From Pontimicrobium sp. SW4 (lineage in GTDB: Bacteria > Bacteroidota > Bacteroidia > Flavobacteriales > Flavobacteriaceae), in the NCBI RefSeq assembly GCF_039954625.1, contig NZ_CP157199.1, forward strand, positions 992,001-1,056,000: 64,000 nucleotides of DNA, given 5' to 3'. Below, in pieces: positions 1 to 64,000 of the stretch. The notes under the pieces are model-generated. The model was not told the origin of the DNA, did not search any database, and saw only the letters and a program-made list of their open reading frames with translations. The position numbers and the translations under genes were made by a program. The stretch's first letter is position 1; each line of letters opens with the position of its first letter.

Positions 1-71
1 TGATACTTCATAAGGTTAATGACGAATGGAAAATCACTAGCATTAATTGGGGTTACGGAATCAAGCAGTAA
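1..71 (+). CDS. C-terminal end of an NTF2-like (SnoaL/lumazine-binding type) protein, partial
   Basis: Only the last 22 or so codons are present; the gene starts outside the window. The visible tail reads as a beta strand with the pattern L-x-K-V-N-D-E-W-K-I, then TAA at 69-71. It resembles the last strand of the NTF2-like proteins at 105 and 2884 (both have a D/E-W-K-I-I motif at this point), so I infer a third member of the same local family. The stop lies 33 bp before the next gene, so co-transcription is likely. Function unknown. Confidence 0.55.
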   Translation, partial: ILHKVNDEWKITSINWGYGIKQ

Positions 72-104
72 GATAAATAACAATTAAAAATAGAAAATAA
101 TACT

Positions 105-689
105 ATGAAACCCTTGCTTTATATAATGTCTTTGTTGTCATTTTTATCAGTCTTTTCGCAAACTAGTAAAAGTAATGACAAACTAGATGAACAACAATTG
201 CTTATTGATATTTATGGAAATAAAAATTCTAAAAAAGTCATTAACTATGATAAAAGCTTTATAAGTGAATCTAAATTTTTTCACGAAAGTTTAGGTAAAA
301 AGAGTCTCACACCATTATCCGATAAAGAAAAAATTGAGTTTACACTTAAAAATTATATCAAAGGCAGTTCCTACAATAATCTTGAACAGTTAGAAAGTGC
401 ATTTACAAAAAATGCCACATTGTATTTAACAGGAAAAGATGGTTTTAAAAGATATACGCCAAAAGAATATGTTGCTTTTTTTAAAGAAAATAAAGTAGGT
501 GAATTTAATGGTCGCTATGGAAAAGTACTGTCGATAGAGGTAGTAAAAGATATTGCAACTGCTAAAGTTGAAATTTCAATACCAGAAAGGAAAATGATTT
601 ATATTGATTTATTTCTACTGAAAAAATTTGAGAATGATTGGAAAATAATTAGTAAAACAGCAACTAGAATTGATGAGAAAGAAGATTAA
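105..689 (+). CDS. Secreted NTF2-like (putative lumazine-binding family) protein
   Basis: 194 residues. The N-terminus is a signal peptide (hydrophobic run to about residue 19, then F-S-Q-T), so the protein is exported. Residues about 75-190 match the cone-shaped NTF2-like fold seen in 'putative lumazine-binding' proteins: a helix with L-E-Q-L-E-S-A-F, G-R-Y-G-K-V-L-S-I, and a last strand with N-D-W-K-I-I. No catalytic residues can be assigned. An extra segment of about 55 residues separates the signal peptide from the fold and is absent from the 137-residue paralogue at 2884. The 3' end overlaps the next gene by 17 bp, suggesting translational coupling. Confidence 0.7.
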   Translation: MKPLLYIMSLLSFLSVFSQTSKSNDKLDEQQLLIDIYGNKNSKKVINYDKSFISESKFFHESLGKKSLTPLSDKEKIEFTLKNYIKGSSYNNLEQLESAFTKNATLYLTGKDGFKRYTPKEYVAFFKENKVGEFNGRYGKVLSIEVVKDIATAKVEISIPERKMIYIDLFLLKKFENDWKIISKTATRIDEKED

Positions 690-2853
690 TAAATTTAAAA
701 TAGCACTTCTTTTTAATGTGTTTTTTATAACAACAAGTGTATTTGCACAAACACCCACTATTACTTATGCAGATACTAAAATTGAAGTAGATGGAAAATT
801 AAATGAAGCCGTTTGGAAGCAAATACAAGAACACTCTGGTTTTTATAATTATGCACCAACGGATATTGGTTTGGCAGAAAATCAAACCTCAGTAAAACTA
901 TTTCACAATGGGGAATATTTATATGTTAGTCTAATTTATAATGATACTACAGTAAAAACCCAAGTTAGTTCTTTAAAACGAGATGTACCTATTGGATTGA
1001 GTGATGGATTTGCTATGGTTTTAGACACACAAAATCAAGAGCAAAATGCCTATTATTTTTCAGTAAATAGTTATAGTACACAAATAGATGGTATTGTAGA
1101 GCGTATTAATGAAGGGTATGACTTTAGTACGAGTTGGAGCACAATATGGAAAGCTAAGGCTTTTTTAAATGGTTCAAGAAAACAATATGAAATAGCTATT
1201 CCGTTAAAATCTTTAAACTTTAATAAAAACAATACTGTTTTTGGAGTTCAGTTTTATGTAAGAAATATTAAAACGAACTCGTGGACTATCTTAAAAAACG
1301 TAAAACGTAATTACCGTCTCTTTGACTTACGTTTTACAGAAAAGTTTACAGTTGAAAATTTACCAGAAATATCAACTTCACGTTTTACAGCAACTCCATC
1401 TTTAACGGTTAATTACCAAAATGATGTTAAAAATAATACAAGTACCACTGATTTTAAACCTAGTTTAGATGTACAATATAATATAACGTCATCATTAAAA
1501 TTAGATACAACTATTAACCCAGATTTTTCGCAGGTTGATGTTGACCAACAAGTAACTAATTTAACTCGATTTTCTATTTTTTTTCCTGAAAGGCGTAACT
1601 TTTTTCTAGAAAATGCCGATTTATTTTCCAATTTAGGTGTTGATGGTGTAAATCCGTTTTACTCTAGACGTATTGGAGCGAATAATCCAATTGAATTTGG
1701 ATTAAAACTGTCAGGAAATATATCACCAAAAACAAGAATTGGTATTTTAAACGTGCAAACTGATACAGAAAACATGGTTGTTTCTCAAAATTATGGAGCT
1801 TTAGTTGCAGAACAACAAATTTCTAAAAATTTTACAGCCATAGGATATTTAATAAATCGACAAGAAACTGATGGTTTTGAGTTTAAGAATGATTACAATA
1901 GAGTTACAGGACTAAATGTGAACTACAAATCAGACAATAATAAATGGATTGGTCTAGCAAATTTTGGTAAAAGCTTTAATGACGGAATTTCAGTAGATAA
2001 TAGTTTTTACAATGCTGGAATTTGGTTTAATAAAAGAGGCTTAAATTGGAATGCAGCAATAAAAAATGTAGGTAAAAATTACATTACTGATGTTGGCTTT
2101 ACACCACGCTTGTATAATTATGATGCAATAAATGATATCGTAATTAGAGAAGGTTATACACAAACTACTGTAGGAGCTAGTCATGAAAAGTTTTATGAAA
2201 AATCTAAAACGCTTAACTCTGTTAGATATCTAAATTATAATAATAACACCTATTTTGATAAAAGTGGTACTATAAGCCAATCATCACATTTTTTTAATGG
2301 AGCAGTGTTTTTTAAGGACTTGTCATCTATCTATTATGTGTATACCCAAGATTATGTAGACTTAAAATATAGTTTTAACCCATTAAGAAATGGTAATGCT
2401 TTAGCTCCAGGAGAGTATAATTTTGGAATTTTAAAAGTAGGATATAACTCAGCAAATAATCAAAAATTTCGTTATCAAGTCAATGCACAAAAAGGTAATT
2501 ATTATGGAGGAAGTAGAGTAGCAGCTGGAGCATATTTAAACTATCAATTATTGCCTTATGCAAATCTTCAATTAAATTACGATGTCAATAAAATTGATTT
2601 AAACTTATTGGGTAAAGAAGCATTTCATTTAACTCGCTTTACAGGAGAAGTGTTTTTTAATAATCGATTAAATTGGACTACTTATGTACAATACAATACA
2701 CAGCGAGACAATTTTAACATTAGCAGTCGTTTACAGTGGGAGTATAAGCCATTATCTTATGTCTATTTTGTAATAACAGATAACTTTAGTAAAAATATTC
2801 ATAGAAAAGATTGGGGAATTGCTTTTAAAATGAACTATCGATTAGATTTTTAA
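673..2853 (+). CDS. DUF5916 outer-membrane protein with N-terminal CBM9-like domain
   Basis: 726 residues from the ATG at 673; a TTG codon at 670 is a possible but less likely start. The signal peptide is cleaved near V-F-A-Q (about residue 26). Residues about 30-220 contain the carbohydrate-binding family 9-like opening I-E-V-D-G-K-L-N-E-A-V-W. The rest is rich in alternating aromatic/polar beta strands and ends in aromatic strands with a terminal F, as in outer-membrane barrels (DUF5916). The family is common in Bacteroidota and often lies near peptide or glycan uptake genes, but its substrate is unknown. It is sandwiched between NTF2-like genes and probably co-transcribed with them. Confidence 0.8.
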   Translation: MRKKINKFKIALLFNVFFITTSVFAQTPTITYADTKIEVDGKLNEAVWKQIQEHSGFYNYAPTDIGLAENQTSVKLFHNGEYLYVSLIYNDTTVKTQVSSLKRDVPIGLSDGFAMVLDTQNQEQNAYYFSVNSYSTQIDGIVERINEGYDFSTSWSTIWKAKAFLNGSRKQYEIAIPLKSLNFNKNNTVFGVQFYVRNIKTNSWTILKNVKRNYRLFDLRFTEKFTVENLPEISTSRFTATPSLTVNYQNDVKNNTSTTDFKPSLDVQYNITSSLKLDTTINPDFSQVDVDQQVTNLTRFSIFFPERRNFFLENADLFSNLGVDGVNPFYSRRIGANNPIEFGLKLSGNISPKTRIGILNVQTDTENMVVSQNYGALVAEQQISKNFTAIGYLINRQETDGFEFKNDYNRVTGLNVNYKSDNNKWIGLANFGKSFNDGISVDNSFYNAGIWFNKRGLNWNAAIKNVGKNYITDVGFTPRLYNYDAINDIVIREGYTQTTVGASHEKFYEKSKTLNSVRYLNYNNNTYFDKSGTISQSSHFFNGAVFFKDLSSIYYVYTQDYVDLKYSFNPLRNGNALAPGEYNFGILKVGYNSANNQKFRYQVNAQKGNYYGGSRVAAGAYLNYQLLPYANLQLNYDVNKIDLNLLGKEAFHLTRFTGEVFFNNRLNWTTYVQYNTQRDNFNISSRLQWEYKPLSYVYFVITDNFSKNIHRKDWGIAFKMNYRLDF

Positions 2854-2883
2854 TAACTTTAGGGAAAATAAACATCAATTAAA

Positions 2884-3297
2884 ATGAAAAAAACTTTATT
2901 ACTTCTCGCAATTTTTTTAGGAATATTATCAGCAAATGCACAAACAGAAACTGAAAAAATAAACAAACCTTTAATGGATTATATTGAAGGAACAGCCAAT
3001 GGAGAACCAGATAGATTGAAACGTGCTTTTCATCCAGATTTTAATTTGTATTTTGTAAAAAATGACTCTGTTAATATATGGTCTGGTAAAGGATACATCT
3101 CTAATGTAAAACAAGGAAAGAAAAGCAATCGTATTGGAAAAATAGTATCTGTAGATTACGAAAATGATGCAGCTATTGCAAAAATTGAAATAGATATGCC
3201 AGATAGAAAACGTCTTTATACAGATTATCTAATGTTATTAAATGTAAAAGGAGAATGGAAGATTATTCATAAATCTTTTACATTTGTAGAATACTAA
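2884..3297 (+). CDS. Secreted NTF2-like (putative lumazine-binding family) protein
   Basis: 137 residues. The signal peptide ends near A-N-A-Q (about residue 20). The mature part is one NTF2-like domain with R-L-K-R-A-F-H, R-I-G-K-I-V-S-V and G-E-W-K-I-I-H-K. It is a paralogue of the protein at 105-689, sharing the I-x-x-P-x-R-K sequence before the final strands. It lies 30 bp after the DUF5916 gene and before a strong terminator, so it is the last gene of this small transcription unit. No enzymatic residues can be named; binding of a small hydrophobic ligand would be typical of the fold. Confidence 0.75.
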   Translation: MKKTLLLLAIFLGILSANAQTETEKINKPLMDYIEGTANGEPDRLKRAFHPDFNLYFVKNDSVNIWSGKGYISNVKQGKKSNRIGKIVSVDYENDAAIAKIEIDMPDRKRLYTDYLMLLNVKGEWKIIHKSFTFVEY

Positions 3298-3303
3298 AAC
3301 AAT

Positions 3304-3334
3304 AAAAAACGCCTCAATTAAGAGGCGTTTTTAT
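3304..3334. terminator. Bidirectional rho-independent terminator
   Basis: Perfect stem AAAACGCCTC/GAGGCGTTTT around a short AATTAA-type loop, with A and T runs on both sides. It lies between the convergent NTF2-like gene (+) and fadE (-) and can serve both. Confidence 0.85.
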
Positions 3335-3350
3335 CCAACCAACCAAAAGT

Positions 3351-5153
3351 CTAAAAACAATATTTGTTTTCAGCTTTAACTTTTTCAGCAATTTCGTTAC
3401 GTAAATCCACTATATCAGGATAGTTTGTATACTTAGTAAATCGCTTCAATCCCATAAGCAACATTCTTTGTTCGTCACCTTCAGCAAATGAGATAATGCT
3501 TTCTTTTCCTTTTTCTTCTATTATATCCACAGCGTGGTATAAGTATAATTTAGACATTGCTATTTGTACAGATTGAGCTTCTTTTCCAAAACGTTTTGCG
3601 TTCTTTTCTGTTCTTAAAATTGCAGATTCGGCCATGTAAATTTCAATTAAGATATCTGCTGCTGCAATCAATAATTGTTGATGTGCTTCTAGGTCTGGAC
3701 CAAATTTTTGCACAGCACCACCAGCAACCATTAAGAAGGTTTTTTTAAGTTTCTTAATCATCTCTTTTTCTTCTGAAAATAGTTCAGAATAATCTGGTGT
3801 ATCAAAAGATGGTATTCCCATTAATTCTTCTTGAACAGATTGTGCAGGACTTAGTAAGTCAACATGACCTTTCATAGCTTTTTTAACCAACATACCAACA
3901 CAAAGCATTCTGTTAATTTCATTCGTTCCCTCGTAAATACGTGCTATACGCGCATCTCTCCAAGCAGCTTCCATTGGCGTTTCCTCAGAGAATCCCATAC
4001 CTCCGTAAATTTGTATACCTTCGTCTGCACAGTTTTGTACATCTTCAGAAACAGCAACTTTTAAGATAGAACATTCAATAGCATATTCTTCAACACCTTT
4101 TAACTCTGCTTCTTGATGTGAGTTGCCAGCAGCTTCACGTAATGCTATTCTATCTTCAATATTTTTTGCAGCTCTATATGTTGCAGATTCACCTGCATAA
4201 GCACTTGTAGCCATTTCTGCTATTTTTACTTTAATAGCACCAAACTCAGATATTGGTGTTTTGAATTGCTTACGTTCATTGGCATATTGTACACCTAATG
4301 ATGTGATGCGTCTTTGAGAATCTAAACAAGCAGCAGCTAATTTTATACGACCAACATTTAGAGCATTCATAGCTATTTTAAAGCCATTTCCTCTTTCAGA
4401 TAGCATGTTTTCAACAGGAACTATAGTATCGTTAAAAAATACTTGTCTAGTTGATGAAGCACGAATACCTAATTTATGTTCTTCTTCACCTAGCGTAATA
4501 CCGTTGGGATTATCTTTATCATACTCTACAATGAAACCTGTAATATTTTTGTCATCCTTAATTCTTGCAAACACAATCATTAAACGACAGAATCCTGCGT
4601 TTGAAATCCACATTTTCTGTCCGTTAATCTTATAAGATTTTCCATCTTCAGAAAGCGTTGCAGTTGTTTTACCAGAATTGGCATCACTACCTGCTCCAGG
4701 TTCTGTTAAGCAATAAGCCCCAAACCATTCACCAGAAGCTAATTTTGGCACATATTTTTGTTTTTGCTCTTCGGTACCATATAATGTAATTGGTAAAGTT
4801 CCTATTCCAGTGTGTGCACCAAATGCTGTACTAAATGAACCAGTACCAGATGATATATAATCACAGGTTAAGCATGTAGATACAAATCCCATTCCTAAGC
4901 CACCATAGGCTTCAGGGACTGCTACACTAAGAAATCCAAGTTCTCCAGCTTTTTGCATACATTCTTCAGTCAATGCATAATCTTTAGCTTCAAATCGTGC
5001 TTTATGAGGAATAATTTCACGGTCGTTAAATTCTATAACCGCTTCTTTCATCATGTTTTGTTCTTCTGAAAAGTCTTCAGGAGTAAAAACGTCTTCACAA
5101 TTAGTTTCTTTTACTAGAAACTGACCTCCTCTTAATAATTCTTTTTCTTCCAT
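3351..5153 (-). CDS. fadE: Acyl-CoA dehydrogenase, long-chain (VLCAD/FadE-like)
   Basis: 600 residues. Oxidises acyl-CoA to trans-2-enoyl-CoA with FAD, the first step of beta-oxidation. The flavin-side signature L-T-E-P-G-A-G-S-D is at residues 149-157. The second signature, Q-I-Y-G-G-M-G-F, is followed by Y-E-G-T-N-E-I, placing the predicted catalytic Glu at 408. About 170 residues follow the usual 380-residue core, as in VLCAD/ACAD9 and Bacillus FadE (about 594 aa). Last gene of the marR-fadN-fadA-fadE operon, 42 bp after an IVP-like gene. Chain-length preference is inferred from the architecture only. Confidence 0.93.
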   Translation of the reverse strand: MEEKELLRGGQFLVKETNCEDVFTPEDFSEEQNMMKEAVIEFNDREIIPHKARFEAKDYALTEECMQKAGELGFLSVAVPEAYGGLGMGFVSTCLTCDYISSGTGSFSTAFGAHTGIGTLPITLYGTEEQKQKYVPKLASGEWFGAYCLTEPGAGSDANSGKTTATLSEDGKSYKINGQKMWISNAGFCRLMIVFARIKDDKNITGFIVEYDKDNPNGITLGEEEHKLGIRASSTRQVFFNDTIVPVENMLSERGNGFKIAMNALNVGRIKLAAACLDSQRRITSLGVQYANERKQFKTPISEFGAIKVKIAEMATSAYAGESATYRAAKNIEDRIALREAAGNSHQEAELKGVEEYAIECSILKVAVSEDVQNCADEGIQIYGGMGFSEETPMEAAWRDARIARIYEGTNEINRMLCVGMLVKKAMKGHVDLLSPAQSVQEELMGIPSFDTPDYSELFSEEKEMIKKLKKTFLMVAGGAVQKFGPDLEAHQQLLIAAADILIEIYMAESAILRTEKNAKRFGKEAQSVQIAMSKLYLYHAVDIIEEKGKESIISFAEGDEQRMLLMGLKRFTKYTNYPDIVDLRNEIAEKVKAENKYCF

Positions 5154-5176
5154 TCTATTTTAAGATTAATAGATTC

Positions 5177-5572
5177 AAGAATCAAGATTCAAGACTTATA
5201 GTTTAAGTCCAGATTGAAAACCTGAAATCATTTTTTGTATTTGTTTTATTTTTTCTTCTAATTCTTTGAATTTTTCTTCTGATAGATAACCTTCATTAAA
5301 TGCAATTATTAATTGGGTTTCCCATTCAAAAGCAGAACCTAAACTATCTTCAAGATATTTATTGAAATGTTTGTCTGTGCTTTTACTAGAACCTTCAGCT
5401 ATATTTGAAGGAATTGAAACTGCACATCGATTCATTTGAGTTGATAATCCAAATTTTTCAAAATCTGGAAAAGTTCGTGTTAGTTTATAAGATTCTGAAA
5501 CTAACTCCATACTAACAATCCATATTTTTAGTTTTTTGAAATTATGCATTTAAGTCTTGTCTCTTGGTTCTT
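5177..5572. mobile_element. Putative IVP element A: four-helix-bundle gene between 22-bp imperfect inverted repeats
   Basis: The segments at 5177-5198 and 5551-5572 are inverted repeats matching at 19 of 22 positions by hand alignment; both contain CAAGACTT/AAGTCTTG. The left arm covers the stop codon of the enclosed gene and the right arm begins 2 bp upstream of its start codon, so the repeats bracket the gene exactly. In the operon mRNA the arms could pair and loop out the whole gene. Mobility is inference; no transposase and no target-site duplication were identified. Confidence 0.45.
5196..5549 (-). CDS. Four-helix-bundle protein, 23S rRNA intervening-sequence protein (IVP/S23) family
   Basis: 117 residues, the family's usual length. 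Diagnostic motifs are L-K-I-W near residue 7, F-G-L-S-x-Q-M-x-R near 32-40, S-I-P-S-N-I-A-E-G near 45-53 and E-x-E-T-Q-L near 75-80. Relatives are encoded in insertions within bacterial 23S rRNA genes, and a related fold is the Avd accessory protein of diversity-generating retroelements; they form basic oligomers thought to bind nucleic acid. Here it sits between fadA (36 bp upstream) and fadE (42 bp downstream) inside inverted repeats. It is clearly related to the copy at 6804 but diverged, so a recent tandem duplication is unlikely. Function in this position is unknown. Confidence 0.85.
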   Translation of the reverse strand: MHNFKKLKIWIVSMELVSESYKLTRTFPDFEKFGLSTQMNRCAVSIPSNIAEGSSKSTDKHFNKYLEDSLGSAFEWETQLIIAFNEGYLSEEKFKELEEKIKQIQKMISGFQSGLKL

Positions 5573-5585
5573 ATTGTCCTTGTTC

Positions 5586-6776
5586 TTAATTAAGAAATTC
5601 AAATATTCCGCAAGCACCTTGCCCAGTTCCCACACACATGGTTACAGCACCATATTTACCTTTCATATTGCGCTTTCTCATTTCATCAAATAACTGAACA
5701 GATAATTTTGCTCCAGTACAACCAAGAGGATGACCGAGAGCAATCGCTCCACCATTTACATTAATAATATCAGGATTAAGATTAAGTTCTCTAATTACGG
5801 CTAGAGACTGAGAAGCAAAGGCTTCATTTAACTCTATTAATTCTAAATCATCTTGTTGTAATCCAGCTTGTTTAAGTGCTTTTGGGATGGCCTTTACAGG
5901 TCCAATTCCCATGATACGAGGTTCAACACCAGCAGCAGCATAGTTTACTAAGCGAGCAATTGGTTCAAGGTTAAATTCCTTTACCATGTCTTCACTCATT
6001 ATCATTACAAAAGCAGCGCCATCGCTCATTTGAGAAGAGTTTCCAGCTGTTACACTACCTCCTTGAGCAAATACAGGACGAAGTTTAGCCAAGGCTTCAA
6101 GATTTGTTCCTTTACGAGGCCCTTCATCTTTAGTCACCGTGTATTTTTTTGTTGCTTTCTTTCCGTTATCATCTATGTATATTTGCTCTACATCAATAGG
6201 AACAATTTGGTCTTGAAAACGGTTTTCCGCCTGCGCTTTTAAGGCTTTCATGTGTGAATTAAAAGCAAACTCATCTTGGTCTTCACGAGACACTTTAAAT
6301 TGATTAGCAACTGCTTCAGCAGTATTTCCCATTCCCCAATAATAATCTTCGTGACCTGCTTTTACTGTATCATAATTTAATTCTGGTTTAAACCCTGTCA
6401 TTGGTACAGCACTCATACTTTCTGCACCTCCAGCAATAATACAATCTGCCATTCCTGCTTGAATTTTTGCAGTTGCAATACCAATGGTTTCTATGCCTGA
6501 AGCACAAAATCGATTAACGGTAACTCCAGGAACATCAACACTATTTAATCCGATTAATGAAATAAATCGTGCCATATTTAATCCTTGGGAACCTTCAGGC
6601 ATTGCGTTACCAACAATAACGTCATCAATCCTGGTTTTATCGAAATCTGGTAATTCCTTCATCATGTGCTGAATGGTTTCAGCTGCTAATTCATCGGTTC
6701 TTTTAAAACGGAACACACCTTTTGGTGCTTTGCCAACGGCAGTTCTATATGCTTTTACTATATATGCTTGTTTCAT
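5586..6776 (-). CDS. fadA: Acetyl-CoA acyltransferase (3-ketoacyl-CoA thiolase)
   Basis: 396 residues. Cleaves 3-ketoacyl-CoA with CoA to acetyl-CoA and a shortened acyl-CoA, the last step of beta-oxidation. Predicted residues: acyl-accepting Cys91 in N-R-F-C-A-S-G, His349 in G-H-P-L-G-C-T-G, and Cys381 in M-C-V-G-T-G-Q-G, the standard thiolase triad. The full length agrees with FadA-type thiolases. It lies between two IVP-like genes in the fad operon; the fadN-fadA-fadE order matches Bacillus fadNAE once these insertions are ignored. Confidence 0.95.
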
Positions 6777-6783
6777 TTAATTA

Positions 6784-7200
6784 TAGTATTGAGTAATGAG
6801 GTTTTAGTATTGAGGTTTTAATTTCTGTTGAAATGAATAATTCATTTTCTGAATCTCAATACATACATCAATTACTGGTTGTATTTTTTCTTTTGCTATT
6901 AAATTTAATTCTATTAATAAGATGAGTTGAGTTTGAAGTTCATAAGCTGAACCATTTGCAATGCTTAAAAAATGCTTAAATTCTTTTTGAGAATTTCTTC
7001 CAGCTCCTTCAGCAATATTTGAAGGAATAGAAGTAGCACTTCGTTTTATTTGAGATGTTAAGCCAAATTTTTCATCAGAAGGTAAATCTGTAGCAAGAAT
7101 ATATACAGCTTTAGTCAATTCGATTGACTTTCTCCATATTTTTAAATCTTCTACTTTGTGCATAACTTTCTAAATACTCAATTCTAAAATCTCAATACTA
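6784..7200. mobile_element. Putative IVP element B: four-helix-bundle gene between bipartite inverted repeats
   Basis: Left arm blocks 6784-6793 (TAGTATTGAG) and 6801-6820 are answered on the right by 7191-7200 (CTCAATACTA, exact complement) and 7171-7190 (16 of 20 complementary). As in element A, the left arm covers the stop codon and the right arm lies just upstream of the start codon. The arm sequences differ completely from those of element A, although layout and cargo family are the same. Mobility is inference. Confidence 0.45.
6804..7163 (-). CDS. Four-helix-bundle protein, 23S rRNA intervening-sequence protein (IVP/S23) family
   Basis: 119 residues with the same family pattern as the gene at 5196: L-K-I-W near residue 8, F-G-L-T-S-Q-I-K-R near 33-41, S-I-P-S-N-I-A-E-G near 46-54, A-x-G-S-A-Y-E-L-Q-T-Q-L near 70-81. 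Predicted as four amphipathic helices with a basic surface; no catalytic motif. It is inserted between fadN (45 bp) and fadA (27 bp) on the same strand and must be read from the fad transcript unless it has its own promoter, which I did not find. Role unknown; nucleic-acid binding is inferred from the family. Confidence 0.85.
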   Translation of the reverse strand: MHKVEDLKIWRKSIELTKAVYILATDLPSDEKFGLTSQIKRSATSIPSNIAEGAGRNSQKEFKHFLSIANGSAYELQTQLILLIELNLIAKEKIQPVIDVCIEIQKMNYSFQQKLKPQY

Positions 7201-7208
7201 GCAACTAA

Positions 7209-9617
7209 TTAGTTGCGAAGCGGTTTACCAGTTTTTAACATGTGCTGAATACGTTCCAATGTTTTTCGCTCTGTACAAAGTGATAGAAAGGCTTCACGTT
7301 CTATATCTAATAAGTATTGCTCGCTAACTAATGTAGGTTCAGATAAATCTCCTCCAGCCATTACATAAGCGAGTTTATTGGCAATTTTTTGGTCATGTTC
7401 ACTAATGTAATTTGCAGCTTCCATAGAATCCGTTCCTACTAAAAACATACCAAGAGCTTGTTTTCCAAGGACTTTAATATCTTTACGTTTTACAGGTTGT
7501 GTATATCCAGCGTCAGCTAATAATCTTGCATGAGCTTTAGCTGTAGCAATTTGTCTGTCCTTATTAACTACCACTACATCTTTTCCTTTTTGTAAAACAC
7601 CCATATCAAAGGCTTCATAGGCTGATGTAGCTACTTTTGCCATACCAATTGTTAAAAAATATTCTTGTAGGATGTTTAATTCTACATCTCCTTTTCTAAA
7701 GGTGTCTTGAGCTCGTAATGCCATTTCTTTTGAACCACCACCACCAGGAATGACTCCTACTCCAAACTCTACAAGACCAATATAAGTTTCGGCAGCCGCG
7801 ACAACTTTATCTGCATGCATTGATAGTTCGCATCCACCACCTAATGCCATTCCATGTGGTGCAGCAATAGTTGGAATAGAGGAGTAGCGCATACGCATCA
7901 TGGTATCTTGAAAATATTTGATAGCCATATTTAACTCATCGTATTCTTGCTCTACAGCCATCATGAAAATCATACCAATATTGGCTCCAACTGAGAAGTT
8001 TGCACCTTGATTTCCAATGACCAAGCCATCGAAGTCTTTTTCTGCTAAATCAACCGCTTTGTTCAATCCTGCAAGAACATCACCTCCAATGGTATTCATT
8101 TTAGATTGGAATTCGCAGTTTAAGATTCCATCGCCTAAATCTTCAATAACAACTCCCGAGTTTTTAAATACTTCATTCGATTTTCTGATATTATCTAGAA
8201 TAATGAATGCATCTTGTCCAGGAATTTTTTCTTGAGATTTTTTCGGAATAGCATAAGCATAAGTTGCACCATCTTTTACTGTATAGAATGAAGAGTTTCC
8301 TGATGCTAACATACCATCTACCCAGGCTGCAGGTTTTTTACCTTCAGCTTTCATAATTTCGATCCCTTTTTCAACTCCAATAGCATCCCAAATCTGGAAA
8401 GGTCCGTGTTCCCAACCAAATCCAGCTTTCATGGCATCATCAATTTTGTATAACTCGTCAGTGATTTCAGGAATTCTGTTCGATACATATTCAAACATAG
8501 CAGCAAAGTTTTTTCTATAGAATTCACCAGCTTTATCTTTTCCTGAAACTAAAATTGGAAAACGGTCAATAACTTTATCGACTGTTTTAGTAAGTTCTAA
8601 AGTAGCGAAAGAAGCTCTTTTTTTAGAACGATATTCTAATGTGTCTAAATCTAAAGACAAGATTTCACTTTTACCACTATCTCCTTTTACTTTTTTGTAG
8701 AACCCTTGACCAGTTTTACTCCCTAACCATTTATTTTCCATAATTGTGTTGATAAATTCAGGCAGTTTGAACAGCTCATGAGCTTCATCATCTGGACAGT
8801 TGTCGTAAATACCGTTAGCAACATGAACTAAAGTATCTAATCCAACAACATCAACAGTTCTGAAGGTTGCCGATTTTGGACGACCAATAACAGGACCTGT
8901 TAATTTATCAACTTCCTCAACTGTTAATCCTAACTCCTTTACTTGATGGAATAGTGATTGTATTCCGAAGATTCCAATTCTATTTCCAATAAAAGCAGGA
9001 GTGTCTTTGGCAACTACTGATGTTTTACCTAGGAATTTTTCACCATATTCATTTAAGAACTCTAATACTTCATTAGAGGTTTTTGGGCCTGGTATGATTT
9101 CGAATAATTTTAAATAGCGAGCAGGATTGAAAAAGTGTGTTCCACAAAAGTGTTTTTGGAAATCTTCACTTCGTCCTTCACTCATAAACTTAATAGGAAT
9201 ACCAGAAGTGTTTGATGTAATTAGCGTTCCTGGAGCTCTGTGTTTGTCCAAATTTTCAAATACTAATTTCTTAATATCTAAACGCTCTACAACTACTTCG
9301 ATAATCCAATCGACATCTTTTACTTTCGCTACATCGTCTTCTAAATTTCCAGTAGTAATACGACTCGCAAATTTTTGATGATAAATAGGAGATGGTTTAG
9401 ATTTTAAAGAAGAGTTTAATGAATCGTTCACTAAACGATTTCTAACTATTTTATTTTCAAGAGTTAATCCTTTTGATTTTTCTGCTTCCGTAAGTTCTCT
9501 AGGAACAATATCGAGCAGTAAAACATCAACACCAATATTGGCAAAGTGGCAAGCAATACCACTTCCCATAATACCAGAACCAATGACGGCTACTTTTTTT
9601 ATTCTACGTTTACTCAT
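7209..9617 (-). CDS. fadN: Bifunctional 3-hydroxyacyl-CoA dehydrogenase / enoyl-CoA hydratase (FadN type)
   Basis: 802 residues. The NAD-binding Rossmann loop G-S-G-I-M-G-S-G is at residues 13-20, followed by the 3-hydroxyacyl-CoA dehydrogenase helical domains to about 430. The enoyl-CoA hydratase/isomerase module is in the C-terminal part, with G-M-A-L-G-G-G-C-E-L-S-M and G-V-I-P-G-G-G-G near 585-635. This dehydrogenase-first order is the reverse of E. coli FadB/FadJ and matches Bacillus FadN (about 789 aa). It carries out steps two and three of beta-oxidation. Its start overlaps the marR stop by 4 bp (ATGA), so the two are translationally coupled. Confidence 0.93.
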   Translation of the reverse strand: MSKRRIKKVAVIGSGIMGSGIACHFANIGVDVLLLDIVPRELTEAEKSKGLTLENKIVRNRLVNDSLNSSLKSKPSPIYHQKFASRITTGNLEDDVAKVKDVDWIIEVVVERLDIKKLVFENLDKHRAPGTLITSNTSGIPIKFMSEGRSEDFQKHFCGTHFFNPARYLKLFEIIPGPKTSNEVLEFLNEYGEKFLGKTSVVAKDTPAFIGNRIGIFGIQSLFHQVKELGLTVEEVDKLTGPVIGRPKSATFRTVDVVGLDTLVHVANGIYDNCPDDEAHELFKLPEFINTIMENKWLGSKTGQGFYKKVKGDSGKSEILSLDLDTLEYRSKKRASFATLELTKTVDKVIDRFPILVSGKDKAGEFYRKNFAAMFEYVSNRIPEITDELYKIDDAMKAGFGWEHGPFQIWDAIGVEKGIEIMKAEGKKPAAWVDGMLASGNSSFYTVKDGATYAYAIPKKSQEKIPGQDAFIILDNIRKSNEVFKNSGVVIEDLGDGILNCEFQSKMNTIGGDVLAGLNKAVDLAEKDFDGLVIGNQGANFSVGANIGMIFMMAVEQEYDELNMAIKYFQDTMMRMRYSSIPTIAAPHGMALGGGCELSMHADKVVAAAETYIGLVEFGVGVIPGGGGSKEMALRAQDTFRKGDVELNILQEYFLTIGMAKVATSAYEAFDMGVLQKGKDVVVVNKDRQIATAKAHARLLADAGYTQPVKRKDIKVLGKQALGMFLVGTDSMEAANYISEHDQKIANKLAYVMAGGDLSEPTLVSEQYLLDIEREAFLSLCTERKTLERIQHMLKTGKPLRN

Positions 9618-10069
9618 TTTAGGATATCTTCTTTTTGATTATATATTCTTTTATTTGAAATCATTTCATTTATGATTTCTGCGACTTCATAAAAGTGTTT
9701 CATTTTCTCTTCGGATACTTGGTCTCTAATAGTATTATTAAATGTAAGCACACGTTCACGAGAATATTCTCTTTTCTCACGACCAAACTCGGTAAGGTGA
9801 ATTAGAACACCACGTCCATCTTGTGGGTTGGGTCTTCGCTCTATAACACCACGTCCTTCCATATTTTTTAAAATTCTCGACAAACTTGTTGCTTCCATTC
9901 CCATTTTTGGTCCTAAAGCAGTAGATGGTGTACCACTGATAGGGTCTATACTTAGAAGTGTGAACGCTATTGCCATGGTTGCATCAAATTTTGATGCCTC
10001 TTCGTTGTACATTTTTTGAACAGCTAACCAAGTGGTTCTTAATACGTAATCTATTGTTTTTTCTTTCAT
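9614..10069 (-). CDS. MarR-family transcriptional regulator of the fad operon
   Basis: 151 residues from the ATG at 10069. An in-frame ATG at 10141 would add a 24-residue hydrophobic leader and would run through both palindromes, so I reject it. The winged helix-turn-helix lies about residues 45-100: G-M-E-A-T-S-L-S-R-I-L-K-N-M-E is the recognition region, and D-G-R-G-V-L-I-H-L-T the wing with the conserved D-x-R. The gene heads the fad operon and overlaps fadN by 4 bp. Twin palindromes over its own promoter suggest autorepression relieved by an acyl-CoA or fatty acid; the ligand is inference. Confidence 0.88.
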   Translation of the reverse strand: MKEKTIDYVLRTTWLAVQKMYNEEASKFDATMAIAFTLLSIDPISGTPSTALGPKMGMEATSLSRILKNMEGRGVIERRPNPQDGRGVLIHLTEFGREKREYSRERVLTFNNTIRDQVSEEKMKHFYEVAEIINEMISNKRIYNQKEDILK

Positions 10070-10086
10070 ATTAAATAGTGAAAGAC

Positions 10087-10150
10087 CAAATATAATAAAT
10101 AATACTATGCATGCATAGTAAATTATTAAAAAATTATGCATGCATAGTAA
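10087..10150 (-). promoter_or_regulatory. marR-fad promoter with two MarR-type palindromic operators
   Basis: An 18-bp perfect palindrome, TACTATGCATGCATAGTA, lies at 10103-10120. A second copy at 10133-10148 differs from its central 16 bp at one base; the centres are 29 bp apart. On the minus strand a flavobacterial -7 box TATATTTG lies at 10087-10094, so the first palindrome covers the -33 region. Occlusion of RNA polymerase by bound MarR fits the geometry. Identity of the binding protein is inferred from adjacency. Confidence 0.65.
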
Positions 10151-10213
10151 AATATATTACTAAAGTTTATCAATTGGAAATAAAAAGTTCCGATAAAAAG
10201 GAGCTTTTATTAA

Positions 10214-11986
10214 TTAAGAGCGGTATATTTTTTCGATAAGGTGTCCGTATTTTTCTTTAATCACCTTTCGTTTCATTTTCATAGTAGGAGTAAGATGACC
10301 TTCATCTATAGACCAAATTTCTGGAGTTAATTCAAACTTTTTAATCTGTTCCCATTTGCCAAATTTGGTGTTTGCATAGTCAATTTCCTCTTGTATTCTA
10401 TCTCGCAACTTTTGATTAGCTGCAACATCTTCTTTAGAATTAAAAGTAATATCATGACGTTTTGCCCATTCTTCAATAAATTCAAAATTTGGTTGAATTA
10501 ACGCAGCTGGCATTTTTTCGCCTTCTCCGATAACCATAATCTGTTCTATAAAACGTGATTGTTTAAATTGATTTTCTATAAGTGCAGGAGCCACATATTT
10601 TCCACCTGAGGTTTTAAACATTTCTTTTTTACGGTCTGTAATTTTTAGGAAACCATCTTCACAAATTTCACCAATATCTCCAGTGTGGAAATACTCTCCA
10701 GACATGACTTCGTTGGTTTTTTCTTGATCTTTGTAATAGCCTTGCATTACGTTTGGTCCTTTTACTAAAATTTCACCATCTTCAGCAATTTTCACTTCTA
10801 CGTTGTGAATCACTCTTCCTACTGTACCAACTCTAAAGCCTCCATTTCGTTGATCATTTACTGAAACAACAGGAGAAGTTTCAGTTAAGCCATACCCTTC
10901 CATAATTGGCATTCCAGCTGCAGCAAAAATTCTTGTTAGTCTTGGTTGTAAAGCTGCACTACCAGAGACCATTAAGTCTAAATTACCTCCTAAGCCTTCT
11001 TTCCATTTGCTAAATATTAGTTTTCTAGCTAATGCTAACTTCTTTTCGTAAAACCAACCATTTGCACCATAAGGCTCATACCTCAAACCTACTTTTACAG
11101 CCCAAAAGAATAGTGCTTTTTTTATTCCAGATAGATCCGTTCCTTTAGCTATAATTTTATCATAGACTTTTTCATAAAGTCTAGGAACAGCTGTCATCAC
11201 ATTTGGTTTTATTTCTTTTAAATTGTCACTCATTTGTTCTATAGATTCAGCAAAATATACTTCAACGCCACAGTATTGGTATAAGTAGAGAATCATACGT
11301 TCAAATACATGACATACAGGGAGGAAACTTAGGGATTTTGATTGCCCATAATCAAAAGGGACTCTCTTTTCACTATCTAAAACGTTTGATACTAAATTAT
11401 TATGTGATAGCATGACACCCTTTGGTTTTCCTGTGGTTCCTGAGGTATAAATGAGTGTTGCTAAATCATCTGGAGTTACATTGTTTTTTCTGTTTTCTAC
11501 TTCATCTTGGTTGCTTACATCCTTTCCAATCTTTAGAACTTCTTTCCAGTTTTTTTCACCTTTAATATCATCAAAGGTAAATACCTCTTTTAACTTAGTA
11601 TTTCCTTTTATGGCATTTAATTTATCAATAATTTCTTTATCTGAAACAAAACAATAAATAGCTTCGGAATGATTTAATATATATTCATAATCTTCTTTGC
11701 CAATGGTAGGATAAATTGGTACGTTTTGAGCTCCAACTTGTAGAATACCTATGTCTACAACATTCCATTCAGTTCTATTGGTTGAAGAAATTACTGCAAT
11801 TTTATCATTTGGTTTTACACCTAATTTTAGTAAGCCTCTACTTATAGTATTTGCTAAATCAATATATTCTTGTGTAGAAGTCGATTTCCATTTACCGTCA
11901 TATTTTGTAGTAAATGCTCTTTCTAAATTATAAGTTTCTAGTTGATAATATGGAAAATCAAAAATCCTTGATATTTGTATTGACAT
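10214..11986 (-). CDS. fadD: Long-chain fatty acid--CoA ligase (AMP-binding)
   Basis: 590 residues. Activates fatty acids to acyl-CoA through an acyl-adenylate. The AMP/ATP-binding motif L-I-Y-T-S-G-T-T-G-K-P-K-G is near residues 180-195. The adenylation core G-Y-G-L-T-E-T-S-P follows near 360, then T-G-D-I-G, and D-R-K-K-E-M-F-K-T-S-G-G-K near 450-465. The size and R-K-E-M-F-K-T variant resemble FAA/FadD15-type long-chain ligases. It lies immediately upstream of marR-fadNAE on the same strand, which fits fatty-acid catabolism. A weak hairpin (about 10184-10208) follows its stop, so read-through into marR is possible. Confidence 0.92.
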   Translation of the reverse strand: MSIQISRIFDFPYYQLETYNLERAFTTKYDGKWKSTSTQEYIDLANTISRGLLKLGVKPNDKIAVISSTNRTEWNVVDIGILQVGAQNVPIYPTIGKEDYEYILNHSEAIYCFVSDKEIIDKLNAIKGNTKLKEVFTFDDIKGEKNWKEVLKIGKDVSNQDEVENRKNNVTPDDLATLIYTSGTTGKPKGVMLSHNNLVSNVLDSEKRVPFDYGQSKSLSFLPVCHVFERMILYLYQYCGVEVYFAESIEQMSDNLKEIKPNVMTAVPRLYEKVYDKIIAKGTDLSGIKKALFFWAVKVGLRYEPYGANGWFYEKKLALARKLIFSKWKEGLGGNLDLMVSGSAALQPRLTRIFAAAGMPIMEGYGLTETSPVVSVNDQRNGGFRVGTVGRVIHNVEVKIAEDGEILVKGPNVMQGYYKDQEKTNEVMSGEYFHTGDIGEICEDGFLKITDRKKEMFKTSGGKYVAPALIENQFKQSRFIEQIMVIGEGEKMPAALIQPNFEFIEEWAKRHDITFNSKEDVAANQKLRDRIQEEIDYANTKFGKWEQIKKFELTPEIWSIDEGHLTPTMKMKRKVIKEKYGHLIEKIYRS

Positions 11987-12050
11987 GCTTTTAATAATTT
12001 AGAAGTATGGAAATGTATAAAAATTAAACAAGATTTTAAAGTAAAGACAT

Positions 12051-12090
12051 AAAAAAAAGGAATCGATAGGTTTTCGATTCCTTTTTTTTG
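12051..12090 (-). terminator. Rho-independent terminator
   Basis: Stem AAGGAATCGA/TCGATTCCTT (12057-12066 and 12074-12083) with a 7-nt loop, flanked by A8 and T8 runs. It follows the pentapeptide-repeat gene on the minus strand and is symmetric enough to work both ways. Confidence 0.85.
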
Positions 12091-12106
12091 ATTTTTTTGA
12101 TTGATG

Positions 12107-12844
12107 TTAATTTTTACTGTCTAAGAGGTACTTACTAAAACCTTTACCATTAATTTTAGTATACTTAGAATCAATATTATCAGCAACCGTCATGTTCTTA
12201 ATATCAAATTCGCCACTTACTTTGGTATATTTTATGTCAAGGTCATCTTGAAATTTAGCATTATTAAAGGAAACACCATCTCTAAATTGTGAATATTTAA
12301 ATATCGCGTCTTCATCAAAAGTAGTATTTGCAAAGCTTACATTTTGGTCAAATTTAGCATACTTAAACGTTGTTATATCACTGAATTTTGAGCCACTAAA
12401 ATCTGCATTACGTTCAAAATCGGAATACTTAAATAAGGCTTCACCCTTAAAAGTACAATTAGTAAATTTTACATCATTTTCAAAGTTTGCTACAAAGGTG
12501 TATTCAGAGTCTTCATCATGATAATAAGCATACACATTATCTTCAAATGTACAATTGGTAAAAGATACTGAGCTTTCAATTTGTTCTTTCACAGAATTAC
12601 TTCCACCATTTTTCCACCATTTTTTTCTTTTTGGTAAGTCAGGAAGTTTCTCATTCATAAAAGTCATGTCTAATGTTCCAGTAATGGAAACATTATCATA
12701 AGAGACTGTTTTGCCCATTTTAATAGCTCTCATAATATCACTTGCTTTTACTGTTTGCTGAGCAAAGGCATTAGTTGAGAAAATAAATGCAAATAAAATT
12801 AGAGATACAACTGTTCGTTTTTTGATTGAGTGATTGATTGTCAT
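12107..12844 (-). CDS. Secreted pentapeptide-repeat protein
   Basis: 245 residues. The signal peptide is cleaved near A-F-A-Q (about residue 29). From about residue 85 there is a ladder of A/F-x-F-x-x/N-x-x-F units (V-S-F-T-N-C-T-F, A-D-F-S-G-S-K-F, V-S-F-A-N-T-T-F, V-S-F-N-N-A-K-F), each separated by a D/E-x-x-x-F-K-Y-S/A-x-F spacer. This gives a two-unit, about 20-residue period expected to fold as a right-handed quadrilateral beta helix. Likely periplasmic or surface exposed; no enzymatic motif. Single-gene unit ending at a strong terminator. Function unknown. Confidence 0.75.
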   Translation of the reverse strand: MTINHSIKKRTVVSLILFAFIFSTNAFAQQTVKASDIMRAIKMGKTVSYDNVSITGTLDMTFMNEKLPDLPKRKKWWKNGGSNSVKEQIESSVSFTNCTFEDNVYAYYHDEDSEYTFVANFENDVKFTNCTFKGEALFKYSDFERNADFSGSKFSDITTFKYAKFDQNVSFANTTFDEDAIFKYSQFRDGVSFNNAKFQDDLDIKYTKVSGEFDIKNMTVADNIDSKYTKINGKGFSKYLLDSKN

Positions 12845-12924
12845 AATATAAAGTTTATAGTATTATAGACTATACTTTTTATTGAATGTTACAGTTTCTA
12901 ATCAAAAAAGTAATACAACTGGAA

Positions 12925-15900
12925 TTATTTGTGGTTTTCAATCCACTTTCTAGCATTCACAAACGCTTCTAACCATGGTGAAACTTCGTCTTTTCTACCT
13001 TCAGGATAGTGAGCCCAATTCCATTGAAATGTTGAACGTTCAATATGTGGCATAGTTACTAAATGACGACCAGTTTTATCACACATCATGGCAGTATTGA
13101 AATCTGAACCATTAGGATTGTGAGGATAGTCTTTATAGCCATATTTAGCAACGATATTGTATTTATCTTCAGTATATGGCAAGCTAAATTTGCCTTCTCC
13201 ATGAGAAATCCAAACACCTAAAGTTGTTCCAGCAAGGGTTGATAACATTACAGAATCATTCTCTTGTATTTTTACAGAAGTAAATGAACTTTCGTGTTTA
13301 TGTGACTCATTATGCGTTAGTTTTCCATGAGTTTCATGTTCAGGATTTACTAAATCTAATTCCATCCAAAGTTGCGCACCATTACAAATGCCAACAGATA
13401 GCGTATCATCTCTATCAAAAAAGTTCTTTAAAGCAGAATTTGCTTTTTCATTATACTTAAAAGCACCAGCCCAACCCTTAGCTGAACCTAAAACATCAGA
13501 ATTACTAAAGCCACCAACGGCTCCAATAAATTGAATATCTTCTAAAGTTTCACGACCAGAAATTAAATCGGTCATGTGCACGTCTTTTACATCAAAACCA
13601 GCTAAATACATAGCATTTGCCATTTCACGTTCAGAGTTGCTTCCTTTTTCACGAAGGATAGCTGCTTTAGGCCTTGTATTTCCTATGACAGGTAATTTTC
13701 CAGTGAAATGTTTAGGGAAGGTATATTGTAAAGGTTGATTTTTGTAATTGTTGAATCTATCTTCAGCTAAATTCTTCGCGGTTTGTTTTTGGTCGAGTAG
13801 GAAAGAGGTTTTATACCAGACATCTCTTAATCTCGATACCGTCATAGTGAATACTTCAGCTTGATTAATAACACTTAGTACATCAGATTCGGTTACTTTT
13901 CCAATATTGAAATACTCAATATTTGCTTCTGATAAAACTGTTTCTACTGAAGCATCTTTTGCTTGAAACACAACTCCTGAATTTTCTGCAAATAAGATTT
14001 TAAAAGAATCTTTTTCATCTAAAACACTTAAATCTAATTCAGCACCTAAATTAGTGTCAGCAAAGCACATTTCAAGTAACGTAGTAATCAAACCACCAGA
14101 AGCTACATCGTGTCCAGCAACAATTTGCTCATCTTTGATTAACTGTTGAATCGTGTTAAAAACTTTTTTTACATAAGAGGCATTGGCAACATTTGGCGCA
14201 TCATTTCCAATTTTATTAAGTATTTGAGCAAACGAGCTTCCACCTAACTTAAAATCGTCCTGAGATAAATTAATATAATAAATAGCCCCTGCGTTTTTTT
14301 GAAAAACAGGCTCCACAACTTTTGTAATATCATTACAATTTGCAGCAGCAGAAATAACCACAGTTCCTGGTGCAATTACTTCTTCATTTGGATATTTTTG
14401 TTTCATCGACAAGGAATCCTTTCCTGTTGGCACATTAATACCCAAATCAATAGCGAATTCTGAAATCGCTTGAACCGCTTCATATAATCTAGCATCTTCA
14501 CCTTCATTCTTACAAGGCCACATCCAGTTTGCAGATAGAGAAACTGACTTTAACCCATCTTTTAAAGGTGCCCAAATAATATTGGTCAAGGCCTCTGTAA
14601 TGGAATTTCTACTTCCAGCTTCTGGATTAATAAGACCAGAGATAGGAGAGTGCCCAATTGAGGTTGCAATTCCTTCTTTTCCTTTGTAATCTAAAGCCAT
14701 TACACCAACATTGTTAAGAGGTAATTGTAATGGTCCAGCACATTGTTGTTTAGCTACTTTTCCACCGACACAACGGTCTACTTTATTGGTTAGCCAGTCT
14801 TTACAAGCTACTGCTTCTAACTGTAAAACTTGATCTAAATACTCGTAGAAATTATCTGAGTTATACGAAACATTTTCATAATTTCTTTTAACAGTTTTGT
14901 CAAACATAACAGTTTTAGGAGAGCTTCCAAACATATCTTCCATAGCTAAATCCATAGGTTTGTTGCCTTTGATTTTAGATTGAAATGTAAAGCGGTCGTC
15001 TCCTGTAACATCACCAACGGTATACATTGGTGAACGCTCACGTTCAGCTATTTTTTGTAATGTATCAATATGTTTTTCAGAAATAACTAACCCCATTCGT
15101 TCTTGAGACTCGTTACCAATTATTTCTTTATCAGACAATGTAGGGTCTCCTACTGGTAATTTATCTAGATCTATTTTTCCGCCTGTATCTTCAACTAGTT
15201 CCGACAAGCAATTTAAATGTCCACCAGCCCCATGGTCATGAATTGAAACAATGAAGTTTTCTTCACTTTCTACCATGCCACGAATAGCGTTTGCTGCACG
15301 TTTTTGCATTTCTGGGTTAGAACGTTGTACAGCATTAAGCTCGATTCCTGATTCAAATTCTCCAGTATCTGCAGATGACACAGCAGCACCACCCATACCA
15401 ATACGGTAATTTTCACCACCAAGAATCACAATTTTATCACCTTCTTTAGGTGTGTCTTTTAAAGCTTGATCAACTTTTCCGTAACCAATACCTCCAGCTT
15501 GCATAATAACTTTATCGAAACCAAGTTTACGTGGTTGAGACCCTTCGACTGCGCTCAGGGTGACATCGCTACTCTCGTCATGTTCAAAAGTTAATACTGA
15601 ACCACAAATAAGTGGTTGGCCGAATTTGTTTCCAAAATCTGACGCACCATTCGATGCTTTTATTAAAATATCAATTGGTGTTTGGTATAACCATTTACGG
15701 GCTTCAAATTTTTGCTCCCAAGGTCTGTTTTCTTCCAAGCGAGAATACGATGTCATATAAACTGCTGTTCCTGCTAATGGCAACGAACCTTTTCCTCCAG
15801 CAAGTCTATCTCTAATTTCTCCGCCTGAACCTGTTGCGGCACCATTAAAAGGCTCTACAGTTGTTGGGAAGTTATGCGTTTCAGCTTTTAAAGAAATTAC

Positions 15901-16620
15901 AGAGTCAAATTCTTCTGTTGTATAGTAATCTGGAACATCGGCACGTTTAGGTGCAAATTGCTCCACTTTTGGACCTTTTATAAAAGCCACATTGTCTTTA
16001 TATGCCGAAACAATATCGTTTGGATGTTGTTTCGATGTTTCTTTTATTAATTTGAAAAGCGATGTTGGTTTTTCTTCACCATCAATTACAAAAGCTCCAT
16101 TGAATATTTTGTGGCGACAATGCTCTGAATTAACTTGTGAGAAACCAAAAACTTCCGAGTCGGTTAATGGTCGATTTATTTTCTTTGAAACACCTTCTAA
16201 ATACTCAACTTCTTCATCACTTAATGATAGTCCTTCTTGTTGATTGTAAGCAGCAATATCTTCAATATTAAGAATGGGTTCTGGTTTAATATTAATTGTA
16301 AATGATTCTTGATTCAATCCGTCGAATTTTTCAGAAATCATAGGATCGTAATCTTTAAAATCTTTAGCAACAGCTTTGAATTCTTCAATTCTTAGTATAC
16401 CTTCAATTCCCATATTCTGGGTTATTTCAACAGCATTGGTACTCCAAGGTGTTATCATAGCAGCTCTAGGACCAATAAAAAAAGCATCCAATGATGCTTG
16501 TTCTAGTTTAGGTTGGTTGCCAAATAACCAAGTTAATTTCGAAGTGGTTTCAGTTGATAATTCTTTTGTTGCTTGAACAGCAAATACTTTACTGTTTTGG
16601 TTTCCGAAGAAATGAATCAT
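12925..16620 (-). CDS. purL: Phosphoribosylformylglycinamidine synthase, single-chain
   Basis: 1231 residues. Converts FGAR, ATP and glutamine to FGAM in de novo purine synthesis. The single-chain form carries an N-terminal FGAR-AT domain, two AIR-synthase-like halves (A-E-T-H-N-F-P and G-G-x-I-R-D-R near 245-280; G-K-D-S-L-S near 735) and a C-terminal glutaminase. The predicted nucleophile Cys is near 1075 in G-I-C-N-G-A-Q, with P-H-I-E-R-S near 1190. A segment at about residues 347-361 (S-D-V-T-L-S-A-V-E-G-S-Q) is encoded by a dispersed repeat inserted in frame at 15538-15576. Apart from this the enzyme looks intact. Confidence 0.95.
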   Translation of the reverse strand: MIHFFGNQNSKVFAVQATKELSTETTSKLTWLFGNQPKLEQASLDAFFIGPRAAMITPWSTNAVEITQNMGIEGILRIEEFKAVAKDFKDYDPMISEKFDGLNQESFTINIKPEPILNIEDIAAYNQQEGLSLSDEEVEYLEGVSKKINRPLTDSEVFGFSQVNSEHCRHKIFNGAFVIDGEEKPTSLFKLIKETSKQHPNDIVSAYKDNVAFIKGPKVEQFAPKRADVPDYYTTEEFDSVISLKAETHNFPTTVEPFNGAATGSGGEIRDRLAGGKGSLPLAGTAVYMTSYSRLEENRPWEQKFEARKWLYQTPIDILIKASNGASDFGNKFGQPLICGSVLTFEHDESSDVTLSAVEGSQPRKLGFDKVIMQAGGIGYGKVDQALKDTPKEGDKIVILGGENYRIGMGGAAVSSADTGEFESGIELNAVQRSNPEMQKRAANAIRGMVESEENFIVSIHDHGAGGHLNCLSELVEDTGGKIDLDKLPVGDPTLSDKEIIGNESQERMGLVISEKHIDTLQKIAERERSPMYTVGDVTGDDRFTFQSKIKGNKPMDLAMEDMFGSSPKTVMFDKTVKRNYENVSYNSDNFYEYLDQVLQLEAVACKDWLTNKVDRCVGGKVAKQQCAGPLQLPLNNVGVMALDYKGKEGIATSIGHSPISGLINPEAGSRNSITEALTNIIWAPLKDGLKSVSLSANWMWPCKNEGEDARLYEAVQAISEFAIDLGINVPTGKDSLSMKQKYPNEEVIAPGTVVISAAANCNDITKVVEPVFQKNAGAIYYINLSQDDFKLGGSSFAQILNKIGNDAPNVANASYVKKVFNTIQQLIKDEQIVAGHDVASGGLITTLLEMCFADTNLGAELDLSVLDEKDSFKILFAENSGVVFQAKDASVETVLSEANIEYFNIGKVTESDVLSVINQAEVFTMTVSRLRDVWYKTSFLLDQKQTAKNLAEDRFNNYKNQPLQYTFPKHFTGKLPVIGNTRPKAAILREKGSNSEREMANAMYLAGFDVKDVHMTDLISGRETLEDIQFIGAVGGFSNSDVLGSAKGWAGAFKYNEKANSALKNFFDRDDTLSVGICNGAQLWMELDLVNPEHETHGKLTHNESHKHESSFTSVKIQENDSVMLSTLAGTTLGVWISHGEGKFSLPYTEDKYNIVAKYGYKDYPHNPNGSDFNTAMMCDKTGRHLVTMPHIERSTFQWNWAHYPEGRKDEVSPWLEAFVNARKWIENHK
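15538..15576. repeat. REP-like interspersed repeat inserted in frame inside purL
   Basis: The plus strand contains CCTTCGACTGCGCTCAGGGT followed by GACA, with short complementary ends (ACCCT at 15540-15544, AGGGT at 15557-15561). I recognise this as the 'TTCGACTGCGCTCAG...GTGACA' repeat common between genes of Flavobacteriaceae. It shares the GTCAYYCTG-type end with the units at 31311-31394 and 52661-52740. It encodes an extra loop of about 13 residues without breaking the frame. Confidence 0.6.
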
Positions 16621-16651
16621 TATGTCTTAGTTTGTTATTTTTAGTAAAGTG

Positions 16652-16659
16652 CAAATTTA
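16652..16659 (-). promoter_or_regulatory. Probable purL -7 promoter element
   Basis: Minus-strand TAAATTTG, an exact TAnnTTTG match, lies 32 bp upstream of the purL start. I could not assign a clear TTG -33 element. No PurR-like operator or purine riboswitch is visible. Confidence 0.45.
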
Positions 16660-16732
16660 ATTTTTTTACTTGTAATTCTTTGCTAAAAATTAATCTTAAT
16701 TTGATAGTTATTCACGAGGTTTTAAACATAAA

Positions 16733-16760
16733 AAAAGTGAGCTAATTAGCTCACTTTAAA
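16733..16760 (-). terminator. Rho-independent terminator of the endonuclease I gene
   Basis: Palindromic hairpin with arms AAAGTGAGCT and AGCTCACTTT around AATT, followed on the minus strand by a T run. It lies just after the stop of the leftward nuclease gene. Confidence 0.8.
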
Positions 16761-16769
16761 ATATAGTCT

Positions 16770-17825
16770 TTACTGCCTAATGAGTTTTTTAGTAATACTC
16801 TGATTGTTATTAGAAATTCTAACTAAATAAACACCTTTGCTAATGTTAGAAATATCAATATAGTTATTATTCATTATTGCTTTTGAAACAACCAATTTAC
16901 CAAGTACATCATAAATCTTAATATCTAAAGTTTTATCAGTACTAAAATAAATAGTATTGTCTTTTACAGGATTTGGAAAGATTTTTACAGACGAGACTAA
17001 TTCTTCTTGAGTATTCAAAAATAATCCCCATCTATCAGCTGCTGCTACTTGACCTGCTGGTGTTCCCCAAATAAGATTTGCTAAATAGGGTTCGTCTATA
17101 AAAGGGTTTCTATTACCCTGTGAGTATGTTGCTCCACTTGTGTGGTACGAATTTCTATTATCTTCATAAGTTGAAACAGGGTCTTCAGAGTTCCATTTAA
17201 GAAATAGGTCAATCATATCATCTGGAGTACTTGCAGGACTTCCAACACCAACATTTGTAGGTAAGCATTGGTTACCATATCTAATGTACATATACATAAT
17301 AATACGAGCTGCATCACCTTTCCATTCATCACCAGGATACCATCCGCCAGTAACGTTTTTTGAATCACCTGAACCATCAGCGAATTTTTGGTTACCTCTT
17401 TGACCGTTTCTTTGAACATCTGAAGCTCTAATATGGTGTCCATCTGCTCCAGGAATACTATTACTTGTAAAACTAGGAGTTCCTAAAGATTTTGGAAATA
17501 CATGCTCTCTATTAAAATCACAATTTGATCCTCCATTTGAATTAACACTTCTTTCGAGGTCATTGGTGCAATCTGAATCTGTACCGTCTTCATATCCGTA
17601 AATTAATAATACGTTTGAAAAATTACTCGGATTTAAATCGGTTGCTTTTGTTGCATCCCATCCATAGGATAATACATTGGTGTGCGTTGTTGTTACTTTA
17701 TTAGCTAACTCATTTTTTAGTGCAACACCTGTAAGAGTTAAATTCACATCGTCGTAATATGATTGTTGTGCAAAGACACTAATATTTATAGTGACTATAA
17801 GGGCTAAAAAGTAAAACTTCCTCAT
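16770..17825 (-). CDS. Extracellular endonuclease I family nuclease with T9SS sorting domain
   Basis: 351 residues. Signal peptide to about residue 20 (V-F-A-Q). The endonuclease I (His-Me finger) domain covers about 25-260. N-R-E-H-V-F-P-K-S gives His108, and G-A-D-G-H-H-I-R-A-S-D-x-Q-R-N-G-x-R-G-N (His130/131) is the family's active-site region. Residues about 275-351 are a T9SS type A sorting domain (I-F-P-N-P-V-K-D-N opening, G-V-Y-L-V-R-I near the end, K-K-L-I-R-Q terminus), so the enzyme should be exported through the Por secretin and released or anchored at the surface. Predicted to degrade extracellular DNA/RNA. It ends 5 bp after the methyltransferase gene and may share its transcript. 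Confidence 0.9.
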   Translation of the reverse strand: MRKFYFLALIVTINISVFAQQSYYDDVNLTLTGVALKNELANKVTTTHTNVLSYGWDATKATDLNPSNFSNVLLIYGYEDGTDSDCTNDLERSVNSNGGSNCDFNREHVFPKSLGTPSFTSNSIPGADGHHIRASDVQRNGQRGNQKFADGSGDSKNVTGGWYPGDEWKGDAARIIMYMYIRYGNQCLPTNVGVGSPASTPDDMIDLFLKWNSEDPVSTYEDNRNSYHTSGATYSQGNRNPFIDEPYLANLIWGTPAGQVAAADRWGLFLNTQEELVSSVKIFPNPVKDNTIYFSTDKTLDIKIYDVLGKLVVSKAIMNNNYIDISNISKGVYLVRISNNNQSITKKLIRQ

Positions 17826-17830
17826 AAATA

Positions 17831-19045
17831 TTATTTTTTTCTTTCTAATAACGCCATATAGAATCCATCATATCCAGATTCGTGGGCGAATACTTTTTTG
17901 TCTTTTACAAATGTAAAATCTTTTCCTGATTCCGATACTAAAAATTCATCAACCTGTTTTTGGTTTTCAGAAGGAAGAATTGAACATGTTGCATATACCA
18001 TTTTACCTCCAGGTTTCAGCATTTTGGAGTACTGTTGTAATACTTGCTGCTGCGTTTGCTTTATATTGTCAATAAACTCAGGCTCTAATTTCCATTTGGC
18101 ATCAGGGTTTCTTCGTAAAACCCCTAAACCAGAACAAGGAGCATCAATTAAAATCCTATCTGCTTTATTATAGAGCTTTTTAATTGGTTTAGTGGAGTCA
18201 ATTACTTTCATTTCAATATTATGAACACCATTTCTTCTAGCTCTAATTTTAAGTTTTTTCAATTTACTTTCGTAAATATCCATGGCGATAATTTGTCCTT
18301 TGTTTTCCATTAAAGAGGCTAAATGAAGTGTTTTTCCTCCAGCTCCAGCACAGGTGTCAACAACTTTCATACCTGGTTTTACATCTAGAAAATCAGCCAC
18401 TAATTGAGAGGAAGCATCTTGAACTTCAAACCACCCATCTTTAAAGGCCTCTGTCTTAAAAACATTAGTTCGTTGAATCAATTTTAGTGCTGAAGGATGA
18501 TTTGGTAAGAACTCGGTTTCAATATCTTCAGATTGTAGCTTTAGCTGTAAGTCTTTTTTATTGGTTTTAAGTGTGTTAACACGTAAAACAACTTCAGCTT
18601 GTAGGTTTTGGGCAGCAAGTTCTTTAGTCCATTTACTTTCTCCAAGCTCTTTAATTCCCAGTTCATCCATCCAATCTGGGATAGATTCTTTGAATTTTCT
18701 AATTTTTGAGAGCTCATCAAAACGCCCTTTAATTTTACGAGTTGGTGTATTTTCAAAGTATTTCCAATCTGGAAGACTAATTCCTTTTAGCGTCGCCCAA
18801 ACTGCAAATAAACGCCATACATCATCACGACTAAAAGGTTCTTTTACATCAGCAATTTCAGCATATAAGCGTTTCCATCGAACAATTTCATATGTGGTTT
18901 CTGCAACAAATCCACGATCACGACTTCCCCAACGCTTGTCACGTTTTAAAAGATGTTGGACTACTTTATCAGCATAATCTCCTTCGTTGAATATTTGAAT
19001 AAGTCCATCAATAACGGCAAAACATAAATTTCTGTGTAAACGCAT
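17831..19045 (-). CDS. RsmB/NOP-family rRNA (cytosine-5)-methyltransferase
   Basis: 404 residues. SAM-binding motif I V-D-T-C-A-G-A-G-G-K-T is near 228. D-A-P-C-S-G-L-G-V-L-R-R-N-P (motif IV, one catalytic Cys) is near 298. Y-A-T-C-S-I-L-P-S-E-N-Q (motif VI, second Cys) is near 350. These are the paired cysteines of m5C RNA methyltransferases acting through a covalent C6 intermediate. The N-terminal helical part (about 1-140) resembles the NusB-like region of RsmB, but I cannot confirm the exact target base. A TACCTTTG -7 box lies at 19064-19071 on the minus strand. The nuclease gene follows 5 bp downstream. Confidence 0.88.
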   Translation of the reverse strand: MRLHRNLCFAVIDGLIQIFNEGDYADKVVQHLLKRDKRWGSRDRGFVAETTYEIVRWKRLYAEIADVKEPFSRDDVWRLFAVWATLKGISLPDWKYFENTPTRKIKGRFDELSKIRKFKESIPDWMDELGIKELGESKWTKELAAQNLQAEVVLRVNTLKTNKKDLQLKLQSEDIETEFLPNHPSALKLIQRTNVFKTEAFKDGWFEVQDASSQLVADFLDVKPGMKVVDTCAGAGGKTLHLASLMENKGQIIAMDIYESKLKKLKIRARRNGVHNIEMKVIDSTKPIKKLYNKADRILIDAPCSGLGVLRRNPDAKWKLEPEFIDNIKQTQQQVLQQYSKMLKPGGKMVYATCSILPSENQKQVDEFLVSESGKDFTFVKDKKVFAHESGYDGFYMALLERKK

Positions 19046-19143
19046 CTCAATAATTTAAGCATGCAAAGGTAGTTTAAAAAGTTTATTTGTTGAATCGTTT
19101 GTATGTTTATTCAATGAGTTTTCTATTTTTATAAAAACTTTAA

Positions 19144-20184
19144 ATGATGAAACAAATAATAATTGTATTTCTATTAATCTCTTTGTTTTCTTGTAAAACT
19201 GAAGAAAAATTTATTCCTAGAGATTTTAACTCTGTTGAAATTGAGCATATTCTTGAGGATTCGCTTTTAAGTATTCGAGCTATTGATGTTTTAAATGATG
19301 GCAATTTAGCTTTTGCAGCCAATAATAATTCTTTTGGACTGTACAATCCAGCTAAAAGAGCCTGGAATATTTCTAAACAAAAACAAGATACACTCAAGTT
19401 TAGTTTTAGGTCTATTGGACATACAACTACCGATTTTTTTATGTTAACTGTTGCTAATCCTGCACTATTATATAAAACTACAAGTGCTGGAATGCAATTA
19501 GTATATAGGGAAGACCATGAAAATGTATTTTATGATGCTATGAATTTTTGGAATGATAATGAAGGCATCGCAATTGGCGATAGTATAGATGGTTGTTTAT
19601 CTATAATTATTACACGAGATGGAGGAACAACTTGGACTAAATTACCTTGTGACCAATTACCTCTTGCTGAGGAAGGTGAGGGTGCTTTTGCTGCTAGTAA
19701 TACTAATATTGCTATTGTTGAAGATAAAACTTGGGTTGCTACAACAGCAGGAAGAATTTATTACTCTGAAGATAAAGGAGAAACATGGGAATTAATAAAT
19801 ACTCCAATGATTAGTGAAAAAGATACTGAAGGTATTTACTCTATAGATTTTTATGATGAACTAAATGGTTTTGCTATTGGTGGTGATTATACAAAGCCAG
19901 ATGGTAATAAAGGAAACAAAATTAAAACTGTTGATGGTGGAAAAACTTGGCAGTTAGTTGCTGATGGACGAACACCAAATTATAGAAGTTGCGTGCAATA
20001 CATACCTAATAGAAATGGAATGGAGCTTGTTGCTGTTGGATTTAAAGGAATCGATTTTAGTAATGATGGAGGAGAGACTTGGAAAACTGTTAGTAATGAA
20101 GGCTTTTTTACAATAAGGTTTATTGATGAAACAACAGCTTATGCAGCTGGAAGTGGTCGTATTAGTAAGATAGTATTTAAATAA
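19144..20184 (+). CDS. BNR/Ycf48-like beta-propeller lipoprotein
   Basis: 346 residues. Lipoprotein signal with lipobox L-F-S-C-K (Cys near residue 17). At least four Asp-box-like repeats are visible: R-D-G-G-T-T-W, E-D-K-G-E-T-W, V-D-G-G-K-T-W and N-D-G-G-E-T-W. They indicate a seven-bladed-type propeller of the sialidase/Ycf48 superfamily. No sialidase catalytic residues can be picked out; Bacteroidota homologues are often annotated only as 'oxidoreductase' or photosystem II stability factor-like. An alternative start is the ATG at 19147. Single gene ending at a shared terminator. Confidence 0.78.
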   Translation: MMKQIIIVFLLISLFSCKTEEKFIPRDFNSVEIEHILEDSLLSIRAIDVLNDGNLAFAANNNSFGLYNPAKRAWNISKQKQDTLKFSFRSIGHTTTDFFMLTVANPALLYKTTSAGMQLVYREDHENVFYDAMNFWNDNEGIAIGDSIDGCLSIIITRDGGTTWTKLPCDQLPLAEEGEGAFAASNTNIAIVEDKTWVATTAGRIYYSEDKGETWELINTPMISEKDTEGIYSIDFYDELNGFAIGGDYTKPDGNKGNKIKTVDGGKTWQLVADGRTPNYRSCVQYIPNRNGMELVAVGFKGIDFSNDGGETWKTVSNEGFFTIRFIDETTAYAAGSGRISKIVFK

Positions 20185-20216
20185 AAAAAGAGGAGCAGAA
20201 TGCTTCTCTTTTTTTA
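20184..20216. terminator. Bidirectional terminator
   Basis: Stem AAAAAGAGGAGCA/TGCTTCTCTTTTT with a GAA loop and one G-U pair, between the convergent propeller lipoprotein gene and the Spy-like gene. Confidence 0.82.
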
Positions 20217-20217
20217 T

Positions 20218-20727
20218 TTATGGTCTATTTTTAGAACGCTGACTATGCCTTTTTCTATAAGACTCCATTAACTTTCTGTTAAAAGCATCTTCAGCAGATT
20301 TTAGCTTAATAATTTTTTGCGCAGGAATTACTTTTTTAAGATCCTTAATTAATTGTTGTTTGGCATTGTGCATTTTATCTTCAACTGCCATGAATTTATC
20401 TAAAATATCTTGAGCTTCTTTTTCTGTAAGGTTTTCTTTTTTCATAGCAGATCTAATTTTGTATAACTCAGATCTACGTATTTGATTTGTTTTATCTTCA
20501 AAAGCATTATATACTGGCCAAAATTTTTGAGCTTCATTTGAAGTTAAATCTAACTTATCGGTAATAAAAGCCACTTTTTGAGCTTTAATTTTTTCCTGTA
20601 TTTCTTTTCTTCCTCCTTGTGCAAAACTAGAAAGGCAAATTAGAAAAAAGAAAAAAGGAATAATTATTCGCTTACTCACTAAATTCTTATTGATTAAGTA
20701 TTCGTGAAAATTTTTCAGTTTTTTCAT
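20218..20727 (-). CDS. Spy/CpxP-like periplasmic protein of an ECF sigma module
   Basis: 169 residues. A hydrophobic export segment at about 20-37 ends in S-F-A-Q. The rest is almost all charged helix: L-D-L-T-S-N-E-A-Q-K-F-W-P-V-Y-N-A-F near 55-72 resembles the LTxxQ helix of Spy/CpxP stress sensors, followed by coiled-coil-like K/E-rich helices. Such proteins are often annotated 'sensor of ECF-type sigma factor' in flavobacteria. It is third in a sigma factor, membrane protein, Spy-like order (8 bp after the previous gene). Periplasmic sensing of envelope state is inference. Confidence 0.7.
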   Translation of the reverse strand: MKKLKNFHEYLINKNLVSKRIIIPFFFFLICLSSFAQGGRKEIQEKIKAQKVAFITDKLDLTSNEAQKFWPVYNAFEDKTNQIRRSELYKIRSAMKKENLTEKEAQDILDKFMAVEDKMHNAKQQLIKDLKKVIPAQKIIKLKSAEDAFNRKLMESYRKRHSQRSKNRP

Positions 20728-20735
20728 TTTAATTG

Positions 20736-21248
20736 TTATTGGTCAATGATATCTTCTAAGTTAACATTCTCTAATAAATAATCTTTAAGAGAATCATCAT
20801 TAAAAGTATCATCAAAAATTTCTATGTCTAAATTTATGTCATCATTACCGGTTAGTAAAGATGCAATTTCGTAAGTATTTATACCTTCATTAATAATATA
20901 ATTTTCTACAAGTTCATTATCAATAGAGTCTATTGATATTTCTGAGCTATTCCAAAAAACGTTTAACATAATAAGTACAGCTGCTGCCACTCCTGAAATA
21001 TAAATAAGTGTTTGCTTATTAAATAGAGAAATTACTCTAGAATTGGTTGTTTTAGTTACTTTACTAAATATAACATCTTCTAAAGTATCTAAATAACCTT
21101 CAGGCATTTTATAACCTGTACCATCATCAGTGTTTTGAAGGGCAACATCCAGCTTGATATTGTCCATTATTTGATCCTCCAGATTTTGGAAGTAATCCTT
21201 AGGAGCTTTGAAGCCAGCGTTTTTTATGTTATTTAAATTGTTTTTCAT
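20736..21248 (-). CDS. Single-pass membrane protein, probable anti-sigma-like partner
   Basis: 170 residues. The cytoplasmic N-terminal part has two copies of a K-A-P-K-D/M-P-E-G-Y-x-x-x-L-E-D motif (about 13-25 and 47-59). One transmembrane helix follows at about 85-103 (L-I-Y-I-S-G-V-A-A-A-V-L-I-M-L), then an acidic C-terminal region with D-I-N-L-D-I-E. The topology and position (33 bp after a sigma factor gene, before a periplasmic sensor) match anti-sigma factors, but there is no recognisable zinc-binding anti-sigma motif. Assignment rests on context. Confidence 0.65.
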   Translation of the reverse strand: MKNNLNNIKNAGFKAPKDYFQNLEDQIMDNIKLDVALQNTDDGTGYKMPEGYLDTLEDVIFSKVTKTTNSRVISLFNKQTLIYISGVAAAVLIMLNVFWNSSEISIDSIDNELVENYIINEGINTYEIASLLTGNDDINLDIEIFDDTFNDDSLKDYLLENVNLEDIIDQ

Positions 21249-21281
21249 GTTAATAGTTAGACTCTAATTTCTTTAAAAGGT

Positions 21282-21824
21282 TTAATCTTCAGTTAAATAT
21301 GCTTCAATTTTTTTTACAGCTATATGGTATGATGCTTTTAAAGCACCTTCACTAGTCTCTAGAATGTCAGACATATCTTTATATTTTAAATCATCAAAGT
21401 ATTTCATATTAAAAACCAATTGCTGTTTTTGTGGCAAGCTAGCAATTGCTTTTTGAAGCTTTAATTGAATGTCATTACCATCAAAATAAACATCAGAAGT
21501 TAAACTGTTAACAGCTTTTGATTGTATATCTTCATTACTAGTTTGTAGACGTTTGGCATTTTTATTTATAAAAGTAATGGCTTCGTTTGTAGCAATACGA
21601 TACATCCATGAAAATAGTTTACTATCTCCTTTAAACTTATCGATGCTTCTAAATACTTTAACAAAAGTATTTTGTAATACATCATCAGTATCATCATGAG
21701 ATATTACAATTTTACGTATATGCCAATATAAACGCTCTTTGTAGAGGGCAATTAAGTCTCTAAAGGCTTTCTCTCTTGTCGATGGTGATTTAAGTTGAGA
21801 TAATAAAAGATCTTCGTTATTCAA
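21282..21824 (-). CDS. ECF-type RNA polymerase sigma factor
   Basis: 180 residues. Region 2 (about 20-85) has Y-W-H-I-R-K-I-V then D-D-V-L-Q-N-T-F-V-K-V-F and F-S-W-M-Y-R-I-A-T-N-E-A, the core-binding and -10 recognition segments. Region 4 (about 125-175) has L-P-x-K-Q-Q-L-V-F-N-M-K-Y-F and the recognition helix E-G-A-L-K-A-S-Y-H. It heads the leftward module with the membrane and Spy-like proteins and presumably controls an envelope-stress regulon. Tandem 15-bp repeats lie about 120-155 bp upstream and are candidate control sites. Confidence 0.92.
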   Translation of the reverse strand: MNNEDLLLSQLKSPSTREKAFRDLIALYKERLYWHIRKIVISHDDTDDVLQNTFVKVFRSIDKFKGDSKLFSWMYRIATNEAITFINKNAKRLQTSNEDIQSKAVNSLTSDVYFDGNDIQLKLQKAIASLPQKQQLVFNMKYFDDLKYKDMSDILETSEGALKASYHIAVKKIEAYLTED

Positions 21825-21944
21825 AAAAATAGGTTTCTTTTTAGACTCATCAATTTATAAAAAGTTTAATGACTTTATAATTTAAATTTTTTATTTTTTT
21901 TAGAATCATAACTTTTTAAAAAACAGATAGTTAATGCGAAAATC

Positions 21945-21980
21945 ATCGATAAAGTGTAAAATAATATCGATAAAGTGTAA
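21945..21980. repeat. Tandem 15-bp direct repeat upstream of the ECF sigma gene
   Basis: ATCGATAAAGTGTAA occurs at 21945-21959 and 21966-21980, exact copies with a 21-bp period (two helical turns). They lie in a 308-bp gene-free stretch (21825-22132) that otherwise holds AT-rich sequence and the two hairpins described next. Confidence 0.6.
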
Positions 21981-21987
21981 TTTTTTT

Positions 21988-22110
21988 TTGGTCAGTCCCA
22001 AAATATGTTATATGTTTACACTGTCTTAACCTACTAAGTATTACCATTTCCCCCAAGATTGGTAATAAAGAGAAAAGGATGTTACCCAAATTACATCCTT
22101 TTCTTATTTT
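21988..22110 (+). ncRNA. Candidate small RNA: promoter-like sequence and two hairpins
   Basis: On the plus strand TTG (21988-21990) is followed after 20 bp by TATGTTTA (22011-22018), close to TAnnTTTG. Then come hairpin 1, TATTACC/GGTAATA (22039-22045, 22061-22067), and hairpin 2, GAAAAGGATGT/ACATCCTTTTC (22072-22082, 22093-22103), ending in a T-rich tract. This could be an RNA of about 85 nt with its own terminator. Alternatively hairpin 2 is only the terminator of the leftward ABC transporter gene, which ends at 22133. Confidence 0.3.
22072..22110 (-). terminator. Terminator of the MsbA-like ABC exporter operon
   Basis: An 11-bp perfect stem, GAAAAGGATGT/ACATCCTTTTC, with a 10-nt loop, 30 bp beyond the ABC exporter stop. 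It has T-rich sequence on both sides and so could act on either strand. Confidence 0.6.
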
Positions 22111-22132
22111 TATAAGTTTCCTGTTTTTAGAT

Positions 22133-23956
22133 TTATTGAAAGGATTGCATAGCAATTAAATTACTATAAACACCTTTTTTATCAAGAAGTTCTTGGTGTT
22201 TGCCTTGTTCTACAATTTCACCTTTTTGCATTACTATAATCTCGTCAGCATTTTGTATGGTAGATAAACGATGCGCAATAACGATTGATGTTCTATTTTT
22301 CATCATGTTTTCTAGAGCGACTTGTACTAAACGCTCACTTTCGGTATCGAGTGCTGAGGTAGCTTCATCCAGAATCATAATTGGAGGGTTTTTTAAAACT
22401 GCTCTTGCTATACTTAAACGCTGTTTTTGACCTCCAGATAATTTGTTTCCTGAATCTCCAATATTTGTATGTATACCTTCCGGAAGGTCTTTAATAAATT
22501 CCCATGCATTGGCAATTTTTAAGGCATCAATAACTTGCTCGTCTGATGCGTTTTCATCACCCAAAATAATATTGTTTTTTACAGAATCGTTAAATAAAAT
22601 TGAATCTTGAGTGACTAAACCCATGAGATTTCTTAGTGAATGTTTTGTGAGCTCTCTAATATCTATTCCGTCAATTATTATTTGTCCATCGGTAACATCA
22701 TAAAAACGTGTCACCAAGTTGGCGATAGTACTTTTTCCACTTCCAGATTGTCCTACTAGCGCTACTGTTTTTCCTTTAGGAACATTAATGCTAAAATTTT
22801 TAAGGACTAGTTCTTCGTCGTATTTAAATGATACGTTTTTTAGTGAAATACTATTCGCAAAATCTTCTTTTTTAATAGCATTTGGCTTATCTTTTAAACT
22901 AGATTCAGTATTTAAAATTTCTAAAACACGCTCAGCTGCAGCATTTCCTTTTTTAACTTTATAGCTAGCTTTACTAATTGCTTTTGCTGGCGTAAGAATA
23001 TTATATGCTAGTCCCATATAGACTAAAAATAATCCTGGGTCTAGCGATTTATCTGTTAATACCATTTGCCCTCCATACCATAATAATACAGCTATAACGG
23101 TAATTCCTAAAAACTCACTAGTTGGACCAGCTAAATTTTGTCTATTTAAAAGTGAGTTTGAAAATTTATAAAAACGATTAGTAGATTCTTGAAATTTCCC
23201 TCCAAATATCTTCTCGCCATTAAATCCCTTAATAACCTTAAGTCCAGAAAGAGTTTCATCAACAATAGATAAGAATAATCCTTGTTCTTTTTGTACTTTA
23301 TTAGATTTTCGTTTTAATGATTTTCCTACTAAAGAGATTAAGAAGCCAGATACTGGAATAAAAACGAAAACAAATAATGTAAGTTTTGAGCTTATTAAGA
23401 ACATTGATATAATTGTGAATAAAATCATCAATGGTTCTCTAACAATTAACTCTAAAATAGATAAAAATGAATGCTGAATTTCTAAAACATCAGTTGAAAT
23501 TCTAGACATGGTATCACCTTTTCGTTTTTCAGAATAAAAGGATAGGGGTAAAGAAGTTATTTTTTCATAGAGCTCATTTCTCATATCTTTAAGTACTCCA
23601 TTTCGTAAAAATGTAATGAAATACATTGCCAAATAGCTAAATATATTTTTTAACAAAAAGGTGCTAACTACCAAAATCACCATAAAAATTAAAACATCTT
23701 CATTACCTTCTGCTTTTTTTTCAGTAACAAAATAGTTAAGGTAGCTTTCTCCATAAGAAGTAATTTTACCAATGCCTTCCCAAACAGGTTTTGTTGATAC
23801 TTCTTTAGTATCTCCAAAAAGTACTTTTAGCATTGGAAACAGCGATATCATAGATAAGGTTCCAAACAACGCATAAAATATGTTTGATATAATATTTAAA
23901 ACAGCATAAATTTTATACGGTTTTGCAAATCGTAATATTTGCTTGAAGTAGTTCAT
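22133..23956 (-). CDS. ABC exporter, fused permease-ATPase (MsbA-like)
   Basis: 607 residues. An N-terminal type-IV exporter membrane domain (about 1-320) has six hydrophobic spans. The nucleotide-binding domain has Walker A G-Q-S-G-S-G-K-S-T near 400, signature L-S-G-G-Q-K-Q-R near 505 and Walker B I-M-I-L-D-E-A-T-S-A-L-D near 528. Half-transporters of this size act as homodimers; MsbA-type lipid/lipopolysaccharide flipping is plausible, and the clustering with a phosphohexomutase and a lipid-linked glycosyltransferase supports envelope biogenesis, but substrate is not provable here. The start codon overlaps the phosphohexomutase stop by one base (TAATG), indicating coupling. Confidence 0.9.
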   Translation of the reverse strand: MNYFKQILRFAKPYKIYAVLNIISNIFYALFGTLSMISLFPMLKVLFGDTKEVSTKPVWEGIGKITSYGESYLNYFVTEKKAEGNEDVLIFMVILVVSTFLLKNIFSYLAMYFITFLRNGVLKDMRNELYEKITSLPLSFYSEKRKGDTMSRISTDVLEIQHSFLSILELIVREPLMILFTIISMFLISSKLTLFVFVFIPVSGFLISLVGKSLKRKSNKVQKEQGLFLSIVDETLSGLKVIKGFNGEKIFGGKFQESTNRFYKFSNSLLNRQNLAGPTSEFLGITVIAVLLWYGGQMVLTDKSLDPGLFLVYMGLAYNILTPAKAISKASYKVKKGNAAAERVLEILNTESSLKDKPNAIKKEDFANSISLKNVSFKYDEELVLKNFSINVPKGKTVALVGQSGSGKSTIANLVTRFYDVTDGQIIIDGIDIRELTKHSLRNLMGLVTQDSILFNDSVKNNIILGDENASDEQVIDALKIANAWEFIKDLPEGIHTNIGDSGNKLSGGQKQRLSIARAVLKNPPIMILDEATSALDTESERLVQVALENMMKNRTSIVIAHRLSTIQNADEIIVMQKGEIVEQGKHQELLDKKGVYSNLIAMQSFQ

Positions 23957-25686
23957 TAATTAAGTTTCATATCTTTAATAATAGCATCAATCTTTGCATC
24001 CAAATGTTGTTCCGTAGCCTTAAATGCTGCCACATTGTCTAGTGTAGCATTTACGCTAATATAAAATTTAATTTTTGGTTCTGTACCACTTGGTCTTAGC
24101 GCAATCTTACTTCCATCTTCAGTATAATAAATAAGGACATTGGATTTTGGAATTTCTATATTGTTTTCCTCTCCAGTTATTGTGTTTTTTGAAATAGATA
24201 ATAGATAGTCTTCTATTTTTATAACTTTACTGCCATTTACTTGATTTAAAGGATTTTCTCTAGCATTAATCATCATTTGTTTAATTTGTTCAGCGCCTTC
24301 AATTCCTTTTTTAGTAATTGAAATTAAACACTCTTTATAAAAGCCATATTCTAGATACAATTTAATAAGTTCTTTAAAGAGAGTACTGCCTTTTTCTTTT
24401 GCTTGAGCAGCAATTTCGCAAGCCAAAAGCGTAGCGGTAACAGCATCTTTATCTCTCACAAAATCACCAACCATAAAACCAAAGCTTTCTTCTCCACCTC
24501 CAATAAAATCTAATTGAGGAAAATCCTTAATCATTTTTGCAATCCACTTAAACCCAGTAAGTCCAATTTTGCATTGTACATTGTAATGTGCTGCTAGATT
24601 TTCCATCATAGGTGTAGATACAATCGTAGACCCAATAAACTCTTTACCTAGAATTTTATTTTCATTTTTCCATTGTTTTAGAAGGAATTCGGTCATTAGG
24701 ACCATAGCTTGATTACCGTTAAGTAGTTTTAACTCGCCATCTAAATCTCTTACTGCAATGCCAACTCTATCACTATCAGGATCTGTACCAATTACAATAT
24801 CTCCATCTACTTTTTTAGCCAATTCCAATGCCATTTTTAATGCAGCTGGTTCTTCAGGATTTGGTGAATCTACTGTTGGGAAATCACCATTAGGCACTTC
24901 TTGCTCTTTTACTAAATTTACATTTGTATAACCTGCTCTTTTTAGTGTTTCTGGAATAATGGTAATAGAAGTACCATGCAACGATGTAAATACTACACTT
25001 AAGTTCTTTTTTGCATCTTCAGAAGCATTAAAACTTCCATTTTTTACAGAGGCGCTAATAAAAACTTCGTCTATATCTTTTCCAATATATTGAATAAGTG
25101 ATTCATTAGAATTGAAATTAATTTCAGAATAATCTAGTGTATTTATTTCAGCAATAATTTCGGCATCTTGTGGTGGTACTATTTGTCCTCCGTCTTGCCA
25201 ATACACTTTGTAGCCATTATATTCTGGGGGATTATGAGATGCTGTCAATACAATTCCGCAATGGCAATTTAAATGTTTTAGAGTAAAGGAAAGCTCAGGT
25301 GTAGGGCGTAAATCTTCAAATAGATATACTTTTATATTATTTGCTGAAAACACATCAGCTACAATTTTTGCAAACGCTTTGCTATTATGCCTACAATCGT
25401 AAGCAATAGCAATTTTTAATTGCTCATTTGGAAACGATTGTTGTAGATAATTACTTAAGCCTTGTGTGTTTTTACCAATAGTGTATTTATTCATACGGTT
25501 GGTGCCAACTCCCATTACACCACGCATTCCACCAGTGCCAAATTCTAAGTTTTTATAAAAACTCTCTTTTAATTGTTTTGGTTTTGAAGCAATTAACTCC
25601 TTTATTTCATCTTGTGTATCTGTATCAAAAGTTGACGTTAACCACGCATTTACTTTTTCTAGAATTTGAGGTTCTATATGAATCAT
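23956..25686 (-). CDS. Phospho-sugar mutase (phosphoglucomutase/phosphomannomutase family)
   Basis: 576 residues, the long (PGM2-like) form. Catalytic phosphoserine loop [13 protein letters not shown] near 143-155, Mg-binding G-T-D-P-D-S-D-R near 300, sugar-binding G-G-E-E-S-F-G near 400, and the phosphate-binding R-P-S-G-T-E-P-K near 535. All four domains' loops are intact. It interconverts hexose-1- and 6-phosphates, supplying precursors for nucleotide sugars. Glucose versus mannose preference cannot be told from sequence alone. It overlaps the downstream ABC exporter by one base and follows the glycosyltransferase gene by 67 bp. Confidence 0.93.
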
Positions 25687-25753
25687 TAATTAAATTTTAT
25701 ATACAAAAATAGCGAATTAACTTAGGTAACGTTGTTGTAGTAAGGTTAACAAC

Positions 25754-26701
25754 TTATAAATTCATTTTTTTGTCAATTTTGTATCGCTCTTTGTCATCTT
25801 TATTGCGTAAAATAATTTCACCTAAAAATCCTGCAACAAAAAACTGCGTACCAATAATCATAGTGACTAAGGATATATAAAACTGAGGTCTTTGGGTTAT
25901 TAATCGCCCAGTAGGATTAATAAAAAGCTTATCAACACCTAAATATAGTGCAAAACAAAAGCCTATAAAAAACATGAGAGCTCCAAGAGCTCCAAAAAAG
26001 TGCATTGGTCGTTTGCCGAATTTAGATAAAAACCAAATACTTATTAAATCTAAAAATCCATTAATAAATCGTTCCATACCAAATTTTGTTTTACCGTATT
26101 TACGTGCTTGATGTTGTACTACTTTTTCACCTATATTATTAAAACCTTCATTTTTAGCTAATACTGGAATGTAGCGATGCATTTCACCATAAACATTTAT
26201 ATTTTTTACGACCTCTTTATTATAAGCTTTTAAACCACAATTAAAGTCGTTTAGTTTTACTCCAGAAGTTTTTCTGGCAGCCCAATTAAAAAGTTTTGAA
26301 GGAATGTTTTTTGCTATAACCGAGTCGTAACGTTTCTTTTTCCAGCCAGAAACCAAGTCGTAACCATTATTGATTATCATTTTGTAGAGCTCTGGAATTT
26401 CTTCAGGATTGTCTTGTAAATCGGCATCCATGGTAATTATAGCATTACCTTTTGTTTCTAAGAAACCTGCATGAAGTGCCTGAGATTTTCCGTAGTTTTT
26501 TAAAAATCGAATACCTTTTACAGCATTATTTTTTTTTGATAACGTTTCTATTGTTTCCCAAGACCCATCAGTACTACCATCGTCTATAAAAATAATCTCA
26601 TACAAAAAATGATTGGACTGCATAACATTTGCAATCCAATCATGTAATTCGTTTAATGAGTCTTTCTCGTTAAGTAGTGGAATAACTACTGATATATCCA
26701 T
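25754..26701 (-). CDS. Family 2 glycosyltransferase with C-terminal membrane helices (GtrB/DPM1-like)
   Basis: 315 residues. The GT-A domain spans about 1-220 with V-V-I-P-L-L-N-E at the start, F-I-D-D-G-S-T-D-G-S near 38-47 and the metal-binding M-D-A-D-L-Q-D at 91-97. Two transmembrane helices follow (about 230-255 and 270-295). This layout is that of polyprenyl-phosphate glycosyltransferases that load a sugar on undecaprenyl phosphate at the inner membrane. The donor sugar is unknown. It lies in an operon with DUF4199, phosphohexomutase and the ABC exporter, consistent with surface glycan or lipid modification. Confidence 0.88.
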   Translation of the reverse strand: MDISVVIPLLNEKDSLNELHDWIANVMQSNHFLYEIIFIDDGSTDGSWETIETLSKKNNAVKGIRFLKNYGKSQALHAGFLETKGNAIITMDADLQDNPEEIPELYKMIINNGYDLVSGWKKKRYDSVIAKNIPSKLFNWAARKTSGVKLNDFNCGLKAYNKEVVKNINVYGEMHRYIPVLAKNEGFNNIGEKVVQHQARKYGKTKFGMERFINGFLDLISIWFLSKFGKRPMHFFGALGALMFFIGFCFALYLGVDKLFINPTGRLITQRPQFYISLVTMIIGTQFFVAGFLGEIILRNKDDKERYKIDKKMNL

Positions 26702-26744
26702 TTTAAGTAATTTCTTAATTCTTTGTCAAAAATAAAGAAATTAT

Positions 26745-27272
26745 TTAAGCATCTGGGTTAGATTTTTTCATTATTGCAGCTACAATTAGTCCAATTATGG
26801 CTTGAAACAAACAAGCCCATGCTAATCCCTTAAGAGTATTAACAACACTATATTGATTTTGATTTTCAATTTTTTCAACCGCTTCAGCAATTGCTTCAGC
26901 TGGGGCTCCAAATCCTTCCATCATGCTAATTGTTCTCTCAACAGTAATTTGTTGTATTTCTTTTGCAGCTTCTGGATCTATAAAATTAAAAAGAATCATG
27001 CTTACTAATAAGCTGACAGCAATTCCAATAGCAACAGTAATAAAATATGACGAGAAGGCTTCTTTGAAAGTTAAAAACCCTTCTTGTATACTTTTAGATT
27101 TAGCTGTAGAGACTACTCCAAAAGCTATTATGGCTAATAACAAGCTTATACCAAGCCACATGTTAGCCATTAAGTTAATGTTTATGAACCAAATGGCCAC
27201 AGTAATTAAAGATAAAATACCACCTAAATATAGGCCGTAATTAATTGCACTCGATTTAATTGAGTTTTCCAT
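26745..27272 (-). CDS. DUF4199 integral membrane protein
   Basis: 175 residues with four hydrophobic spans: about 10-30, 34-52, 70-97 and 148-168. Between spans three and four there is a soluble stretch rich in E/A (P-E-A-A-K-E-I-Q-Q). The pattern S-I-Q-E-G-F-L-T-F-K-E-A-F between spans two and three is typical of DUF4199, a Bacteroidota-restricted family. No enzymatic motif. It is the first gene of the leftward glycosyltransferase-mutase-exporter cluster (43 bp spacing), so a role in envelope assembly is a contextual guess. Confidence 0.75.
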   Translation of the reverse strand: MENSIKSSAINYGLYLGGILSLITVAIWFININLMANMWLGISLLLAIIAFGVVSTAKSKSIQEGFLTFKEAFSSYFITVAIGIAVSLLVSMILFNFIDPEAAKEIQQITVERTISMMEGFGAPAEAIAEAVEKIENQNQYSVVNTLKGLAWACLFQAIIGLIVAAIMKKSNPDA

Positions 27273-27362
27273 GATGTTTTTTTATGGTTAATAATGTATT
27301 TGTATCATTATTAGTACAAACGTTACAATAAATATAAGAAGAATAAAAAAATAAATAATATC

Positions 27363-27392
27363 TTGTTGTTTTATGAAAAATTCTTAAATTTG
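27363..27392 (+). promoter_or_regulatory. rpmE2 promoter
   Basis: TTG (27363-27365), 19 bp, then TAAATTTG (27385-27392): an exact flavobacterial sigma-A-type promoter, 36 bp before the L31 start codon. Confidence 0.75.
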
Positions 27393-27428
27393 CAGCTCGA
27401 AAAAAGAAACGATTTTAAAGTTTAAGTG

Positions 27429-27680
27429 ATGAAAAAAGGTATACATCCAGAAAATTATAGATTAGTAGCGTTTAAAGATATGTCTAATGACGATGTGTTT
27501 TTAACCAAATCTACTGCAGATACTAACGAAACAATAGAGGTTGATGGTGTTGAATATCCATTAGTAAAAATGGAAATTTCAAGAACGTCGCATCCTTATT
27601 ATACAGGTAAGTCTAAATTAGTTGATACTGCTGGACGTATTGATAAATTTAAAAACAAATACGCGAAATTTAAGAAGTAA
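27429..27680 (+). CDS. rpmE2: 50S ribosomal protein L31 type B
   Basis: 83 residues from the ATG at 27429; a GTG at 27426 would add one residue. [10 protein letters not shown] is the standard opening, with S-H-P-Y-Y-T-G-K near 58-65 and a [10 protein letters not shown] tail. It lacks the CxxC zinc motifs of type A L31, so it is the zinc-independent type B form. No other L31 is in the window, and in many Bacteroidota type B is the sole form. Monocistronic: own promoter and an immediate terminator. Confidence 0.96.
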
Positions 27681-27701
27681 TTTCAGCCAAAATATAATAA
27701 T

Positions 27702-27736
27702 AAAAGCCTTCAGAATTTTCTAGAAGGCTTTTTAGT
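27702..27736 (+). terminator. Terminator of rpmE2
   Basis: Stem AAAAGCCTTC/GAAGGCTTTT (27702-27711, 27723-27732) with an 11-nt loop and a following T-rich tract, 22 bp after the L31 stop. Confidence 0.85.
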
Positions 27737-27793
27737 TTTATACAATTAAGTTATTTTTGATAAACTATTAATATAAGTAGTTGTTAGAGACAA

Positions 27794-27842
27794 AACTTCT
27801 AACTTCTAACTTCTAACTTCTAACTTCTAACTTCTAACTTTC
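27794..27842. repeat. Heptanucleotide tandem repeat (AACTTCT)x6 abutting a start codon
   Basis: Six exact AACTTCT units (27794-27835) and a partial seventh (AACTT) reach to within 2 bp of the ATG at 27843. A TATTTTTG -7-like box at 27752-27759 would put the array in the 5' leader. The unit is not a multiple of three but lies outside the coding region, so slippage would change leader length, not frame. Confidence 0.9.
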
Positions 27843-29018
27843 ATGAACTATATTCTTTTTGATGGTCCTTCTAGAAATAAATTACTGCCATTTACCTATA
27901 CACGACCAGTTGCAGACATAAGAGTAGGGATTTTAACCATTCGTGAAAAATGGGAAAAATATCTAGGTTATACTACTTCTACTGTTACTGAGGAATATTT
28001 AACTGAAAAATTTCCGATGGTAGAACTAGAAGAAAATATCATGATAAATGCGTCTTACTTACCTAATGGAGAGCTTGTAGAACTAATTAAGTCGTTAACA
28101 GAAAAGCAAGCCATTTTTAAAGACGAAGATGTTATTGCATTTTTTACTAAAGAAAATCAAGACGAGGTCAATTTTGATGAATACGAGGCTATTGAGTTTG
28201 AAAGAGAGATTTTATGTATAGAAAATACTTGGGATATTTTTTCAAAAAATGGAGAAGCAATCCAAAATGATTTTAAACTATTAACCAATGATCGAAAATC
28301 ACAACCTGTACCAAAAAGTAATAATTTAATTGAGGCTAGCAATATTTTTATTGAAGAAGGAGCAAAATTAGAATTTACAACACTTAACGCAAGTTTTGGC
28401 CCAATTTATATTGGCAAAAATGCAGAAATCATGGAAGGGAGTATTATTAGAGGTCCTTTTGCATTATGTGAACAGGCAACTGTTAAACTAGGTGCTAAAA
28501 TTTATGGGCCTACAACAGTTGGACCACATAGTAAAGTAGGAGGAGAAGTTAATAACTCAGTACTTTTCGGGTATTCTAATAAAGGACATGATGGTTTTTT
28601 AGGAAATTCTGTTTTAGGTGAGTGGTGTAATTTAGGAGCAGATACTAACAACTCAAATCTTAAAAATAATTATGCTGAGGTAAGACTTTGGGATTATGAA
28701 ACCGAAGGCTTTGCCAGAACAGGATTACAGTTTTGTGGATTGATGATGGGAGACCATAGTAAATGTGGTATTAATACCATGTTTAATACAGGAACTGTTG
28801 TTGGGGTAAGTGCTAATATTTTTGGAAGTGGCTTTCCGCGTAATTTTGTTCCAAGCTTTAGTTGGGGAGGTAATAGTGGTTTTACTACATACTTAACAAA
28901 AAAAGCATTTGAGGTTGCTAAAGTTGTAATGAGTAGAAAGAATGTAGAGTTTACAGAAAAAGATGCGACTATTTTAGAACATGTGTTTGAAATAACAAAA
29001 GAATATAGACCTTCATAA
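27843..29018 (+). CDS. GlmU-family protein (putative sugar nucleotidyltransferase with beta-helix)
   Basis: 391 residues. The N-terminal half corresponds to the NTP_transf_4-type region but starts N-Y-I-L-F-D-G-P-S-R-N-K-L-L-P-F-T and lacks the G-x-G-T/S-R...K pyrophosphorylase loop of classical GlmU. The C-terminal half (about 175-345) has the hexapeptide-like repeats of a left-handed beta helix (I-Y-I-G-K-N-A-E-I, V-K-L-G-A-K-I-Y-G, L-G-E-W-C-N-L-G-A), as in GlmU-type acyltransferases. Probably acts in amino-sugar or UDP-sugar metabolism in the cytoplasm, but activity is uncertain. Its leader holds a heptanucleotide repeat array. Confidence 0.8.
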   Translation: MNYILFDGPSRNKLLPFTYTRPVADIRVGILTIREKWEKYLGYTTSTVTEEYLTEKFPMVELEENIMINASYLPNGELVELIKSLTEKQAIFKDEDVIAFFTKENQDEVNFDEYEAIEFEREILCIENTWDIFSKNGEAIQNDFKLLTNDRKSQPVPKSNNLIEASNIFIEEGAKLEFTTLNASFGPIYIGKNAEIMEGSIIRGPFALCEQATVKLGAKIYGPTTVGPHSKVGGEVNNSVLFGYSNKGHDGFLGNSVLGEWCNLGADTNNSNLKNNYAEVRLWDYETEGFARTGLQFCGLMMGDHSKCGINTMFNTGTVVGVSANIFGSGFPRNFVPSFSWGGNSGFTTYLTKKAFEVAKVVMSRKNVEFTEKDATILEHVFEITKEYRPS

Positions 29019-29190
29019 TCTCCAATATATTTAATTAAATAGTTTATATTAGCCTTATTAAGGTTGTAGTTACTACTTGTTTATTTACTAACGCCTTATC
29101 GGATTGCCTAAAGAATTTTTTCTAATTCCCAATTAGTTTTTGTTCTCTATTATTGTTTAAGAAAAGAATTACTAACTAAACCATTTAATT

Positions 29191-29616
29191 ATGAAAAAAT
29201 CACTTCCTTTTGTATTAACTTTTGTCATCTTGTTTCAAAGCTGTAGAATTTATAATTCTAAGACATCAACAAAAGAAGATGCAATTCTATCTGAAAATAG
29301 GGTTAAAGTCAAATCTACTACTAATGTAAGTTATAGGTTTGAAAAATTATTTGAAGAGGAAACCCAATTATATGGTATTGCTAAGAGACAATCTAGTAAA
29401 TCTAAGCAAGTTTATAACGATAATATTGTTAATGAAAACAAATTGGATAAAAATGTAAAAATTCTACTTACTGATGATTTGGTTAACGAAATCCATCTAT
29501 ATAGCAAAAGTAAATCAAATATTGTTGGAATATTAGGTATAGGGTATATTGGAGTATTACTTATAGTGGGTGCAGGTGCGATTTTATTTGTGGTTGCCTT
29601 GGGAGGTGGTTTATAA
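29191..29616 (+). CDS. Small lipoprotein with C-terminal membrane segment
   Basis: 141 residues. Lipoprotein signal with lipobox F-Q-S-C (Cys near residue 18). A polar middle part (about 20-108) has no recognised domain. A glycine-rich hydrophobic C-terminal helix (about 111-141, I-V-G-I-L-G-I-G-Y-I-G-V-L-L-I-V-G-A-G) closes the protein. I do not recognise the family. Upstream (29019-29190) is a 172-bp gap with no clear promoter or structure. Downstream lies the convergent oligopeptide-binding gene. Confidence 0.6.
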   Translation: MKKSLPFVLTFVILFQSCRIYNSKTSTKEDAILSENRVKVKSTTNVSYRFEKLFEEETQLYGIAKRQSSKSKQVYNDNIVNENKLDKNVKILLTDDLVNEIHLYSKSKSNIVGILGIGYIGVLLIVGAGAILFVVALGGGL

Positions 29617-29645
29617 AACAAATTATTGGATAGTTCGATTAAGAA

Positions 29646-31274
29646 TTATTTTTTTATAACTCTTTTTAACTTCAATAAGTTAATAGGGTTAATACCCAAA
29701 CCACTTACTTCTTTTCTAGTGAAGCGGACAACTTCATCATAAAACATATTTACTACAGGTGTCTTATCCATAACTAAAGAATCCATTTTCGCATATAAAA
29801 GCTCACGCTTTTTTGTATTGGTTTCAGTAAATGCTTGTTCATACCATTCATCAAATTGATCATTTTTAAAATACGTATAATTTGGACCATTGGGTGCAAA
29901 ATTCTTACTATAATATAGTGATAAATAGTTTTCGGCATCAGGATAATCGGCAATCCAACTTGCTCTAAACATATCTAATTTCCCGTTGGCTTTTGCTTCT
30001 TTAAGTGTAGAAGGAGGAATTACATCCACATTAACCATGAGTCCGTGTTTTTGTAATTCACGTTGTATATATTCGCAAAAACTTAAATAATTGCTTGTGG
30101 TTGTAATTGTAATTTCGGGATTTTCATTACCAGTTTCGTTGATGTATTGTGCAACTAAAGATTTTGCTTTTTCAGGTTGGTAATTAAATCCTGCTTTACC
30201 GTTAAAACCAGGTAAGCCTTTTGGAATAAAACCACCATTAGCAGGAATACCAATACCATTGCGTAAATAGGTCATCATTTTTTGTCTGTCAAAGCCATAG
30301 TTAACAGCTTTTCTTAACAAATCTGATTGTATTTCGGGAACATTGGAATTCATATAAAACGCTAAATATTCTGTGTTCAAATATGGCCCACGAATCATGT
30401 TTACATCATTAGTATAAAACTCACGCATTTCACCCTTTGCAGTTAATATTTCGTCCTTATAGGATGCGTCCAATCCAGAGATAAAGTCAATATTCCCTTG
30501 AGCAAACTGTAAAAATTCACTTTGTTTGTCAGGTAAAAAGGTAATCGCGATTGCTTCTAAATATGGTAATGAGTTTCCTTGAGCATCTTTTTCAAAATAA
30601 TTATGGTTCTTTCTAAAAACCAATTTTAAATTTTCTTCCCAACGTTTAAATTTAAAAGGCCCTGTACCAATCGGATTAGACCTAAAATCGCTACCATAAT
30701 GTTCTACAATTTCTTTTGGAACTACAGAGCAATACTTTATGGTTAATAACCCTAAAAACGCTGGAAAAGGCTGATTTAATTGAATATTAAAAGTACTGTC
30801 ATTAACAGCTTTAAAATTTTCTACCTTTCCTAAAACCCAACTTCCTGGAGAAGCTACTTGTGTGTCTTTTAATCGATTAAAACTGTATTCAAAATCCTCA
30901 GCAGTAACAGTTCTAGTAGAATCACTTCCAAATAAATGATGCTTATGAAAATAGACATCATCTCTCAATGTAAATACATAAGACAAAGCATCTTGAGAAA
31001 TACGCCATGTTTTAGCAATACTTGGCTGAACGTTCAAGCTATCGTCCATTTGGACCAAACCATTGAATAGTTGATTTGCAGCCCAAATATCTGATAAATC
31101 TTTTGCAAAAGCAGGATCTAAAGAGCCGATATTTTTGTGTTCATTGTATCTAAATACTTGAGAATCGTTAGTAGATTTATTTTTGGATGTGCAAGAGCAA
31201 AAAACAATAGAAATACAAAAAAACCATTTATATGCTTTAAAGAATTTTGAGGTGAGGGCAATTGGTTTTATCAT
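29646..31274 (-). CDS. Oligopeptide/dipeptide ABC transporter substrate-binding lipoprotein (SBP family 5)
   Basis: 542 residues. Lipoprotein signal with F-C-S-C-T near residues 26-30. The SBP_bac_5 fold is shown by L-D-P-A-F-A-K-D near 52, V-Y-F-H-K-H near 112, T-A-E-D-F-E-Y-S-F-N-R-L near 130, G-T-G-P-F-K-F-K-R-W near 205 and N-Y-G-F-D-R-Q-K near 325. It binds short peptides for import (DppA/OppA/AppA-like). No permease or ATPase genes are adjacent, so it is an orphan binding protein here, a common situation in Bacteroidota. The start is 123 bp from the divergent mtaB start. Confidence 0.9.
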   Translation of the reverse strand: MIKPIALTSKFFKAYKWFFCISIVFCSCTSKNKSTNDSQVFRYNEHKNIGSLDPAFAKDLSDIWAANQLFNGLVQMDDSLNVQPSIAKTWRISQDALSYVFTLRDDVYFHKHHLFGSDSTRTVTAEDFEYSFNRLKDTQVASPGSWVLGKVENFKAVNDSTFNIQLNQPFPAFLGLLTIKYCSVVPKEIVEHYGSDFRSNPIGTGPFKFKRWEENLKLVFRKNHNYFEKDAQGNSLPYLEAIAITFLPDKQSEFLQFAQGNIDFISGLDASYKDEILTAKGEMREFYTNDVNMIRGPYLNTEYLAFYMNSNVPEIQSDLLRKAVNYGFDRQKMMTYLRNGIGIPANGGFIPKGLPGFNGKAGFNYQPEKAKSLVAQYINETGNENPEITITTTSNYLSFCEYIQRELQKHGLMVNVDVIPPSTLKEAKANGKLDMFRASWIADYPDAENYLSLYYSKNFAPNGPNYTYFKNDQFDEWYEQAFTETNTKKRELLYAKMDSLVMDKTPVVNMFYDEVVRFTRKEVSGLGINPINLLKLKRVIKK

Positions 31275-31289
31275 TTGGCTTATAAATTG

Positions 31290-31297
31290 TAAATTTG
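31290..31297 (+). promoter_or_regulatory. Probable mtaB -7 promoter element
   Basis: TAAATTTG matches TAnnTTTG exactly. The -33 element is unclear. With a start site near 31303, the mtaB leader would be about 95 nt and contain both repeat units that follow. Confidence 0.5.
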
Positions 31298-31310
31298 CAC
31301 GCTACAAAAA

Positions 31311-31394
31311 TTTGTCATTCTTGCGTAGGCAGGAAACTCATTGTTGTGTAAATATAAATTTTAAAAGATCCTGAAACAAATTCAGGATGACAAA
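31311..31394. repeat. Pair of inverted REP-like units in the mtaB leader
   Basis: Unit 1 (31311-31339) begins TTTGTCATTC and contains GCGTAGGCAGGAA. Unit 2 (31367-31394) contains the palindrome TCCTGAAACAAATTCAGGA and ends GGATGACAAA, the complement of unit 1's outer end. The units match interspersed repeats I recognise from flavobacterial intergenic regions and resemble those at 52661-52740. Confidence 0.6.
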
Positions 31395-31396
31395 AT

Positions 31397-32722
31397 ATGG
31401 AACGAAAAAAAGTCGCATTTTACACATTGGGTTGTAAACTTAACTTCTCTGAAACTTCTACTATTGCCAGAAGTTTTAAAAGTGAAGGATTTGACCGTGT
31501 AGATTTTAACGAAGCTGCGGATATTTATGTAATTAATACATGCTCTGTTACCGAAAATGCTGATAAACGTTTTAAAACTATTGTAAAGCAAGCACAAAAA
31601 GTAAATTCCGAAGCATTTGTGGCAGCAATTGGGTGTTATGCTCAGCTAAAACCAGAAGCTTTAGCAGACGTAAATGGTGTAGATTTAGTTCTTGGGGCTA
31701 CTGAGAAATTCAAAATCACCGATTATTTAAACGATTTAACCAAAAACGACTTTGGTGAAGTACATTCATGTGAAATTGAAGATGCAGATTTCTATGTTGG
31801 AAGTTATTCTATTGGTGATCGTACTCGGGCATTTTTAAAAGTGCAAGATGGATGCGATTATAAGTGTACTTATTGTACAATTCCTTTAGCAAGAGGAATT
31901 TCTAGAAGCGATACTTTAGCAAATGTCTTAAATAATGCCAAAGAAATTTCGGAGCAAAACATTAAGGAAATTGTTCTTACTGGAGTTAATATTGGTGACT
32001 ATGGTAAAGGTGAATTTGGAAACAAAAAGCATGAACACACCTTTTATGAGTTAGTCCAAGCATTGGATGAAGTAGAAGGTATAGAGCGTTTACGAATTTC
32101 GTCTATAGAACCTAATTTACTTAAAAATGAAACTATAGATTTTGTTTCAAAGAGTAAGGCTTTTGTACCTCATTTTCATATTCCATTGCAAAGTGGTAGT
32201 AACGATTTACTTAAATTAATGCGGCGTCGTTATTTATGTGAGCTGTATGTAGATCGTGTAAATAAGATAAAAGAGGTGATGCCACATGCATGTATTGGAG
32301 TAGACATTATTGTTGGGTTTCCTGGCGAAACTGACAAGCGTTTTTTAGAAACCTATAATTTTTTAGCAGAATTAGATATTTCTTACTTACATGTATTTAC
32401 CTATTCTGAAAGAGATAATACTTTAGCTGCTGAAATGGAAGATGTAGTACCCAAAAATGTACGTTCTAAACGTAGTAAAATGCTAAGAGGCTTGTCGGTT
32501 AAAAAGCGTCGTGCTTTTTATGAAAGTCAATTAAAAAGTAAAAGAATTGTTTTGTTCGAAAGCGAGAATAAAGAAGGCTATATTCATGGATTTACCGAAA
32601 ACTATGTAAAAGTAAAAACGCCTTGGAACCCTGAATTTGTCAATACACTTCACGAAGTAGAACTTTCTGAAATAGATGATGATGGATTGGTTCGTTTTGA
32701 ATTTCTAAAAGAATATGCATAA
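31397..32722 (+). CDS. mtaB: tRNA (N6-threonylcarbamoyladenosine(37)-C2)-methylthiotransferase MtaB
   Basis: 441 residues. The N-terminal methylthiotransferase domain has the three auxiliary-cluster cysteines: Cys13 (T-L-G-C-K-L-N), Cys49 (N-T-C-S-V-T) and Cys80 (I-G-C-Y-A-Q). The radical-SAM cluster is C-D-Y-K-C-T-Y-C (Cys153, Cys157, Cys160). P-L-Q-S-G-S near 265 and a C-terminal TRAM-like region complete the MiaB family layout. The T-L-G-C-K-L-N opening is MtaB-like rather than MiaB or RimO. It converts t6A37 to ms2t6A37 in ANN-decoding tRNAs. The repeat-bearing leader ends 2 bp before the ATG. Confidence 0.93.
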   Translation: MERKKVAFYTLGCKLNFSETSTIARSFKSEGFDRVDFNEAADIYVINTCSVTENADKRFKTIVKQAQKVNSEAFVAAIGCYAQLKPEALADVNGVDLVLGATEKFKITDYLNDLTKNDFGEVHSCEIEDADFYVGSYSIGDRTRAFLKVQDGCDYKCTYCTIPLARGISRSDTLANVLNNAKEISEQNIKEIVLTGVNIGDYGKGEFGNKKHEHTFYELVQALDEVEGIERLRISSIEPNLLKNETIDFVSKSKAFVPHFHIPLQSGSNDLLKLMRRRYLCELYVDRVNKIKEVMPHACIGVDIIVGFPGETDKRFLETYNFLAELDISYLHVFTYSERDNTLAAEMEDVVPKNVRSKRSKMLRGLSVKKRRAFYESQLKSKRIVLFESENKEGYIHGFTENYVKVKTPWNPEFVNTLHEVELSEIDDDGLVRFEFLKEYA

Positions 32723-32725
32723 AAA

Positions 32726-32745
32726 ACCGAAACTTTTGTTTCGGT
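32726..32745 (-). terminator. Terminator of the GNAT-like gene
   Basis: Perfect stem ACCGAAAC/GTTTCGGT with a TTTT loop. On the minus strand it is followed by T6; on the plus strand no T run follows, so it mainly serves the leftward gene, though it sits right after mtaB. Confidence 0.7.
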
Positions 32746-32757
32746 CTCGGTCTTCAA

Positions 32758-33054
32758 TTAAATTCTTACGCCAACAGGAAGCATACTTTTGTAGCGTCTG
32801 TTTCTACGGATAAACTTTGCAATTGGAGGGCTCGTTGGCACCACACTAATGTTTCTGTCTTGAATATTTTCCATTACAAGTTTTAAAAAATCTTCAACAA
32901 ATACCTCGTCCGTAACACATTCAGGAACAACAAGTTTTGTTAAAAAAATCTTTCGATCTTGAAGGGAATATTCAATAGTTGCTAAATTACCTTCAACTTC
33001 AAGTTGAAATTGTCTTAAAAAGGCATTGTCAATAAGTTCAGCTGCATCTATCAT
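32758..33054 (-). CDS. Degenerate YjdJ/CG-type GNAT-fold protein
   Basis: 98 residues. It follows the pattern of small PF14542-type acetyltransferases: F-Q-L-E-V-E-G-N-L-A-T-I-E-Y-S-L, then K-I-F-L-T-K-L-V-V-P, a helix, and V-V-P-T-S-P-P-I-A-K-F-I-R-R-N-R-R-Y at the end (compare the usual V-P-x-C-x-F-x-x-x-x-x-x-x-H-P-x-Y). The acetyl-CoA pyrophosphate loop (R-G-x-G-x-A type) that should follow the central strand is replaced by P-E-C-V-T-D-E-V-F-V, so catalysis is doubtful. A TACCTTTG box (33108-33115, minus strand) is a likely promoter. Single gene. Confidence 0.6.
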   Translation of the reverse strand: MIDAAELIDNAFLRQFQLEVEGNLATIEYSLQDRKIFLTKLVVPECVTDEVFVEDFLKLVMENIQDRNISVVPTSPPIAKFIRRNRRYKSMLPVGVRI

Positions 33055-33160
33055 AATTAGTCTGTTTATTCAATGGAGAAAGAACTATTTTATATAGTTT
33101 TGTCACGCAAAGGTACTAAAAAAATCATTACAAACCTTATAAACAGGGACTTAATTACTT

Positions 33161-33823
33161 ATGAACAAAGAGCTAATACATGTTTACTTTATGCCAGGAA
33201 TGGCAGCTAATCCTTCAATTTTCGAATATATAGAACTGCCAGAGGACATATTTAAGCTGCATTTTCTAGAATGGATTATCCCAGAACCTTATGAAACCAT
33301 TGAGCTATACGCCAAACGTATGTCAAGTAGAGTGGAACATAAAAATGCTGTGTTGGTAGGTGTATCATTTGGTGGTGTATTGGTTCAGGAAATGAGTAAA
33401 TTTCTTAAACTTAAAAAACTCATTATAGTTTCTAGTGTTAAAACTAAGCATGAACTACCTAAAAGAATGAAGCTAGCAAGAGTTACTAAAGCCTATAAAT
33501 TGTTGCCAACTCAGTTTGTGGGTAATTTTGAATCGTTTGCAAAATATGCATTTGGAGAAACCATAAAAAAGCGTGTTAAGTTGTATAGAAAATATTTATC
33601 TGTAAGTGATAAAACCTATCTAGATTGGGCACTCCAAAATATGGTGTGTTGGGAGCGAGATGAGGTTATATCAAATATAATTCATATTCATGGTGATAAA
33701 GATCCAGTATTTCCTATTAAAAACATTTCCGATTGTATCACAGTAAAAGGAGGCACTCATGTTATGATTATTAATAAATATAAATGGTTTAATAAACACC
33801 TTCCAGAATTGATTCTTAGTTAA
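33161..33823 (+). CDS. Alpha/beta-hydrolase fold protein
   Basis: 220 residues. Nucleophile elbow G-V-S-F-G-G near 66-71 (Ser68 predicted), acid D in H-G-D-K-D-P-V-F-P near 183-191, and the catalytic His in G-G-T-H-V-M-I near 205. The N-terminal Y-F-M-P-G-M-A-A-N-P-S looks like an oxyanion loop. The fold fits serine esterases/thioesterases; substrate cannot be inferred. No signal peptide, so cytoplasmic. A TAGTTTTG box at 33095-33102 may be its promoter. It precedes the transglycosylase gene by 57 bp. Confidence 0.8.
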   Translation: MNKELIHVYFMPGMAANPSIFEYIELPEDIFKLHFLEWIIPEPYETIELYAKRMSSRVEHKNAVLVGVSFGGVLVQEMSKFLKLKKLIIVSSVKTKHELPKRMKLARVTKAYKLLPTQFVGNFESFAKYAFGETIKKRVKLYRKYLSVSDKTYLDWALQNMVCWERDEVISNIIHIHGDKDPVFPIKNISDCITVKGGTHVMIINKYKWFNKHLPELILS

Positions 33824-33880
33824 AATCTATTACTATTTCAGTTTTTTCCTTTATTTTTAGTGCATAATAAACTTTTTAAA

Positions 33881-34810
33881 ATGATAAAGACAATAAAAAA
33901 TATTTTTGCATGTCTTGGATTATTAAGTTTATCTGGACTGTTGATTTTTGCAGTTCAAGATGCTCCAAGTGATGAAAATTTAGAAAAGAAAATTATTAAC
34001 GATTATAATGTTTACGCATTAAACGTTCCAGAAAATTTGGATTTTGCCGGAGAAGACTTGCCTTTAAGTAATCCTGATATTTTAGAACGCATGGATCGTG
34101 AATTATTGGTAAACACCTATTGGCAATCTAATGCTCTGTTAATGTTTAAAAGAGCAAACAAGTATTTTCCTATCATAGAACCAATTCTTGAAAAACATGG
34201 TATACCGAACGATTTTAAGTATTTGGCAGTCATAGAAAGTGGATTAACAAATGCTGTGTCCCCTGCTGGAGCAAGAGGAGTATGGCAAATAATGAAAGCT
34301 ACAGGAAGAGAAAATGGTTTGGAAATTAATGACAATGTAGATGAACGTTATAACCTTGAAAAATCAACAGAGGTTGCTTGTAAGTATTTACTCGAAGCCA
34401 AAGAACGTTTTGGTAGCTGGACATTAGCTGCAGCTTCTTATAATGCTGGAAAAGCTGGAGTAGCTAGACGTTTAAAAGAGCAAAACGTATCTGATTATTA
34501 CGATTTATTGCTTGGAGAAGAAACAGGACGTTATATGTTTAGAATTGTGGCTTTAAAAGAGATATTGAATCATCCAGATAAGTATGGTTTCAATTTTAGA
34601 CATAAAGATTTGTACAAACCTATTCCAACTTATAGAGTTGCTGTAGACACAGCTGTGACAGATTTTGTAAAATTTTCAGAGAAGTACGGAATTAATTATA
34701 AAATATTAAAATTACATAATCCTTGGTTACGTGAGCCACATCTTAATAATAAATCTCGAAAAAAATATTTTATAGAAATTCCAGAAAAAGGACATTATTC
34801 AGTACCTTAG
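33881..34810 (+). CDS. Lytic transglycosylase (SLT domain), MltD-like without LysM
   Basis: 309 residues from the ATG at 33881; an upstream in-frame GTG at 33860 would add seven polar residues before a good signal sequence, so I prefer the ATG. A hydrophobic export segment spans about 5-25. The SLT domain covers about 98-220, with predicted catalytic Glu119 in V-I-E-S-G-L, A-G-A-R-G-V-W-Q-I-M near 129-138, and A-S-Y-N-A-G-K-A-G-V near 183. It cleaves the MurNAc-GlcNAc bond of peptidoglycan forming 1,6-anhydro ends. The C-terminal part has a Y-x-V-x-x-x-T-x-F-x-x-F segment but no complete LysM repeat. Confidence 0.88.
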   Translation: MIKTIKNIFACLGLLSLSGLLIFAVQDAPSDENLEKKIINDYNVYALNVPENLDFAGEDLPLSNPDILERMDRELLVNTYWQSNALLMFKRANKYFPIIEPILEKHGIPNDFKYLAVIESGLTNAVSPAGARGVWQIMKATGRENGLEINDNVDERYNLEKSTEVACKYLLEAKERFGSWTLAAASYNAGKAGVARRLKEQNVSDYYDLLLGEETGRYMFRIVALKEILNHPDKYGFNFRHKDLYKPIPTYRVAVDTAVTDFVKFSEKYGINYKILKLHNPWLREPHLNNKSRKKYFIEIPEKGHYSVP

Positions 34811-34830
34811 TAATTGAAATTTTAAAACAA

Positions 34831-34861
34831 AAAAAGCACTGATTAAATCAGTGCTTTTTTT
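34831..34861. terminator. Bidirectional terminator
   Basis: Perfect 13-bp stem AAAAAGCACTGAT/ATCAGTGCTTTTT with a TAA loop between the convergent transglycosylase and TPR-like genes. Confidence 0.9.
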
Positions 34862-34866
34862 GTTAG

Positions 34867-35445
34867 TTATCGTCTGCTTTTTCTATTCTGTCTTGAAGAT
34901 GTTGGACTTCCATAATGTTGATTTGGTATGGATGCTTTTTTCATTTGCTGTTTCATCATTTTTATTTGATCAGCTAACATATTACGCTTATCAAGTTTTT
35001 GAGCTTCACTCAAAAGTTTTTGAGCTTCTTGCTTACGACGTTTGCTAAATGCTATTCCTGCCAAGTTTAATTTAGCCATTGCCATATCATGATCCATGGA
35101 TAACCCTAAAGCAACTGCATTTTTAAAATACTTCTCAGCTTCATTCATATTAGTTTGCGAGACCATAATACCATTTAAATAATTATAATATCCCTGCTGC
35201 TTTTTAGTTAATGCAGAATTTGGATGCTTAATTTTATCTAGCCATTTTTTTGCACCATCAAAATCTTGTTTCCTTAATTTTAAAAAAGCTAATAGAATAA
35301 ATTCATTTTTAAAATAAAGAAAAACAAAAATTGAAGAGAGTAACACATACATAATTCCGTTACCAATAAAGCCTTCAGCGAATTGGTATATTGCATATGC
35401 AAAGATTAAAAGGGCAAGAATTAACTTGATAATTTTATTGTACAT
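34867..35445 (-). CDS. Membrane-anchored TPR-like protein
   Basis: 192 residues. Two N-terminal transmembrane helices (about 5-22 and 27-47) precede helical repeats of TPR character: Q-G-Y-Y-N-Y-L-N-G-I-M near 85-95, A-E-K-Y-F-K-N-A-V-A-L-G near 103-114, and A-K-L-N-L-A-G-I-A-F near 124-133. The tail is very basic and disordered (K-M-M-K-Q-Q-M-K-K, then S-R-Q-N-R-K-S-R-R). No known enzyme motif; an inner-membrane scaffold is the plausible role. It lies alone, diverging from rpmH. Confidence 0.65.
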   Translation of the reverse strand: MYNKIIKLILALLIFAYAIYQFAEGFIGNGIMYVLLSSIFVFLYFKNEFILLAFLKLRKQDFDGAKKWLDKIKHPNSALTKKQQGYYNYLNGIMVSQTNMNEAEKYFKNAVALGLSMDHDMAMAKLNLAGIAFSKRRKQEAQKLLSEAQKLDKRNMLADQIKMMKQQMKKASIPNQHYGSPTSSRQNRKSRR

Positions 35446-35511
35446 TTTACTTGTTTAAATTTAAGATTGCAAAGGTAGTAAAAACAATTAAAAATATTTT
35501 TAATTTTAGGC

Positions 35512-35541
35512 TTGTCAAATAAAAAAGGCTTTGTATATTTG
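35512..35541 (+). promoter_or_regulatory. rpmH promoter
   Basis: TTG (35512-35514), 19 bp, TATATTTG (35534-35541): exact flavobacterial consensus with the same 19-bp spacing as the rpmE2 promoter. The leader before the L34 start would be about 60 nt. Confidence 0.8.
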
Positions 35542-35605
35542 CACCCAGTTTTGAGAGAGCTCTCAACTTATAAAAAGAATATTTAGTTTATAAAAATATA
35601 AGATA

Positions 35606-35767
35606 ATGCCAAAAAGAACGTTTCAACCATCGAAGAGAAAGAGAAAAAACAAGCATGGTTTTAGAGAAAGAATGGCTTCTGCTAATGGTAGAAAAGTCCT
35701 TGCACGTAGAAGAGCAAAGGGAAGAAAGAAGTTATCTGTGTCTTCTGAATTAAAGCATAAAAAATAA
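35606..35767 (+). CDS. rpmH: 50S ribosomal protein L34
   Basis: 53 residues, standard length. It opens [20 protein letters not shown] and carries [20 protein letters not shown] near the C-terminus, the invariant L34 pattern. It is a highly basic protein of the large subunit. The usual bacterial neighbours rnpA, yidC and dnaA are absent; instead carB follows after a terminator. No Shine-Dalgarno sequence precedes the ATG (leader TATAAGATA). Confidence 0.97.
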
Positions 35768-35769
35768 TG

Positions 35770-35785
35770 ATTAACAATTGTTAAT
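35770..35785. repeat. 16-bp perfect palindrome between rpmH and its terminator
   Basis: ATTAACAATTGTTAAT, 3 bp after the rpmH stop. Could be a weak RNA hairpin or a protein-binding dyad; nothing links it to a regulator. Confidence 0.4.
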
Positions 35786-35790
35786 ATATT

Positions 35791-35823
35791 AAAGGTGTTA
35801 CTGGTCGTAACGCCTTTTTTTAT
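35791..35823 (+). terminator. Terminator of rpmH
   Basis: Stem AAAGGTGTTAC/GTAACGCCTTT with one U-G pair, loop TGGTC, then T7. It ends 54 bp before carB. Confidence 0.85.
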
Positions 35824-35876
35824 ATCCTGTGGTTAAGTATTTTTGAAAAATTTTTAAATAAATAATAGTATAAATA

Positions 35877-38729
35877 ATGCCGAAAAGAAAAGATTTAAAC
35901 TCCATTTTAATTATAGGTTCAGGACCAATTATTATAGGTCAAGCTTGTGAATTTGATTATTCAGGAACTCAAGCACTTCGTTCTCTTCGAGAGGATGGAA
36001 TAGAAACTATTTTAATAAATTCTAATCCAGCTACAATCATGACAGACCCTTCAATGGCTGATCATGTCTATTTGTTGCCTTTGAACACGAAATCTATTAT
36101 TAAAATCCTTAAAGAACATCCCCAAATTGATGCTGTATTACCAACTATGGGAGGACAAACGGCATTAAATCTTTGTATTGAAGCTGATGAAAAAGGGATT
36201 TGGGAAGATTTTGGTGTTGTAATTATTGGAGTAGATATAGATGCTATAAACATTACAGAAGATAGAGAGCAATTTAGAGAGTTGATGCTTAAAATAGGAA
36301 TTCCTATGGCACCTCAAGCTACTGCTACATCATATTTAAAAGGAAAAGAAATAGCCCAAGAGTATGGATTTCCTTTAGTTATTAGAGCTTCATTTACACT
36401 TGGAGGTGCTGGCGCATCTATAGTTTATAAAGAAGAAGACTTTGACGAATTGTTAACTCGCGGATTAGAAATTTCTCCAATCCATGAAGTGATGATAGAT
36501 AAGGCGCTTATTGGCTGGAAAGAATATGAACTTGAATTATTGCGTGATGCTAACGATAATGTGGTAATTATCTGTTCTATAGAAAATATGGATCCAATGG
36601 GGATTCATACAGGAGATTCTATAACTGTGGCTCCAGCAATGACATTGAGTGATAGAACATATCAAAGAATGCGTGATATGGCAATTCACATGATGCGAAG
36701 TATTGGTGATTTTGCTGGAGGATGTAATGTGCAATTTGCTGTAAGCCCTGACGATAAAGAAGATATTATTGCTATCGAAATTAACCCTCGTGTATCTCGT
36801 TCGTCTGCGTTAGCAAGTAAAGCCACCGGTTATCCCATAGCTAAGATTGCAGCAAAACTAGCTATTGGTTATCATTTAGATGAACTTCAAAATCAAATTA
36901 CTAAATCAACTTCAGCCTTATTTGAACCAACCTTAGACTATGTTATTGTAAAAATACCACGTTGGAATTTTGATAAATTTGAAGGAAGTGATAGAACTTT
37001 AGGACTTCAAATGAAGTCTGTTGGAGAAGTAATGGGAATTGGACGCTCGTTTCAAGAAGCTCTCCATAAAGCAACTCAATCATTAGAAATTAAAAGAAAT
37101 GGACTTGGTGCAGATGGTAAGGGTTATAAAGATTATGACCAAATTATAAGTAAACTAAAATTTGCAAGTTGGGATCGTGTATTTGTGATTTATGACGCTA
37201 TTCAAATGGGAATTCCATTAAGTAGAATACATGAAATTACTAAAATAGATATGTGGTTTTTAAAGCAATATGAAGAGCTATATTTTCTTGAAAAAGAAAT
37301 TTCAACATTCACTATAGATACGATAGAACGTGAGTTGTTACTTGAAGCTAAGCAGAAAGGTTATGGTGATAGACAAATAGCACACATGTTAGGTTGTTTA
37401 GAGAGTCAAGTTTATAACAAACGTGATGAAATGAATATTAATCGTGTGTATAAATTAGTGGATACTTGTGCTGCTGAATTTGAGGCCAAAACCCCATATT
37501 ATTACTCAACTTTTGAAGGCGAAGTAGAAACTGCTGATGGTAAAAGATATTCAGACAATGAAAGTATTGTTACAGACAAGAAAAAAATTGTAGTTCTTGG
37601 ATCTGGACCAAATAGAATTGGACAAGGTATTGAGTTTGATTATTGCTGTGTTCATGGGGTGTTAGCTGCTGCTGAGTGTGGCTACGAAACGATTATGATT
37701 AACTGTAATCCTGAAACTGTTTCAACAGATTTTGATACAGCAGATAAGTTATACTTTGAACCAGTATTTTGGGAGCATATTTACGATATAATTAGACATG
37801 AAAAACCAGAAGGTGTCATTGTTCAATTAGGAGGTCAAACAGCATTGAAGCTTGCCGAAAAACTTGATCGTTACGGTATAAAAATACTAGGAACAAGCTA
37901 TCAAGCCTTAGATTTAGCTGAAGATAGAGGTCATTTTTCAAGCTTATTAAAGAAGTTGGATATTCCTTATCCTAAGTTTGATATAGCTACAACTGCAGAT
38001 GAAGCAGCAGCAATAGCTGATGTGTTAGATTTCCCAATTTTGGTTAGACCATCTTATGTATTAGGTGGACAAGGAATGAAAATTGTTATTAATAAAGAGG
38101 AATTAGAAGAACATGTTGTTGGATTGTTAAGAATGATGCCTGGAAATCAACTGCTTTTAGATCACTATTTGGAAGGAGCAATTGAAGCAGAAGCAGATGC
38201 TATATGTGATGGCGAAAATGTTTACATTATTGGAATTATGGAACATATTGAACCTTGTGGAATCCATTCTGGTGATAGTAATGCAACACTACCTCCTTTT
38301 AATCTAGGAGATTTGGTAATGCAACAAATAAAAGACCATACTAAAAAAATTGCATTAGCATTGAATACAGTCGGTTTAATCAATATTCAATTTGCTATAA
38401 AAGACGATATGGTATACATAATTGAAGCCAATCCTAGAGCTTCTAGAACAGTTCCTTTTATTGCAAAAGCCTATGGAGAGCCTTATGTAAATTACGCTAC
38501 TAAGGTCATGTTAGGGAAAAAGAAGGTAACCGATTTCGATTTCAAACCGCATTTGGAAGGTTATGCTATTAAACAACCTGTATTTTCATTTAATAAGTTT
38601 CCTAATGTTAATAAACAACTTGGACCAGAAATGAAGAGTACAGGAGAGAGTATTTTATTTATTGATAGTTTAAAAGATGATGAGTTTTATGACTTGTATT
38701 CGAGACGTAAAATGTATTTAAGTAAGTAA
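35877..38729 (+). CDS. carB: Carbamoyl-phosphate synthase large subunit
   Basis: 950 residues. It makes carbamoyl phosphate for pyrimidine and arginine synthesis from bicarbonate, 2 ATP and ammonia delivered by CarA. Two ATP-grasp halves are evident. The first starts L-I-I-G-S-G-P-I-I-I-G-Q-A-C-E-F-D-Y-S-G near residue 11, with R-A-S-F-T-L-G-G-A-G near 167. The second starts V-L-G-S-G-P-N-R-I-G-Q-G-I-E-F-D-Y near 570, with R-P-S-Y-V-L-G-G-Q-G near 722. The protein stops at Y-S-R-R-K-M-Y-L-S-K, so the roughly 120-residue C-terminal MGS-like allosteric domain of the about 1073-residue E. coli enzyme is missing. carA is not in the window. Confidence 0.95.
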   Translation: MPKRKDLNSILIIGSGPIIIGQACEFDYSGTQALRSLREDGIETILINSNPATIMTDPSMADHVYLLPLNTKSIIKILKEHPQIDAVLPTMGGQTALNLCIEADEKGIWEDFGVVIIGVDIDAINITEDREQFRELMLKIGIPMAPQATATSYLKGKEIAQEYGFPLVIRASFTLGGAGASIVYKEEDFDELLTRGLEISPIHEVMIDKALIGWKEYELELLRDANDNVVIICSIENMDPMGIHTGDSITVAPAMTLSDRTYQRMRDMAIHMMRSIGDFAGGCNVQFAVSPDDKEDIIAIEINPRVSRSSALASKATGYPIAKIAAKLAIGYHLDELQNQITKSTSALFEPTLDYVIVKIPRWNFDKFEGSDRTLGLQMKSVGEVMGIGRSFQEALHKATQSLEIKRNGLGADGKGYKDYDQIISKLKFASWDRVFVIYDAIQMGIPLSRIHEITKIDMWFLKQYEELYFLEKEISTFTIDTIERELLLEAKQKGYGDRQIAHMLGCLESQVYNKRDEMNINRVYKLVDTCAAEFEAKTPYYYSTFEGEVETADGKRYSDNESIVTDKKKIVVLGSGPNRIGQGIEFDYCCVHGVLAAAECGYETIMINCNPETVSTDFDTADKLYFEPVFWEHIYDIIRHEKPEGVIVQLGGQTALKLAEKLDRYGIKILGTSYQALDLAEDRGHFSSLLKKLDIPYPKFDIATTADEAAAIADVLDFPILVRPSYVLGGQGMKIVINKEELEEHVVGLLRMMPGNQLLLDHYLEGAIEAEADAICDGENVYIIGIMEHIEPCGIHSGDSNATLPPFNLGDLVMQQIKDHTKKIALALNTVGLINIQFAIKDDMVYIIEANPRASRTVPFIAKAYGEPYVNYATKVMLGKKKVTDFDFKPHLEGYAIKQPVFSFNKFPNVNKQLGPEMKSTGESILFIDSLKDDEFYDLYSRRKMYLSK

Positions 38730-38808
38730 ATACATCATTTTGCCGAATTTATTAATGCTAATTAACTGAAATTATTATTTTTACGCTTATATAAATCTCG
38801 AGTTTACT

Positions 38809-39657
38809 ATGAAACAAAAATTACTTTACTTATTCTTTTCATTGTTAATATCTGCTTCAGTTAGTGGGCAAGTTACCGCTGGTCAAATTGATGATTTTGA
38901 GGATACTACCACACAAGGTTGGAGAATTGGAGGTGCAGGTGGTGCATCTGGACCAACAAATGTTGCAACTGGGGGGCCTGGAGGGACTAGTTACCTTCAA
39001 TATGTTTCAACAGGAACGGGAACAGTTGCGAGTAAGATGATTATTATTAACACTGACCAATGGATTGGAAATTATACAGGTCAAGGAATAAAAGCAATTA
39101 GATTTCATGTAAAGGTAGAAACTAATGATTTGAATTTAAGAGTTGCCTTTAATGGAGATGGAGGAAGAATATCATCTACTAATCCGTTGTTTATTGCTGC
39201 TGGATCAGGATGGCAATTAGTAGAAATACCTGTAGAAGTAGGAGACTTTTCGCTAGTGAGTGGTGGTAGCAATGTAGCTGCTACTTTATTAAATGTATAT
39301 GAAGTTAGATTGTTAAGTAGTCCAACACCTGCTTGGCAGGGAGAAACAATAGCTTCTACTTTGTCTTTAGATAATATTACAGCTAAAACTTCATTTTTAA
39401 GTACAAAAGATAATAAATTGGTAAATGCTTTTTCAATTTCTCCAAACCCTGGAAGAAACAGATTGAACTTAAAACTATCAAAACTAAATAGTAATGCTAC
39501 TATTGAAGTTTTTGATGTATTAGGAAAAAGGATATATGCAAATAGAGTTAATACAATCACTAAAACGGTAGATGCATCGCAATGGAATAACGGTGTTTAT
39601 TTGGTGAGATTAACAACCGACTCTGGTACACAAACTAAGCGTTTTGTAAAACAATAA
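38809..39657 (+). CDS. Secreted T9SS cargo protein, jelly-roll-like passenger
   Basis: 282 residues. Signal peptide to about residue 20 (S-V-S-G-Q). The passenger (about 25-195) opens I-D-D-F-E-D-T-T-T-Q-G-W and is rich in G/S-containing beta strands (I-R-F-H-V-K-V-E, L-V-E-I-P-V-E-V-G, L-S-L-D-N-I-T), resembling a carbohydrate-binding jelly roll; I cannot name the family. Residues about 207-282 form a T9SS type A sorting domain (F-S-I-S-P-N-P-G-R-N to K-R-F-V-K-Q), nearly the same as in the genes at 40293 and 41268. Expected outside the cell or on its surface. Confidence 0.75.
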   Translation: MKQKLLYLFFSLLISASVSGQVTAGQIDDFEDTTTQGWRIGGAGGASGPTNVATGGPGGTSYLQYVSTGTGTVASKMIIINTDQWIGNYTGQGIKAIRFHVKVETNDLNLRVAFNGDGGRISSTNPLFIAAGSGWQLVEIPVEVGDFSLVSGGSNVAATLLNVYEVRLLSSPTPAWQGETIASTLSLDNITAKTSFLSTKDNKLVNAFSISPNPGRNRLNLKLSKLNSNATIEVFDVLGKRIYANRVNTITKTVDASQWNNGVYLVRLTTDSGTQTKRFVKQ

Positions 39658-39763
39658 GCTTTAAATCTATAAATTTTATTTTAGTATTAATAACAGTAAG
39701 AATTATTAAGAGTGATATAATTTAATTGCTATTGATCAATAACTTGATTATTTGAAATTAAGA

Positions 39764-40282
39764 ATGAATATTAAGACCCCATTTATAATATGTTGCTTGT
39801 TTGCTTCTAGCTATATTTTTTGTCAACAAAGTATTTTTGATGCAGCACGATCTGGAACTGTAGAAGATATTAAGCATTTAATGAGTATTAATGCAGATAC
39901 TATTAATAGCATTGAAAAATCTGGTTATTCTCCTCTGGTTTTAGCATGTTATAGTGGAAATGATGATGTTGCTGAATTTTTGGCTAAAAATGTTTATGAT
40001 ATTAATGGAGATAGTGATCACGGAACCCCGCTAATGGCTGCTGTATATAAAAACCGTGATAATTTAGTCGAAATGCTTTTGAATTTAAATGCAAACCCTA
40101 ACAAAGCTGACCCAAATGGAACAACAGCTTTGCATTATGCCGTTATAATGAGAAATGAAAAAATTATTGATTTATTAATTAAAGCAAAATCTGATTTATC
40201 ACTTAAGGATAATAGAAATTTAACAGCAAAGGATTATGCTTTAATGACTAAAAAAAAAGCTATAATAGAATTATTTAATTAA
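39764..40282 (+). CDS. Exported ankyrin-repeat protein
   Basis: 172 residues from the ATG at 39764; a TTG at 39752 is the alternative. Signal peptide with Y-I-F-C-Q near residue 19. Four ankyrin-type repeats follow: I-F-D-A-A-R-S-G-T-V-E-D-I-K, S-P-L-V-L-A-C-Y-S-G-N-D-D-V-A-E-F-L, T-P-L-M-A-A-V-Y-K-N-R-D-N-L-V-E-M-L, and T-A-L-H-Y-A-V-I-M-R-N-E-K-I-I-D-L-L. Periplasmic ankyrin proteins often pair with peroxidases or serve as immunity/partner proteins. Here it lies between T9SS cargo genes, 10 bp before the DOMON gene, suggesting co-expression. Confidence 0.82.
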   Translation: MNIKTPFIICCLFASSYIFCQQSIFDAARSGTVEDIKHLMSINADTINSIEKSGYSPLVLACYSGNDDVAEFLAKNVYDINGDSDHGTPLMAAVYKNRDNLVEMLLNLNANPNKADPNGTTALHYAVIMRNEKIIDLLIKAKSDLSLKDNRNLTAKDYALMTKKKAIIELFN

Positions 40283-40292
40283 AGAAAGCATC

Positions 40293-41144
40293 ATGAAAAA
40301 AACTACTATTGCTCTATTAGGAGTATTTTTATTAATAACATTAAATTCTTCTTCTCAGACGATTACTACTGGAACTTTTGATTTGTCTAATACGACCGGT
40401 TTAGAATTCTCAGTAAAGATAGATGTTAGTAGTAATTTAGTTACATTAACTTTAGTTGGTCCTGCGGATAGATGGCTTGGTCTAGGTTTTGGTCCTCAAG
40501 CTGGTACTCCTGAATATGGTATGGTAAATGGCAATGATGTTGTATTGGTAACAACAAATGGTACTGTACTTAGTGATAGATATTTTGGACTTCCTGGAGA
40601 TCCGCCCGGAGATGATGGGAGAGGGATTATACCTGCTGTAGATGCTATACAGAATTGGACTATAATATCAAATACAACAGAAACTCATTCAAACCCAACC
40701 GAGCCTGATGTTAGAACTCTTGTTGCTACTCGATTGCTAGATACTGGAGAAGTTCATGATTATGTTTTTAGTACTTCGGATACCTCAGTGGATCTGGTTT
40801 GGGCAAGAAGCAGTGGATCTACATTTGACTTGGGATGGCATTTCCCAGCTAATAGAGGAATCACAATGGCGGCTTTCCATACATTAGGATTAAATGAATA
40901 TAAAGTTAATACTTTTTCGATTTCTCCAAACCCTGGAAGAGATAAGTTGAATTTAAGACTAGAAAAGTTAAATAATGCTATAGTTACTGTAGAGGTTTTT
41001 GACGTATTAGGTAAAAAAATATATGTAGATAAAATGGAAAAAAATAATAAGTCTGTAAATGTGTCACAATGGAATAACGGTGTATACCTAGTGAGATTAA
41101 CAACTGAAACTAGTACGCAAACTAAACGTTTTGTAAAGCAATAA
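40293..41144 (+). CDS. Secreted DOMON-domain protein with T9SS sorting domain
   Basis: 283 residues. Signal peptide near 1-21 (N-S-S-S-Q). The passenger (about 25-200) matches the DOMON beta sandwich: F-S-V-K-I-D-V-S near 36, D-R-W-L-G-L-G-F-G-P near 59-68, a D-V-V-L-V-T-T-N-G strand near 82, R-D/T-L-V-A-T-R-L near 140, and H-D-Y-V-F-S-T near 153. DOMON domains bind haem or sugars; the ligand is unknown. Residues about 207-283 are the T9SS domain shared with the two neighbours. Transcribed with the ankyrin gene (10 bp upstream) and followed by a terminator. Confidence 0.8.
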   Translation: MKKTTIALLGVFLLITLNSSSQTITTGTFDLSNTTGLEFSVKIDVSSNLVTLTLVGPADRWLGLGFGPQAGTPEYGMVNGNDVVLVTTNGTVLSDRYFGLPGDPPGDDGRGIIPAVDAIQNWTIISNTTETHSNPTEPDVRTLVATRLLDTGEVHDYVFSTSDTSVDLVWARSSGSTFDLGWHFPANRGITMAAFHTLGLNEYKVNTFSISPNPGRDKLNLRLEKLNNAIVTVEVFDVLGKKIYVDKMEKNNKSVNVSQWNNGVYLVRLTTETSTQTKRFVKQ

Positions 41145-41160
41145 TTTACCAAAAAATAAT

Positions 41161-41194
41161 AAAAAGACTATTGGTTTCACCAATGGCTTTTTTA
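41161..41194 (+). terminator. Terminator after the DOMON gene
   Basis: Stem CTATTGGT/ACCAATGG with a TTC loop, flanked by AAAAAG and CTTTTTT, 16 bp after the stop. Confidence 0.75.
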
Positions 41195-41267
41195 TAGATT
41201 ATACTTTTTCTAAGAATCTTAAAATCAAATAACTAAATTATTTTCATTATCTTTAAGAAAAAGAAAT

Positions 41268-41858
41268 ATGAAAATAAAACTACTTATTTTAACTTGTTTA
41301 TGTGCATCAAGTGTAATAGCACAAACAACACATGATCTTATTTGGGAGCGGTTTTTTCAAAGTCCTGATTCAGATTTGACTATTGATATTGGAGATACAG
41401 TAAGATGGACTTGGACTGATGCTTTCTCCCATACAGTTCAGAATTCAGTAGGAAGTTCTGTTGAAAATTTTAATAGTGGTACGCTTACTGGTTTAGGTCA
41501 AACCTTTTCTTATACATTTACGGTGGAAGGTGTAAATGATTATTTTTGCGGTATTCATGGTGCAGGAAATATGTCAGGGACTATTACTGTTGTAAACAAC
41601 CTTGGATTGGAAGATTTAGAAAAAAATAGCTTTTCAATTTCTCCAAACCCTGGAAGAGATAAATTGAACTTAAAATTATCGAGCCTTGATAATAGTGCAG
41701 CTGTTGAGGTTTTTGATGTATTAGGAAAAAGAATATACACAAATAGAGTTAATATAATCACTAAGACAATTGATGTGTCGAAATGGAATAACGGTGTTTA
41801 TTTGGTAAGATTGACAACCGATTCAGGTACACAAACTAAACGTTTTGTAAAGCAATAA
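41268..41858 (+). CDS. Secreted cupredoxin (plastocyanin-like) with T9SS sorting domain
   Basis: 196 residues. Signal peptide cleaved after V-I-A-Q (residue 19). The cupredoxin domain covers about 24-110; its type 1 copper ligands can be read as His55 (F-S-H-T-V), Cys94, His97 (Y-F-C-G-I-H) and Met102 (G-N-M-S-G), the expected H-C-H-M set. It is likely an extracellular or surface-bound one-electron carrier or copper-binding protein. Residues about 120-196 are the T9SS domain, with F-S-I-S-P-N-P-G-R-D-K-L-N and the K-R-F-V-K-Q end. It stands in its own short unit between two terminators. Confidence 0.88.
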   Translation: MKIKLLILTCLCASSVIAQTTHDLIWERFFQSPDSDLTIDIGDTVRWTWTDAFSHTVQNSVGSSVENFNSGTLTGLGQTFSYTFTVEGVNDYFCGIHGAGNMSGTITVVNNLGLEDLEKNSFSISPNPGRDKLNLKLSSLDNSAAVEVFDVLGKRIYTNRVNIITKTIDVSKWNNGVYLVRLTTDSGTQTKRFVKQ

Positions 41859-41877
41859 CTTACTAAAAAATAAATAT

Positions 41878-41912
41878 AAAAAAACCATCAGTTTTTAACG
41901 GGTGGTTTTTTA
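41878..41912. terminator. Bidirectional terminator
   Basis: A-rich/T-rich hairpin with ACCATC pairing to GGTGGT (one wobble), between the cupredoxin gene (+) and the DUF3307 gene (-), overlapping the latter's stop codon. Confidence 0.7.
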
Positions 41913-42614
41913 TATGAGTAATTTAAATAGTAGTCCTACAGCAATTGCAATTCCAAAGCTAATAAGTGTGCCAATTAGTATGTATTCTGTCAATTTTCGA
42001 TGCTTAGATTCTTTCAAATCACCAAATCTAAAAACAGATTTCGCAGTAATTAAAAATCCAACAGCTTCCCAATGATCAAAAATGATAAATATAAAAACTA
42101 AGATACGTTCCAGTATACCAATGTATTTTCCTGCATCTTTTAGAGATTCATTGTTTTCAGTAAGTTTTGAGATGTTCCATTTTGAAAAAATAGTTTTCAT
42201 TATTATGGAAGTTGGTAGAGTAAGAAACAATAAACAAACTAGTAATAGGAGGTTGTTTTCGGTTAATAATTGTTCAATAGAAAACGAATTATCAGTAAAC
42301 ACATAGTAGACAATTATAATTACTAAAAGATGTGATATTTGATCTATAAAGAACCAAAGTCGTTTTGTTTTTTTCTTTTGAATAATCAGTTTAATAGCGT
42401 CTATAATAAGATGTGAAAAGCCAACAACTAGAATTATTGGCCAAAGTGATATATCCCAAAGTATCAAAAATAACAATGCAAAGTGTATAGCTATATGAAG
42501 ATATAATTTTGGAGATTTCAGTTTCTTCTTTTCCTTTTCTTTAACCCAATGTATAGGTTGAAGAAAAAAATCTCCAATAATATGCGCTAATAAAAGCTTA
42601 ATAAGTAGTATCAT
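41910..42614 (-). CDS. DUF3307 integral membrane protein
   Basis: 234 residues with several hydrophobic spans (about 1-20, 38-62, 95-112, 125-145, 170-190, 212-234). The N-terminal H-I-I-G-D-F-F-L-Q-P-I-H-W-V-K-E-K is the family hallmark, and H-L-I-I-D-A-I-K near 67-74 adds a second H/D pair in the membrane. The family is frequently encoded beside SatD proteins, as here, where it overlaps the SatD start region by 4 bp (ATGA type). Function unknown; presumably the membrane partner of SatD. Confidence 0.85.
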   Translation of the reverse strand: MILLIKLLLAHIIGDFFLQPIHWVKEKEKKKLKSPKLYLHIAIHFALLFLILWDISLWPIILVVGFSHLIIDAIKLIIQKKKTKRLWFFIDQISHLLVIIIVYYVFTDNSFSIEQLLTENNLLLLVCLLFLTLPTSIIMKTIFSKWNISKLTENNESLKDAGKYIGILERILVFIFIIFDHWEAVGFLITAKSVFRFGDLKESKHRKLTEYILIGTLISFGIAIAVGLLFKLLI

Positions 42615-43222
42615 AATTGACTTATTTTATGTCTGTACATTTTGTCTAGTTCTAATATATGTTCTAAACCAGCACGTTTTTGACGTTTGCTAATTGCGTC
42701 TTGTTTTGTTCCTATAATAGCTGCAAGTTCATGTTGTAAAGCATCAGGATTTTCTATGCTTAGTTTTACTATCTCTGCTGAATTTACCGTCCAACTATCC
42801 ATAAAAGTCAAAGCTAATTTAAAATAAAGATTTAGCTCTTCGTCTATTTTATTATTTATCGTTTTAATACGTAAATTTTGCTTGTCTTTCTTTAGGTTTT
42901 CTAAGGTTTCTCCTGAAAATACAAAAGCTTCTCCGTTTGATTCGCTTACCTTTTTACCTTGGTATGTTTTATCACCAATACCTATTGCAAGCCTTACGTC
43001 TAAATTCTTAATCATTTTTATACAAGCTTTTATATATATAGCGTCTATAAAACTATTATTTGGATTGGTTATTTCTATTTGAAAGCTATCGCCACGATAA
43101 ATCTCCCATTTATTTGATTTGGACTCTAGCATACTTAATGCACCTTTTAAAGAGTTTAACCAAATATTTGGATTAACGTGTTTTGTTGAACGTATAATAT
43201 CTCCTGTAATTACACTTGTCAT
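42611..43222 (-). CDS. SatD-family regulatory protein
   Basis: 203 residues. It opens M-T-S-V-I-T-G-D-I-I-R-S-T-K, the SatD-family N-terminus, with G-D-S-F-Q-I-E-I near 45-52 and A-I-G-I-G-D-K-T near 79. The last 50 residues (L-Q-H-E-L-A-A-I-I-G-T-K-Q-D-A-I-S-K-R-Q-K-R-A-G) look like a helix-turn-helix, so DNA binding is plausible. It is coupled to the DUF3307 gene by a 4-bp overlap. Six half-sites at exact 14-bp spacing cover its promoter region, suggesting autoregulation. Physiological role unknown. Confidence 0.82.
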   Translation of the reverse strand: MTSVITGDIIRSTKHVNPNIWLNSLKGALSMLESKSNKWEIYRGDSFQIEITNPNNSFIDAIYIKACIKMIKNLDVRLAIGIGDKTYQGKKVSESNGEAFVFSGETLENLKKDKQNLRIKTINNKIDEELNLYFKLALTFMDSWTVNSAEIVKLSIENPDALQHELAAIIGTKQDAISKRQKRAGLEHILELDKMYRHKISQL

Positions 43223-43224
43223 AA

Positions 43225-43300
43225 CATTCCTTATTTATGGAATAAACAAATATATGCCTTATTTATGGAATAAACAAATATATTCCTTTTTAAAGGAATA
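43225..43300 (-). promoter_or_regulatory. satD control region: two TATATTTG boxes in a 14-bp-phased half-site array
   Basis: Half-sites of the type TATTCC/GGAATA start at 43225, 43239, 43253, 43267, 43281 and 43295 and alternate in orientation, giving three dyads with 8-bp spacers. Two copies of a 27-bp direct repeat (43229-43255, 43257-43283) carry them. Minus-strand TATATTTG boxes occur at 43247-43254 and 43275-43282. The array ends 3 bp from the satD start codon. Confidence 0.75.
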
Positions 43301-43354
43301 AGTTAAAATGTTTTTTTGTTGAGAAATAGGCTTAAAAAAAGCTACTTTATGAAA

Positions 43355-43380
43355 AAAAACTTACTTTTAAGTAAGAAAAA
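43355..43380 (-). terminator. Terminator of rmuC
   Basis: Hairpin CTTAC-TTTTAA-GTAAG (43360-43375) followed on the minus strand by T8, 12 bp after the rmuC stop. Confidence 0.7.
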
Positions 43381-43387
43381 AGAATGA

Positions 43388-44710
43388 TTATTCTTCTTCA
43401 TCTTGTGCACGATTCAAAAGCTCTTGATTGATATACTTATTGGATGAAACACCAAGTTTCCTCATTTTTTCAACTTTAGTTATTAGATTTCCTTTTCCTG
43501 TTAACTTCTTCATTGTATCATTGTAAGACCCTTTAACTGTATTTAGTTGCTTTCCTACTTTTAACAAATCATTTGTTAAATTCACAAATTGATCATAAAG
43601 CCTACTGGCTAATCTTGCAATTTCAATAACATTTCTTTTTTGATCTTCTTGTTTCCAAATTGAAGCGACTGTACTTAAGGTCGCTAATAATGTAGAAGTG
43701 GACACCAATACAACATTCTTGTCAAGTGCCTCAAGGTATAATTTATTATTTTCATTTAGAGCAATTAATAATGCATTTTCAATTGGAACAAACATTAAAA
43801 CATAATCAGGAGTGTTTATTTCATAAAGGGCAGAGTATTTTTTCTCTCCTAAATCTCGGATATGTTTTTTTATACTATCAATATGCTTTTTTAAACTATC
43901 AGATTTAACAATCTCATCTTCAGAATTATAATAGGCTTCATAAGCAGTTAGAGAAACTTTGGAATCAATAACTAAATGTCTATTATCTGGTAAATTAATT
44001 ATGAAATCAGGTTTTTTTAATCTTCCATCTTCATCTCTAAAACCTCCTTGGGTAGTAAAATGTATACCTTTTTTTAATCGAGATTTTTCCAACAAAACCT
44101 CCAGTTGGGTTTCACCCCAATCACCTTGTGTCTTACTGTCACCTTTTAAGGCCCTTGTAAGGTTTATCGCTTCTTTACTCATTTGATTATTTAGTTCTTT
44201 CAATCCAATAATCTGTTGCCTTAAAGCAGCATGATAATCAATACTTTCTTTATGGGTTTTATCTACTTTATCTTCAAAAGTTTTTATTTTATCTTGTAAA
44301 GGATTAAGAAGTTCTTTTATATTTTTTTCATTTTGAATTGTAAATTTTTCTGATTTCTTTTCAAGAATATTATTCGCTAACAACTCAAAATCTTTTCTAA
44401 GTTGCTCTTGCTGTTTAGCAAGTTCTTCATCTCGTTTTAAATTTTGTTGCTGGAGATTTTCGTATTCGGTATTTTTTCTAGTTAATTCAGAATTTAAAAA
44501 CTCTTTTTCTCGTCTTATCTCTTCTCGTTCGTTTTCAATTTTACCCAAGTTTAGCTTCAGTTCCTCAATAGTTGAACTCATTTGGTTTTGACGTTCTTCT
44601 AAAGTGCTTTTCTCTCCTTTGCTTTTTAATTTAGTTATTAGCATGCCAATATAGGCTCCAATTGCAGCTGAAAAAAGTATTGAAATAATTAAGAGGAGGC
44701 TGTCGTTCAT
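43388..44710 (-). CDS. rmuC: DNA recombination protein RmuC
   Basis: 440 residues. An N-terminal membrane helix (about 5-25) is followed by a long coiled coil (about 30-185, E/K/Q-rich). The RmuC domain comes next, with G-D-W-G-E-T-Q-L-E-V-L-L-E-K-S near 193-207, K-P-D-F-I-I-N-L-P-D near 228, H-L-V-I-D-S-K-V-S-L near 240 and P-D-Y-V-L-M-F-V-P-I-E near 302. The PD-(D/E)xK-like core (D...D-S-K) is intact. In E. coli RmuC limits inversion at short inverted repeats; the membrane anchoring is usual. Single gene with its own terminator. Confidence 0.93.
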   Translation of the reverse strand: MNDSLLLIISILFSAAIGAYIGMLITKLKSKGEKSTLEERQNQMSSTIEELKLNLGKIENEREEIRREKEFLNSELTRKNTEYENLQQQNLKRDEELAKQQEQLRKDFELLANNILEKKSEKFTIQNEKNIKELLNPLQDKIKTFEDKVDKTHKESIDYHAALRQQIIGLKELNNQMSKEAINLTRALKGDSKTQGDWGETQLEVLLEKSRLKKGIHFTTQGGFRDEDGRLKKPDFIINLPDNRHLVIDSKVSLTAYEAYYNSEDEIVKSDSLKKHIDSIKKHIRDLGEKKYSALYEINTPDYVLMFVPIENALLIALNENNKLYLEALDKNVVLVSTSTLLATLSTVASIWKQEDQKRNVIEIARLASRLYDQFVNLTNDLLKVGKQLNTVKGSYNDTMKKLTGKGNLITKVEKMRKLGVSSNKYINQELLNRAQDEEE

Positions 44711-44779
44711 TTAAAATAGAAGTTTAACCAAAGATACTTCTTTTACTTAAAAAGTGAAAAATGTAACAAAAAGATATAT

Positions 44780-45421
44780 CTAATTTTTTAAAACTTTCAT
44801 GTCGCTTATAATACGCTCAATCTCTTGATTATTTGTACCATCATAAATACCACGTATTTGTTTTTTCTTATCAACTAATATAAAGTTTGGAGTATGTATA
44901 AAATCTTGTAAGCCTCCATCACCTTGCTCTACAACAGCAAAGTAACTTTTACGAGCTAATTCATAAATATGTTTTTTAGAGCCAGTAGTGATATTCCACT
45001 TACTATCTATAACGCCTTTATTTGTTGCATACTCACGCAACACAGAAATAGTGTCTATATCTGGTGTAACTGATAATGATAATAACATTACGTCGCTATC
45101 ATTTAAAAATTCTTCTTGAATCTTATTCATGTTATTTGTCATTATTGGACAAATGGTTCCACAACGTGTAAAAAAGAAGTCGGTTACATAAATTTTATCT
45201 TCATAATCTTTTTGGGTAATAGTATCGCCATTTTGGTTAACAAGTTCAAAATTTAATACAGTATGATTCTCACTCTTATTTTGTAAGCTTTTATCAACTA
45301 ACTCAGGGTTAAAATTGGCTGGATTATATACTGGTAATTCTCTATTTTTTATTTGATTACATGAAACAAAATTTAACCAAATAAGGGATAAAATGAATAT
45401 ACGTTCTTTACTAATCTTCAT
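44780..45421 (-). CDS. SCO1/SenC-family lipoprotein
   Basis: 213 residues. Lipoprotein signal with F-V-S-C-N (Cys21). The thioredoxin-like SCO domain has the copper/redox motif C-G-T-I-C-P (Cys87, Cys91) and the distal His176 (D-F-I-H-T-P-N-F), all three ligands present. SCO proteins deliver copper to the CuA site of cytochrome c oxidase or act as thiol oxidoreductases in the periplasm. It follows the TPR lipoprotein by 12 bp and is probably co-transcribed with it. No oxidase subunits are in the window. Confidence 0.9.
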   Translation of the reverse strand: MKISKERIFILSLIWLNFVSCNQIKNRELPVYNPANFNPELVDKSLQNKSENHTVLNFELVNQNGDTITQKDYEDKIYVTDFFFTRCGTICPIMTNNMNKIQEEFLNDSDVMLLSLSVTPDIDTISVLREYATNKGVIDSKWNITTGSKKHIYELARKSYFAVVEQGDGGLQDFIHTPNFILVDKKKQIRGIYDGTNNQEIERIISDMKVLKN

Positions 45422-45433
45422 GGGGTGTTACAA

Positions 45434-47131
45434 TTAGGAGGCTAGTTTCTCAATAAAAGCTTTAGCTTCTTCTATTTCTGGTCTATCGTTTGTTGAATTT
45501 TTCGTTAATTCTATAAGCTGATTAAAATAGAGTGTTGCCTTGTCATAATCATCAGATTGCTTTGCTGCTATAGCTGCCCCATAAATACCATTAAATCGAT
45601 AAGGATGCGCTTTTAAATTTTCTTCATAAGCTATCAATGCTTCTTCATATCTGTCTAATTCTAAAAGCATGTCTCCCAATAGTTCTATTGCTGGCAATAC
45701 ATCACCTGGAGTAATAGGATGTTTACTTGTTTTCCTTTCTATTTCTACGGCTTCTTTCATTAGCGCAAGACCATCTTCTTTTTCATTCATTTTAAAGTTC
45801 ATCCATGCTTGTGATGTTTTAATTTGAATTTCAACTTGTTTAATTTGAATCGATTTTGAACGATCATTTTGAGCTATTAAATCTTGATGAAGTTTTTTTA
45901 GTATGTCTATTTCTTGTGTTGCTATTTCAAAATTACTGGTATGAGAAGCTCCTACTGCTCTTGCAAAATGAAGTATTGCTTTTTGCCATGGAAATTCTGT
46001 CCAATTTAAATCTATTTCTTGCAATTCTAATTGCAAAGCTTTTTCCCAATTTCTATTTTCAAGGGTTAGTCTTGCTGGAATTGCAGTCAATGGATATATA
46101 GCTGCAGTTATATTAGTAGGATAAAATGATTTTAGATCTTTAATTTGGTTGTATTGTTGTTCGGCGCTTATGTTATCGCCTTTTTGAATGTAAGCATAAA
46201 CCAAATAGTCAGTTGCATGTAACTCTTCAAAATATGCGCCACTTAGTGCAGCAGCCTCAGTATAACACCTAGAACTACTTGCAGATAGTAAGTTAGATTC
46301 TATGGATTCTTCCCATATGCCTAGTCTAGTAAAAATATGTGATGGCATATGCTGTGCATGAGAGGATGACGGTGCTATTTTTGCATACCGACGTGCAGTT
46401 TCTAAAGCTTTAGGAGCCAAAACGGGATTATCATAATTATGAATAATATAATGTGCAATCCCTGGATGGTTTGGATTTTCAGCAAATAAACCCTCTAGTA
46501 TTTTTCCTGCTTTTCTTTCATTTTCATATTCTTTTCCAACTCTATCTCTTGTAGAGTATAAAGCTAAAGTATAAAAAATGGCAGCTTCTACATCGTCGGG
46601 ATATTTTTTATAGATGTTTTCCATTTCTTTTTCAAACCTTAAAGCTCTAGTTTTATGATCTACAGTTTCCCAATTTGTGTAAAAAGCATCAATTGCATTT
46701 ATATAATCTCTTTGCTTGTTATCCATAGATAGCTCTTTTGCTATGGTAAGTATTTTTGAAGCCTTAATTAGTTCTTTTTCTGTTGGAGGAAACCATGCAG
46801 CATGATAAATACTCATTGCAACACCCCAATATGCCATTGGGCAATTTGGATCTGCATCAATAACTCTAACAAAAGCCTTTTCTGCTTCCGCATATTGAAA
46901 AGAGTGTAATAAAGCTATTGCCATATCAAAATCTTCACGAGTATCATAGCTACAAGACAATGAGAATTTTAGTTCTCCAAATTGTCCATCTCCGCACAAT
47001 AACAGTTCACCTCTTAACAAATCAATAGAGGCTAATGCAGGGTTTGGTTTTGGTGATTCTTCTTTACAAGCAGTAAAAGAAATTAAAAAAATAAAGCTAA
47101 CTAGCTTTAGGATAGTTTTTTGCGATTTCAT
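45434..47131 (-). CDS. Tetratricopeptide-repeat lipoprotein
   Basis: 565 residues. Lipobox F-T-A-C-K (Cys22). TPR-type helices run through most of the protein: F-Q-Y-A-E-A-E-K-A-F-V-R-V near 93, N-C-P-M-A-Y-W-G-V-A-M-S near 112, H-Y-I-I-H-N-Y-D near 226, H-A-Q-H-M-P-S-H-I-F near 261 and the classical Y-E-E-A-L-I-A-Y-E-E-N-L-K-A-H-P near 497-512. The H-x-x-H-M-P-S-H-I-F stretch is conserved in a family of uncharacterised bacterial TPR proteins. It is first in a two-gene unit with the SCO gene, so a copper or respiratory link is possible but unproven. Confidence 0.82.
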   Translation of the reverse strand: MKSQKTILKLVSFIFLISFTACKEESPKPNPALASIDLLRGELLLCGDGQFGELKFSLSCSYDTREDFDMAIALLHSFQYAEAEKAFVRVIDADPNCPMAYWGVAMSIYHAAWFPPTEKELIKASKILTIAKELSMDNKQRDYINAIDAFYTNWETVDHKTRALRFEKEMENIYKKYPDDVEAAIFYTLALYSTRDRVGKEYENERKAGKILEGLFAENPNHPGIAHYIIHNYDNPVLAPKALETARRYAKIAPSSSHAQHMPSHIFTRLGIWEESIESNLLSASSSRCYTEAAALSGAYFEELHATDYLVYAYIQKGDNISAEQQYNQIKDLKSFYPTNITAAIYPLTAIPARLTLENRNWEKALQLELQEIDLNWTEFPWQKAILHFARAVGASHTSNFEIATQEIDILKKLHQDLIAQNDRSKSIQIKQVEIQIKTSQAWMNFKMNEKEDGLALMKEAVEIERKTSKHPITPGDVLPAIELLGDMLLELDRYEEALIAYEENLKAHPYRFNGIYGAAIAAKQSDDYDKATLYFNQLIELTKNSTNDRPEIEEAKAFIEKLAS

Positions 47132-47252
47132 TAGAAGTATATTTAATTTATAAATTAATAGCTTCTAATAAGTGCGATTAGTTTTAAAAGCTTGATTTTC
47201 AAGAAATAAATATAGTGATTTATTCTTTGAAAAAGAACGATGTAGATTAAAT

Positions 47253-48050
47253 CTATTGTTTATTAACTCGGAAACTTCTAGTGGTTTTATCAAAAGTAAT
47301 AAAATCCTTAGGAAACAATGTTTCAAAAGTTTCTCTTTCTATAAGTTTACTTGGAGTGTCTGAAACTACAGTATTTTCAGTCATCACAATAAGTTTATCA
47401 CATAATTGAATGGCTAAATCTATTTCGTGTGATGAAAATAAAATGGTTTTATTAGTGTCTTTAGCTAATTTTTGTAGTAATCTTAAAATATAGGCTTTAT
47501 GGTACATATCTAAATGAGTTGTTGGTTCATCTAGAATAATCAAATTGGTATCTTGTGCTAAAGCACGAGCAATCATAACTTTTTGTAGTTGCCCATCGCT
47601 TAATTCATAGCATTTTTTATGCTTAATATCATTTAAGTTAGTTTCTGCTAGAGCCTTATTGACGATATTAATATCAGTATAGGTAAGGTTACCTACCCAA
47701 TTTGTGTAAGGTTGACGACCAAGAGCAACTAATTCAAAAACGGATAAGTTTTTTGATATCACAGATTCGGTTAAAACCAAACTCAACGCTTTAGCAAGTT
47801 CTAGGTTATTATACTGTTCTAATGGCTTGTTGTTGATTAGTATTGTACCATTTAATGACGATTGTACATTAGTAAGTGTTCGCAATAGTGTGGACTTTCC
47901 AATACCATTAGCTCCAACCAATCCAATTAGTTCACCAGAATGCAATTCGATATTAATATTGGAAGCAATAGCAGTTTTTTCTTTCTTGGTTTGATAACCA
48001 ATAGAAAGGTTGTGGGTTTTGAGGATGGTATGTTTATTTTCTTTATGCAT
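47253..48050 (-). CDS. btuD: Cobalamin/iron-siderophore ABC transporter ATPase
   Basis: 265 residues. Walker A G-A-N-G-I-G-K-S-T at 46-54, signature L-S-D-G-Q-L-Q-K near 140 and Walker B L-I-I-L-D-E-P-T-T-H near 160, then the H-loop S-S-H-E. This is the FecE/BtuD type. It powers import through the permease encoded immediately upstream (stop and start 1 bp apart). The vitamin B12 assignment rests on the adjacent riboswitch-controlled receptor; a siderophore substrate cannot be excluded from this protein alone. Confidence 0.88.
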   Translation of the reverse strand: MHKENKHTILKTHNLSIGYQTKKEKTAIASNINIELHSGELIGLVGANGIGKSTLLRTLTNVQSSLNGTILINNKPLEQYNNLELAKALSLVLTESVISKNLSVFELVALGRQPYTNWVGNLTYTDINIVNKALAETNLNDIKHKKCYELSDGQLQKVMIARALAQDTNLIILDEPTTHLDMYHKAYILRLLQKLAKDTNKTILFSSHEIDLAIQLCDKLIVMTENTVVSDTPSKLIERETFETLFPKDFITFDKTTRSFRVNKQ

Positions 48051-48051
48051 A

Positions 48052-49068
48052 TTAAAATACCATTTTTCGTTTCCTTACGAGTAACCAAATTACCACAGGC
48101 GCACCAATTATAGAGGTTATAGCATTAATTGGTAGCATATAATCGCTTGTTGGTAATTGCGCAATACTATCACAAATTAGTAATACAATAGCTCCAAATA
48201 GTATAACTGCTGGAATTAAAACTTTATGATTAGAAGTATTAAATACTTGTCGTGTTATATGCGGAATTGCTAAACCAATAAATGCAATAGGACCAGCAAA
48301 TGCTGTTATGGTTCCAGCTAAAAGGCTTGTGGCAACTATAATTAACAAACGACTTTGTTTTATGTTCAACCCTAAACTTTTAGCATAGTTTTCACCTAAT
48401 AGTAAGGTGTTTAGTGCTTTTATGGAAGCAATACTTAAAACAATACCAATAAAACAGACGCTAAATAATACTAAAACTTCGTTCCAGCTAAGACTTCCTA
48501 AGCTTCCAAACCCCCAAAATATATATTGCTGTAATTGTTCAGCTGAGGCAAAATATGATAAGACACTCACTACAGCAGCTGTAATACTTGCAAACATTAA
48601 ACCTATTATTAAAATTGCCATCGTGTCTCTTACTTTAGAAGACACAAGTATTACTGCTAGTAATACTAAAAAACTTCCCAAACTTGAAGCAATGACTAAA
48701 CTCCATTTAGAAGCTAATAGTATAGCCATCGAGCCGCCAAAAAATGAGCTTCCCATAACTACTAAAGCAACTCCTAAACTTGCACCAGAGCTAATCCCTA
48801 AAACAAATGGTCCAGCTAGAGGATTTCTGAATAATGTTTGCATTAATAGGCCTGAAATGCCTAAGCCAGAACCAACCAAAATAGCTGTAAATGCTTTTGG
48901 TAGTCTATAATTTTGAATAATATAATTATCTGAAACACCAATAAAGCTATTAAAAATACCCTTAAAAGGAATTGATACCGAACCCAAGCTAATATTCATA
49001 AAAAAGCACAGTAGCAATACACTACTAAGTATGATGAATGAAAGCTTGTATGTTTTTTGGGTATGCAA
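48052..49068 (-). CDS. btuC: FecCD/BtuC-family ABC transporter permease
   Basis: 338 residues, about ten membrane helices. Family patterns include Y-R-L-P-K-A-F-T-A-I-L-V-G-S-G-L-G-I-S-G near 55-74, N-P-L-A-G-P-F-V-L-G-I-S-S-G-A-S near 85-100, and G-P-I-A-F-I-G-L-A-I-P-H near 262-273, the coupling helix that contacts the ATPase. Forms the inner-membrane channel of the importer. It abuts btuF (stop and start codons adjacent) and btuD, forming a strict three-gene operon. Confidence 0.9.
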   Translation of the reverse strand: MHTQKTYKLSFIILSSVLLLCFFMNISLGSVSIPFKGIFNSFIGVSDNYIIQNYRLPKAFTAILVGSGLGISGLLMQTLFRNPLAGPFVLGISSGASLGVALVVMGSSFFGGSMAILLASKWSLVIASSLGSFLVLLAVILVSSKVRDTMAILIIGLMFASITAAVVSVLSYFASAEQLQQYIFWGFGSLGSLSWNEVLVLFSVCFIGIVLSIASIKALNTLLLGENYAKSLGLNIKQSRLLIIVATSLLAGTITAFAGPIAFIGLAIPHITRQVFNTSNHKVLIPAVILFGAIVLLICDSIAQLPTSDYMLPINAITSIIGAPVVIWLLVRKRKMVF

Positions 49069-50223
49069 TTATTTTAATGGTTTGAAAAAGTAAGGCTGAT
49101 AGTTTGGAAGTAAATTTGGATGACAAATTTTAATAATATCCTTTAATACTAAATCTGGTCTAGCGGTACCTAATTCGTAATATAGAACACCACCACTTTC
49201 ACCTGTGGTATTAGCAAATGAATATACTTGCTTATTTTTAAAAGCAGAAAATTTAGCATAATGTTGACTAGCCTTTTCTAGGTCACTTAAACTTCTATAA
49301 TATGATGGACTTAACCAAATCTGAGCATTATATCCTTTTTCGAATACACTTTCAAAGCTTAAGGCTAAACTTCCTTTTTGGTCAGTGTCACTCCAAAGAT
49401 AATTGACGTTGGCATCTTTTAAAAATTGTGCTTCAGGACTTGTACCACTTGGTAAATACCAAACATCTTTATGTAAAGCACCACTTAAAACAGTAGGTCT
49501 ATTTGTTGCAGACTTAGCTAAAGTTTTAGCTTCTAAATAATCAGCTTCAATTTTAATAAAAATGGCTTCAGCTTCTTTTTCTTTGTTGAATAAGGTTCCA
49601 AAAAACTTAATCCATTCAGCTTTTGCAAGTGCAGATGTTTCTACCCAATCGCCATTATAGATTACAGGAATACCAGATTTTTGTATAGTTTCAAAACTTT
49701 TATTTGTACCACTAACACCATAACCAATGACAACATTTGGATGAAGTTCTAATAACACTTCGGTGTTTATACCTTCATTTTTGCCCAACTCTCTAACGTT
49801 TCCCTCGTCAATACGTTGTCGCGTTTTTTCAGAAGAAATATAATCAGTTCCAGGAAACCCCATTAAAGTTTGCTCGATACCTAAGAGTTCTAATGCTGGA
49901 ATATGTGTAGTCGAAGTCACTACTATACTTTCAATTGGAATTGTAATTATTCCATCATAATCCTCTTTATTAAAAGTACTAACCATAGCTTGCTCCTTTG
50001 TAAGTAATAAATAAGTGTACTTTTTATCAGACTTTGGCCAAGGGCTGTTAATTTCTAATACTTTATAATTGCTGTAATTAGTTATAGAAAACCCAGTAGC
50101 ATGTTTTAGAGTTATTTTTTGCCCTGTAGTAATTGTATCTTCTTGTTTTGAGATATCATTTTTACAAGTAAAAACGAAACTTAAAATTAAGAATAAGCTT
50201 ATAGATTTATAAAGGTGTTTCAT
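49069..50223 (-). CDS. btuF: Periplasmic substrate-binding lipoprotein (BtuF/FhuD type)
   Basis: 384 residues. Lipoprotein signal with S-F-V-F-T-C-K (Cys20). The helical-backbone binding-protein fold (PF01497-type) is shown by I-V-V-T-S-T-T-H near 97, L-E-L-H-P-N-V-V-I-G-Y-G near 155 and W-L-S-P-S-Y-Y near 290. It captures the ligand for BtuCD. First gene of the leftward btuFCD operon. A minus-strand TAAATTTG box at 50299-50306 could be its promoter. No riboswitch is visible on this strand, unlike the divergent receptor gene. Confidence 0.87.
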   Translation of the reverse strand: MKHLYKSISLFLILSFVFTCKNDISKQEDTITTGQKITLKHATGFSITNYSNYKVLEINSPWPKSDKKYTYLLLTKEQAMVSTFNKEDYDGIITIPIESIVVTSTTHIPALELLGIEQTLMGFPGTDYISSEKTRQRIDEGNVRELGKNEGINTEVLLELHPNVVIGYGVSGTNKSFETIQKSGIPVIYNGDWVETSALAKAEWIKFFGTLFNKEKEAEAIFIKIEADYLEAKTLAKSATNRPTVLSGALHKDVWYLPSGTSPEAQFLKDANVNYLWSDTDQKGSLALSFESVFEKGYNAQIWLSPSYYRSLSDLEKASQHYAKFSAFKNKQVYSFANTTGESGGVLYYELGTARPDLVLKDIIKICHPNLLPNYQPYFFKPLK

Positions 50224-50285
50224 AAGTAACTTTAATAACTGAATCTCTCATTTTGTATTGCAATTTTGAATATAAATTAGGACAA

Positions 50286-50393
50286 ATGAGAGGCGATTCA
50301 AATTTAGTAATATATATAGTTGCAGGAGTTATTATTGCACATTTTTTAATTGGTTTTATTTATTTGATATATAAAATGAATAAGAAAAAATAA
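50286..50393 (+). CDS. 35-residue single-pass membrane peptide
   Basis: An ATG at 50286 opens 35 codons ending in TAA at 50393: M-R-G-D-S-N-L-V, a hydrophobic span (about 7-27, including Y-I-V-A-G-V-I-I-A-H-F-L-I-G-F), and a basic tail K-M-N-K-K-K. A promoter-like TTG-N17-TAAATTAG lies at 50253-50280, placing the start codon almost at the RNA 5' end. The positive-inside tail suggests the C-terminus is cytoplasmic. No family recognised. It sits between btuF and the cobalamin riboswitch on the riboswitch strand; a link to B12 uptake is only positional. Confidence 0.5.
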   Translation: MRGDSNLVIYIVAGVIIAHFLIGFIYLIYKMNKKK

Positions 50394-50436
50394 GTTTTTA
50401 TTCATAAGTAAAAAGAATATCTATACTTTCGCAATG

Positions 50437-50640
50437 AATTTTGGTTCTTTTCTAATTTTTATTATTAAGGATTAAAAGGGAATCTGGTGAGATTATAATT
50501 AATCAAGTCCAGAACTGTTCCCGCAACTGTAAGCTATAAAGCTTCGTGTTAAACTTCGAGTCACTGGATTTATTCTGGGAAGACCAACATGAAGACGTAA
50601 GTCAGGAGACCTGCCAAATTCAAACAAATAAGTCAAACTT
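50437..50640 (+). promoter_or_regulatory. Cobalamin (AdoCbl) riboswitch controlling btuB
   Basis: Conserved core elements appear in order: AAAGGGAATCTGGTGAGA (50476-50493), CCAGAACTGTTCCCGCAACTG (about 50509-50529), a peripheral helical arm with GGGAAGACC, and the B12 box GTCAGGAGACCTGCC at 50601-50615. A small hairpin (AAACTT...AAGTTT, about 50635-50656) precedes the ATG by about 44 bp and may be the expression platform. Binding of cobalamin should reduce btuB expression. Confidence 0.93.
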
Positions 50641-50699
50641 TCGGGATAGAAGTTTTGGTATGATAAATACATACTACTCTCGAGCAATTAGTAATTAAA

Positions 50700-52628
50700 A
50701 TGAACAAAAAAACATGTGTTTTAAGTGTCTGTTGTACACTTATTTATGCTTTTGGTTTTTCACAAGAAGATGAAGTTTCCAAAACAGAACAATTAGACGA
50801 AGTCGTAGTAACCAACTCTCGTTTTGAGATTAAAAAAGAAGATTCAGGTAAAGTCATTACAAAAATCACACAAAAAGAGTTAGAAGAACTACAAGGTAAA
50901 AGCATTGCAGAGATTATTAACAATACTGTTGGCATTGAAATTAATGGAACAAAAAGTAATGCTGGACAAAATTTAAGCTATTTTGTACGAGGTGGTAGAA
51001 ATAGGCAAGTTTTAATCCTAATAGATGGAATTGCCCTTTCGGATGCATCGCAAATAGCTAACGATTACGATTTACGATTACTTAATGCTAATCAAGTTGA
51101 AAGTATTGAAGTTTTAAAAGGAGCTTCCAGCACTTTATATGGCTCTGGAGCTGCTACTGCAGTGATTAATATTAAGCTAAAAGTAGCTACAAAAAAATCT
51201 ATATCTGCAAATTTCAGAAGTGTGTTAGGGAGTAATCAATCGCAAAACGATAATAATTATCACCTAGAGAATTTTCAAAATAGTGTTTCAATAAATGGAA
51301 CTGTAAATAAATTAAATTATTTAGCAAGTTTTGGTAACCAGTTTACAGATGGCTTGTCTGCTATAAAATTAGGCTCTGAAAAGGATGCTTTTAATGCAAT
51401 TAATGGACATCTAAAACTAGGTTATAAGTTTTCTAATGCTTTTAACTTTAGTATGTATGGAAGTTTTGATAAATACAAAGCCGATTTTGATGATGGTTTC
51501 ATGTTTCAAGATGCAGATAATATGATTAAAACGAATCAACATAGAATTGGCATGTCATCAAACTATGAATATAAAAACGGAAGCATAATAGTTAATGCAG
51601 CTACAAATGATATTGAACGCGATGTTACATCCAATTATCCAAATATATACAAAGCAAAAAGCTACATGATAGATGTATATAATAAATACAATTTCAATGA
51701 TACGTTTTATACTGTGCTTGGTGTAAACTATCAAGATAATAATATGGAAAGTTTTGAAGTCCCTTTTGGAAGCACAAGTTTAGAGCAATCAATAAGCCCT
51801 AATGATGCAGTATTTACTATTGTAGACCCTTATGTGAATGTTGTTTATACATCAAACTTCGGTTTGAATATTAATTCTGGATTGCGATTTAATAACCATA
51901 GTGAGTATGGGTCGCATTTAGTATACAGTATCAACCCTTCATTTAAGGAGGATGTTACTTTTGGTTATATAAAAGGGTTAGTAAGTTATAGTACTGCTTA
52001 TATTACACCTTCGTTATACCAACTTTTTGAACCTACGTACGGAAACATTAATTTAAAGCCTGAAGAAAACACTACTTTAGAAATAGGAGCAGAGTTAGGT
52101 ATAACCAATAAAGTCACTACTAGTATCGTATATTTTAATAGAAAAGAAACTAATTTTATTGATTTTGTGGATCTAGGAAACTGGGTGTTTCAGTATAAGA
52201 ATGCAGATGAATCATTTACAGCAAGTGGTATAGAACTTATAGCCGATTATAAAATTTCGAGTAAAGTATCTATTAAAACAAACGCAACATATACTAAAGT
52301 TGAAGATGATTTAAACTTGCGTATTCCTGAAATTAAGGTAAATGCTAAGTTAAACTATCAAGTAAACGACCATTTTTTTATGAGTGCATCTTACCAGTTT
52401 AATGATGATAGAAATGATACTTTTTATAATAATGTAACCTTTGTGAATGAAGACGTTACTTTAAAAAGCTACAGTTTATTAGATTTTTACGCAAGTCATA
52501 AACTAATTAATAATAAAGTGACCTTGTTTACTAATGTTATAAATATTTTAAATTCTGATTATGAAGAACTTTATGGATATTCAACTAAAGGGCGGAATAT
52601 AACCTTTGGATTCAATTTAAGTTTTTAA
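50700..52628 (+). CDS. btuB: TonB-dependent vitamin B12 receptor (BtuB-like)
   Basis: 642 residues. Signal peptide to about residue 21 (F-G-F-S-Q). A TonB-box-like L-D-E-V-V-V-T near 32-38 is followed by a plug domain (about 45-160: G-K-S-I-A-E-I-I-N-N-T-V-G-I, F-V-R-G-G-R-N-R-Q-V-L-I-L-I-D-G, S-I-E-V-L-K-G-A-S-S-T-L-Y-G-S-G-A). A 22-strand-type barrel ends in the aromatic strand N-I-T-F-G-F-N-L-S-F. The cobalamin riboswitch directly upstream and divergent btuFCD make B12 or corrinoid the likely substrate. The gene ends at the nested repeat/terminator. Confidence 0.92.
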   Translation: MNKKTCVLSVCCTLIYAFGFSQEDEVSKTEQLDEVVVTNSRFEIKKEDSGKVITKITQKELEELQGKSIAEIINNTVGIEINGTKSNAGQNLSYFVRGGRNRQVLILIDGIALSDASQIANDYDLRLLNANQVESIEVLKGASSTLYGSGAATAVINIKLKVATKKSISANFRSVLGSNQSQNDNNYHLENFQNSVSINGTVNKLNYLASFGNQFTDGLSAIKLGSEKDAFNAINGHLKLGYKFSNAFNFSMYGSFDKYKADFDDGFMFQDADNMIKTNQHRIGMSSNYEYKNGSIIVNAATNDIERDVTSNYPNIYKAKSYMIDVYNKYNFNDTFYTVLGVNYQDNNMESFEVPFGSTSLEQSISPNDAVFTIVDPYVNVVYTSNFGLNINSGLRFNNHSEYGSHLVYSINPSFKEDVTFGYIKGLVSYSTAYITPSLYQLFEPTYGNINLKPEENTTLEIGAELGITNKVTTSIVYFNRKETNFIDFVDLGNWVFQYKNADESFTASGIELIADYKISSKVSIKTNATYTKVEDDLNLRIPEIKVNAKLNYQVNDHFFMSASYQFNDDRNDTFYNNVTFVNEDVTLKSYSLLDFYASHKLINNKVTLFTNVINILNSDYEELYGYSTKGRNITFGFNLSF

Positions 52629-52633
52629 CTCAT

Positions 52634-52769
52634 AAAGAGGTTGTCTTAAAATCAATATTTTGTCAATCTGAACTTGTTTCAGGTTCTCATCAAGATTAAT
52701 AATCAAAATAATACGATTCTGAAATAAATTCAGAATGACGCTTTTTAGTTTTTTTAAGACAGCCTCTTT
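52634..52769. terminator. Nested repeat element acting as a bidirectional terminator
   Basis: Outer arms at 52634-52651 and 52752-52769 are complementary at 17 of 18 positions. Inside lie two REP-like units, 52661-52688 and 52715-52740, inverted relative to each other (about 20 of 26 matching). Each is itself a short palindrome, for example TCTGAAATAAATTCAGA. The element fills the whole gap between btuB and the convergent S41 peptidase gene. Confidence 0.7.
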
Positions 52770-52771
52770 GT

Positions 52772-54235
52772 TTAATCTTGTTCAATATTATTCTTTTGTA
52801 CGTCTATTAAAATACCTTGGTCAATATACATTTCGTTAACATAAGGGATTAAATTATGGCTGCTAGCTTTAGGTTTTATTTTATTTAATGCAGAAAAATT
52901 AAATCTTCCAGTACCTTGTATATCTGCAATTGCAGCTGCCAATAAAGGCTCATTTACGTTCCCTAAAACACCATAATTTGCTGGGTTTTCTAAAATAGTT
53001 ATCGTTGGAGTTAATCCATTTGAAGGCACAGAACTGTTAAGCTTATTCAAAGTGTTTGCGACCAAAGGTTGCATAGCATAAGTGTGATTTGGATTTGCGC
53101 CTTCTCGTTCTAAATTTGACGAATCATACACTGTAATTGAGGCTTGAGACTTTCCAGTAGTATCATCACCAATTTGAATAACCTCTATATATGGACTTAA
53201 ACTATTAATAACCATCTCACTTGCAGAAGCAGAATCTTCAGTGGTTAGCACATAGATTTTATCTAAATTCAAACTGTTTATAGCTTCACTATTATCTATT
53301 AGTGATTCAAATTCAAAATCATAATTATTAGCTTGTAAATCACTGTTGTAAACTAATTTAGCAAAGACTTCTCCATTAAATTGACCAGTTATCATACTTC
53401 CTAAATAGGATGCTGTTAGTACAGAACCTCCTGGGTTATATCTTAAATCTAGTACCAAATGCTGAACATTACTGGATTTGAAATTATTAAAAGCAGTATT
53501 TAATTGACTGTTATAATCCGAAGTAAAACCATTATACATCAAGTATCCTAAATTTTCACCATCAACATCAATAATTGCAGTTTCAAATATTGGATTCTCA
53601 GAAAGTACAGTTTTAGTGAGTGTAATATTTTGGCCATTAGGCGTAATGATATCATCATTTAAGTTTTCAGGTGTGCCGTTATCATCATAATCGGCGAAAC
53701 CCATTGTATAACTATCTGGACTAAATAATGTGCGGTAATTACTTTCAGTCATAGTTACTCCATCTATAGATGTAAAAACCTGTCCTCTAGTTAAGTTATT
53801 ATCACTGGCATTACTATTTGGTAGCACTAAGCGTACAATACCAAATACGTTTGTAGCACTACCAGGAATTGGGTATAAATCAAATTCATAACCACTTCTT
53901 TTAGAGACACCACTAAAAAGTTGCTCGAGAGCAATATAATCATCAACAATCCAACTAAATCTATCTACAGTTTGTCTTTGATGAATTAAACTTTCAAAAA
54001 GTTCTTCAGGTGTACTAAAACTATTTAAATAGTCAGCATATTCTGAGGTGGATGAAAATCGGTCATTAGCAAGGTCAGGAATATTATCTTTATATAAATA
54101 GACAGCATTCATACCTTTCCAAACAAAATCATTAATTTCATTGGCAGATATAGCGTTGTCATCCATATCATCAAAGCAACTATAAGTTATTATAGTCAAT
54201 ATAAGGCAACATAAAAGGGGTTTAGAAAATTTCAT
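52772..54235 (-). CDS. S41 family (C-terminal processing-type) peptidase lipoprotein
   Basis: 487 residues. Lipoprotein signal with T-Y-S-C-F (Cys20). An N-terminal helical part is followed by a PDZ-like region (about 115-215) and the S41 catalytic domain. The strand L-V-L-D-L-R-Y-N-P-G-G is near 258. The catalytic Ser is predicted in T-E-D-S-A-S-A-S-E near 333, and the base Lys in D-T-T-G-K-S-Q near 363, as in CtpA/tricorn-type Ser-Lys proteases. Located on the periplasmic or surface side of the membrane. Single gene; target unknown. Confidence 0.88.
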   Translation of the reverse strand: MKFSKPLLCCLILTIITYSCFDDMDDNAISANEINDFVWKGMNAVYLYKDNIPDLANDRFSSTSEYADYLNSFSTPEELFESLIHQRQTVDRFSWIVDDYIALEQLFSGVSKRSGYEFDLYPIPGSATNVFGIVRLVLPNSNASDNNLTRGQVFTSIDGVTMTESNYRTLFSPDSYTMGFADYDDNGTPENLNDDIITPNGQNITLTKTVLSENPIFETAIIDVDGENLGYLMYNGFTSDYNSQLNTAFNNFKSSNVQHLVLDLRYNPGGSVLTASYLGSMITGQFNGEVFAKLVYNSDLQANNYDFEFESLIDNSEAINSLNLDKIYVLTTEDSASASEMVINSLSPYIEVIQIGDDTTGKSQASITVYDSSNLEREGANPNHTYAMQPLVANTLNKLNSSVPSNGLTPTITILENPANYGVLGNVNEPLLAAAIADIQGTGRFNFSALNKIKPKASSHNLIPYVNEMYIDQGILIDVQKNNIEQD

Positions 54236-54376
54236 AGCAAAGGTGTTTTTCTTTTAACTCTAAATTTAGTAACAATATTACAAAGTAAAAATTATTTTCA
54301 ATGTTCTTGTAACAAAATATAAAGTGTATCGTCGTAATAACAAATAGCCATAATAAGCTATAAGCTAACCAAAAAA

Positions 54377-54886
54377 ATGACACAGGCTGAGTTTTTAAAT
54401 ATAGTAATGCCTTTTAAGGATAAAGTATTTCGTTTGGCAAAGCGCATACTGGTTTCACAAGAAGAAGCCGAAGACGCTACCCAAGAGATCTTGATGAAGT
54501 TGTGGAAAAACAAACTTAAGATTAGTGAATATAAAAATGTAGAAGCATTTTCTATGACTATGACAAAGAATTTTTGTTTGGACAAATTAAAATCTAAGCA
54601 CTCTCAAAATTTAAAGATTGTGCATAGTAATTACCAAGATAAAAATGTGTCATTACAGAAGCAAGTGGAGTTGAATGATAGTGTAGGTTGGGTTTCTAAA
54701 ATAATGGAAGAGTTACCCGAACAACAAAAGATAATATTACAGCTAAGAGATATTGAGCAATATGACTTTGAGGAAATAAGTAAAATGCTAGACATGAACC
54801 AAACAGCCATTAGAGTCGCCTTATCAAGAGCAAGAAAAACATTAAGAGAAAAACTAACAAAAACACATAGTTATGGTGTTAAATAG
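54377..54886 (+). CDS. ECF-type RNA polymerase sigma factor
   Basis: 169 residues. Region 2: F-K-D-K-V-F-R-L-A-K-R-I-L near 13-25, E-E-A-E-D-A-T-Q-E-I-L-M-K-L-W near 29-43 and F-S-M-T-M-T-K-N-F-C-L-D near 57-68. Region 4: L-P-E-Q-Q-K-I-I-L-Q-L-R-D near 113-125 and the recognition helix N-Q-T-A-I-R-V-A-L-S-R-A-R near 143-155. It heads a four-gene rightward operon with a membrane protein and two DUF4252 proteins. The downstream start overlaps its end by 14 bp, indicating coupled translation. Confidence 0.93.
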   Translation: MTQAEFLNIVMPFKDKVFRLAKRILVSQEEAEDATQEILMKLWKNKLKISEYKNVEAFSMTMTKNFCLDKLKSKHSQNLKIVHSNYQDKNVSLQKQVELNDSVGWVSKIMEELPEQQKIILQLRDIEQYDFEEISKMLDMNQTAIRVALSRARKTLREKLTKTHSYGVK

Positions 54887-55358
54887 CATAGAGAAATTAA
54901 TAGAGAAGTACGACAACGGAGAAACTACTTTAAAAGAAGAGCAACAGTTAAAAGACTATTTTTCGCAAGAAACTGTTCTGCCACACTTAGAAGTTTATAA
55001 ATCAATGTTTCAGTATTTTTTGCACACCCACGAGGAACAGTATACTAAAGACATTCCATTAAAACCTAGAAAAACATATAGCTTGTATCAATGGATTTCA
55101 GTCGCAGCAGTAGCAGTTATTATGTTGGGAGTTTATTTTCAAATGAGTGGACCGACAGAAGCAGAGAAGCAAGAAGCGCTTTTGGCTTACAACCAAACAA
55201 TGGAAATGTTTAATCTAGTGTCAAATCAATTAAATAAAGGAACCGAAGGTATTGAAACACTAAATATGGTGACTACAAACTTTGACAAAGGCACTGATAA
55301 CATTGCTTATCTTGGTGAATTTTCAAAAACAACAAATAAAATTTTAAAAACAAATTAG
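54873..55358 (+). CDS. Single-pass membrane protein, probable anti-sigma factor
   Basis: 161 residues. The cytoplasmic N-terminal segment (about 1-70; I-E-K-L-I-E-K-Y-D-N-G-E-T-T-L-K-E-E-Q-Q-L) has the opening pattern common to Bacteroidota anti-sigma-like proteins. A transmembrane helix follows at about 73-90 (W-I-S-V-A-A-V-A-V-I-M-L-G-V-Y-F), then a periplasmic region with two similar T-E-x-I-E-T-L-N/D-N-I-A-Y-L segments. The 14-bp overlap with the sigma gene supports partnership. No zinc-binding motif; assignment is from topology and context. Confidence 0.72.
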   Translation: MVLNSIEKLIEKYDNGETTLKEEQQLKDYFSQETVLPHLEVYKSMFQYFLHTHEEQYTKDIPLKPRKTYSLYQWISVAAVAVIMLGVYFQMSGPTEAEKQEALLAYNQTMEMFNLVSNQLNKGTEGIETLNMVTTNFDKGTDNIAYLGEFSKTTNKILKTN

Positions 55359-55380
55359 TAGAACAAAAAAACAAATAAAC

Positions 55381-55956
55381 ATGAAAAAATTAGTATTAAT
55401 ATTAGCAATTATGGTAACGCCTTTAATGTCTTTTGCACAAGGAGGGTTGTTCGATAAGTATGAGGACATGGAAGGTGTAGGATCTGGAGTTGTAAACAGT
55501 AAAATGTTTCAAATGATTTCGAGTATCGATATAGATATGGACGATCCAGATGCAGCAGCAATGTTCGAAATGATAAAGAAGATTAAAAGTTTAAAATTCT
55601 TAACAACTGGAGATAAATCAATATCATCACAAATGGCAGCAGATGTAAATAAATACATTTCTAGTTCAAAACTGGAAGAGTTAATGCGTTTTAAGGACGG
55701 TAACCAAAATGTAAAATTTTATGTAAGAGAAGGTTCTAGCCCTAATCAAGTTAAAGAACTTTTAATGTTTGTAAGTGGTTTAGACGAACTTACAAAAGAT
55801 CAAAACATAACAATTAATGGTGAAAAGCGTGAAATAGAAACTGTAATTGTATCTCTTCTTGGGGACATTAATCTTAGTGAAATTTCTAAGCTTACTAAAT
55901 CTATGAATATTCCTGGAGGAGAGCATTTGAAGAAAGCTGGAGATAAAAAGAACTAA
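55381..55956 (+). CDS. DUF4252 secreted protein
   Basis: 191 residues. Signal peptide to about residue 20 (M-S-F-A-Q). The DUF4252 domain covers about 25-185, with a helix-rich start (L-F-D-K-Y-E-D-M-E-G-V), I-K-K-I-K-S-L-K-F-L near 68, V-K-F-Y-V-R-E-G near 108 and V-I-V-S-L-L-G-D-I-N-L-S-E-I near 155. The family is restricted to Bacteroidota and often encoded after ECF sigma/anti-sigma pairs, suggesting an envelope signal or response component. No catalytic motif. Confidence 0.82.
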   Translation: MKKLVLILAIMVTPLMSFAQGGLFDKYEDMEGVGSGVVNSKMFQMISSIDIDMDDPDAAAMFEMIKKIKSLKFLTTGDKSISSQMAADVNKYISSSKLEELMRFKDGNQNVKFYVREGSSPNQVKELLMFVSGLDELTKDQNITINGEKREIETVIVSLLGDINLSEISKLTKSMNIPGGEHLKKAGDKKN

Positions 55957-55984
55957 GACATTATAAAAAAGAAGAATTATCATC

Positions 55985-56581
55985 ATGAACACATCAATCA
56001 AAAACATTGTAGCGTCACTTCTTATAACTGCAACTTTAATTAGTTGCGGTTATGGAGGAGAGACCTTACAAGGGTATTATGTTGTAAATCAGGAAGCACC
56101 AAATTTTATTTCGGTAGATATTCCAGTAAGTTTTGTCAATTTAGATGACGCCAAACTTACAGACGTACAACGAGAAGCGTATGAGTCTATAGATAAACTT
56201 AATATGCTTGGATACCGAAAAACTGATGATAATATTGAAGAATATAAAGCAGAGTTAGTAAAAGTACAAACGATTCTAAAAGACGAGAGATATCAAGAAT
56301 TATTTAGAGGAGGAAACTCTAGTGATGGAAAAATAATTGTAAAATATATTGGGACTGATACATCTATAGACGAACTAATTATTTTTGGCACTATGAATGA
56401 AGCTGGATTTGGAATAATTAGAGTGTTAGGAAATAATATGGAACCAGCAAAAATAATGAAGCTAGGCGAAGTAGTTAACCAAATGTCCTCTGAAGAGAAC
56501 ACAGTTGAAGATTTTATGCAATTCTTTAGACCTGGTAGCTCTGGAAGTGATATTGAAGATTTTTCAGAAGTTTTCGATTAA
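55985..56581 (+). CDS. DUF4252 lipoprotein
   Basis: 198 residues. Lipoprotein signal with L-I-S-C-G (Cys20). The DUF4252-type domain is diverged from its upstream neighbour: V-S-F-V-N-L-D-D-A near 46, a basic-acidic helix K-L-N-M-L-G-Y-R near 66, I-I-V-K-Y-I-G-T-D near 115, and a C-terminal L-G-E-V-V-N-Q-M. Paired copies, one soluble secreted and one lipid-anchored, are a frequent arrangement. Last gene of the sigma operon, before a strong terminator. Confidence 0.78.
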   Translation: MNTSIKNIVASLLITATLISCGYGGETLQGYYVVNQEAPNFISVDIPVSFVNLDDAKLTDVQREAYESIDKLNMLGYRKTDDNIEEYKAELVKVQTILKDERYQELFRGGNSSDGKIIVKYIGTDTSIDELIIFGTMNEAGFGIIRVLGNNMEPAKIMKLGEVVNQMSSEENTVEDFMQFFRPGSSGSDIEDFSEVFD

Positions 56582-56624
56582 TCAAAAAAGTACTATCAAT
56601 CAAAAAACGATAAAATGTTAATGT

Positions 56625-56657
56625 AAAAAACCTGTCTCTTGAGGCAGGTTTTTTTTA
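56625..56657. terminator. Bidirectional terminator
   Basis: Stem CCTGTCTC/GAGGCAGG with a TT loop and one U-G pair, bordered by A6 and T8, between the DUF4252 operon and the leftward purB unit. Confidence 0.88.
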
Positions 56658-56660
56658 TGA

Positions 56661-56825
56661 TTAATCGTCTCTAGATTTTATTAGAATAATATTGACAACA
56701 ATGCCAATAAATCCTAAAAAAAGCAACATCATCACTATAAAATTATCTAGCAATTGTAATAGTCCTGCTATAAAAAAGAAGGCTACTAAAAGAGCAGTTG
56801 CTAATAATGTGACATTATTCTTCAT
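56661..56825 (-). CDS. 54-residue two-helix membrane protein coupled to purB
   Basis: ATG at 56825, stop TAA at 56661; 54 residues. Two hydrophobic helices (about 5-26 and 29-49; the first holds L-L-A-T-A-L-L-V-A-F-F-F-I-A-G) are joined by L-D-N. The tail is charged, K-S-R-D-D. Its ATG directly follows the purB stop codon with no intervening base, so terminating ribosomes could reinitiate on it. The terminator just beyond supports it as the last gene of the transcript. No family recognised; function unknown. Confidence 0.65.
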   Translation of the reverse strand: MKNNVTLLATALLVAFFFIAGLLQLLDNFIVMMLLFLGFIGIVVNIILIKSRDD

Positions 56826-58169
56826 TTAAATACCAGTATAATTACTTGGTGTAATGGCTTTAAGTTCATTTTTAATAGTATCGCTAACTTCTAAAGTGTC
56901 AATAAAATTGGCTATAGATTGTTGCGTAATTGCTTCATTAGTTCTAGTTAAGCCTTTTAGGGCTTCGTAAGGGTTTGGATAGCCTTCACGTCTTAAAATG
57001 GTTTGAATAGCTTCAGCAGCTACAGCCCAATTGTTTTCTAAATCTTCAGCAAACTTAGGTTCGTTTAGTAGTAGTTTATTTAATCCTTTTAAAGTAGATT
57101 TAAAACCAATTAATGTATGTCCAAATGGCACACCAACATTACGTAAAACAGTACTATCCGTAAGATCACGTTGTAAGCGAGAGATAGGTAATTTAGCTGA
57201 AAGATGCTCAAAAATAGCATTAGCTATACCTAAGTTACCTTCACTATTTTCAAAATCAATAGGGTTTACTTTATGTGGCATAGCGCTACTACCAACTTCC
57301 CCTTTTTTAATTTTCTGCTTAAAGTAGTCCATAGATACATAGGTCCAAATATCTCTATCTAAATCTATTAGAATAGTGTTAATACGTTTTAAGCAATCAA
57401 ACAAAGCAGCCATGTGGTCGTAGTGTTCAATTTGCGTCGTTGGGAACGAGTGATATAATCCTAGTTTTTCTTGCACAAATTTACCTCCAAAATCTTTCCA
57501 ATCAATATTAGAGTAAGCTACATGATGTGCATTAAAATTACCTGTGGCTCCCCCAAATTTAGCAGCACTTGGTATATCGTTCAATAAATTAAATTGTTCT
57601 TTTAATCGTACCACAAATACTTCTATTTCCTTTCCTAAACGTGTTGGAGATGCTGGCTGACCATGAGTTCTTGCTAGCATTGGTATATCTTTCCAGTCTG
57701 TTGCTAATTCTTGTAAACGATTTAAAATAGTGAAGTATTCAGGGACATAAACATCGTTCATAGCCTCTTTAATACTTAACGGTACTGCAGTATTATTGAT
57801 GTCTTGAGAGGTTAATCCAAAATGAATAAACTCCTTGTATTGTGAGATGCTTAACGCATCAAATTTTTCTTTAATAAAATACTCAACCGCTTTTACATCG
57901 TGGTTTGTTACTTTTTCTATATCTTTTATTGCTAAAGCATTTTCAGAAGAAAAGTTTCTATAAATGTTTCGCAATTCATCAAATAAATCAGTATTAAAAT
58001 CTTTTAGTTGAGGTAGAGGAATTTCACAAAGTGCAATAAAGTATTCAATTTCTACTTGAACGCGATATTTTATAAGTGCTTCTTCAGAAAAATAAGGCGC
58101 TAAAGATTCAGTTTTACTTCTATAACGACCATCTATTGGAGAAATGGCATTGAGCATTGATAAAGACAT
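56826..58169 (-). CDS. purB: Adenylosuccinate lyase
   Basis: 447 residues. Cleaves SAICAR and adenylosuccinate, releasing fumarate, in purine synthesis. Fumarase-superfamily signature G-S-S-A-M-P-H-K-V-N-P near 288-298 contains the mobile catalytic loop Ser. A-R-T-H-G-Q-P-A-S-P-T near 163-173 has the catalytic His. S-P-I-D-G-R-Y-R-S-K near 9-18 is the usual N-terminus. An alternative start is the internal Met at residue 5. Transcribed with the 54-residue membrane protein downstream. purL lies elsewhere in the window, not linked. Confidence 0.96.
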   Translation of the reverse strand: MSLSMLNAISPIDGRYRSKTESLAPYFSEEALIKYRVQVEIEYFIALCEIPLPQLKDFNTDLFDELRNIYRNFSSENALAIKDIEKVTNHDVKAVEYFIKEKFDALSISQYKEFIHFGLTSQDINNTAVPLSIKEAMNDVYVPEYFTILNRLQELATDWKDIPMLARTHGQPASPTRLGKEIEVFVVRLKEQFNLLNDIPSAAKFGGATGNFNAHHVAYSNIDWKDFGGKFVQEKLGLYHSFPTTQIEHYDHMAALFDCLKRINTILIDLDRDIWTYVSMDYFKQKIKKGEVGSSAMPHKVNPIDFENSEGNLGIANAIFEHLSAKLPISRLQRDLTDSTVLRNVGVPFGHTLIGFKSTLKGLNKLLLNEPKFAEDLENNWAVAAEAIQTILRREGYPNPYEALKGLTRTNEAITQQSIANFIDTLEVSDTIKNELKAITPSNYTGI

Positions 58170-58257
58170 ATCTTATGTGTTGATTTTTGAAGTTGCAAAG
58201 ATAATTCTTTTAAAAAGAAGCAAGAAGTTTATGCCTTGAAGTTTTTAACCAAAACAG

Positions 58258-58821
58258 CTACTTTTTCAACTTTTTAAGTAAATGTCTTGCTCTGGCTTTA
58301 AATGCAGCAGTACCTGAGTTAAAATCGCGTTCTAGAATCATGGCTAATTCAGGATGAATCCAATCATACTCTTTTCCTAATAAATATAATGTATTCATAG
58401 AATATGCTTTAGCTGCTACTTTTTGATTAGTTATCATATAATCAAAACTAAGCTCAATAATTTTTTCTTTATGAGCAGCTTTCAAATACTCTTTGGCATG
58501 GTTATTATCTCTATGGTAATAAGCTTCAATGAGATATTCACAAATTTTTGCTACTGGACGTACTGCAGGATCTTGATGTACAGTATGCATATTTTTAGTA
58601 AAACTGTCTAAGTAAGGCAAAATGCTATCCAGATTTTCACGAGCTACAAACTCTAGCAACCAAGCTGCTCTACAAGATATTTTGTCATCTACCTGAAATA
58701 AAATATCTAAAACTTTAGGGATTAACTCTGGACTAGAAATAACAAGCAACGCATATTTTTTTCTGTTTTCCCTAGAATGGTTTACATAAGATAATTCCTT
58801 GTATAATTCTTCGTTCGTCAA
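58258..58821 (-). CDS. HEAT/ARM-like helical-repeat protein
   Basis: 187 residues, all predicted helical. R-A-A-W-L-L-E-F-V-A-R near 51-61, V-A-K-I-C-E-Y-L-I-E-A-Y near 90-101 and V-A-A-K-A-Y-S-M-N-T-L-Y-L-L near 135-148 recur with about 40-residue spacing, like HEAT/ARM repeats. No signal peptide. It lies 88 bp upstream of purB on the same strand; homologues are sometimes mislabelled adenylosuccinate lyase because of that neighbourhood, but none of the lyase motifs is present. Function unknown; protein-protein binding is likely. Confidence 0.7.
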   Translation of the reverse strand: MTNEELYKELSYVNHSRENRKKYALLVISSPELIPKVLDILFQVDDKISCRAAWLLEFVARENLDSILPYLDSFTKNMHTVHQDPAVRPVAKICEYLIEAYYHRDNNHAKEYLKAAHKEKIIELSFDYMITNQKVAAKAYSMNTLYLLGKEYDWIHPELAMILERDFNSGTAAFKARARHLLKKLKK

Positions 58822-58860
58822 TGATATTTTATTACTTTTAAGACACTAAAATTACTAATT

Positions 58861-59337
58861 ATGAAGCTTCTAAAAAAAATATTATTACTGCTTTTAATTG
58901 CATTTGTTATTGCTCAGTTTTTTGGACCAGATAAGAACGAAGGAGACCTTACTTCAATCGAACCTTTTTTAACTGAAACCAATCCACCAGAAGATGTGAA
59001 ATTAATTTTGAAAGAATCTTGTTTAGATTGTCATAGTTCAAACACACGATACCCTTGGTATAATACTATTACACCTGTAAATTATTGGCTTGATAGTCAC
59101 GTAAAGGACGGCAAAAAACATTTTAATGTGTCTGATTGGAAAGATGCTTCTCTAAAAAAAAGAGATCATAAATTTGAGGAACTCATAGAAATGGTCGAAA
59201 AGAAAGAAATGCCCTTACCATCGTATACATGGACACATTCTGAAGCAAAACTTACCGATGATCAACGTGCAAGCATTGTTGCTTGGGGAAAAAAGGTAAG
59301 AGCCATGTATGCAGAACAAAAAGCGGTTGCGGAATAG
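58861..59337 (+). CDS. Membrane-anchored haem-binding domain protein (single CxxCH)
   Basis: 158 residues. An N-terminal hydrophobic helix (about 6-22) anchors or exports it. A single c-type haem motif, S-C-L-D-C-H (Cys54, Cys57, His58), is followed by N-T-R-Y-P-W-Y-N, diagnostic of the Haem_bd family. M-P-L-P-S-Y near 118 could supply the distal Met. Probable periplasmic electron-transfer or sensor cytochrome. Its stop codon abuts the ATG of the glycosyltransferase gene (no gap), so the three genes 58861-61274 form one operon. Confidence 0.88.
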   Translation: MKLLKKILLLLLIAFVIAQFFGPDKNEGDLTSIEPFLTETNPPEDVKLILKESCLDCHSSNTRYPWYNTITPVNYWLDSHVKDGKKHFNVSDWKDASLKKRDHKFEELIEMVEKKEMPLPSYTWTHSEAKLTDDQRASIVAWGKKVRAMYAEQKAVAE

Positions 59338-60582
59338 ATGCCTAAACTTTTAATCATAGGCTTTGTATGGCCAGAACCTAAGAGTTCAGCAGCTGGAAGC
59401 CGAATGATGCAGTTAATTAACGTTTTTTTATCAGAAGATTATACTATTACTTTTGCGAGTCCTTGTGTAAAATCTGAAAATGCATTTAATCTTGACTCTT
59501 TAGGAGTAACTCAGAAAGAAATCGAACTAAATAATTCTAGTTTTGATGATTTTATATCTCAGTTAAAACCAGATATTGTTGTTTTTGATCGTTTCATGAT
59601 GGAAGAACAATTTGGTTGGCGAGTTGCTGAAAACCACCCAGAAGCGTTACGTATTCTAGACACCGAAGATTTACATTGTTTAAGAAAAGGTAGAGAGCAA
59701 GCCTTTAAGGATAAAAAGCCTTTTAATAAAACCTATTTGTTTAGGGATATTGCAAAGCGAGAAATAGCAAGCATTTATAGATGCGATTTGAGTTTAATTA
59801 TTTCAGAAGCCGAAATAACCATATTGCAAAACGATTTTGGTGTTTCGGAGAATATATTGCACTATCTACCATTTTTAGTGAATGGTATTTCAGAAGAAAA
59901 AAGCAAAGGTTTGCCATCGTTTAAAGCGCGTAAAAACTTTGTAACTATTGGTAATTTCTTACATCCTCCAAATTTGGATTCTGTTAGGTTTTTAAAAGAA
60001 CACATTTGGCCACAAATTACATCAAAATTAAAAGATGCAGAACTTCATATTTATGGAGCTTATGCTAATGAGAAGGTTAAGCAATATGAAGATAAAAAAA
60101 ATGGCTTTATCATTAAAGGCTATGTAGATGATGTAAATGAGGTGATGGCGAATGCTAAAGTGTGTTTGTCTCCTTTGCGGTTTGGAGCTGGTCTAAAAGG
60201 TAAGTTTTTTGATGCCATGCATAATGGAACTCCTTTTATAACAACCACTATTGGAGCAGAAGGTATTGTCGATGAGAATAGTGAACAACAATTTGTAACA
60301 GACCTAACTGAAAATATTGTAAAACATGCAGTAAATCTATATCAAAATGAAGAAATCTGGTTGAACCAACAAGAATTTGGTTTTAAACTTCTAAGAAAAA
60401 AGTATAATAAAAAACTTCATACAAGGCGTTTTTTAAATAAGTTAGAGGATGCATTTACAAATAAAGAAACAAATCGTTTAAATAATTTTTTAGGAAGCAT
60501 GTTGCAGCATCATAGTATGCAAAGTACTAAATTTATGTCGCGATGGATTGAAGAAAAAAACAAGGAATACATAAAGAAATAA
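59338..60582 (+). CDS. Glycosyltransferase, GT4/GT-B fold
   Basis: 414 residues. N-terminal half: G-F-V-W-P-E-P-K-S-S-A-A-G-S-R near 8-22 and D-R-F-M-M-E-E-Q near 82-89. C-terminal Rossmann half: F-V-T-I-G-N-F-L-H-P-P-N near 200-211, the G-Y-V-D-D-V-N-E loop near 260 and P-L-R-F-G-A-G-L-K-G-K near 280-290, followed by M-H-N-G-T-P-F-I-T-T, the nucleotide-sugar binding region of GT4 enzymes. No membrane span. The acceptor is unknown. It abuts the haem protein gene and is 2 bp from the flavoprotein gene. Confidence 0.82.
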   Translation: MPKLLIIGFVWPEPKSSAAGSRMMQLINVFLSEDYTITFASPCVKSENAFNLDSLGVTQKEIELNNSSFDDFISQLKPDIVVFDRFMMEEQFGWRVAENHPEALRILDTEDLHCLRKGREQAFKDKKPFNKTYLFRDIAKREIASIYRCDLSLIISEAEITILQNDFGVSENILHYLPFLVNGISEEKSKGLPSFKARKNFVTIGNFLHPPNLDSVRFLKEHIWPQITSKLKDAELHIYGAYANEKVKQYEDKKNGFIIKGYVDDVNEVMANAKVCLSPLRFGAGLKGKFFDAMHNGTPFITTTIGAEGIVDENSEQQFVTDLTENIVKHAVNLYQNEEIWLNQQEFGFKLLRKKYNKKLHTRRFLNKLEDAFTNKETNRLNNFLGSMLQHHSMQSTKFMSRWIEEKNKEYIKK

Positions 60583-60584
60583 TT

Positions 60585-61274
60585 ATGGAAGTAGCAGATC
60601 ATATCTTACTAAATGGATACAAACATGTGTTGTACGATTCTGTAAAGTTAACACAAGAGGAATCCATTAAAAAAAGTAAAGCGTTTTATGATTGGTTAGA
60701 AACCAGACGCTCAGTGAGAGAATATTCTAGCCAAGATATTCCAAAAGAAGTTATAGAGAATATTATAAAATCGGCTTCTACAGCTCCATCAGGAGCGCAC
60801 AAACAACCTTGGACATTCTGTGCTGTATCCAATCCTGAATTAAAGCACCAAATTAGATTGGCAGCCGAAGTTGAAGAACGTGAGACCTATAGCAAACGAA
60901 TGAGTGAGCGATGGAGAAAAGACCTAGCGCCTTTAGGAACAGACACTAATAAACCTTTTATAGATGAAGCGCCTTGGATTATTGTAGGCTTTAAGCGTGT
61001 GTATGAACATGATGGTGACGAACGCTATAATAATTACTATGTTAACGAGTCTATTGGTATTGCAAGTGGGTTTTTAATTACAGCTATCCATAATGCTGGC
61101 TTAGTAACTTTAACACATACGCCAAGTCCTATGAATTTTCTAACAAAGCTACTAGGCAGACCAAGTAACGAAAGAGCGTATTTATTATTACCAATAGGAT
61201 ACCCTAAGCAACCAGCATATGTGCCAGATTTAGATAGAAAACCTTTAGGAGAAGTGGCTGTTTTTTATGAGTAA
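60585..61274 (+). CDS. Nitroreductase-fold flavoprotein, iodotyrosine deiodinase (IYD)-like
   Basis: 229 residues. FMN-binding R-R-S-V-R-E-Y (41-47) and T-A-P-S-G-A-H-K-Q-P-W (66-76) match the nitroreductase fold. G-L-V-T-L-T-H-T-P-S, G-R-P-S-N-E-R and V-P-D-L-x-R-K-P-L match the IYD branch. The three residues that in IYD bind the amino acid part of halotyrosine are present at the right spacing: Glu98, Tyr102 (R-E-T-Y-S-K-R-M) and Lys123 (N-K-P-F-I-D). Predicted to reductively dehalogenate halotyrosines; human IYD has the membrane anchor that this soluble protein lacks. Third gene of the haem-glycosyltransferase operon. Confidence 0.85.
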   Translation: MEVADHILLNGYKHVLYDSVKLTQEESIKKSKAFYDWLETRRSVREYSSQDIPKEVIENIIKSASTAPSGAHKQPWTFCAVSNPELKHQIRLAAEVEERETYSKRMSERWRKDLAPLGTDTNKPFIDEAPWIIVGFKRVYEHDGDERYNNYYVNESIGIASGFLITAIHNAGLVTLTHTPSPMNFLTKLLGRPSNERAYLLLPIGYPKQPAYVPDLDRKPLGEVAVFYE

Positions 61275-61389
61275 ACAAAATAAAATGACCAACGATATAA
61301 AGAAGTAAGCGATATGTTAAGTAGGTTTAAGAACTTAAAACCACTTGATGTTGTATGCGTATTTTAAAACAAACTTAAATTATTTAATA

Positions 61390-61902
61390 ATGAAATTATC
61401 CTATTACTTGTTATGTTTAGTATTTATTATTGGTTTCTCTTGTAAAGAGAACAAAGCGGTTGATAAAAAAGAAGAAACTCTGGAGATAAGTATTAAAGAG
61501 AATGAAACTCAAATGAAAGCGTTGATGCAAAAGCATTTGGATGCCGTAAGCAATAAGGATATTGAAACATTAAAGTCTACCATGTCTCCAAAAGGGTATA
61601 TGCGACTTATTTTACCACAATCTGAAATCATGGAAGGTGTTGATGCTTTTATTAAGTATCACATAGATTGGTTTGCTGTAGATAATGGCTGGACTTTTGA
61701 AACTAAAATTTTGGAAACCAAAGTAGGAGCCACCTTAGGGATGGCAATTATAGAAATTGTTTATAGAGAACCTGATAGAAATGGCGAACCGTATTTTAAT
61801 AGAATGGTTGTAAGCTATGTGCTTGAAAAAACAGATGGTAATTGGTATGTTATAAAAGACCATGCGAGTTCTGTAGAAAAATCTACTGATAAAACTGAAT
61901 AA
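61390..61902 (+). CDS. NTF2-like (SnoaL/DUF4440-type) lipoprotein
   Basis: 170 residues from the ATG at 61390, which begins a clean lipoprotein signal (lipobox G-F-S-C, Cys18). The upstream in-frame start at 61345 would add 15 residues before it and is unlikely. NTF2-like fold: L-M-Q-K-H-L-D-A-V-S-N-K-D-I-E-T-L near 45-61, I-D-W-F-A near 96, and a final G-N-W-Y-V-I-K-D-H. Related in fold to the proteins at the left end but not a close copy. The cupin gene follows directly (stop and start adjacent). Confidence 0.75.
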   Translation: MKLSYYLLCLVFIIGFSCKENKAVDKKEETLEISIKENETQMKALMQKHLDAVSNKDIETLKSTMSPKGYMRLILPQSEIMEGVDAFIKYHIDWFAVDNGWTFETKILETKVGATLGMAIIEIVYREPDRNGEPYFNRMVVSYVLEKTDGNWYVIKDHASSVEKSTDKTE

Positions 61903-62274
61903 ATGAATAAACAGGTAATTATTATTTGTTGCGCGCTTGTTTTGTCAATGTCTTGTAAACAAGAACAGACTTTACCAGACCCTTATCAAGCTGGTTGGGA
62001 AGGCGAAAAAGTATGCGAAGTCCTTGAAGATAATAATGAGTTACGTGTTTTAAAATGCACGTTTCCACCAGGCGTAGGTCATGACAAGCATTACCATGAG
62101 CCACATTTTGGGTATGCATTGGTAGGAGGGACGTTTAAAATTGAAGAAGCTACTGGAACTAGAGAGGTTAGCTTTCCAACTGGGTTTTCTTGGAGTAAGG
62201 AGGTTGTTTCACAGCACCAAGTGCAGAACGTAGGCGATAGTACTGCAGTGTTTTTAATTATTGAGTATAAATAA
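61903..62274 (+). CDS. Cupin-domain lipoprotein
   Basis: 123 residues. Lipobox S-M-S-C-K (Cys18). A single cupin barrel (about 45-123) has motif 1 as G-H-D-K-H-Y-H-E-P-H-F-G (His60, His63, His65 and His68 available for metal), G-T-F-K-I-E near 76, and motif 2 around S-Q-H-Q-V-Q-N-V-G-D near 104. A metal-bound periplasmic cupin is likely; reaction unknown. It directly follows the NTF2-like gene and ends 11 bp before the attC-like element, in the orientation expected of an integron cassette gene. Confidence 0.82.
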   Translation: MNKQVIIICCALVLSMSCKQEQTLPDPYQAGWEGEKVCEVLEDNNELRVLKCTFPPGVGHDKHYHEPHFGYALVGGTFKIEEATGTREVSFPTGFSWSKEVVSQHQVQNVGDSTAVFLIIEYK

Positions 62275-62285
62275 TTGTGGTTTTT

Positions 62286-62418
62286 GTTTAACGGTATTGT
62301 GTAAGAATAGTTACGGTGTTAAAGACCTAATTTAGTAAAAAGAAACGAACCAGAGGAAAATCCGTAGGATTTTCCGAGTAGGCTAGAACTAAGCAACTAT
62401 TTTTACACGGTGTTGGGC
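62286..62418 (+). other. attC-like folded recombination site (integron cassette type)
   Basis: GTTTAAC (62286-62292) fits the RYYYAAC R'' box and GTTGGGC (62412-62418) fits the GTTRRRY R' box; the two are complementary with G-U pairs. Inside them 62299-62314 pairs with 62393-62408 (14 of 16). The variable centre contains a perfect hairpin, GGAAAATCC-GTA-GGATTTTCC (62355-62375). The 133-bp size is within the attC range. No integrase gene is in the window. Confidence 0.55.
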
Positions 62419-62425
62419 ACAGTAT

Positions 62426-64000
62426 TTATGCTTTTTTTATGTTTATAGCACAAGATCCTGTTTTATTTTCTCCCATTTCAAATGAGACTAATTGTCCGTT
62501 TTTTAAGTCTTTCCATTCTTTCCAATCAGCTATGTCAATAAAATCATAGCGATAAGCAAAGATTCTGTCATTTCCCGATTCTATAAAAACAAAGTTATTT
62601 TGCTCTTTGGTTTTTATTACGTTTCCTAGTTTTTTCTGCTGATTTGCCTCATAGTCAATGAGTGTATTCAAAGAATCATCTTTAAACTTTTCCTCAAATT
62701 TTAAAATGATTTTTTTCTTCAAATCTACGGTAAGGTCAATATATGAGTTGGTTTTTTTTACTAAATCCTTTATATATTCTCTGTTTTCATCAATTGAAAC
62801 AACAGGAATCATTCTCACAAAATGAAGTAATCCAATACTGAAATTTTTCGTCATCTTGTAGTCTACAATTGAATCATCAATACATTCTAAAAATAGTTCA
62901 AAGCCTTTCTTAAAATGACTAACTCCAACTATAATATCCGTTTGAATTAATAATTCACTCTTTCCCCTTTCAATGTAGTAAGATATAAGTTCGGTATTTG
63001 CAATTCTTAAATTTTTGGAATCTAATTCCACATTAGTTTTTAAGTTAACTATAACCTTAATGGCATTACTAAAATCTTGAGCCGTATTTAAACAGCGTGC
63101 AATTAAAAAAGCAGTAAATGGATGATTTGGTTTTTGGTCATATACTTTTCTTGCATATTTTAAAGCTCCATCTGTATCTTCAAGCTTAAACATTAAAAAT
63201 TGCGCATAATAATATAAAAGACGTATATTTTCTGGTGCAATTTCAAGACCTAATTGGTAATCTTCATCTGCACTTAACAAATCACCTTGAGTAGCTTTAA
63301 TGAATGCCCCAACTCTATAGACTTCAAAGAAATTTGGGTCGATATTTTTTGCTTCTTTTACTTTTAAAAGTGCATTTTCGTAGTCACCATTTTTGGAATA
63401 AAATAACGCTTCTTGCAAGAATTTAGCACTAACCATTTGGTTTTGATTATCATATACTAATGCGTTAAGAGCGAATTCATTATATTTTTGAACTTTATTA
63501 ATTTGTCTTATTCCAACATTTAATTCTTTTGATTTTTTGATATTTGCTTTAATATAAGATTCTTCAATTGGATATTTCTTTGAAAGAAAGTCTTTGGCAA
63601 AATCAGAGATATAATAAATAACTTCTTCGTAGTTATTCCCATCCTCAATTTGTCTAGAAATCAATGTGGTTTTAAACAGTTCAATTAAGTATTTTCTAAC
63701 CTCTAATGGCTTATAATCAGATAAATATATGATTTCCGCAATGGTTACCTTTTTTCTTGATGCTCTGATAGTTTTTAGAATAGAGATTGCTCCTTCAGAT
63801 AATTTTTCGTAAACGTTAGTAAGACAAAAATCTAGCAAGTCTTCTTTATTGTTTATTACTTCGTGTGGTGCGATTCCAGTTTCTACAGTACTCACAAACC
63901 ATTTAATGGCTAAAGGATTGAAATAGAGTTTTTCTGAAATATCAACTAAAGTCTTTTGAGGTAGCTTTAATAAAGTTTCACTATTTCTAATTCTTGCAAT
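62426..64000 (-). CDS. STAND-type NTPase C-terminal part: winged helix, TPR array, cold-shock-like domain (partial)
   Basis: The reading frame is open to the right edge (about 524 residues visible); a GTG at 63895 is an internal codon, not the start. The first visible residues include L-Y-F-N-P-L-A-I-K-W-F-V, matching the GxPLAI motif of NB-ARC/STAND ATPases. A winged-helix segment (V-Y-E-K-L-S-E-G-A-I-S-I-L-K) follows, then at least five TPR-like units (for example G-D-Y-E-N-A-L-L-K-V-K-E-A). The last 65 residues resemble an OB-fold cold-shock domain (N-N-F-V-F-I-E near RNP1, L-K-N-G-Q-L-V-S-F-E). The P-loop part lies outside. Possible defence or signalling protein. Confidence 0.7.
   Translation of the reverse strand: MARIRNSETLLKLPQKTLVDISEKLYFNPLAIKWFVSTVETGIAPHEVINNKEDLLDFCLTNVYEKLSEGAISILKTIRASRKKVTIAEIIYLSDYKPLEVRKYLIELFKTTLISRQIEDGNNYEEVIYYISDFAKDFLSKKYPIEESYIKANIKKSKELNVGIRQINKVQKYNEFALNALVYDNQNQMVSAKFLQEALFYSKNGDYENALLKVKEAKNIDPNFFEVYRVGAFIKATQGDLLSADEDYQLGLEIAPENIRLLYYYAQFLMFKLEDTDGALKYARKVYDQKPNHPFTAFLIARCLNTAQDFSNAIKVIVNLKTNVELDSKNLRIANTELISYYIERGKSELLIQTDIIVGVSHFKKGFELFLECIDDSIVDYKMTKNFSIGLLHFVRMIPVVSIDENREYIKDLVKKTNSYIDLTVDLKKKIILKFEEKFKDDSLNTLIDYEANQQKKLGNVIKTKEQNNFVFIESGNDRIFAYRYDFIDIADWKEWKDLKNGQLVSFEMGENKTGSCAINIKKA

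Follow-up and report, generated by a model that had tools for sequence, protein, structure and literature searches.

What kind of protein does the open frame at the right edge of the analysed DNA encode, what might it do, and how did it come to lie there? The window, by which we mean the whole stretch of 64,000 nucleotides that was analysed, corresponds to G000:C1:992001-1056000, where G000 is the genome of Pontimicrobium sp. SW4 itself; the end of the window matches G000 at 100%, and the gene was followed beyond this end in an extended locus (L002, C1:1054001-1073000). As the preliminary description had stated, the frame is open from 62426 to the window edge at 64000, and the ORF listing gives it 524 codons on the minus strand. 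The term "truncated" used there holds for the frame as it is cut by the window edge and not for the gene, since the ORF listing of the extended contig gives a complete ORF of 881 aa that begins with ATG (L002:426-3071, corresponding to 62426-65071 of the window numbering). The gene runs to G000:C1:1057071, and the HEPN-type domain and the P-loop are located in this outer part. A decayed or truncated gene was rejected, the frame being intact as far as the ATG. This lone gene encodes a bacterial protein related to the immune receptors of plants and animals, and the protein consists in order of a likely HEPN RNase, an NB-ARC ATPase, a winged helix, TPR-type repeats and a cold-shock domain (CSD). 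The order of the NB-ARC, TPR and CSD parts was obtained by profile matches; the fold of the HEPN domain, the winged helix and the full-length model are predictions. The part of the gene within the window comprises the following features.

62426..64000, minus strand: the 524 C-terminal codons (residues 358-881) of the 881-aa gene with the predicted order HEPN-NB-ARC-WH-TPR-CSD, from the ORF listing
63851..64000, minus strand: C-terminal part (residues 358-407 of 206-407) of the NB-ARC NTPase, Pfam E 1.7e-10
63908..63919, minus strand: NPLA motif (residues 385-388), inside the NB-ARC match and invariant in 34/34 members of alignment A1
63572..63850, minus strand: winged-helix-like segment (residues ~408-500, approximate boundary), from the helix/strand order in the AlphaFold2 model
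62684..63445, minus strand: TPR-type helical repeat region (residues 543-796), from the AlphaFold2 model
62432..62626, minus strand: cold-shock domain (residues 816-880), from Pfam CSD and the family-tail profile
62582..62599, minus strand: RNP1-like strand NNFVFI (residues 825-830), aligned with FGFI/YGFI of distant members
62546..62563, minus strand: RNP2-like strand IFAYRY (residues 837-842), aligned with the second strand of relatives

Scoring of 7,993 candidates yielded 401 homologues at E 1e-3, and the best 120 of these 401 are 58-99% identical, most of them along their full length. Alignment A1 joins our protein with 33 of these best 120, A2 joins it with 23 of 26 loci (without L021, L023 and the fragment L027), and A3 holds 18 divergent members, including 2 of the 12 Bacteroidota loci and without L026 (a 203-codon frame) and L027. 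Relatives that are 25-40% identical are found in Bacillota, Alphaproteobacteria, Gammaproteobacteria, a spirochaete, Nostoc and Geomonas, some of them on plasmids. In the Ruegeria relative (L026:9980-10591) the frame stops after about 203 codons, just beyond the start of the P-loop, and may be broken or split.

HEPN ribonucleases carry an R-x4-6-H motif with a polar residue after the arginine. The N-terminal domain has RNRVMH at residues 111-116, an R-N-x3-H motif whose R, N and H are kept in all aligned members of A1 (34/34), A2 (24/24) and A3 (18/18). The best structural matches of the N-terminal model are AbiF, Csm6, SO_3166 and the HepT toxins, which we take to be HEPN RNases. The domain is a likely HEPN RNase with a predicted HEPN fold, would be active on RNA and would act as the effector of the protein.

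The next domain matches Pfam NB-ARC at residues 206-407 (E 1.7e-10, over the cut-off) and scores higher for NB-ARC than for NACHT (E 1.8e-4, under its cut-off). Its P-loop is intact in sequence, with G215, G217, G218, G220 and K221 invariant in 18/18 members of A3, and it is accompanied by DNLE and NPLA motifs, the latter presumably the GLPL-type motif of NB-ARC proteins. This NTPase is flanked by an effector-type N-terminal domain and C-terminal repeats, as in STAND/NB-ARC NTPases, and may drive assembly of the protein with ATP. Pfam TPR models match within residues 554-685. Fold searches with the full-length AlphaFold2 model returned mainly TPR proteins, and the first in Foldseek was 6mfv, a TPR-bearing STAND protein. 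Confidence in the NTPase part of the model is low (block pLDDT 30-72 for residues 161-400), so that domain packing was left unused.

Pfam CSD gave E 0.015 for our tail (residues 816-880), under the cut-off, and because of this weak match the tail was examined at the level of the family. Pfam CSD matched 22 of 34 family members at E<=0.05 and 6 of 10 distant members at E<=0.01, and the Macrococcus tail (L021) lies over the cut-off (E 9.5e-9). A profile was built from an alignment of 23 family tails from loci and plasmids (A4; without L015 and L019, which have no tail, L020, whose tail continues into an extra stretch, L004 and L005). Its best PDB matches were UNR (2.8e-15), CspLA (2.1e-13) and CspB (2.9e-12), and almost all entries below E 1e-5 are named cold-shock, Y-box, UNR or CSD proteins. 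The CSD assignment is thus more than chance, since 22 of the 34 relatives match and the tail profile finds cold-shock proteins; a chance CSD-like match was ruled out by the profile search. F829 is invariant in 23/23 aligned tails, and the AlphaFold2 model shows five strands in the tail, with block pLDDT 75-83 for residues 821-880. The tail could be aligned in 16 of the 18 divergent members of A3; the two without it are from Nostoc (L015) and Geomonas (L019). For these two loci the possibility that the following gene encodes a CSD was also considered, and inspection by eye of the 900 bases that follow, in all three forward frames, showed no RNP-like stretch. The tail is likely to bind RNA or ssDNA, presumably through the CSD, and this nucleic acid could be trigger or target, as proposed in the preliminary description. 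A family spread across phyla in which most members keep a CSD tail is new here.

These results agree overall with the architecture given in the preliminary description, a STAND-type NTPase with a TPR array and a cold-shock-like tail. Two outcomes named beforehand as speaking against it were the lack of an upstream P-loop and a tail that does not fold as an OB/CSD; extension of the contig to the right revealed a P-loop NB-ARC NTPase upstream, identified by the Pfam search that had been proposed for NB-ARC or NACHT (E as above), and the tail with its RNP1- and RNP2-like strands was corroborated by the A4 profile and the RNP alignment. The NPLAI-type motif corresponds to the invariant NPLA within the NB-ARC match, and the predicted TPRs coincide with the Pfam matches and the modelled helical repeats. 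The winged helix fits the helix/strand segment at ~408-500, a placement taken from the AlphaFold2 model. The position of the cold-shock domain had been called unusual, and it is not a one-off, as most relatives in several phyla keep the tail. An N-terminal effector had been placed outside the window: a domain is indeed there, its putative effector role is retained, and its HEPN type is newly recognised.

The gene is absent from all congeners (0/5), occurs in 1 of 59 relatives, and was found in 1 of 391 other Bacteroidota genomes at E 1e-50 with at most two candidates scored per genome. Tenacibaculum finnmarkense is the named source of two family members, P0010 and P0110, which are 82% and 59% identical to our protein. 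Comparison with PurB in the 12 genomes in which PurB was found revealed that our protein is more alike than PurB in three (L014, 81% vs 68%; L004, 78 vs 70; L003, 85 vs 82), equal in one (L005, 84) and less alike in eight, such as L010 (58 vs 83) and L013 (43 vs 78). Since the distribution is patchy and the identities do not track the hosts, this comparison points to horizontal transfer of the gene. A phage-borne gene was considered and rejected, as a tblastn search of 50,697 phage records gave no relative and the 125 stretches of viral contigs that matched a pattern do not encode one either.

PADLOC gave no family at E<=1 for our protein, which does not fall into a catalogued defence family, and over 34 relatives it gave six weak matches to mixed families (best 5e-05), none of them an Avs model. 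The check for defence-island enrichment suggested in the preliminary description covered 10 neighbours, each from a different one of 18 tabulated loci and chosen for its length. Known defence genes were detected in 2 of these 10, AriAB beside the Halobacillus copy and GajB beside the Brevibacillus copy. A Rhizobium plasmid copy lies near type I restriction genes, whereas the R. etli plasmid copy lies among sugar-transport genes with no defence gene listed there. A defence context thus exists, though it is not universal.

The surroundings of the gene bear on how it arrived. The following features delimit it.

61903..62274, plus strand: cupin-type lipoprotein gene, left edge of the empty site, present in 5/5 congeners
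62286..62418, minus strand: attC-like site of 133 bp, GCCCAAC ... GTTAAAC, a long imperfect hairpin downstream of the gene, from its fold and its copies in the genome
62412..62421, minus strand: cassette 3' end TGTGCCCAAC, inverted repeat of GTTGGGCACA, exact 10-nt match
65091-65100 in window numbering, beyond the window, minus strand: cassette start GTTGGGCACA, beginning 29 bases before the ATG

The gene is flanked by an exact 10-nt inverted repeat, one copy starting upstream of the ATG and the other lying just past the stop, and so forms a single ORF with matched GTTRRRY/RYYYAAC ends, as in an integron gene cassette. None of 20,000 shuffles of the flanks reached 10 nt, and none of 58 window ORFs reached 8 nt. 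The Maribacter (L003) and Bacteroidia MAG (L014) copies share the ends of our gene, and the copies in Algoriphagus (L007) and Cellulophaga (L010) are enclosed by different 10-nt GTT...AAC ends. The strict GTTRRRY rule, applied at a length of at least 8 nt, was satisfied by 3 of 15 rows from Bacteroidota and by none of the 12 distant copies or the 185 controls. The rule was relaxed to GTT/AAC after L007 and L010 had been viewed by eye, and 10-nt ends were then counted in 5 of 15 Bacteroidota rows (about 14 loci, row L048 apparently being the genome of L011, with identical coordinates in G434 and G456) vs 3 of 580 other ORFs, those three lying in L003 and L014. At 9 nt or more, 8 of the 580 qualified, 7 of them in L003, L007 and L014; the 580 may include distant copies, none of which is among the rows listed there at 7 nt or more. 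The hairpin of the downstream site is moderately better than shuffles (z -1.8 and -2.3, two strands), and the upstream site has the core sequences with a hairpin no better than shuffles (z 0.2 and -0.3).

In the congener G001 the cupin gene and a TlpA-like gene are separated by about 35 bases with no insert; this empty site was seen in G001 only, the TlpA-like gene not being found beside the cupin gene in the fetched stretch of G003, G004 and G005. In G002 the same gap holds a different ORF of 118 aa (L039:1953-2309) behind the same GTTTAACGG edge, and the gap may therefore be an insertion hot spot. A tRNA-linked island was rejected, no tRNA being present in the window or L002. A promoter-like TTG-N20-TAGATTTG, presumably of the Bacteroidota-type consensus, lies on the minus strand at 65146-65176 in window numbering (L002:3146-3176) and ends 74 bases before the ATG; since it is outside the cassette, transcription of the gene may start from the resident locus.

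At E<1e-7, nine further copies of the downstream attC-like site were found in the genome, three in or next to a recombinase-associated array (L061) and six elsewhere. Alignment of the site beside the gene with the junction before bSEFIR in that array shows 83% identity over 126 bases.

L061, G000:C1:3372000-3391000: integron-like platform, with the recombinase at 12541-13722 (minus strand) and the array at 851-12243 (minus strand) of the locus

The 393-aa tyrosine recombinase of L061 is followed by genes on the same strand, four of them with matched 10-nt GTT/AAC ends, and the array contains bSEFIR (PADLOC E 4e-100), a 1241-aa nSTAND3 protein and a match to a TIR-type effector (E 5.6e-9). The recombinase resembles XerA, an XerC-like protein and IntI4, and has 19 residues (281-299) where IntI4 has 62 (184-245), a stretch that we take to be the additional domain (patch) of IntI. 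No IntI over the TIGR02249 cut-off was found in the 19 genomes searched, and a classical IntI integron in our genome was rejected on the same ground. As 14 of 14 control genomes also give IntI matches below the cut-off, weak IntI matches alone are uninformative.

The region behind the best IntI-like recombinase was read in 12 of the 19 genomes (without G048, G434/G456, G451, G453, G457 and G458). At least one same-strand cassette-like ORF was seen there in 7 of the 12, with several start codons tried per ORF, which makes matches somewhat easier to reach: four in our genome (10 nt), four in G001, one in G448, two in G449, 14 in G450, two in G452 and five in G459. G002, G005 and G454 showed none, and neither did G003 and G455, whose contigs end about 0.2 and 2.3 kb behind the recombinase, and the same scan on three stretches of 15-18.5 kb (L072-L074) gave none. 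In Algoriphagus the family gene lies directly behind the recombinase, and in L014 it is the third gene of a recombinase-associated array. Loci elsewhere with a recombinase and cassette-like ORFs are L067 (G450, Mangrovimonas, 14 on one strand), L065 (G001), L068 (G452), L069 (G448), L071 (G449) and L014. The recombinase of the congener platform (L065/L092, G001:C37:11639-12745) has one in-frame stop, so that its array may be frozen.

The data are consistent with capture of the gene as an integron-like, possibly mobile cassette, of which our copy would be an off-platform example; the cassette setting is new here. Integrons are already listed in Bacteroidota/Bacteroidetes in the available parts of PMC8618304, PMC9668308 and PMC2426708, so that arrays there are not new as such, and reports of defence genes in integrons from 2024-25 appear among the references visible in PMC13092281. 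Our literature searches found no publication on a patch-less integron-like recombinase.

According to the available part of PMC12931631, STAND proteins combine an effector at the N-terminus with an NTPase switch and a sensor at the C-terminus. Because our protein has a likely RNase as its effector and an arm that ends in a domain of nucleic-acid-binding type, the most economical interpretation is an abortive switch, which would respond to RNA or ssDNA and destroy RNA. We put the probability of such a one-gene STAND abortive-infection switch at roughly 0.58. In this reading an infection cue, in which RNA or ssDNA probably has a part, would be sensed by the TPR and cold-shock arm at the C-terminus. 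Assembly of the protein by the ATPase would follow, and cleavage of RNA by the N-terminal, likely HEPN, domain would bring the cell to a halt. Phage would be the trigger and phage defence the function, and the gene would be a transferable, cassette-borne switch that stops the cell upon phage attack. A CSD that reads the trigger and one that holds the substrate would look alike in sequence, and it is possible, though we have our doubts, that the same protein, with the same RNase output, recognises a phage protein with its TPR arm, as Avs does, while the CSD only holds or selects RNA for the HEPN domain. The repeats make up the largest share of the arm, and the two relatives without a CSD keep the HEPN motif, the ATPase and the repeats, as such an arrangement would predict; however, a CSD aligned in 16 of 18 divergent members is more than expected of a dispensable helper.

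The same parts could also serve a regulator of host stress or translation, whose CSD would sense cellular RNA altered by cold, starvation or antibiotic and whose HEPN domain would adjust mRNA or tRNA. The high conservation of the whole protein in A1, the housekeeping cold-shock proteins to which CSDs belong and the naming of several relatives as LuxR-type glucitol operon activators (automated names from one source) would suit it, but the gene is very patchy, being absent from 5/5 congeners and from 390 of 391 other Bacteroidota genomes, has cassette-type ends and fits host relatedness poorly (L014, 81% vs 68% for PurB; L010, 58% vs 83%), and we consider this regulator very unlikely. A different objection concerns the route rather than the protein: the inverted repeats and the attC-like hairpin might be ordinary intergenic repeats of the lineage, and the gene might have come by homologous recombination or another element. 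Exact 10-nt ends in 5 of 15 family rows vs 3 of 580 other ORFs (in L003 and L014), same-strand cassette-like ORFs behind the recombinase in 7 of 12 genomes and the empty site in G001 make this improbable, even though only the downstream hairpin moderately beats shuffles (z -1.8 and -2.3, against 0.2 and -0.3 upstream), 10 of the 15 rows have no 10-nt terminal repeat, six of the nine other site copies lie away from the array and IntI stays below the cut-off in 19/19 genomes. Returning to the abortive switch, we think it rather unlikely that all of its wider implications hold together, namely that the family is a widespread, uncatalogued class of bacterial NLR-like receptors that read nucleic acid directly, in which binding of phage RNA or ssDNA by the CSD on the sensor arm would enable the HEPN RNase via NB-ARC, and that in Bacteroidota it would move as a one-gene cassette of an integron-like platform whose Xer-type recombinase lacks the IntI patch and which also stocks other defence-type genes, namely bSEFIR, a TIR-type effector and another STAND protein.

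Comparison with known systems revealed both shared and distinct elements. Avs/AVAST proteins such as Avs5 have an N-terminal effector, a central STAND NTPase and a C-terminal repeat sensor (available part of PMC12931631), whereas our protein has a likely HEPN RNase as its effector, an NTPase of the NB-ARC type and an arm closed by a CSD. The bNACHT proteins, which are bacterial and NLR-related, likewise use a STAND switch against phage (available part of PMC12169576), and differ in effector and sensor, NB-ARC outscoring NACHT in our protein. In CoCoNuT type IV restriction systems, an NTPase occurs together with CSD-like OB folds and HEPN nucleases, and RNA is their predicted target (available part of PMC11090510). 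They are multi-gene McrBC-type systems with a GTPase and coiled coils, whereas our parts lie in one STAND protein. Among NTP-dependent conflict systems, cold-shock and other OB domains occur as RNA-binding domains (eLife 2020, PMC7159879) and HEPN is fused to inactive STAND modules (eLife 2021, PMC8195603), both according to the available text; HEPN-NB-ARC-TPR-CSD in one protein with an intact P-loop was not met in those parts of the two papers. Our literature searches found no publication on this domain order. AbiF, Csm6, SO_3166 and the HepT toxins share an R-x4-H type motif with the N-terminal domain. If the mechanism is true, the protein would be a compact RNA- or ssDNA-sensing bacterial NLR that unites sensor, switch and RNase in a single chain and has relatives across several phyla, and this design would make trigger and output testable with point mutants of the invariant residues.

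With integron cassettes and CALINs the locus shares one ORF between matched GTTRRRY/RYYYAAC ends and a predicted attC-like hairpin, and off-target insertion is one proposed origin of CALINs in the available part of PMC8618304. A difference from integrons is the recombinase behind the arrays, which is Xer/IntI-like, has 19 residues for the 62 of IntI4 and misses the IntI cut-off. If the mechanism is true, immunity in Bacteroidota would also be connected to a cassette platform of integron-like type whose recombinase differs from IntI, and single-gene defence systems might spread in that phylum by this route.
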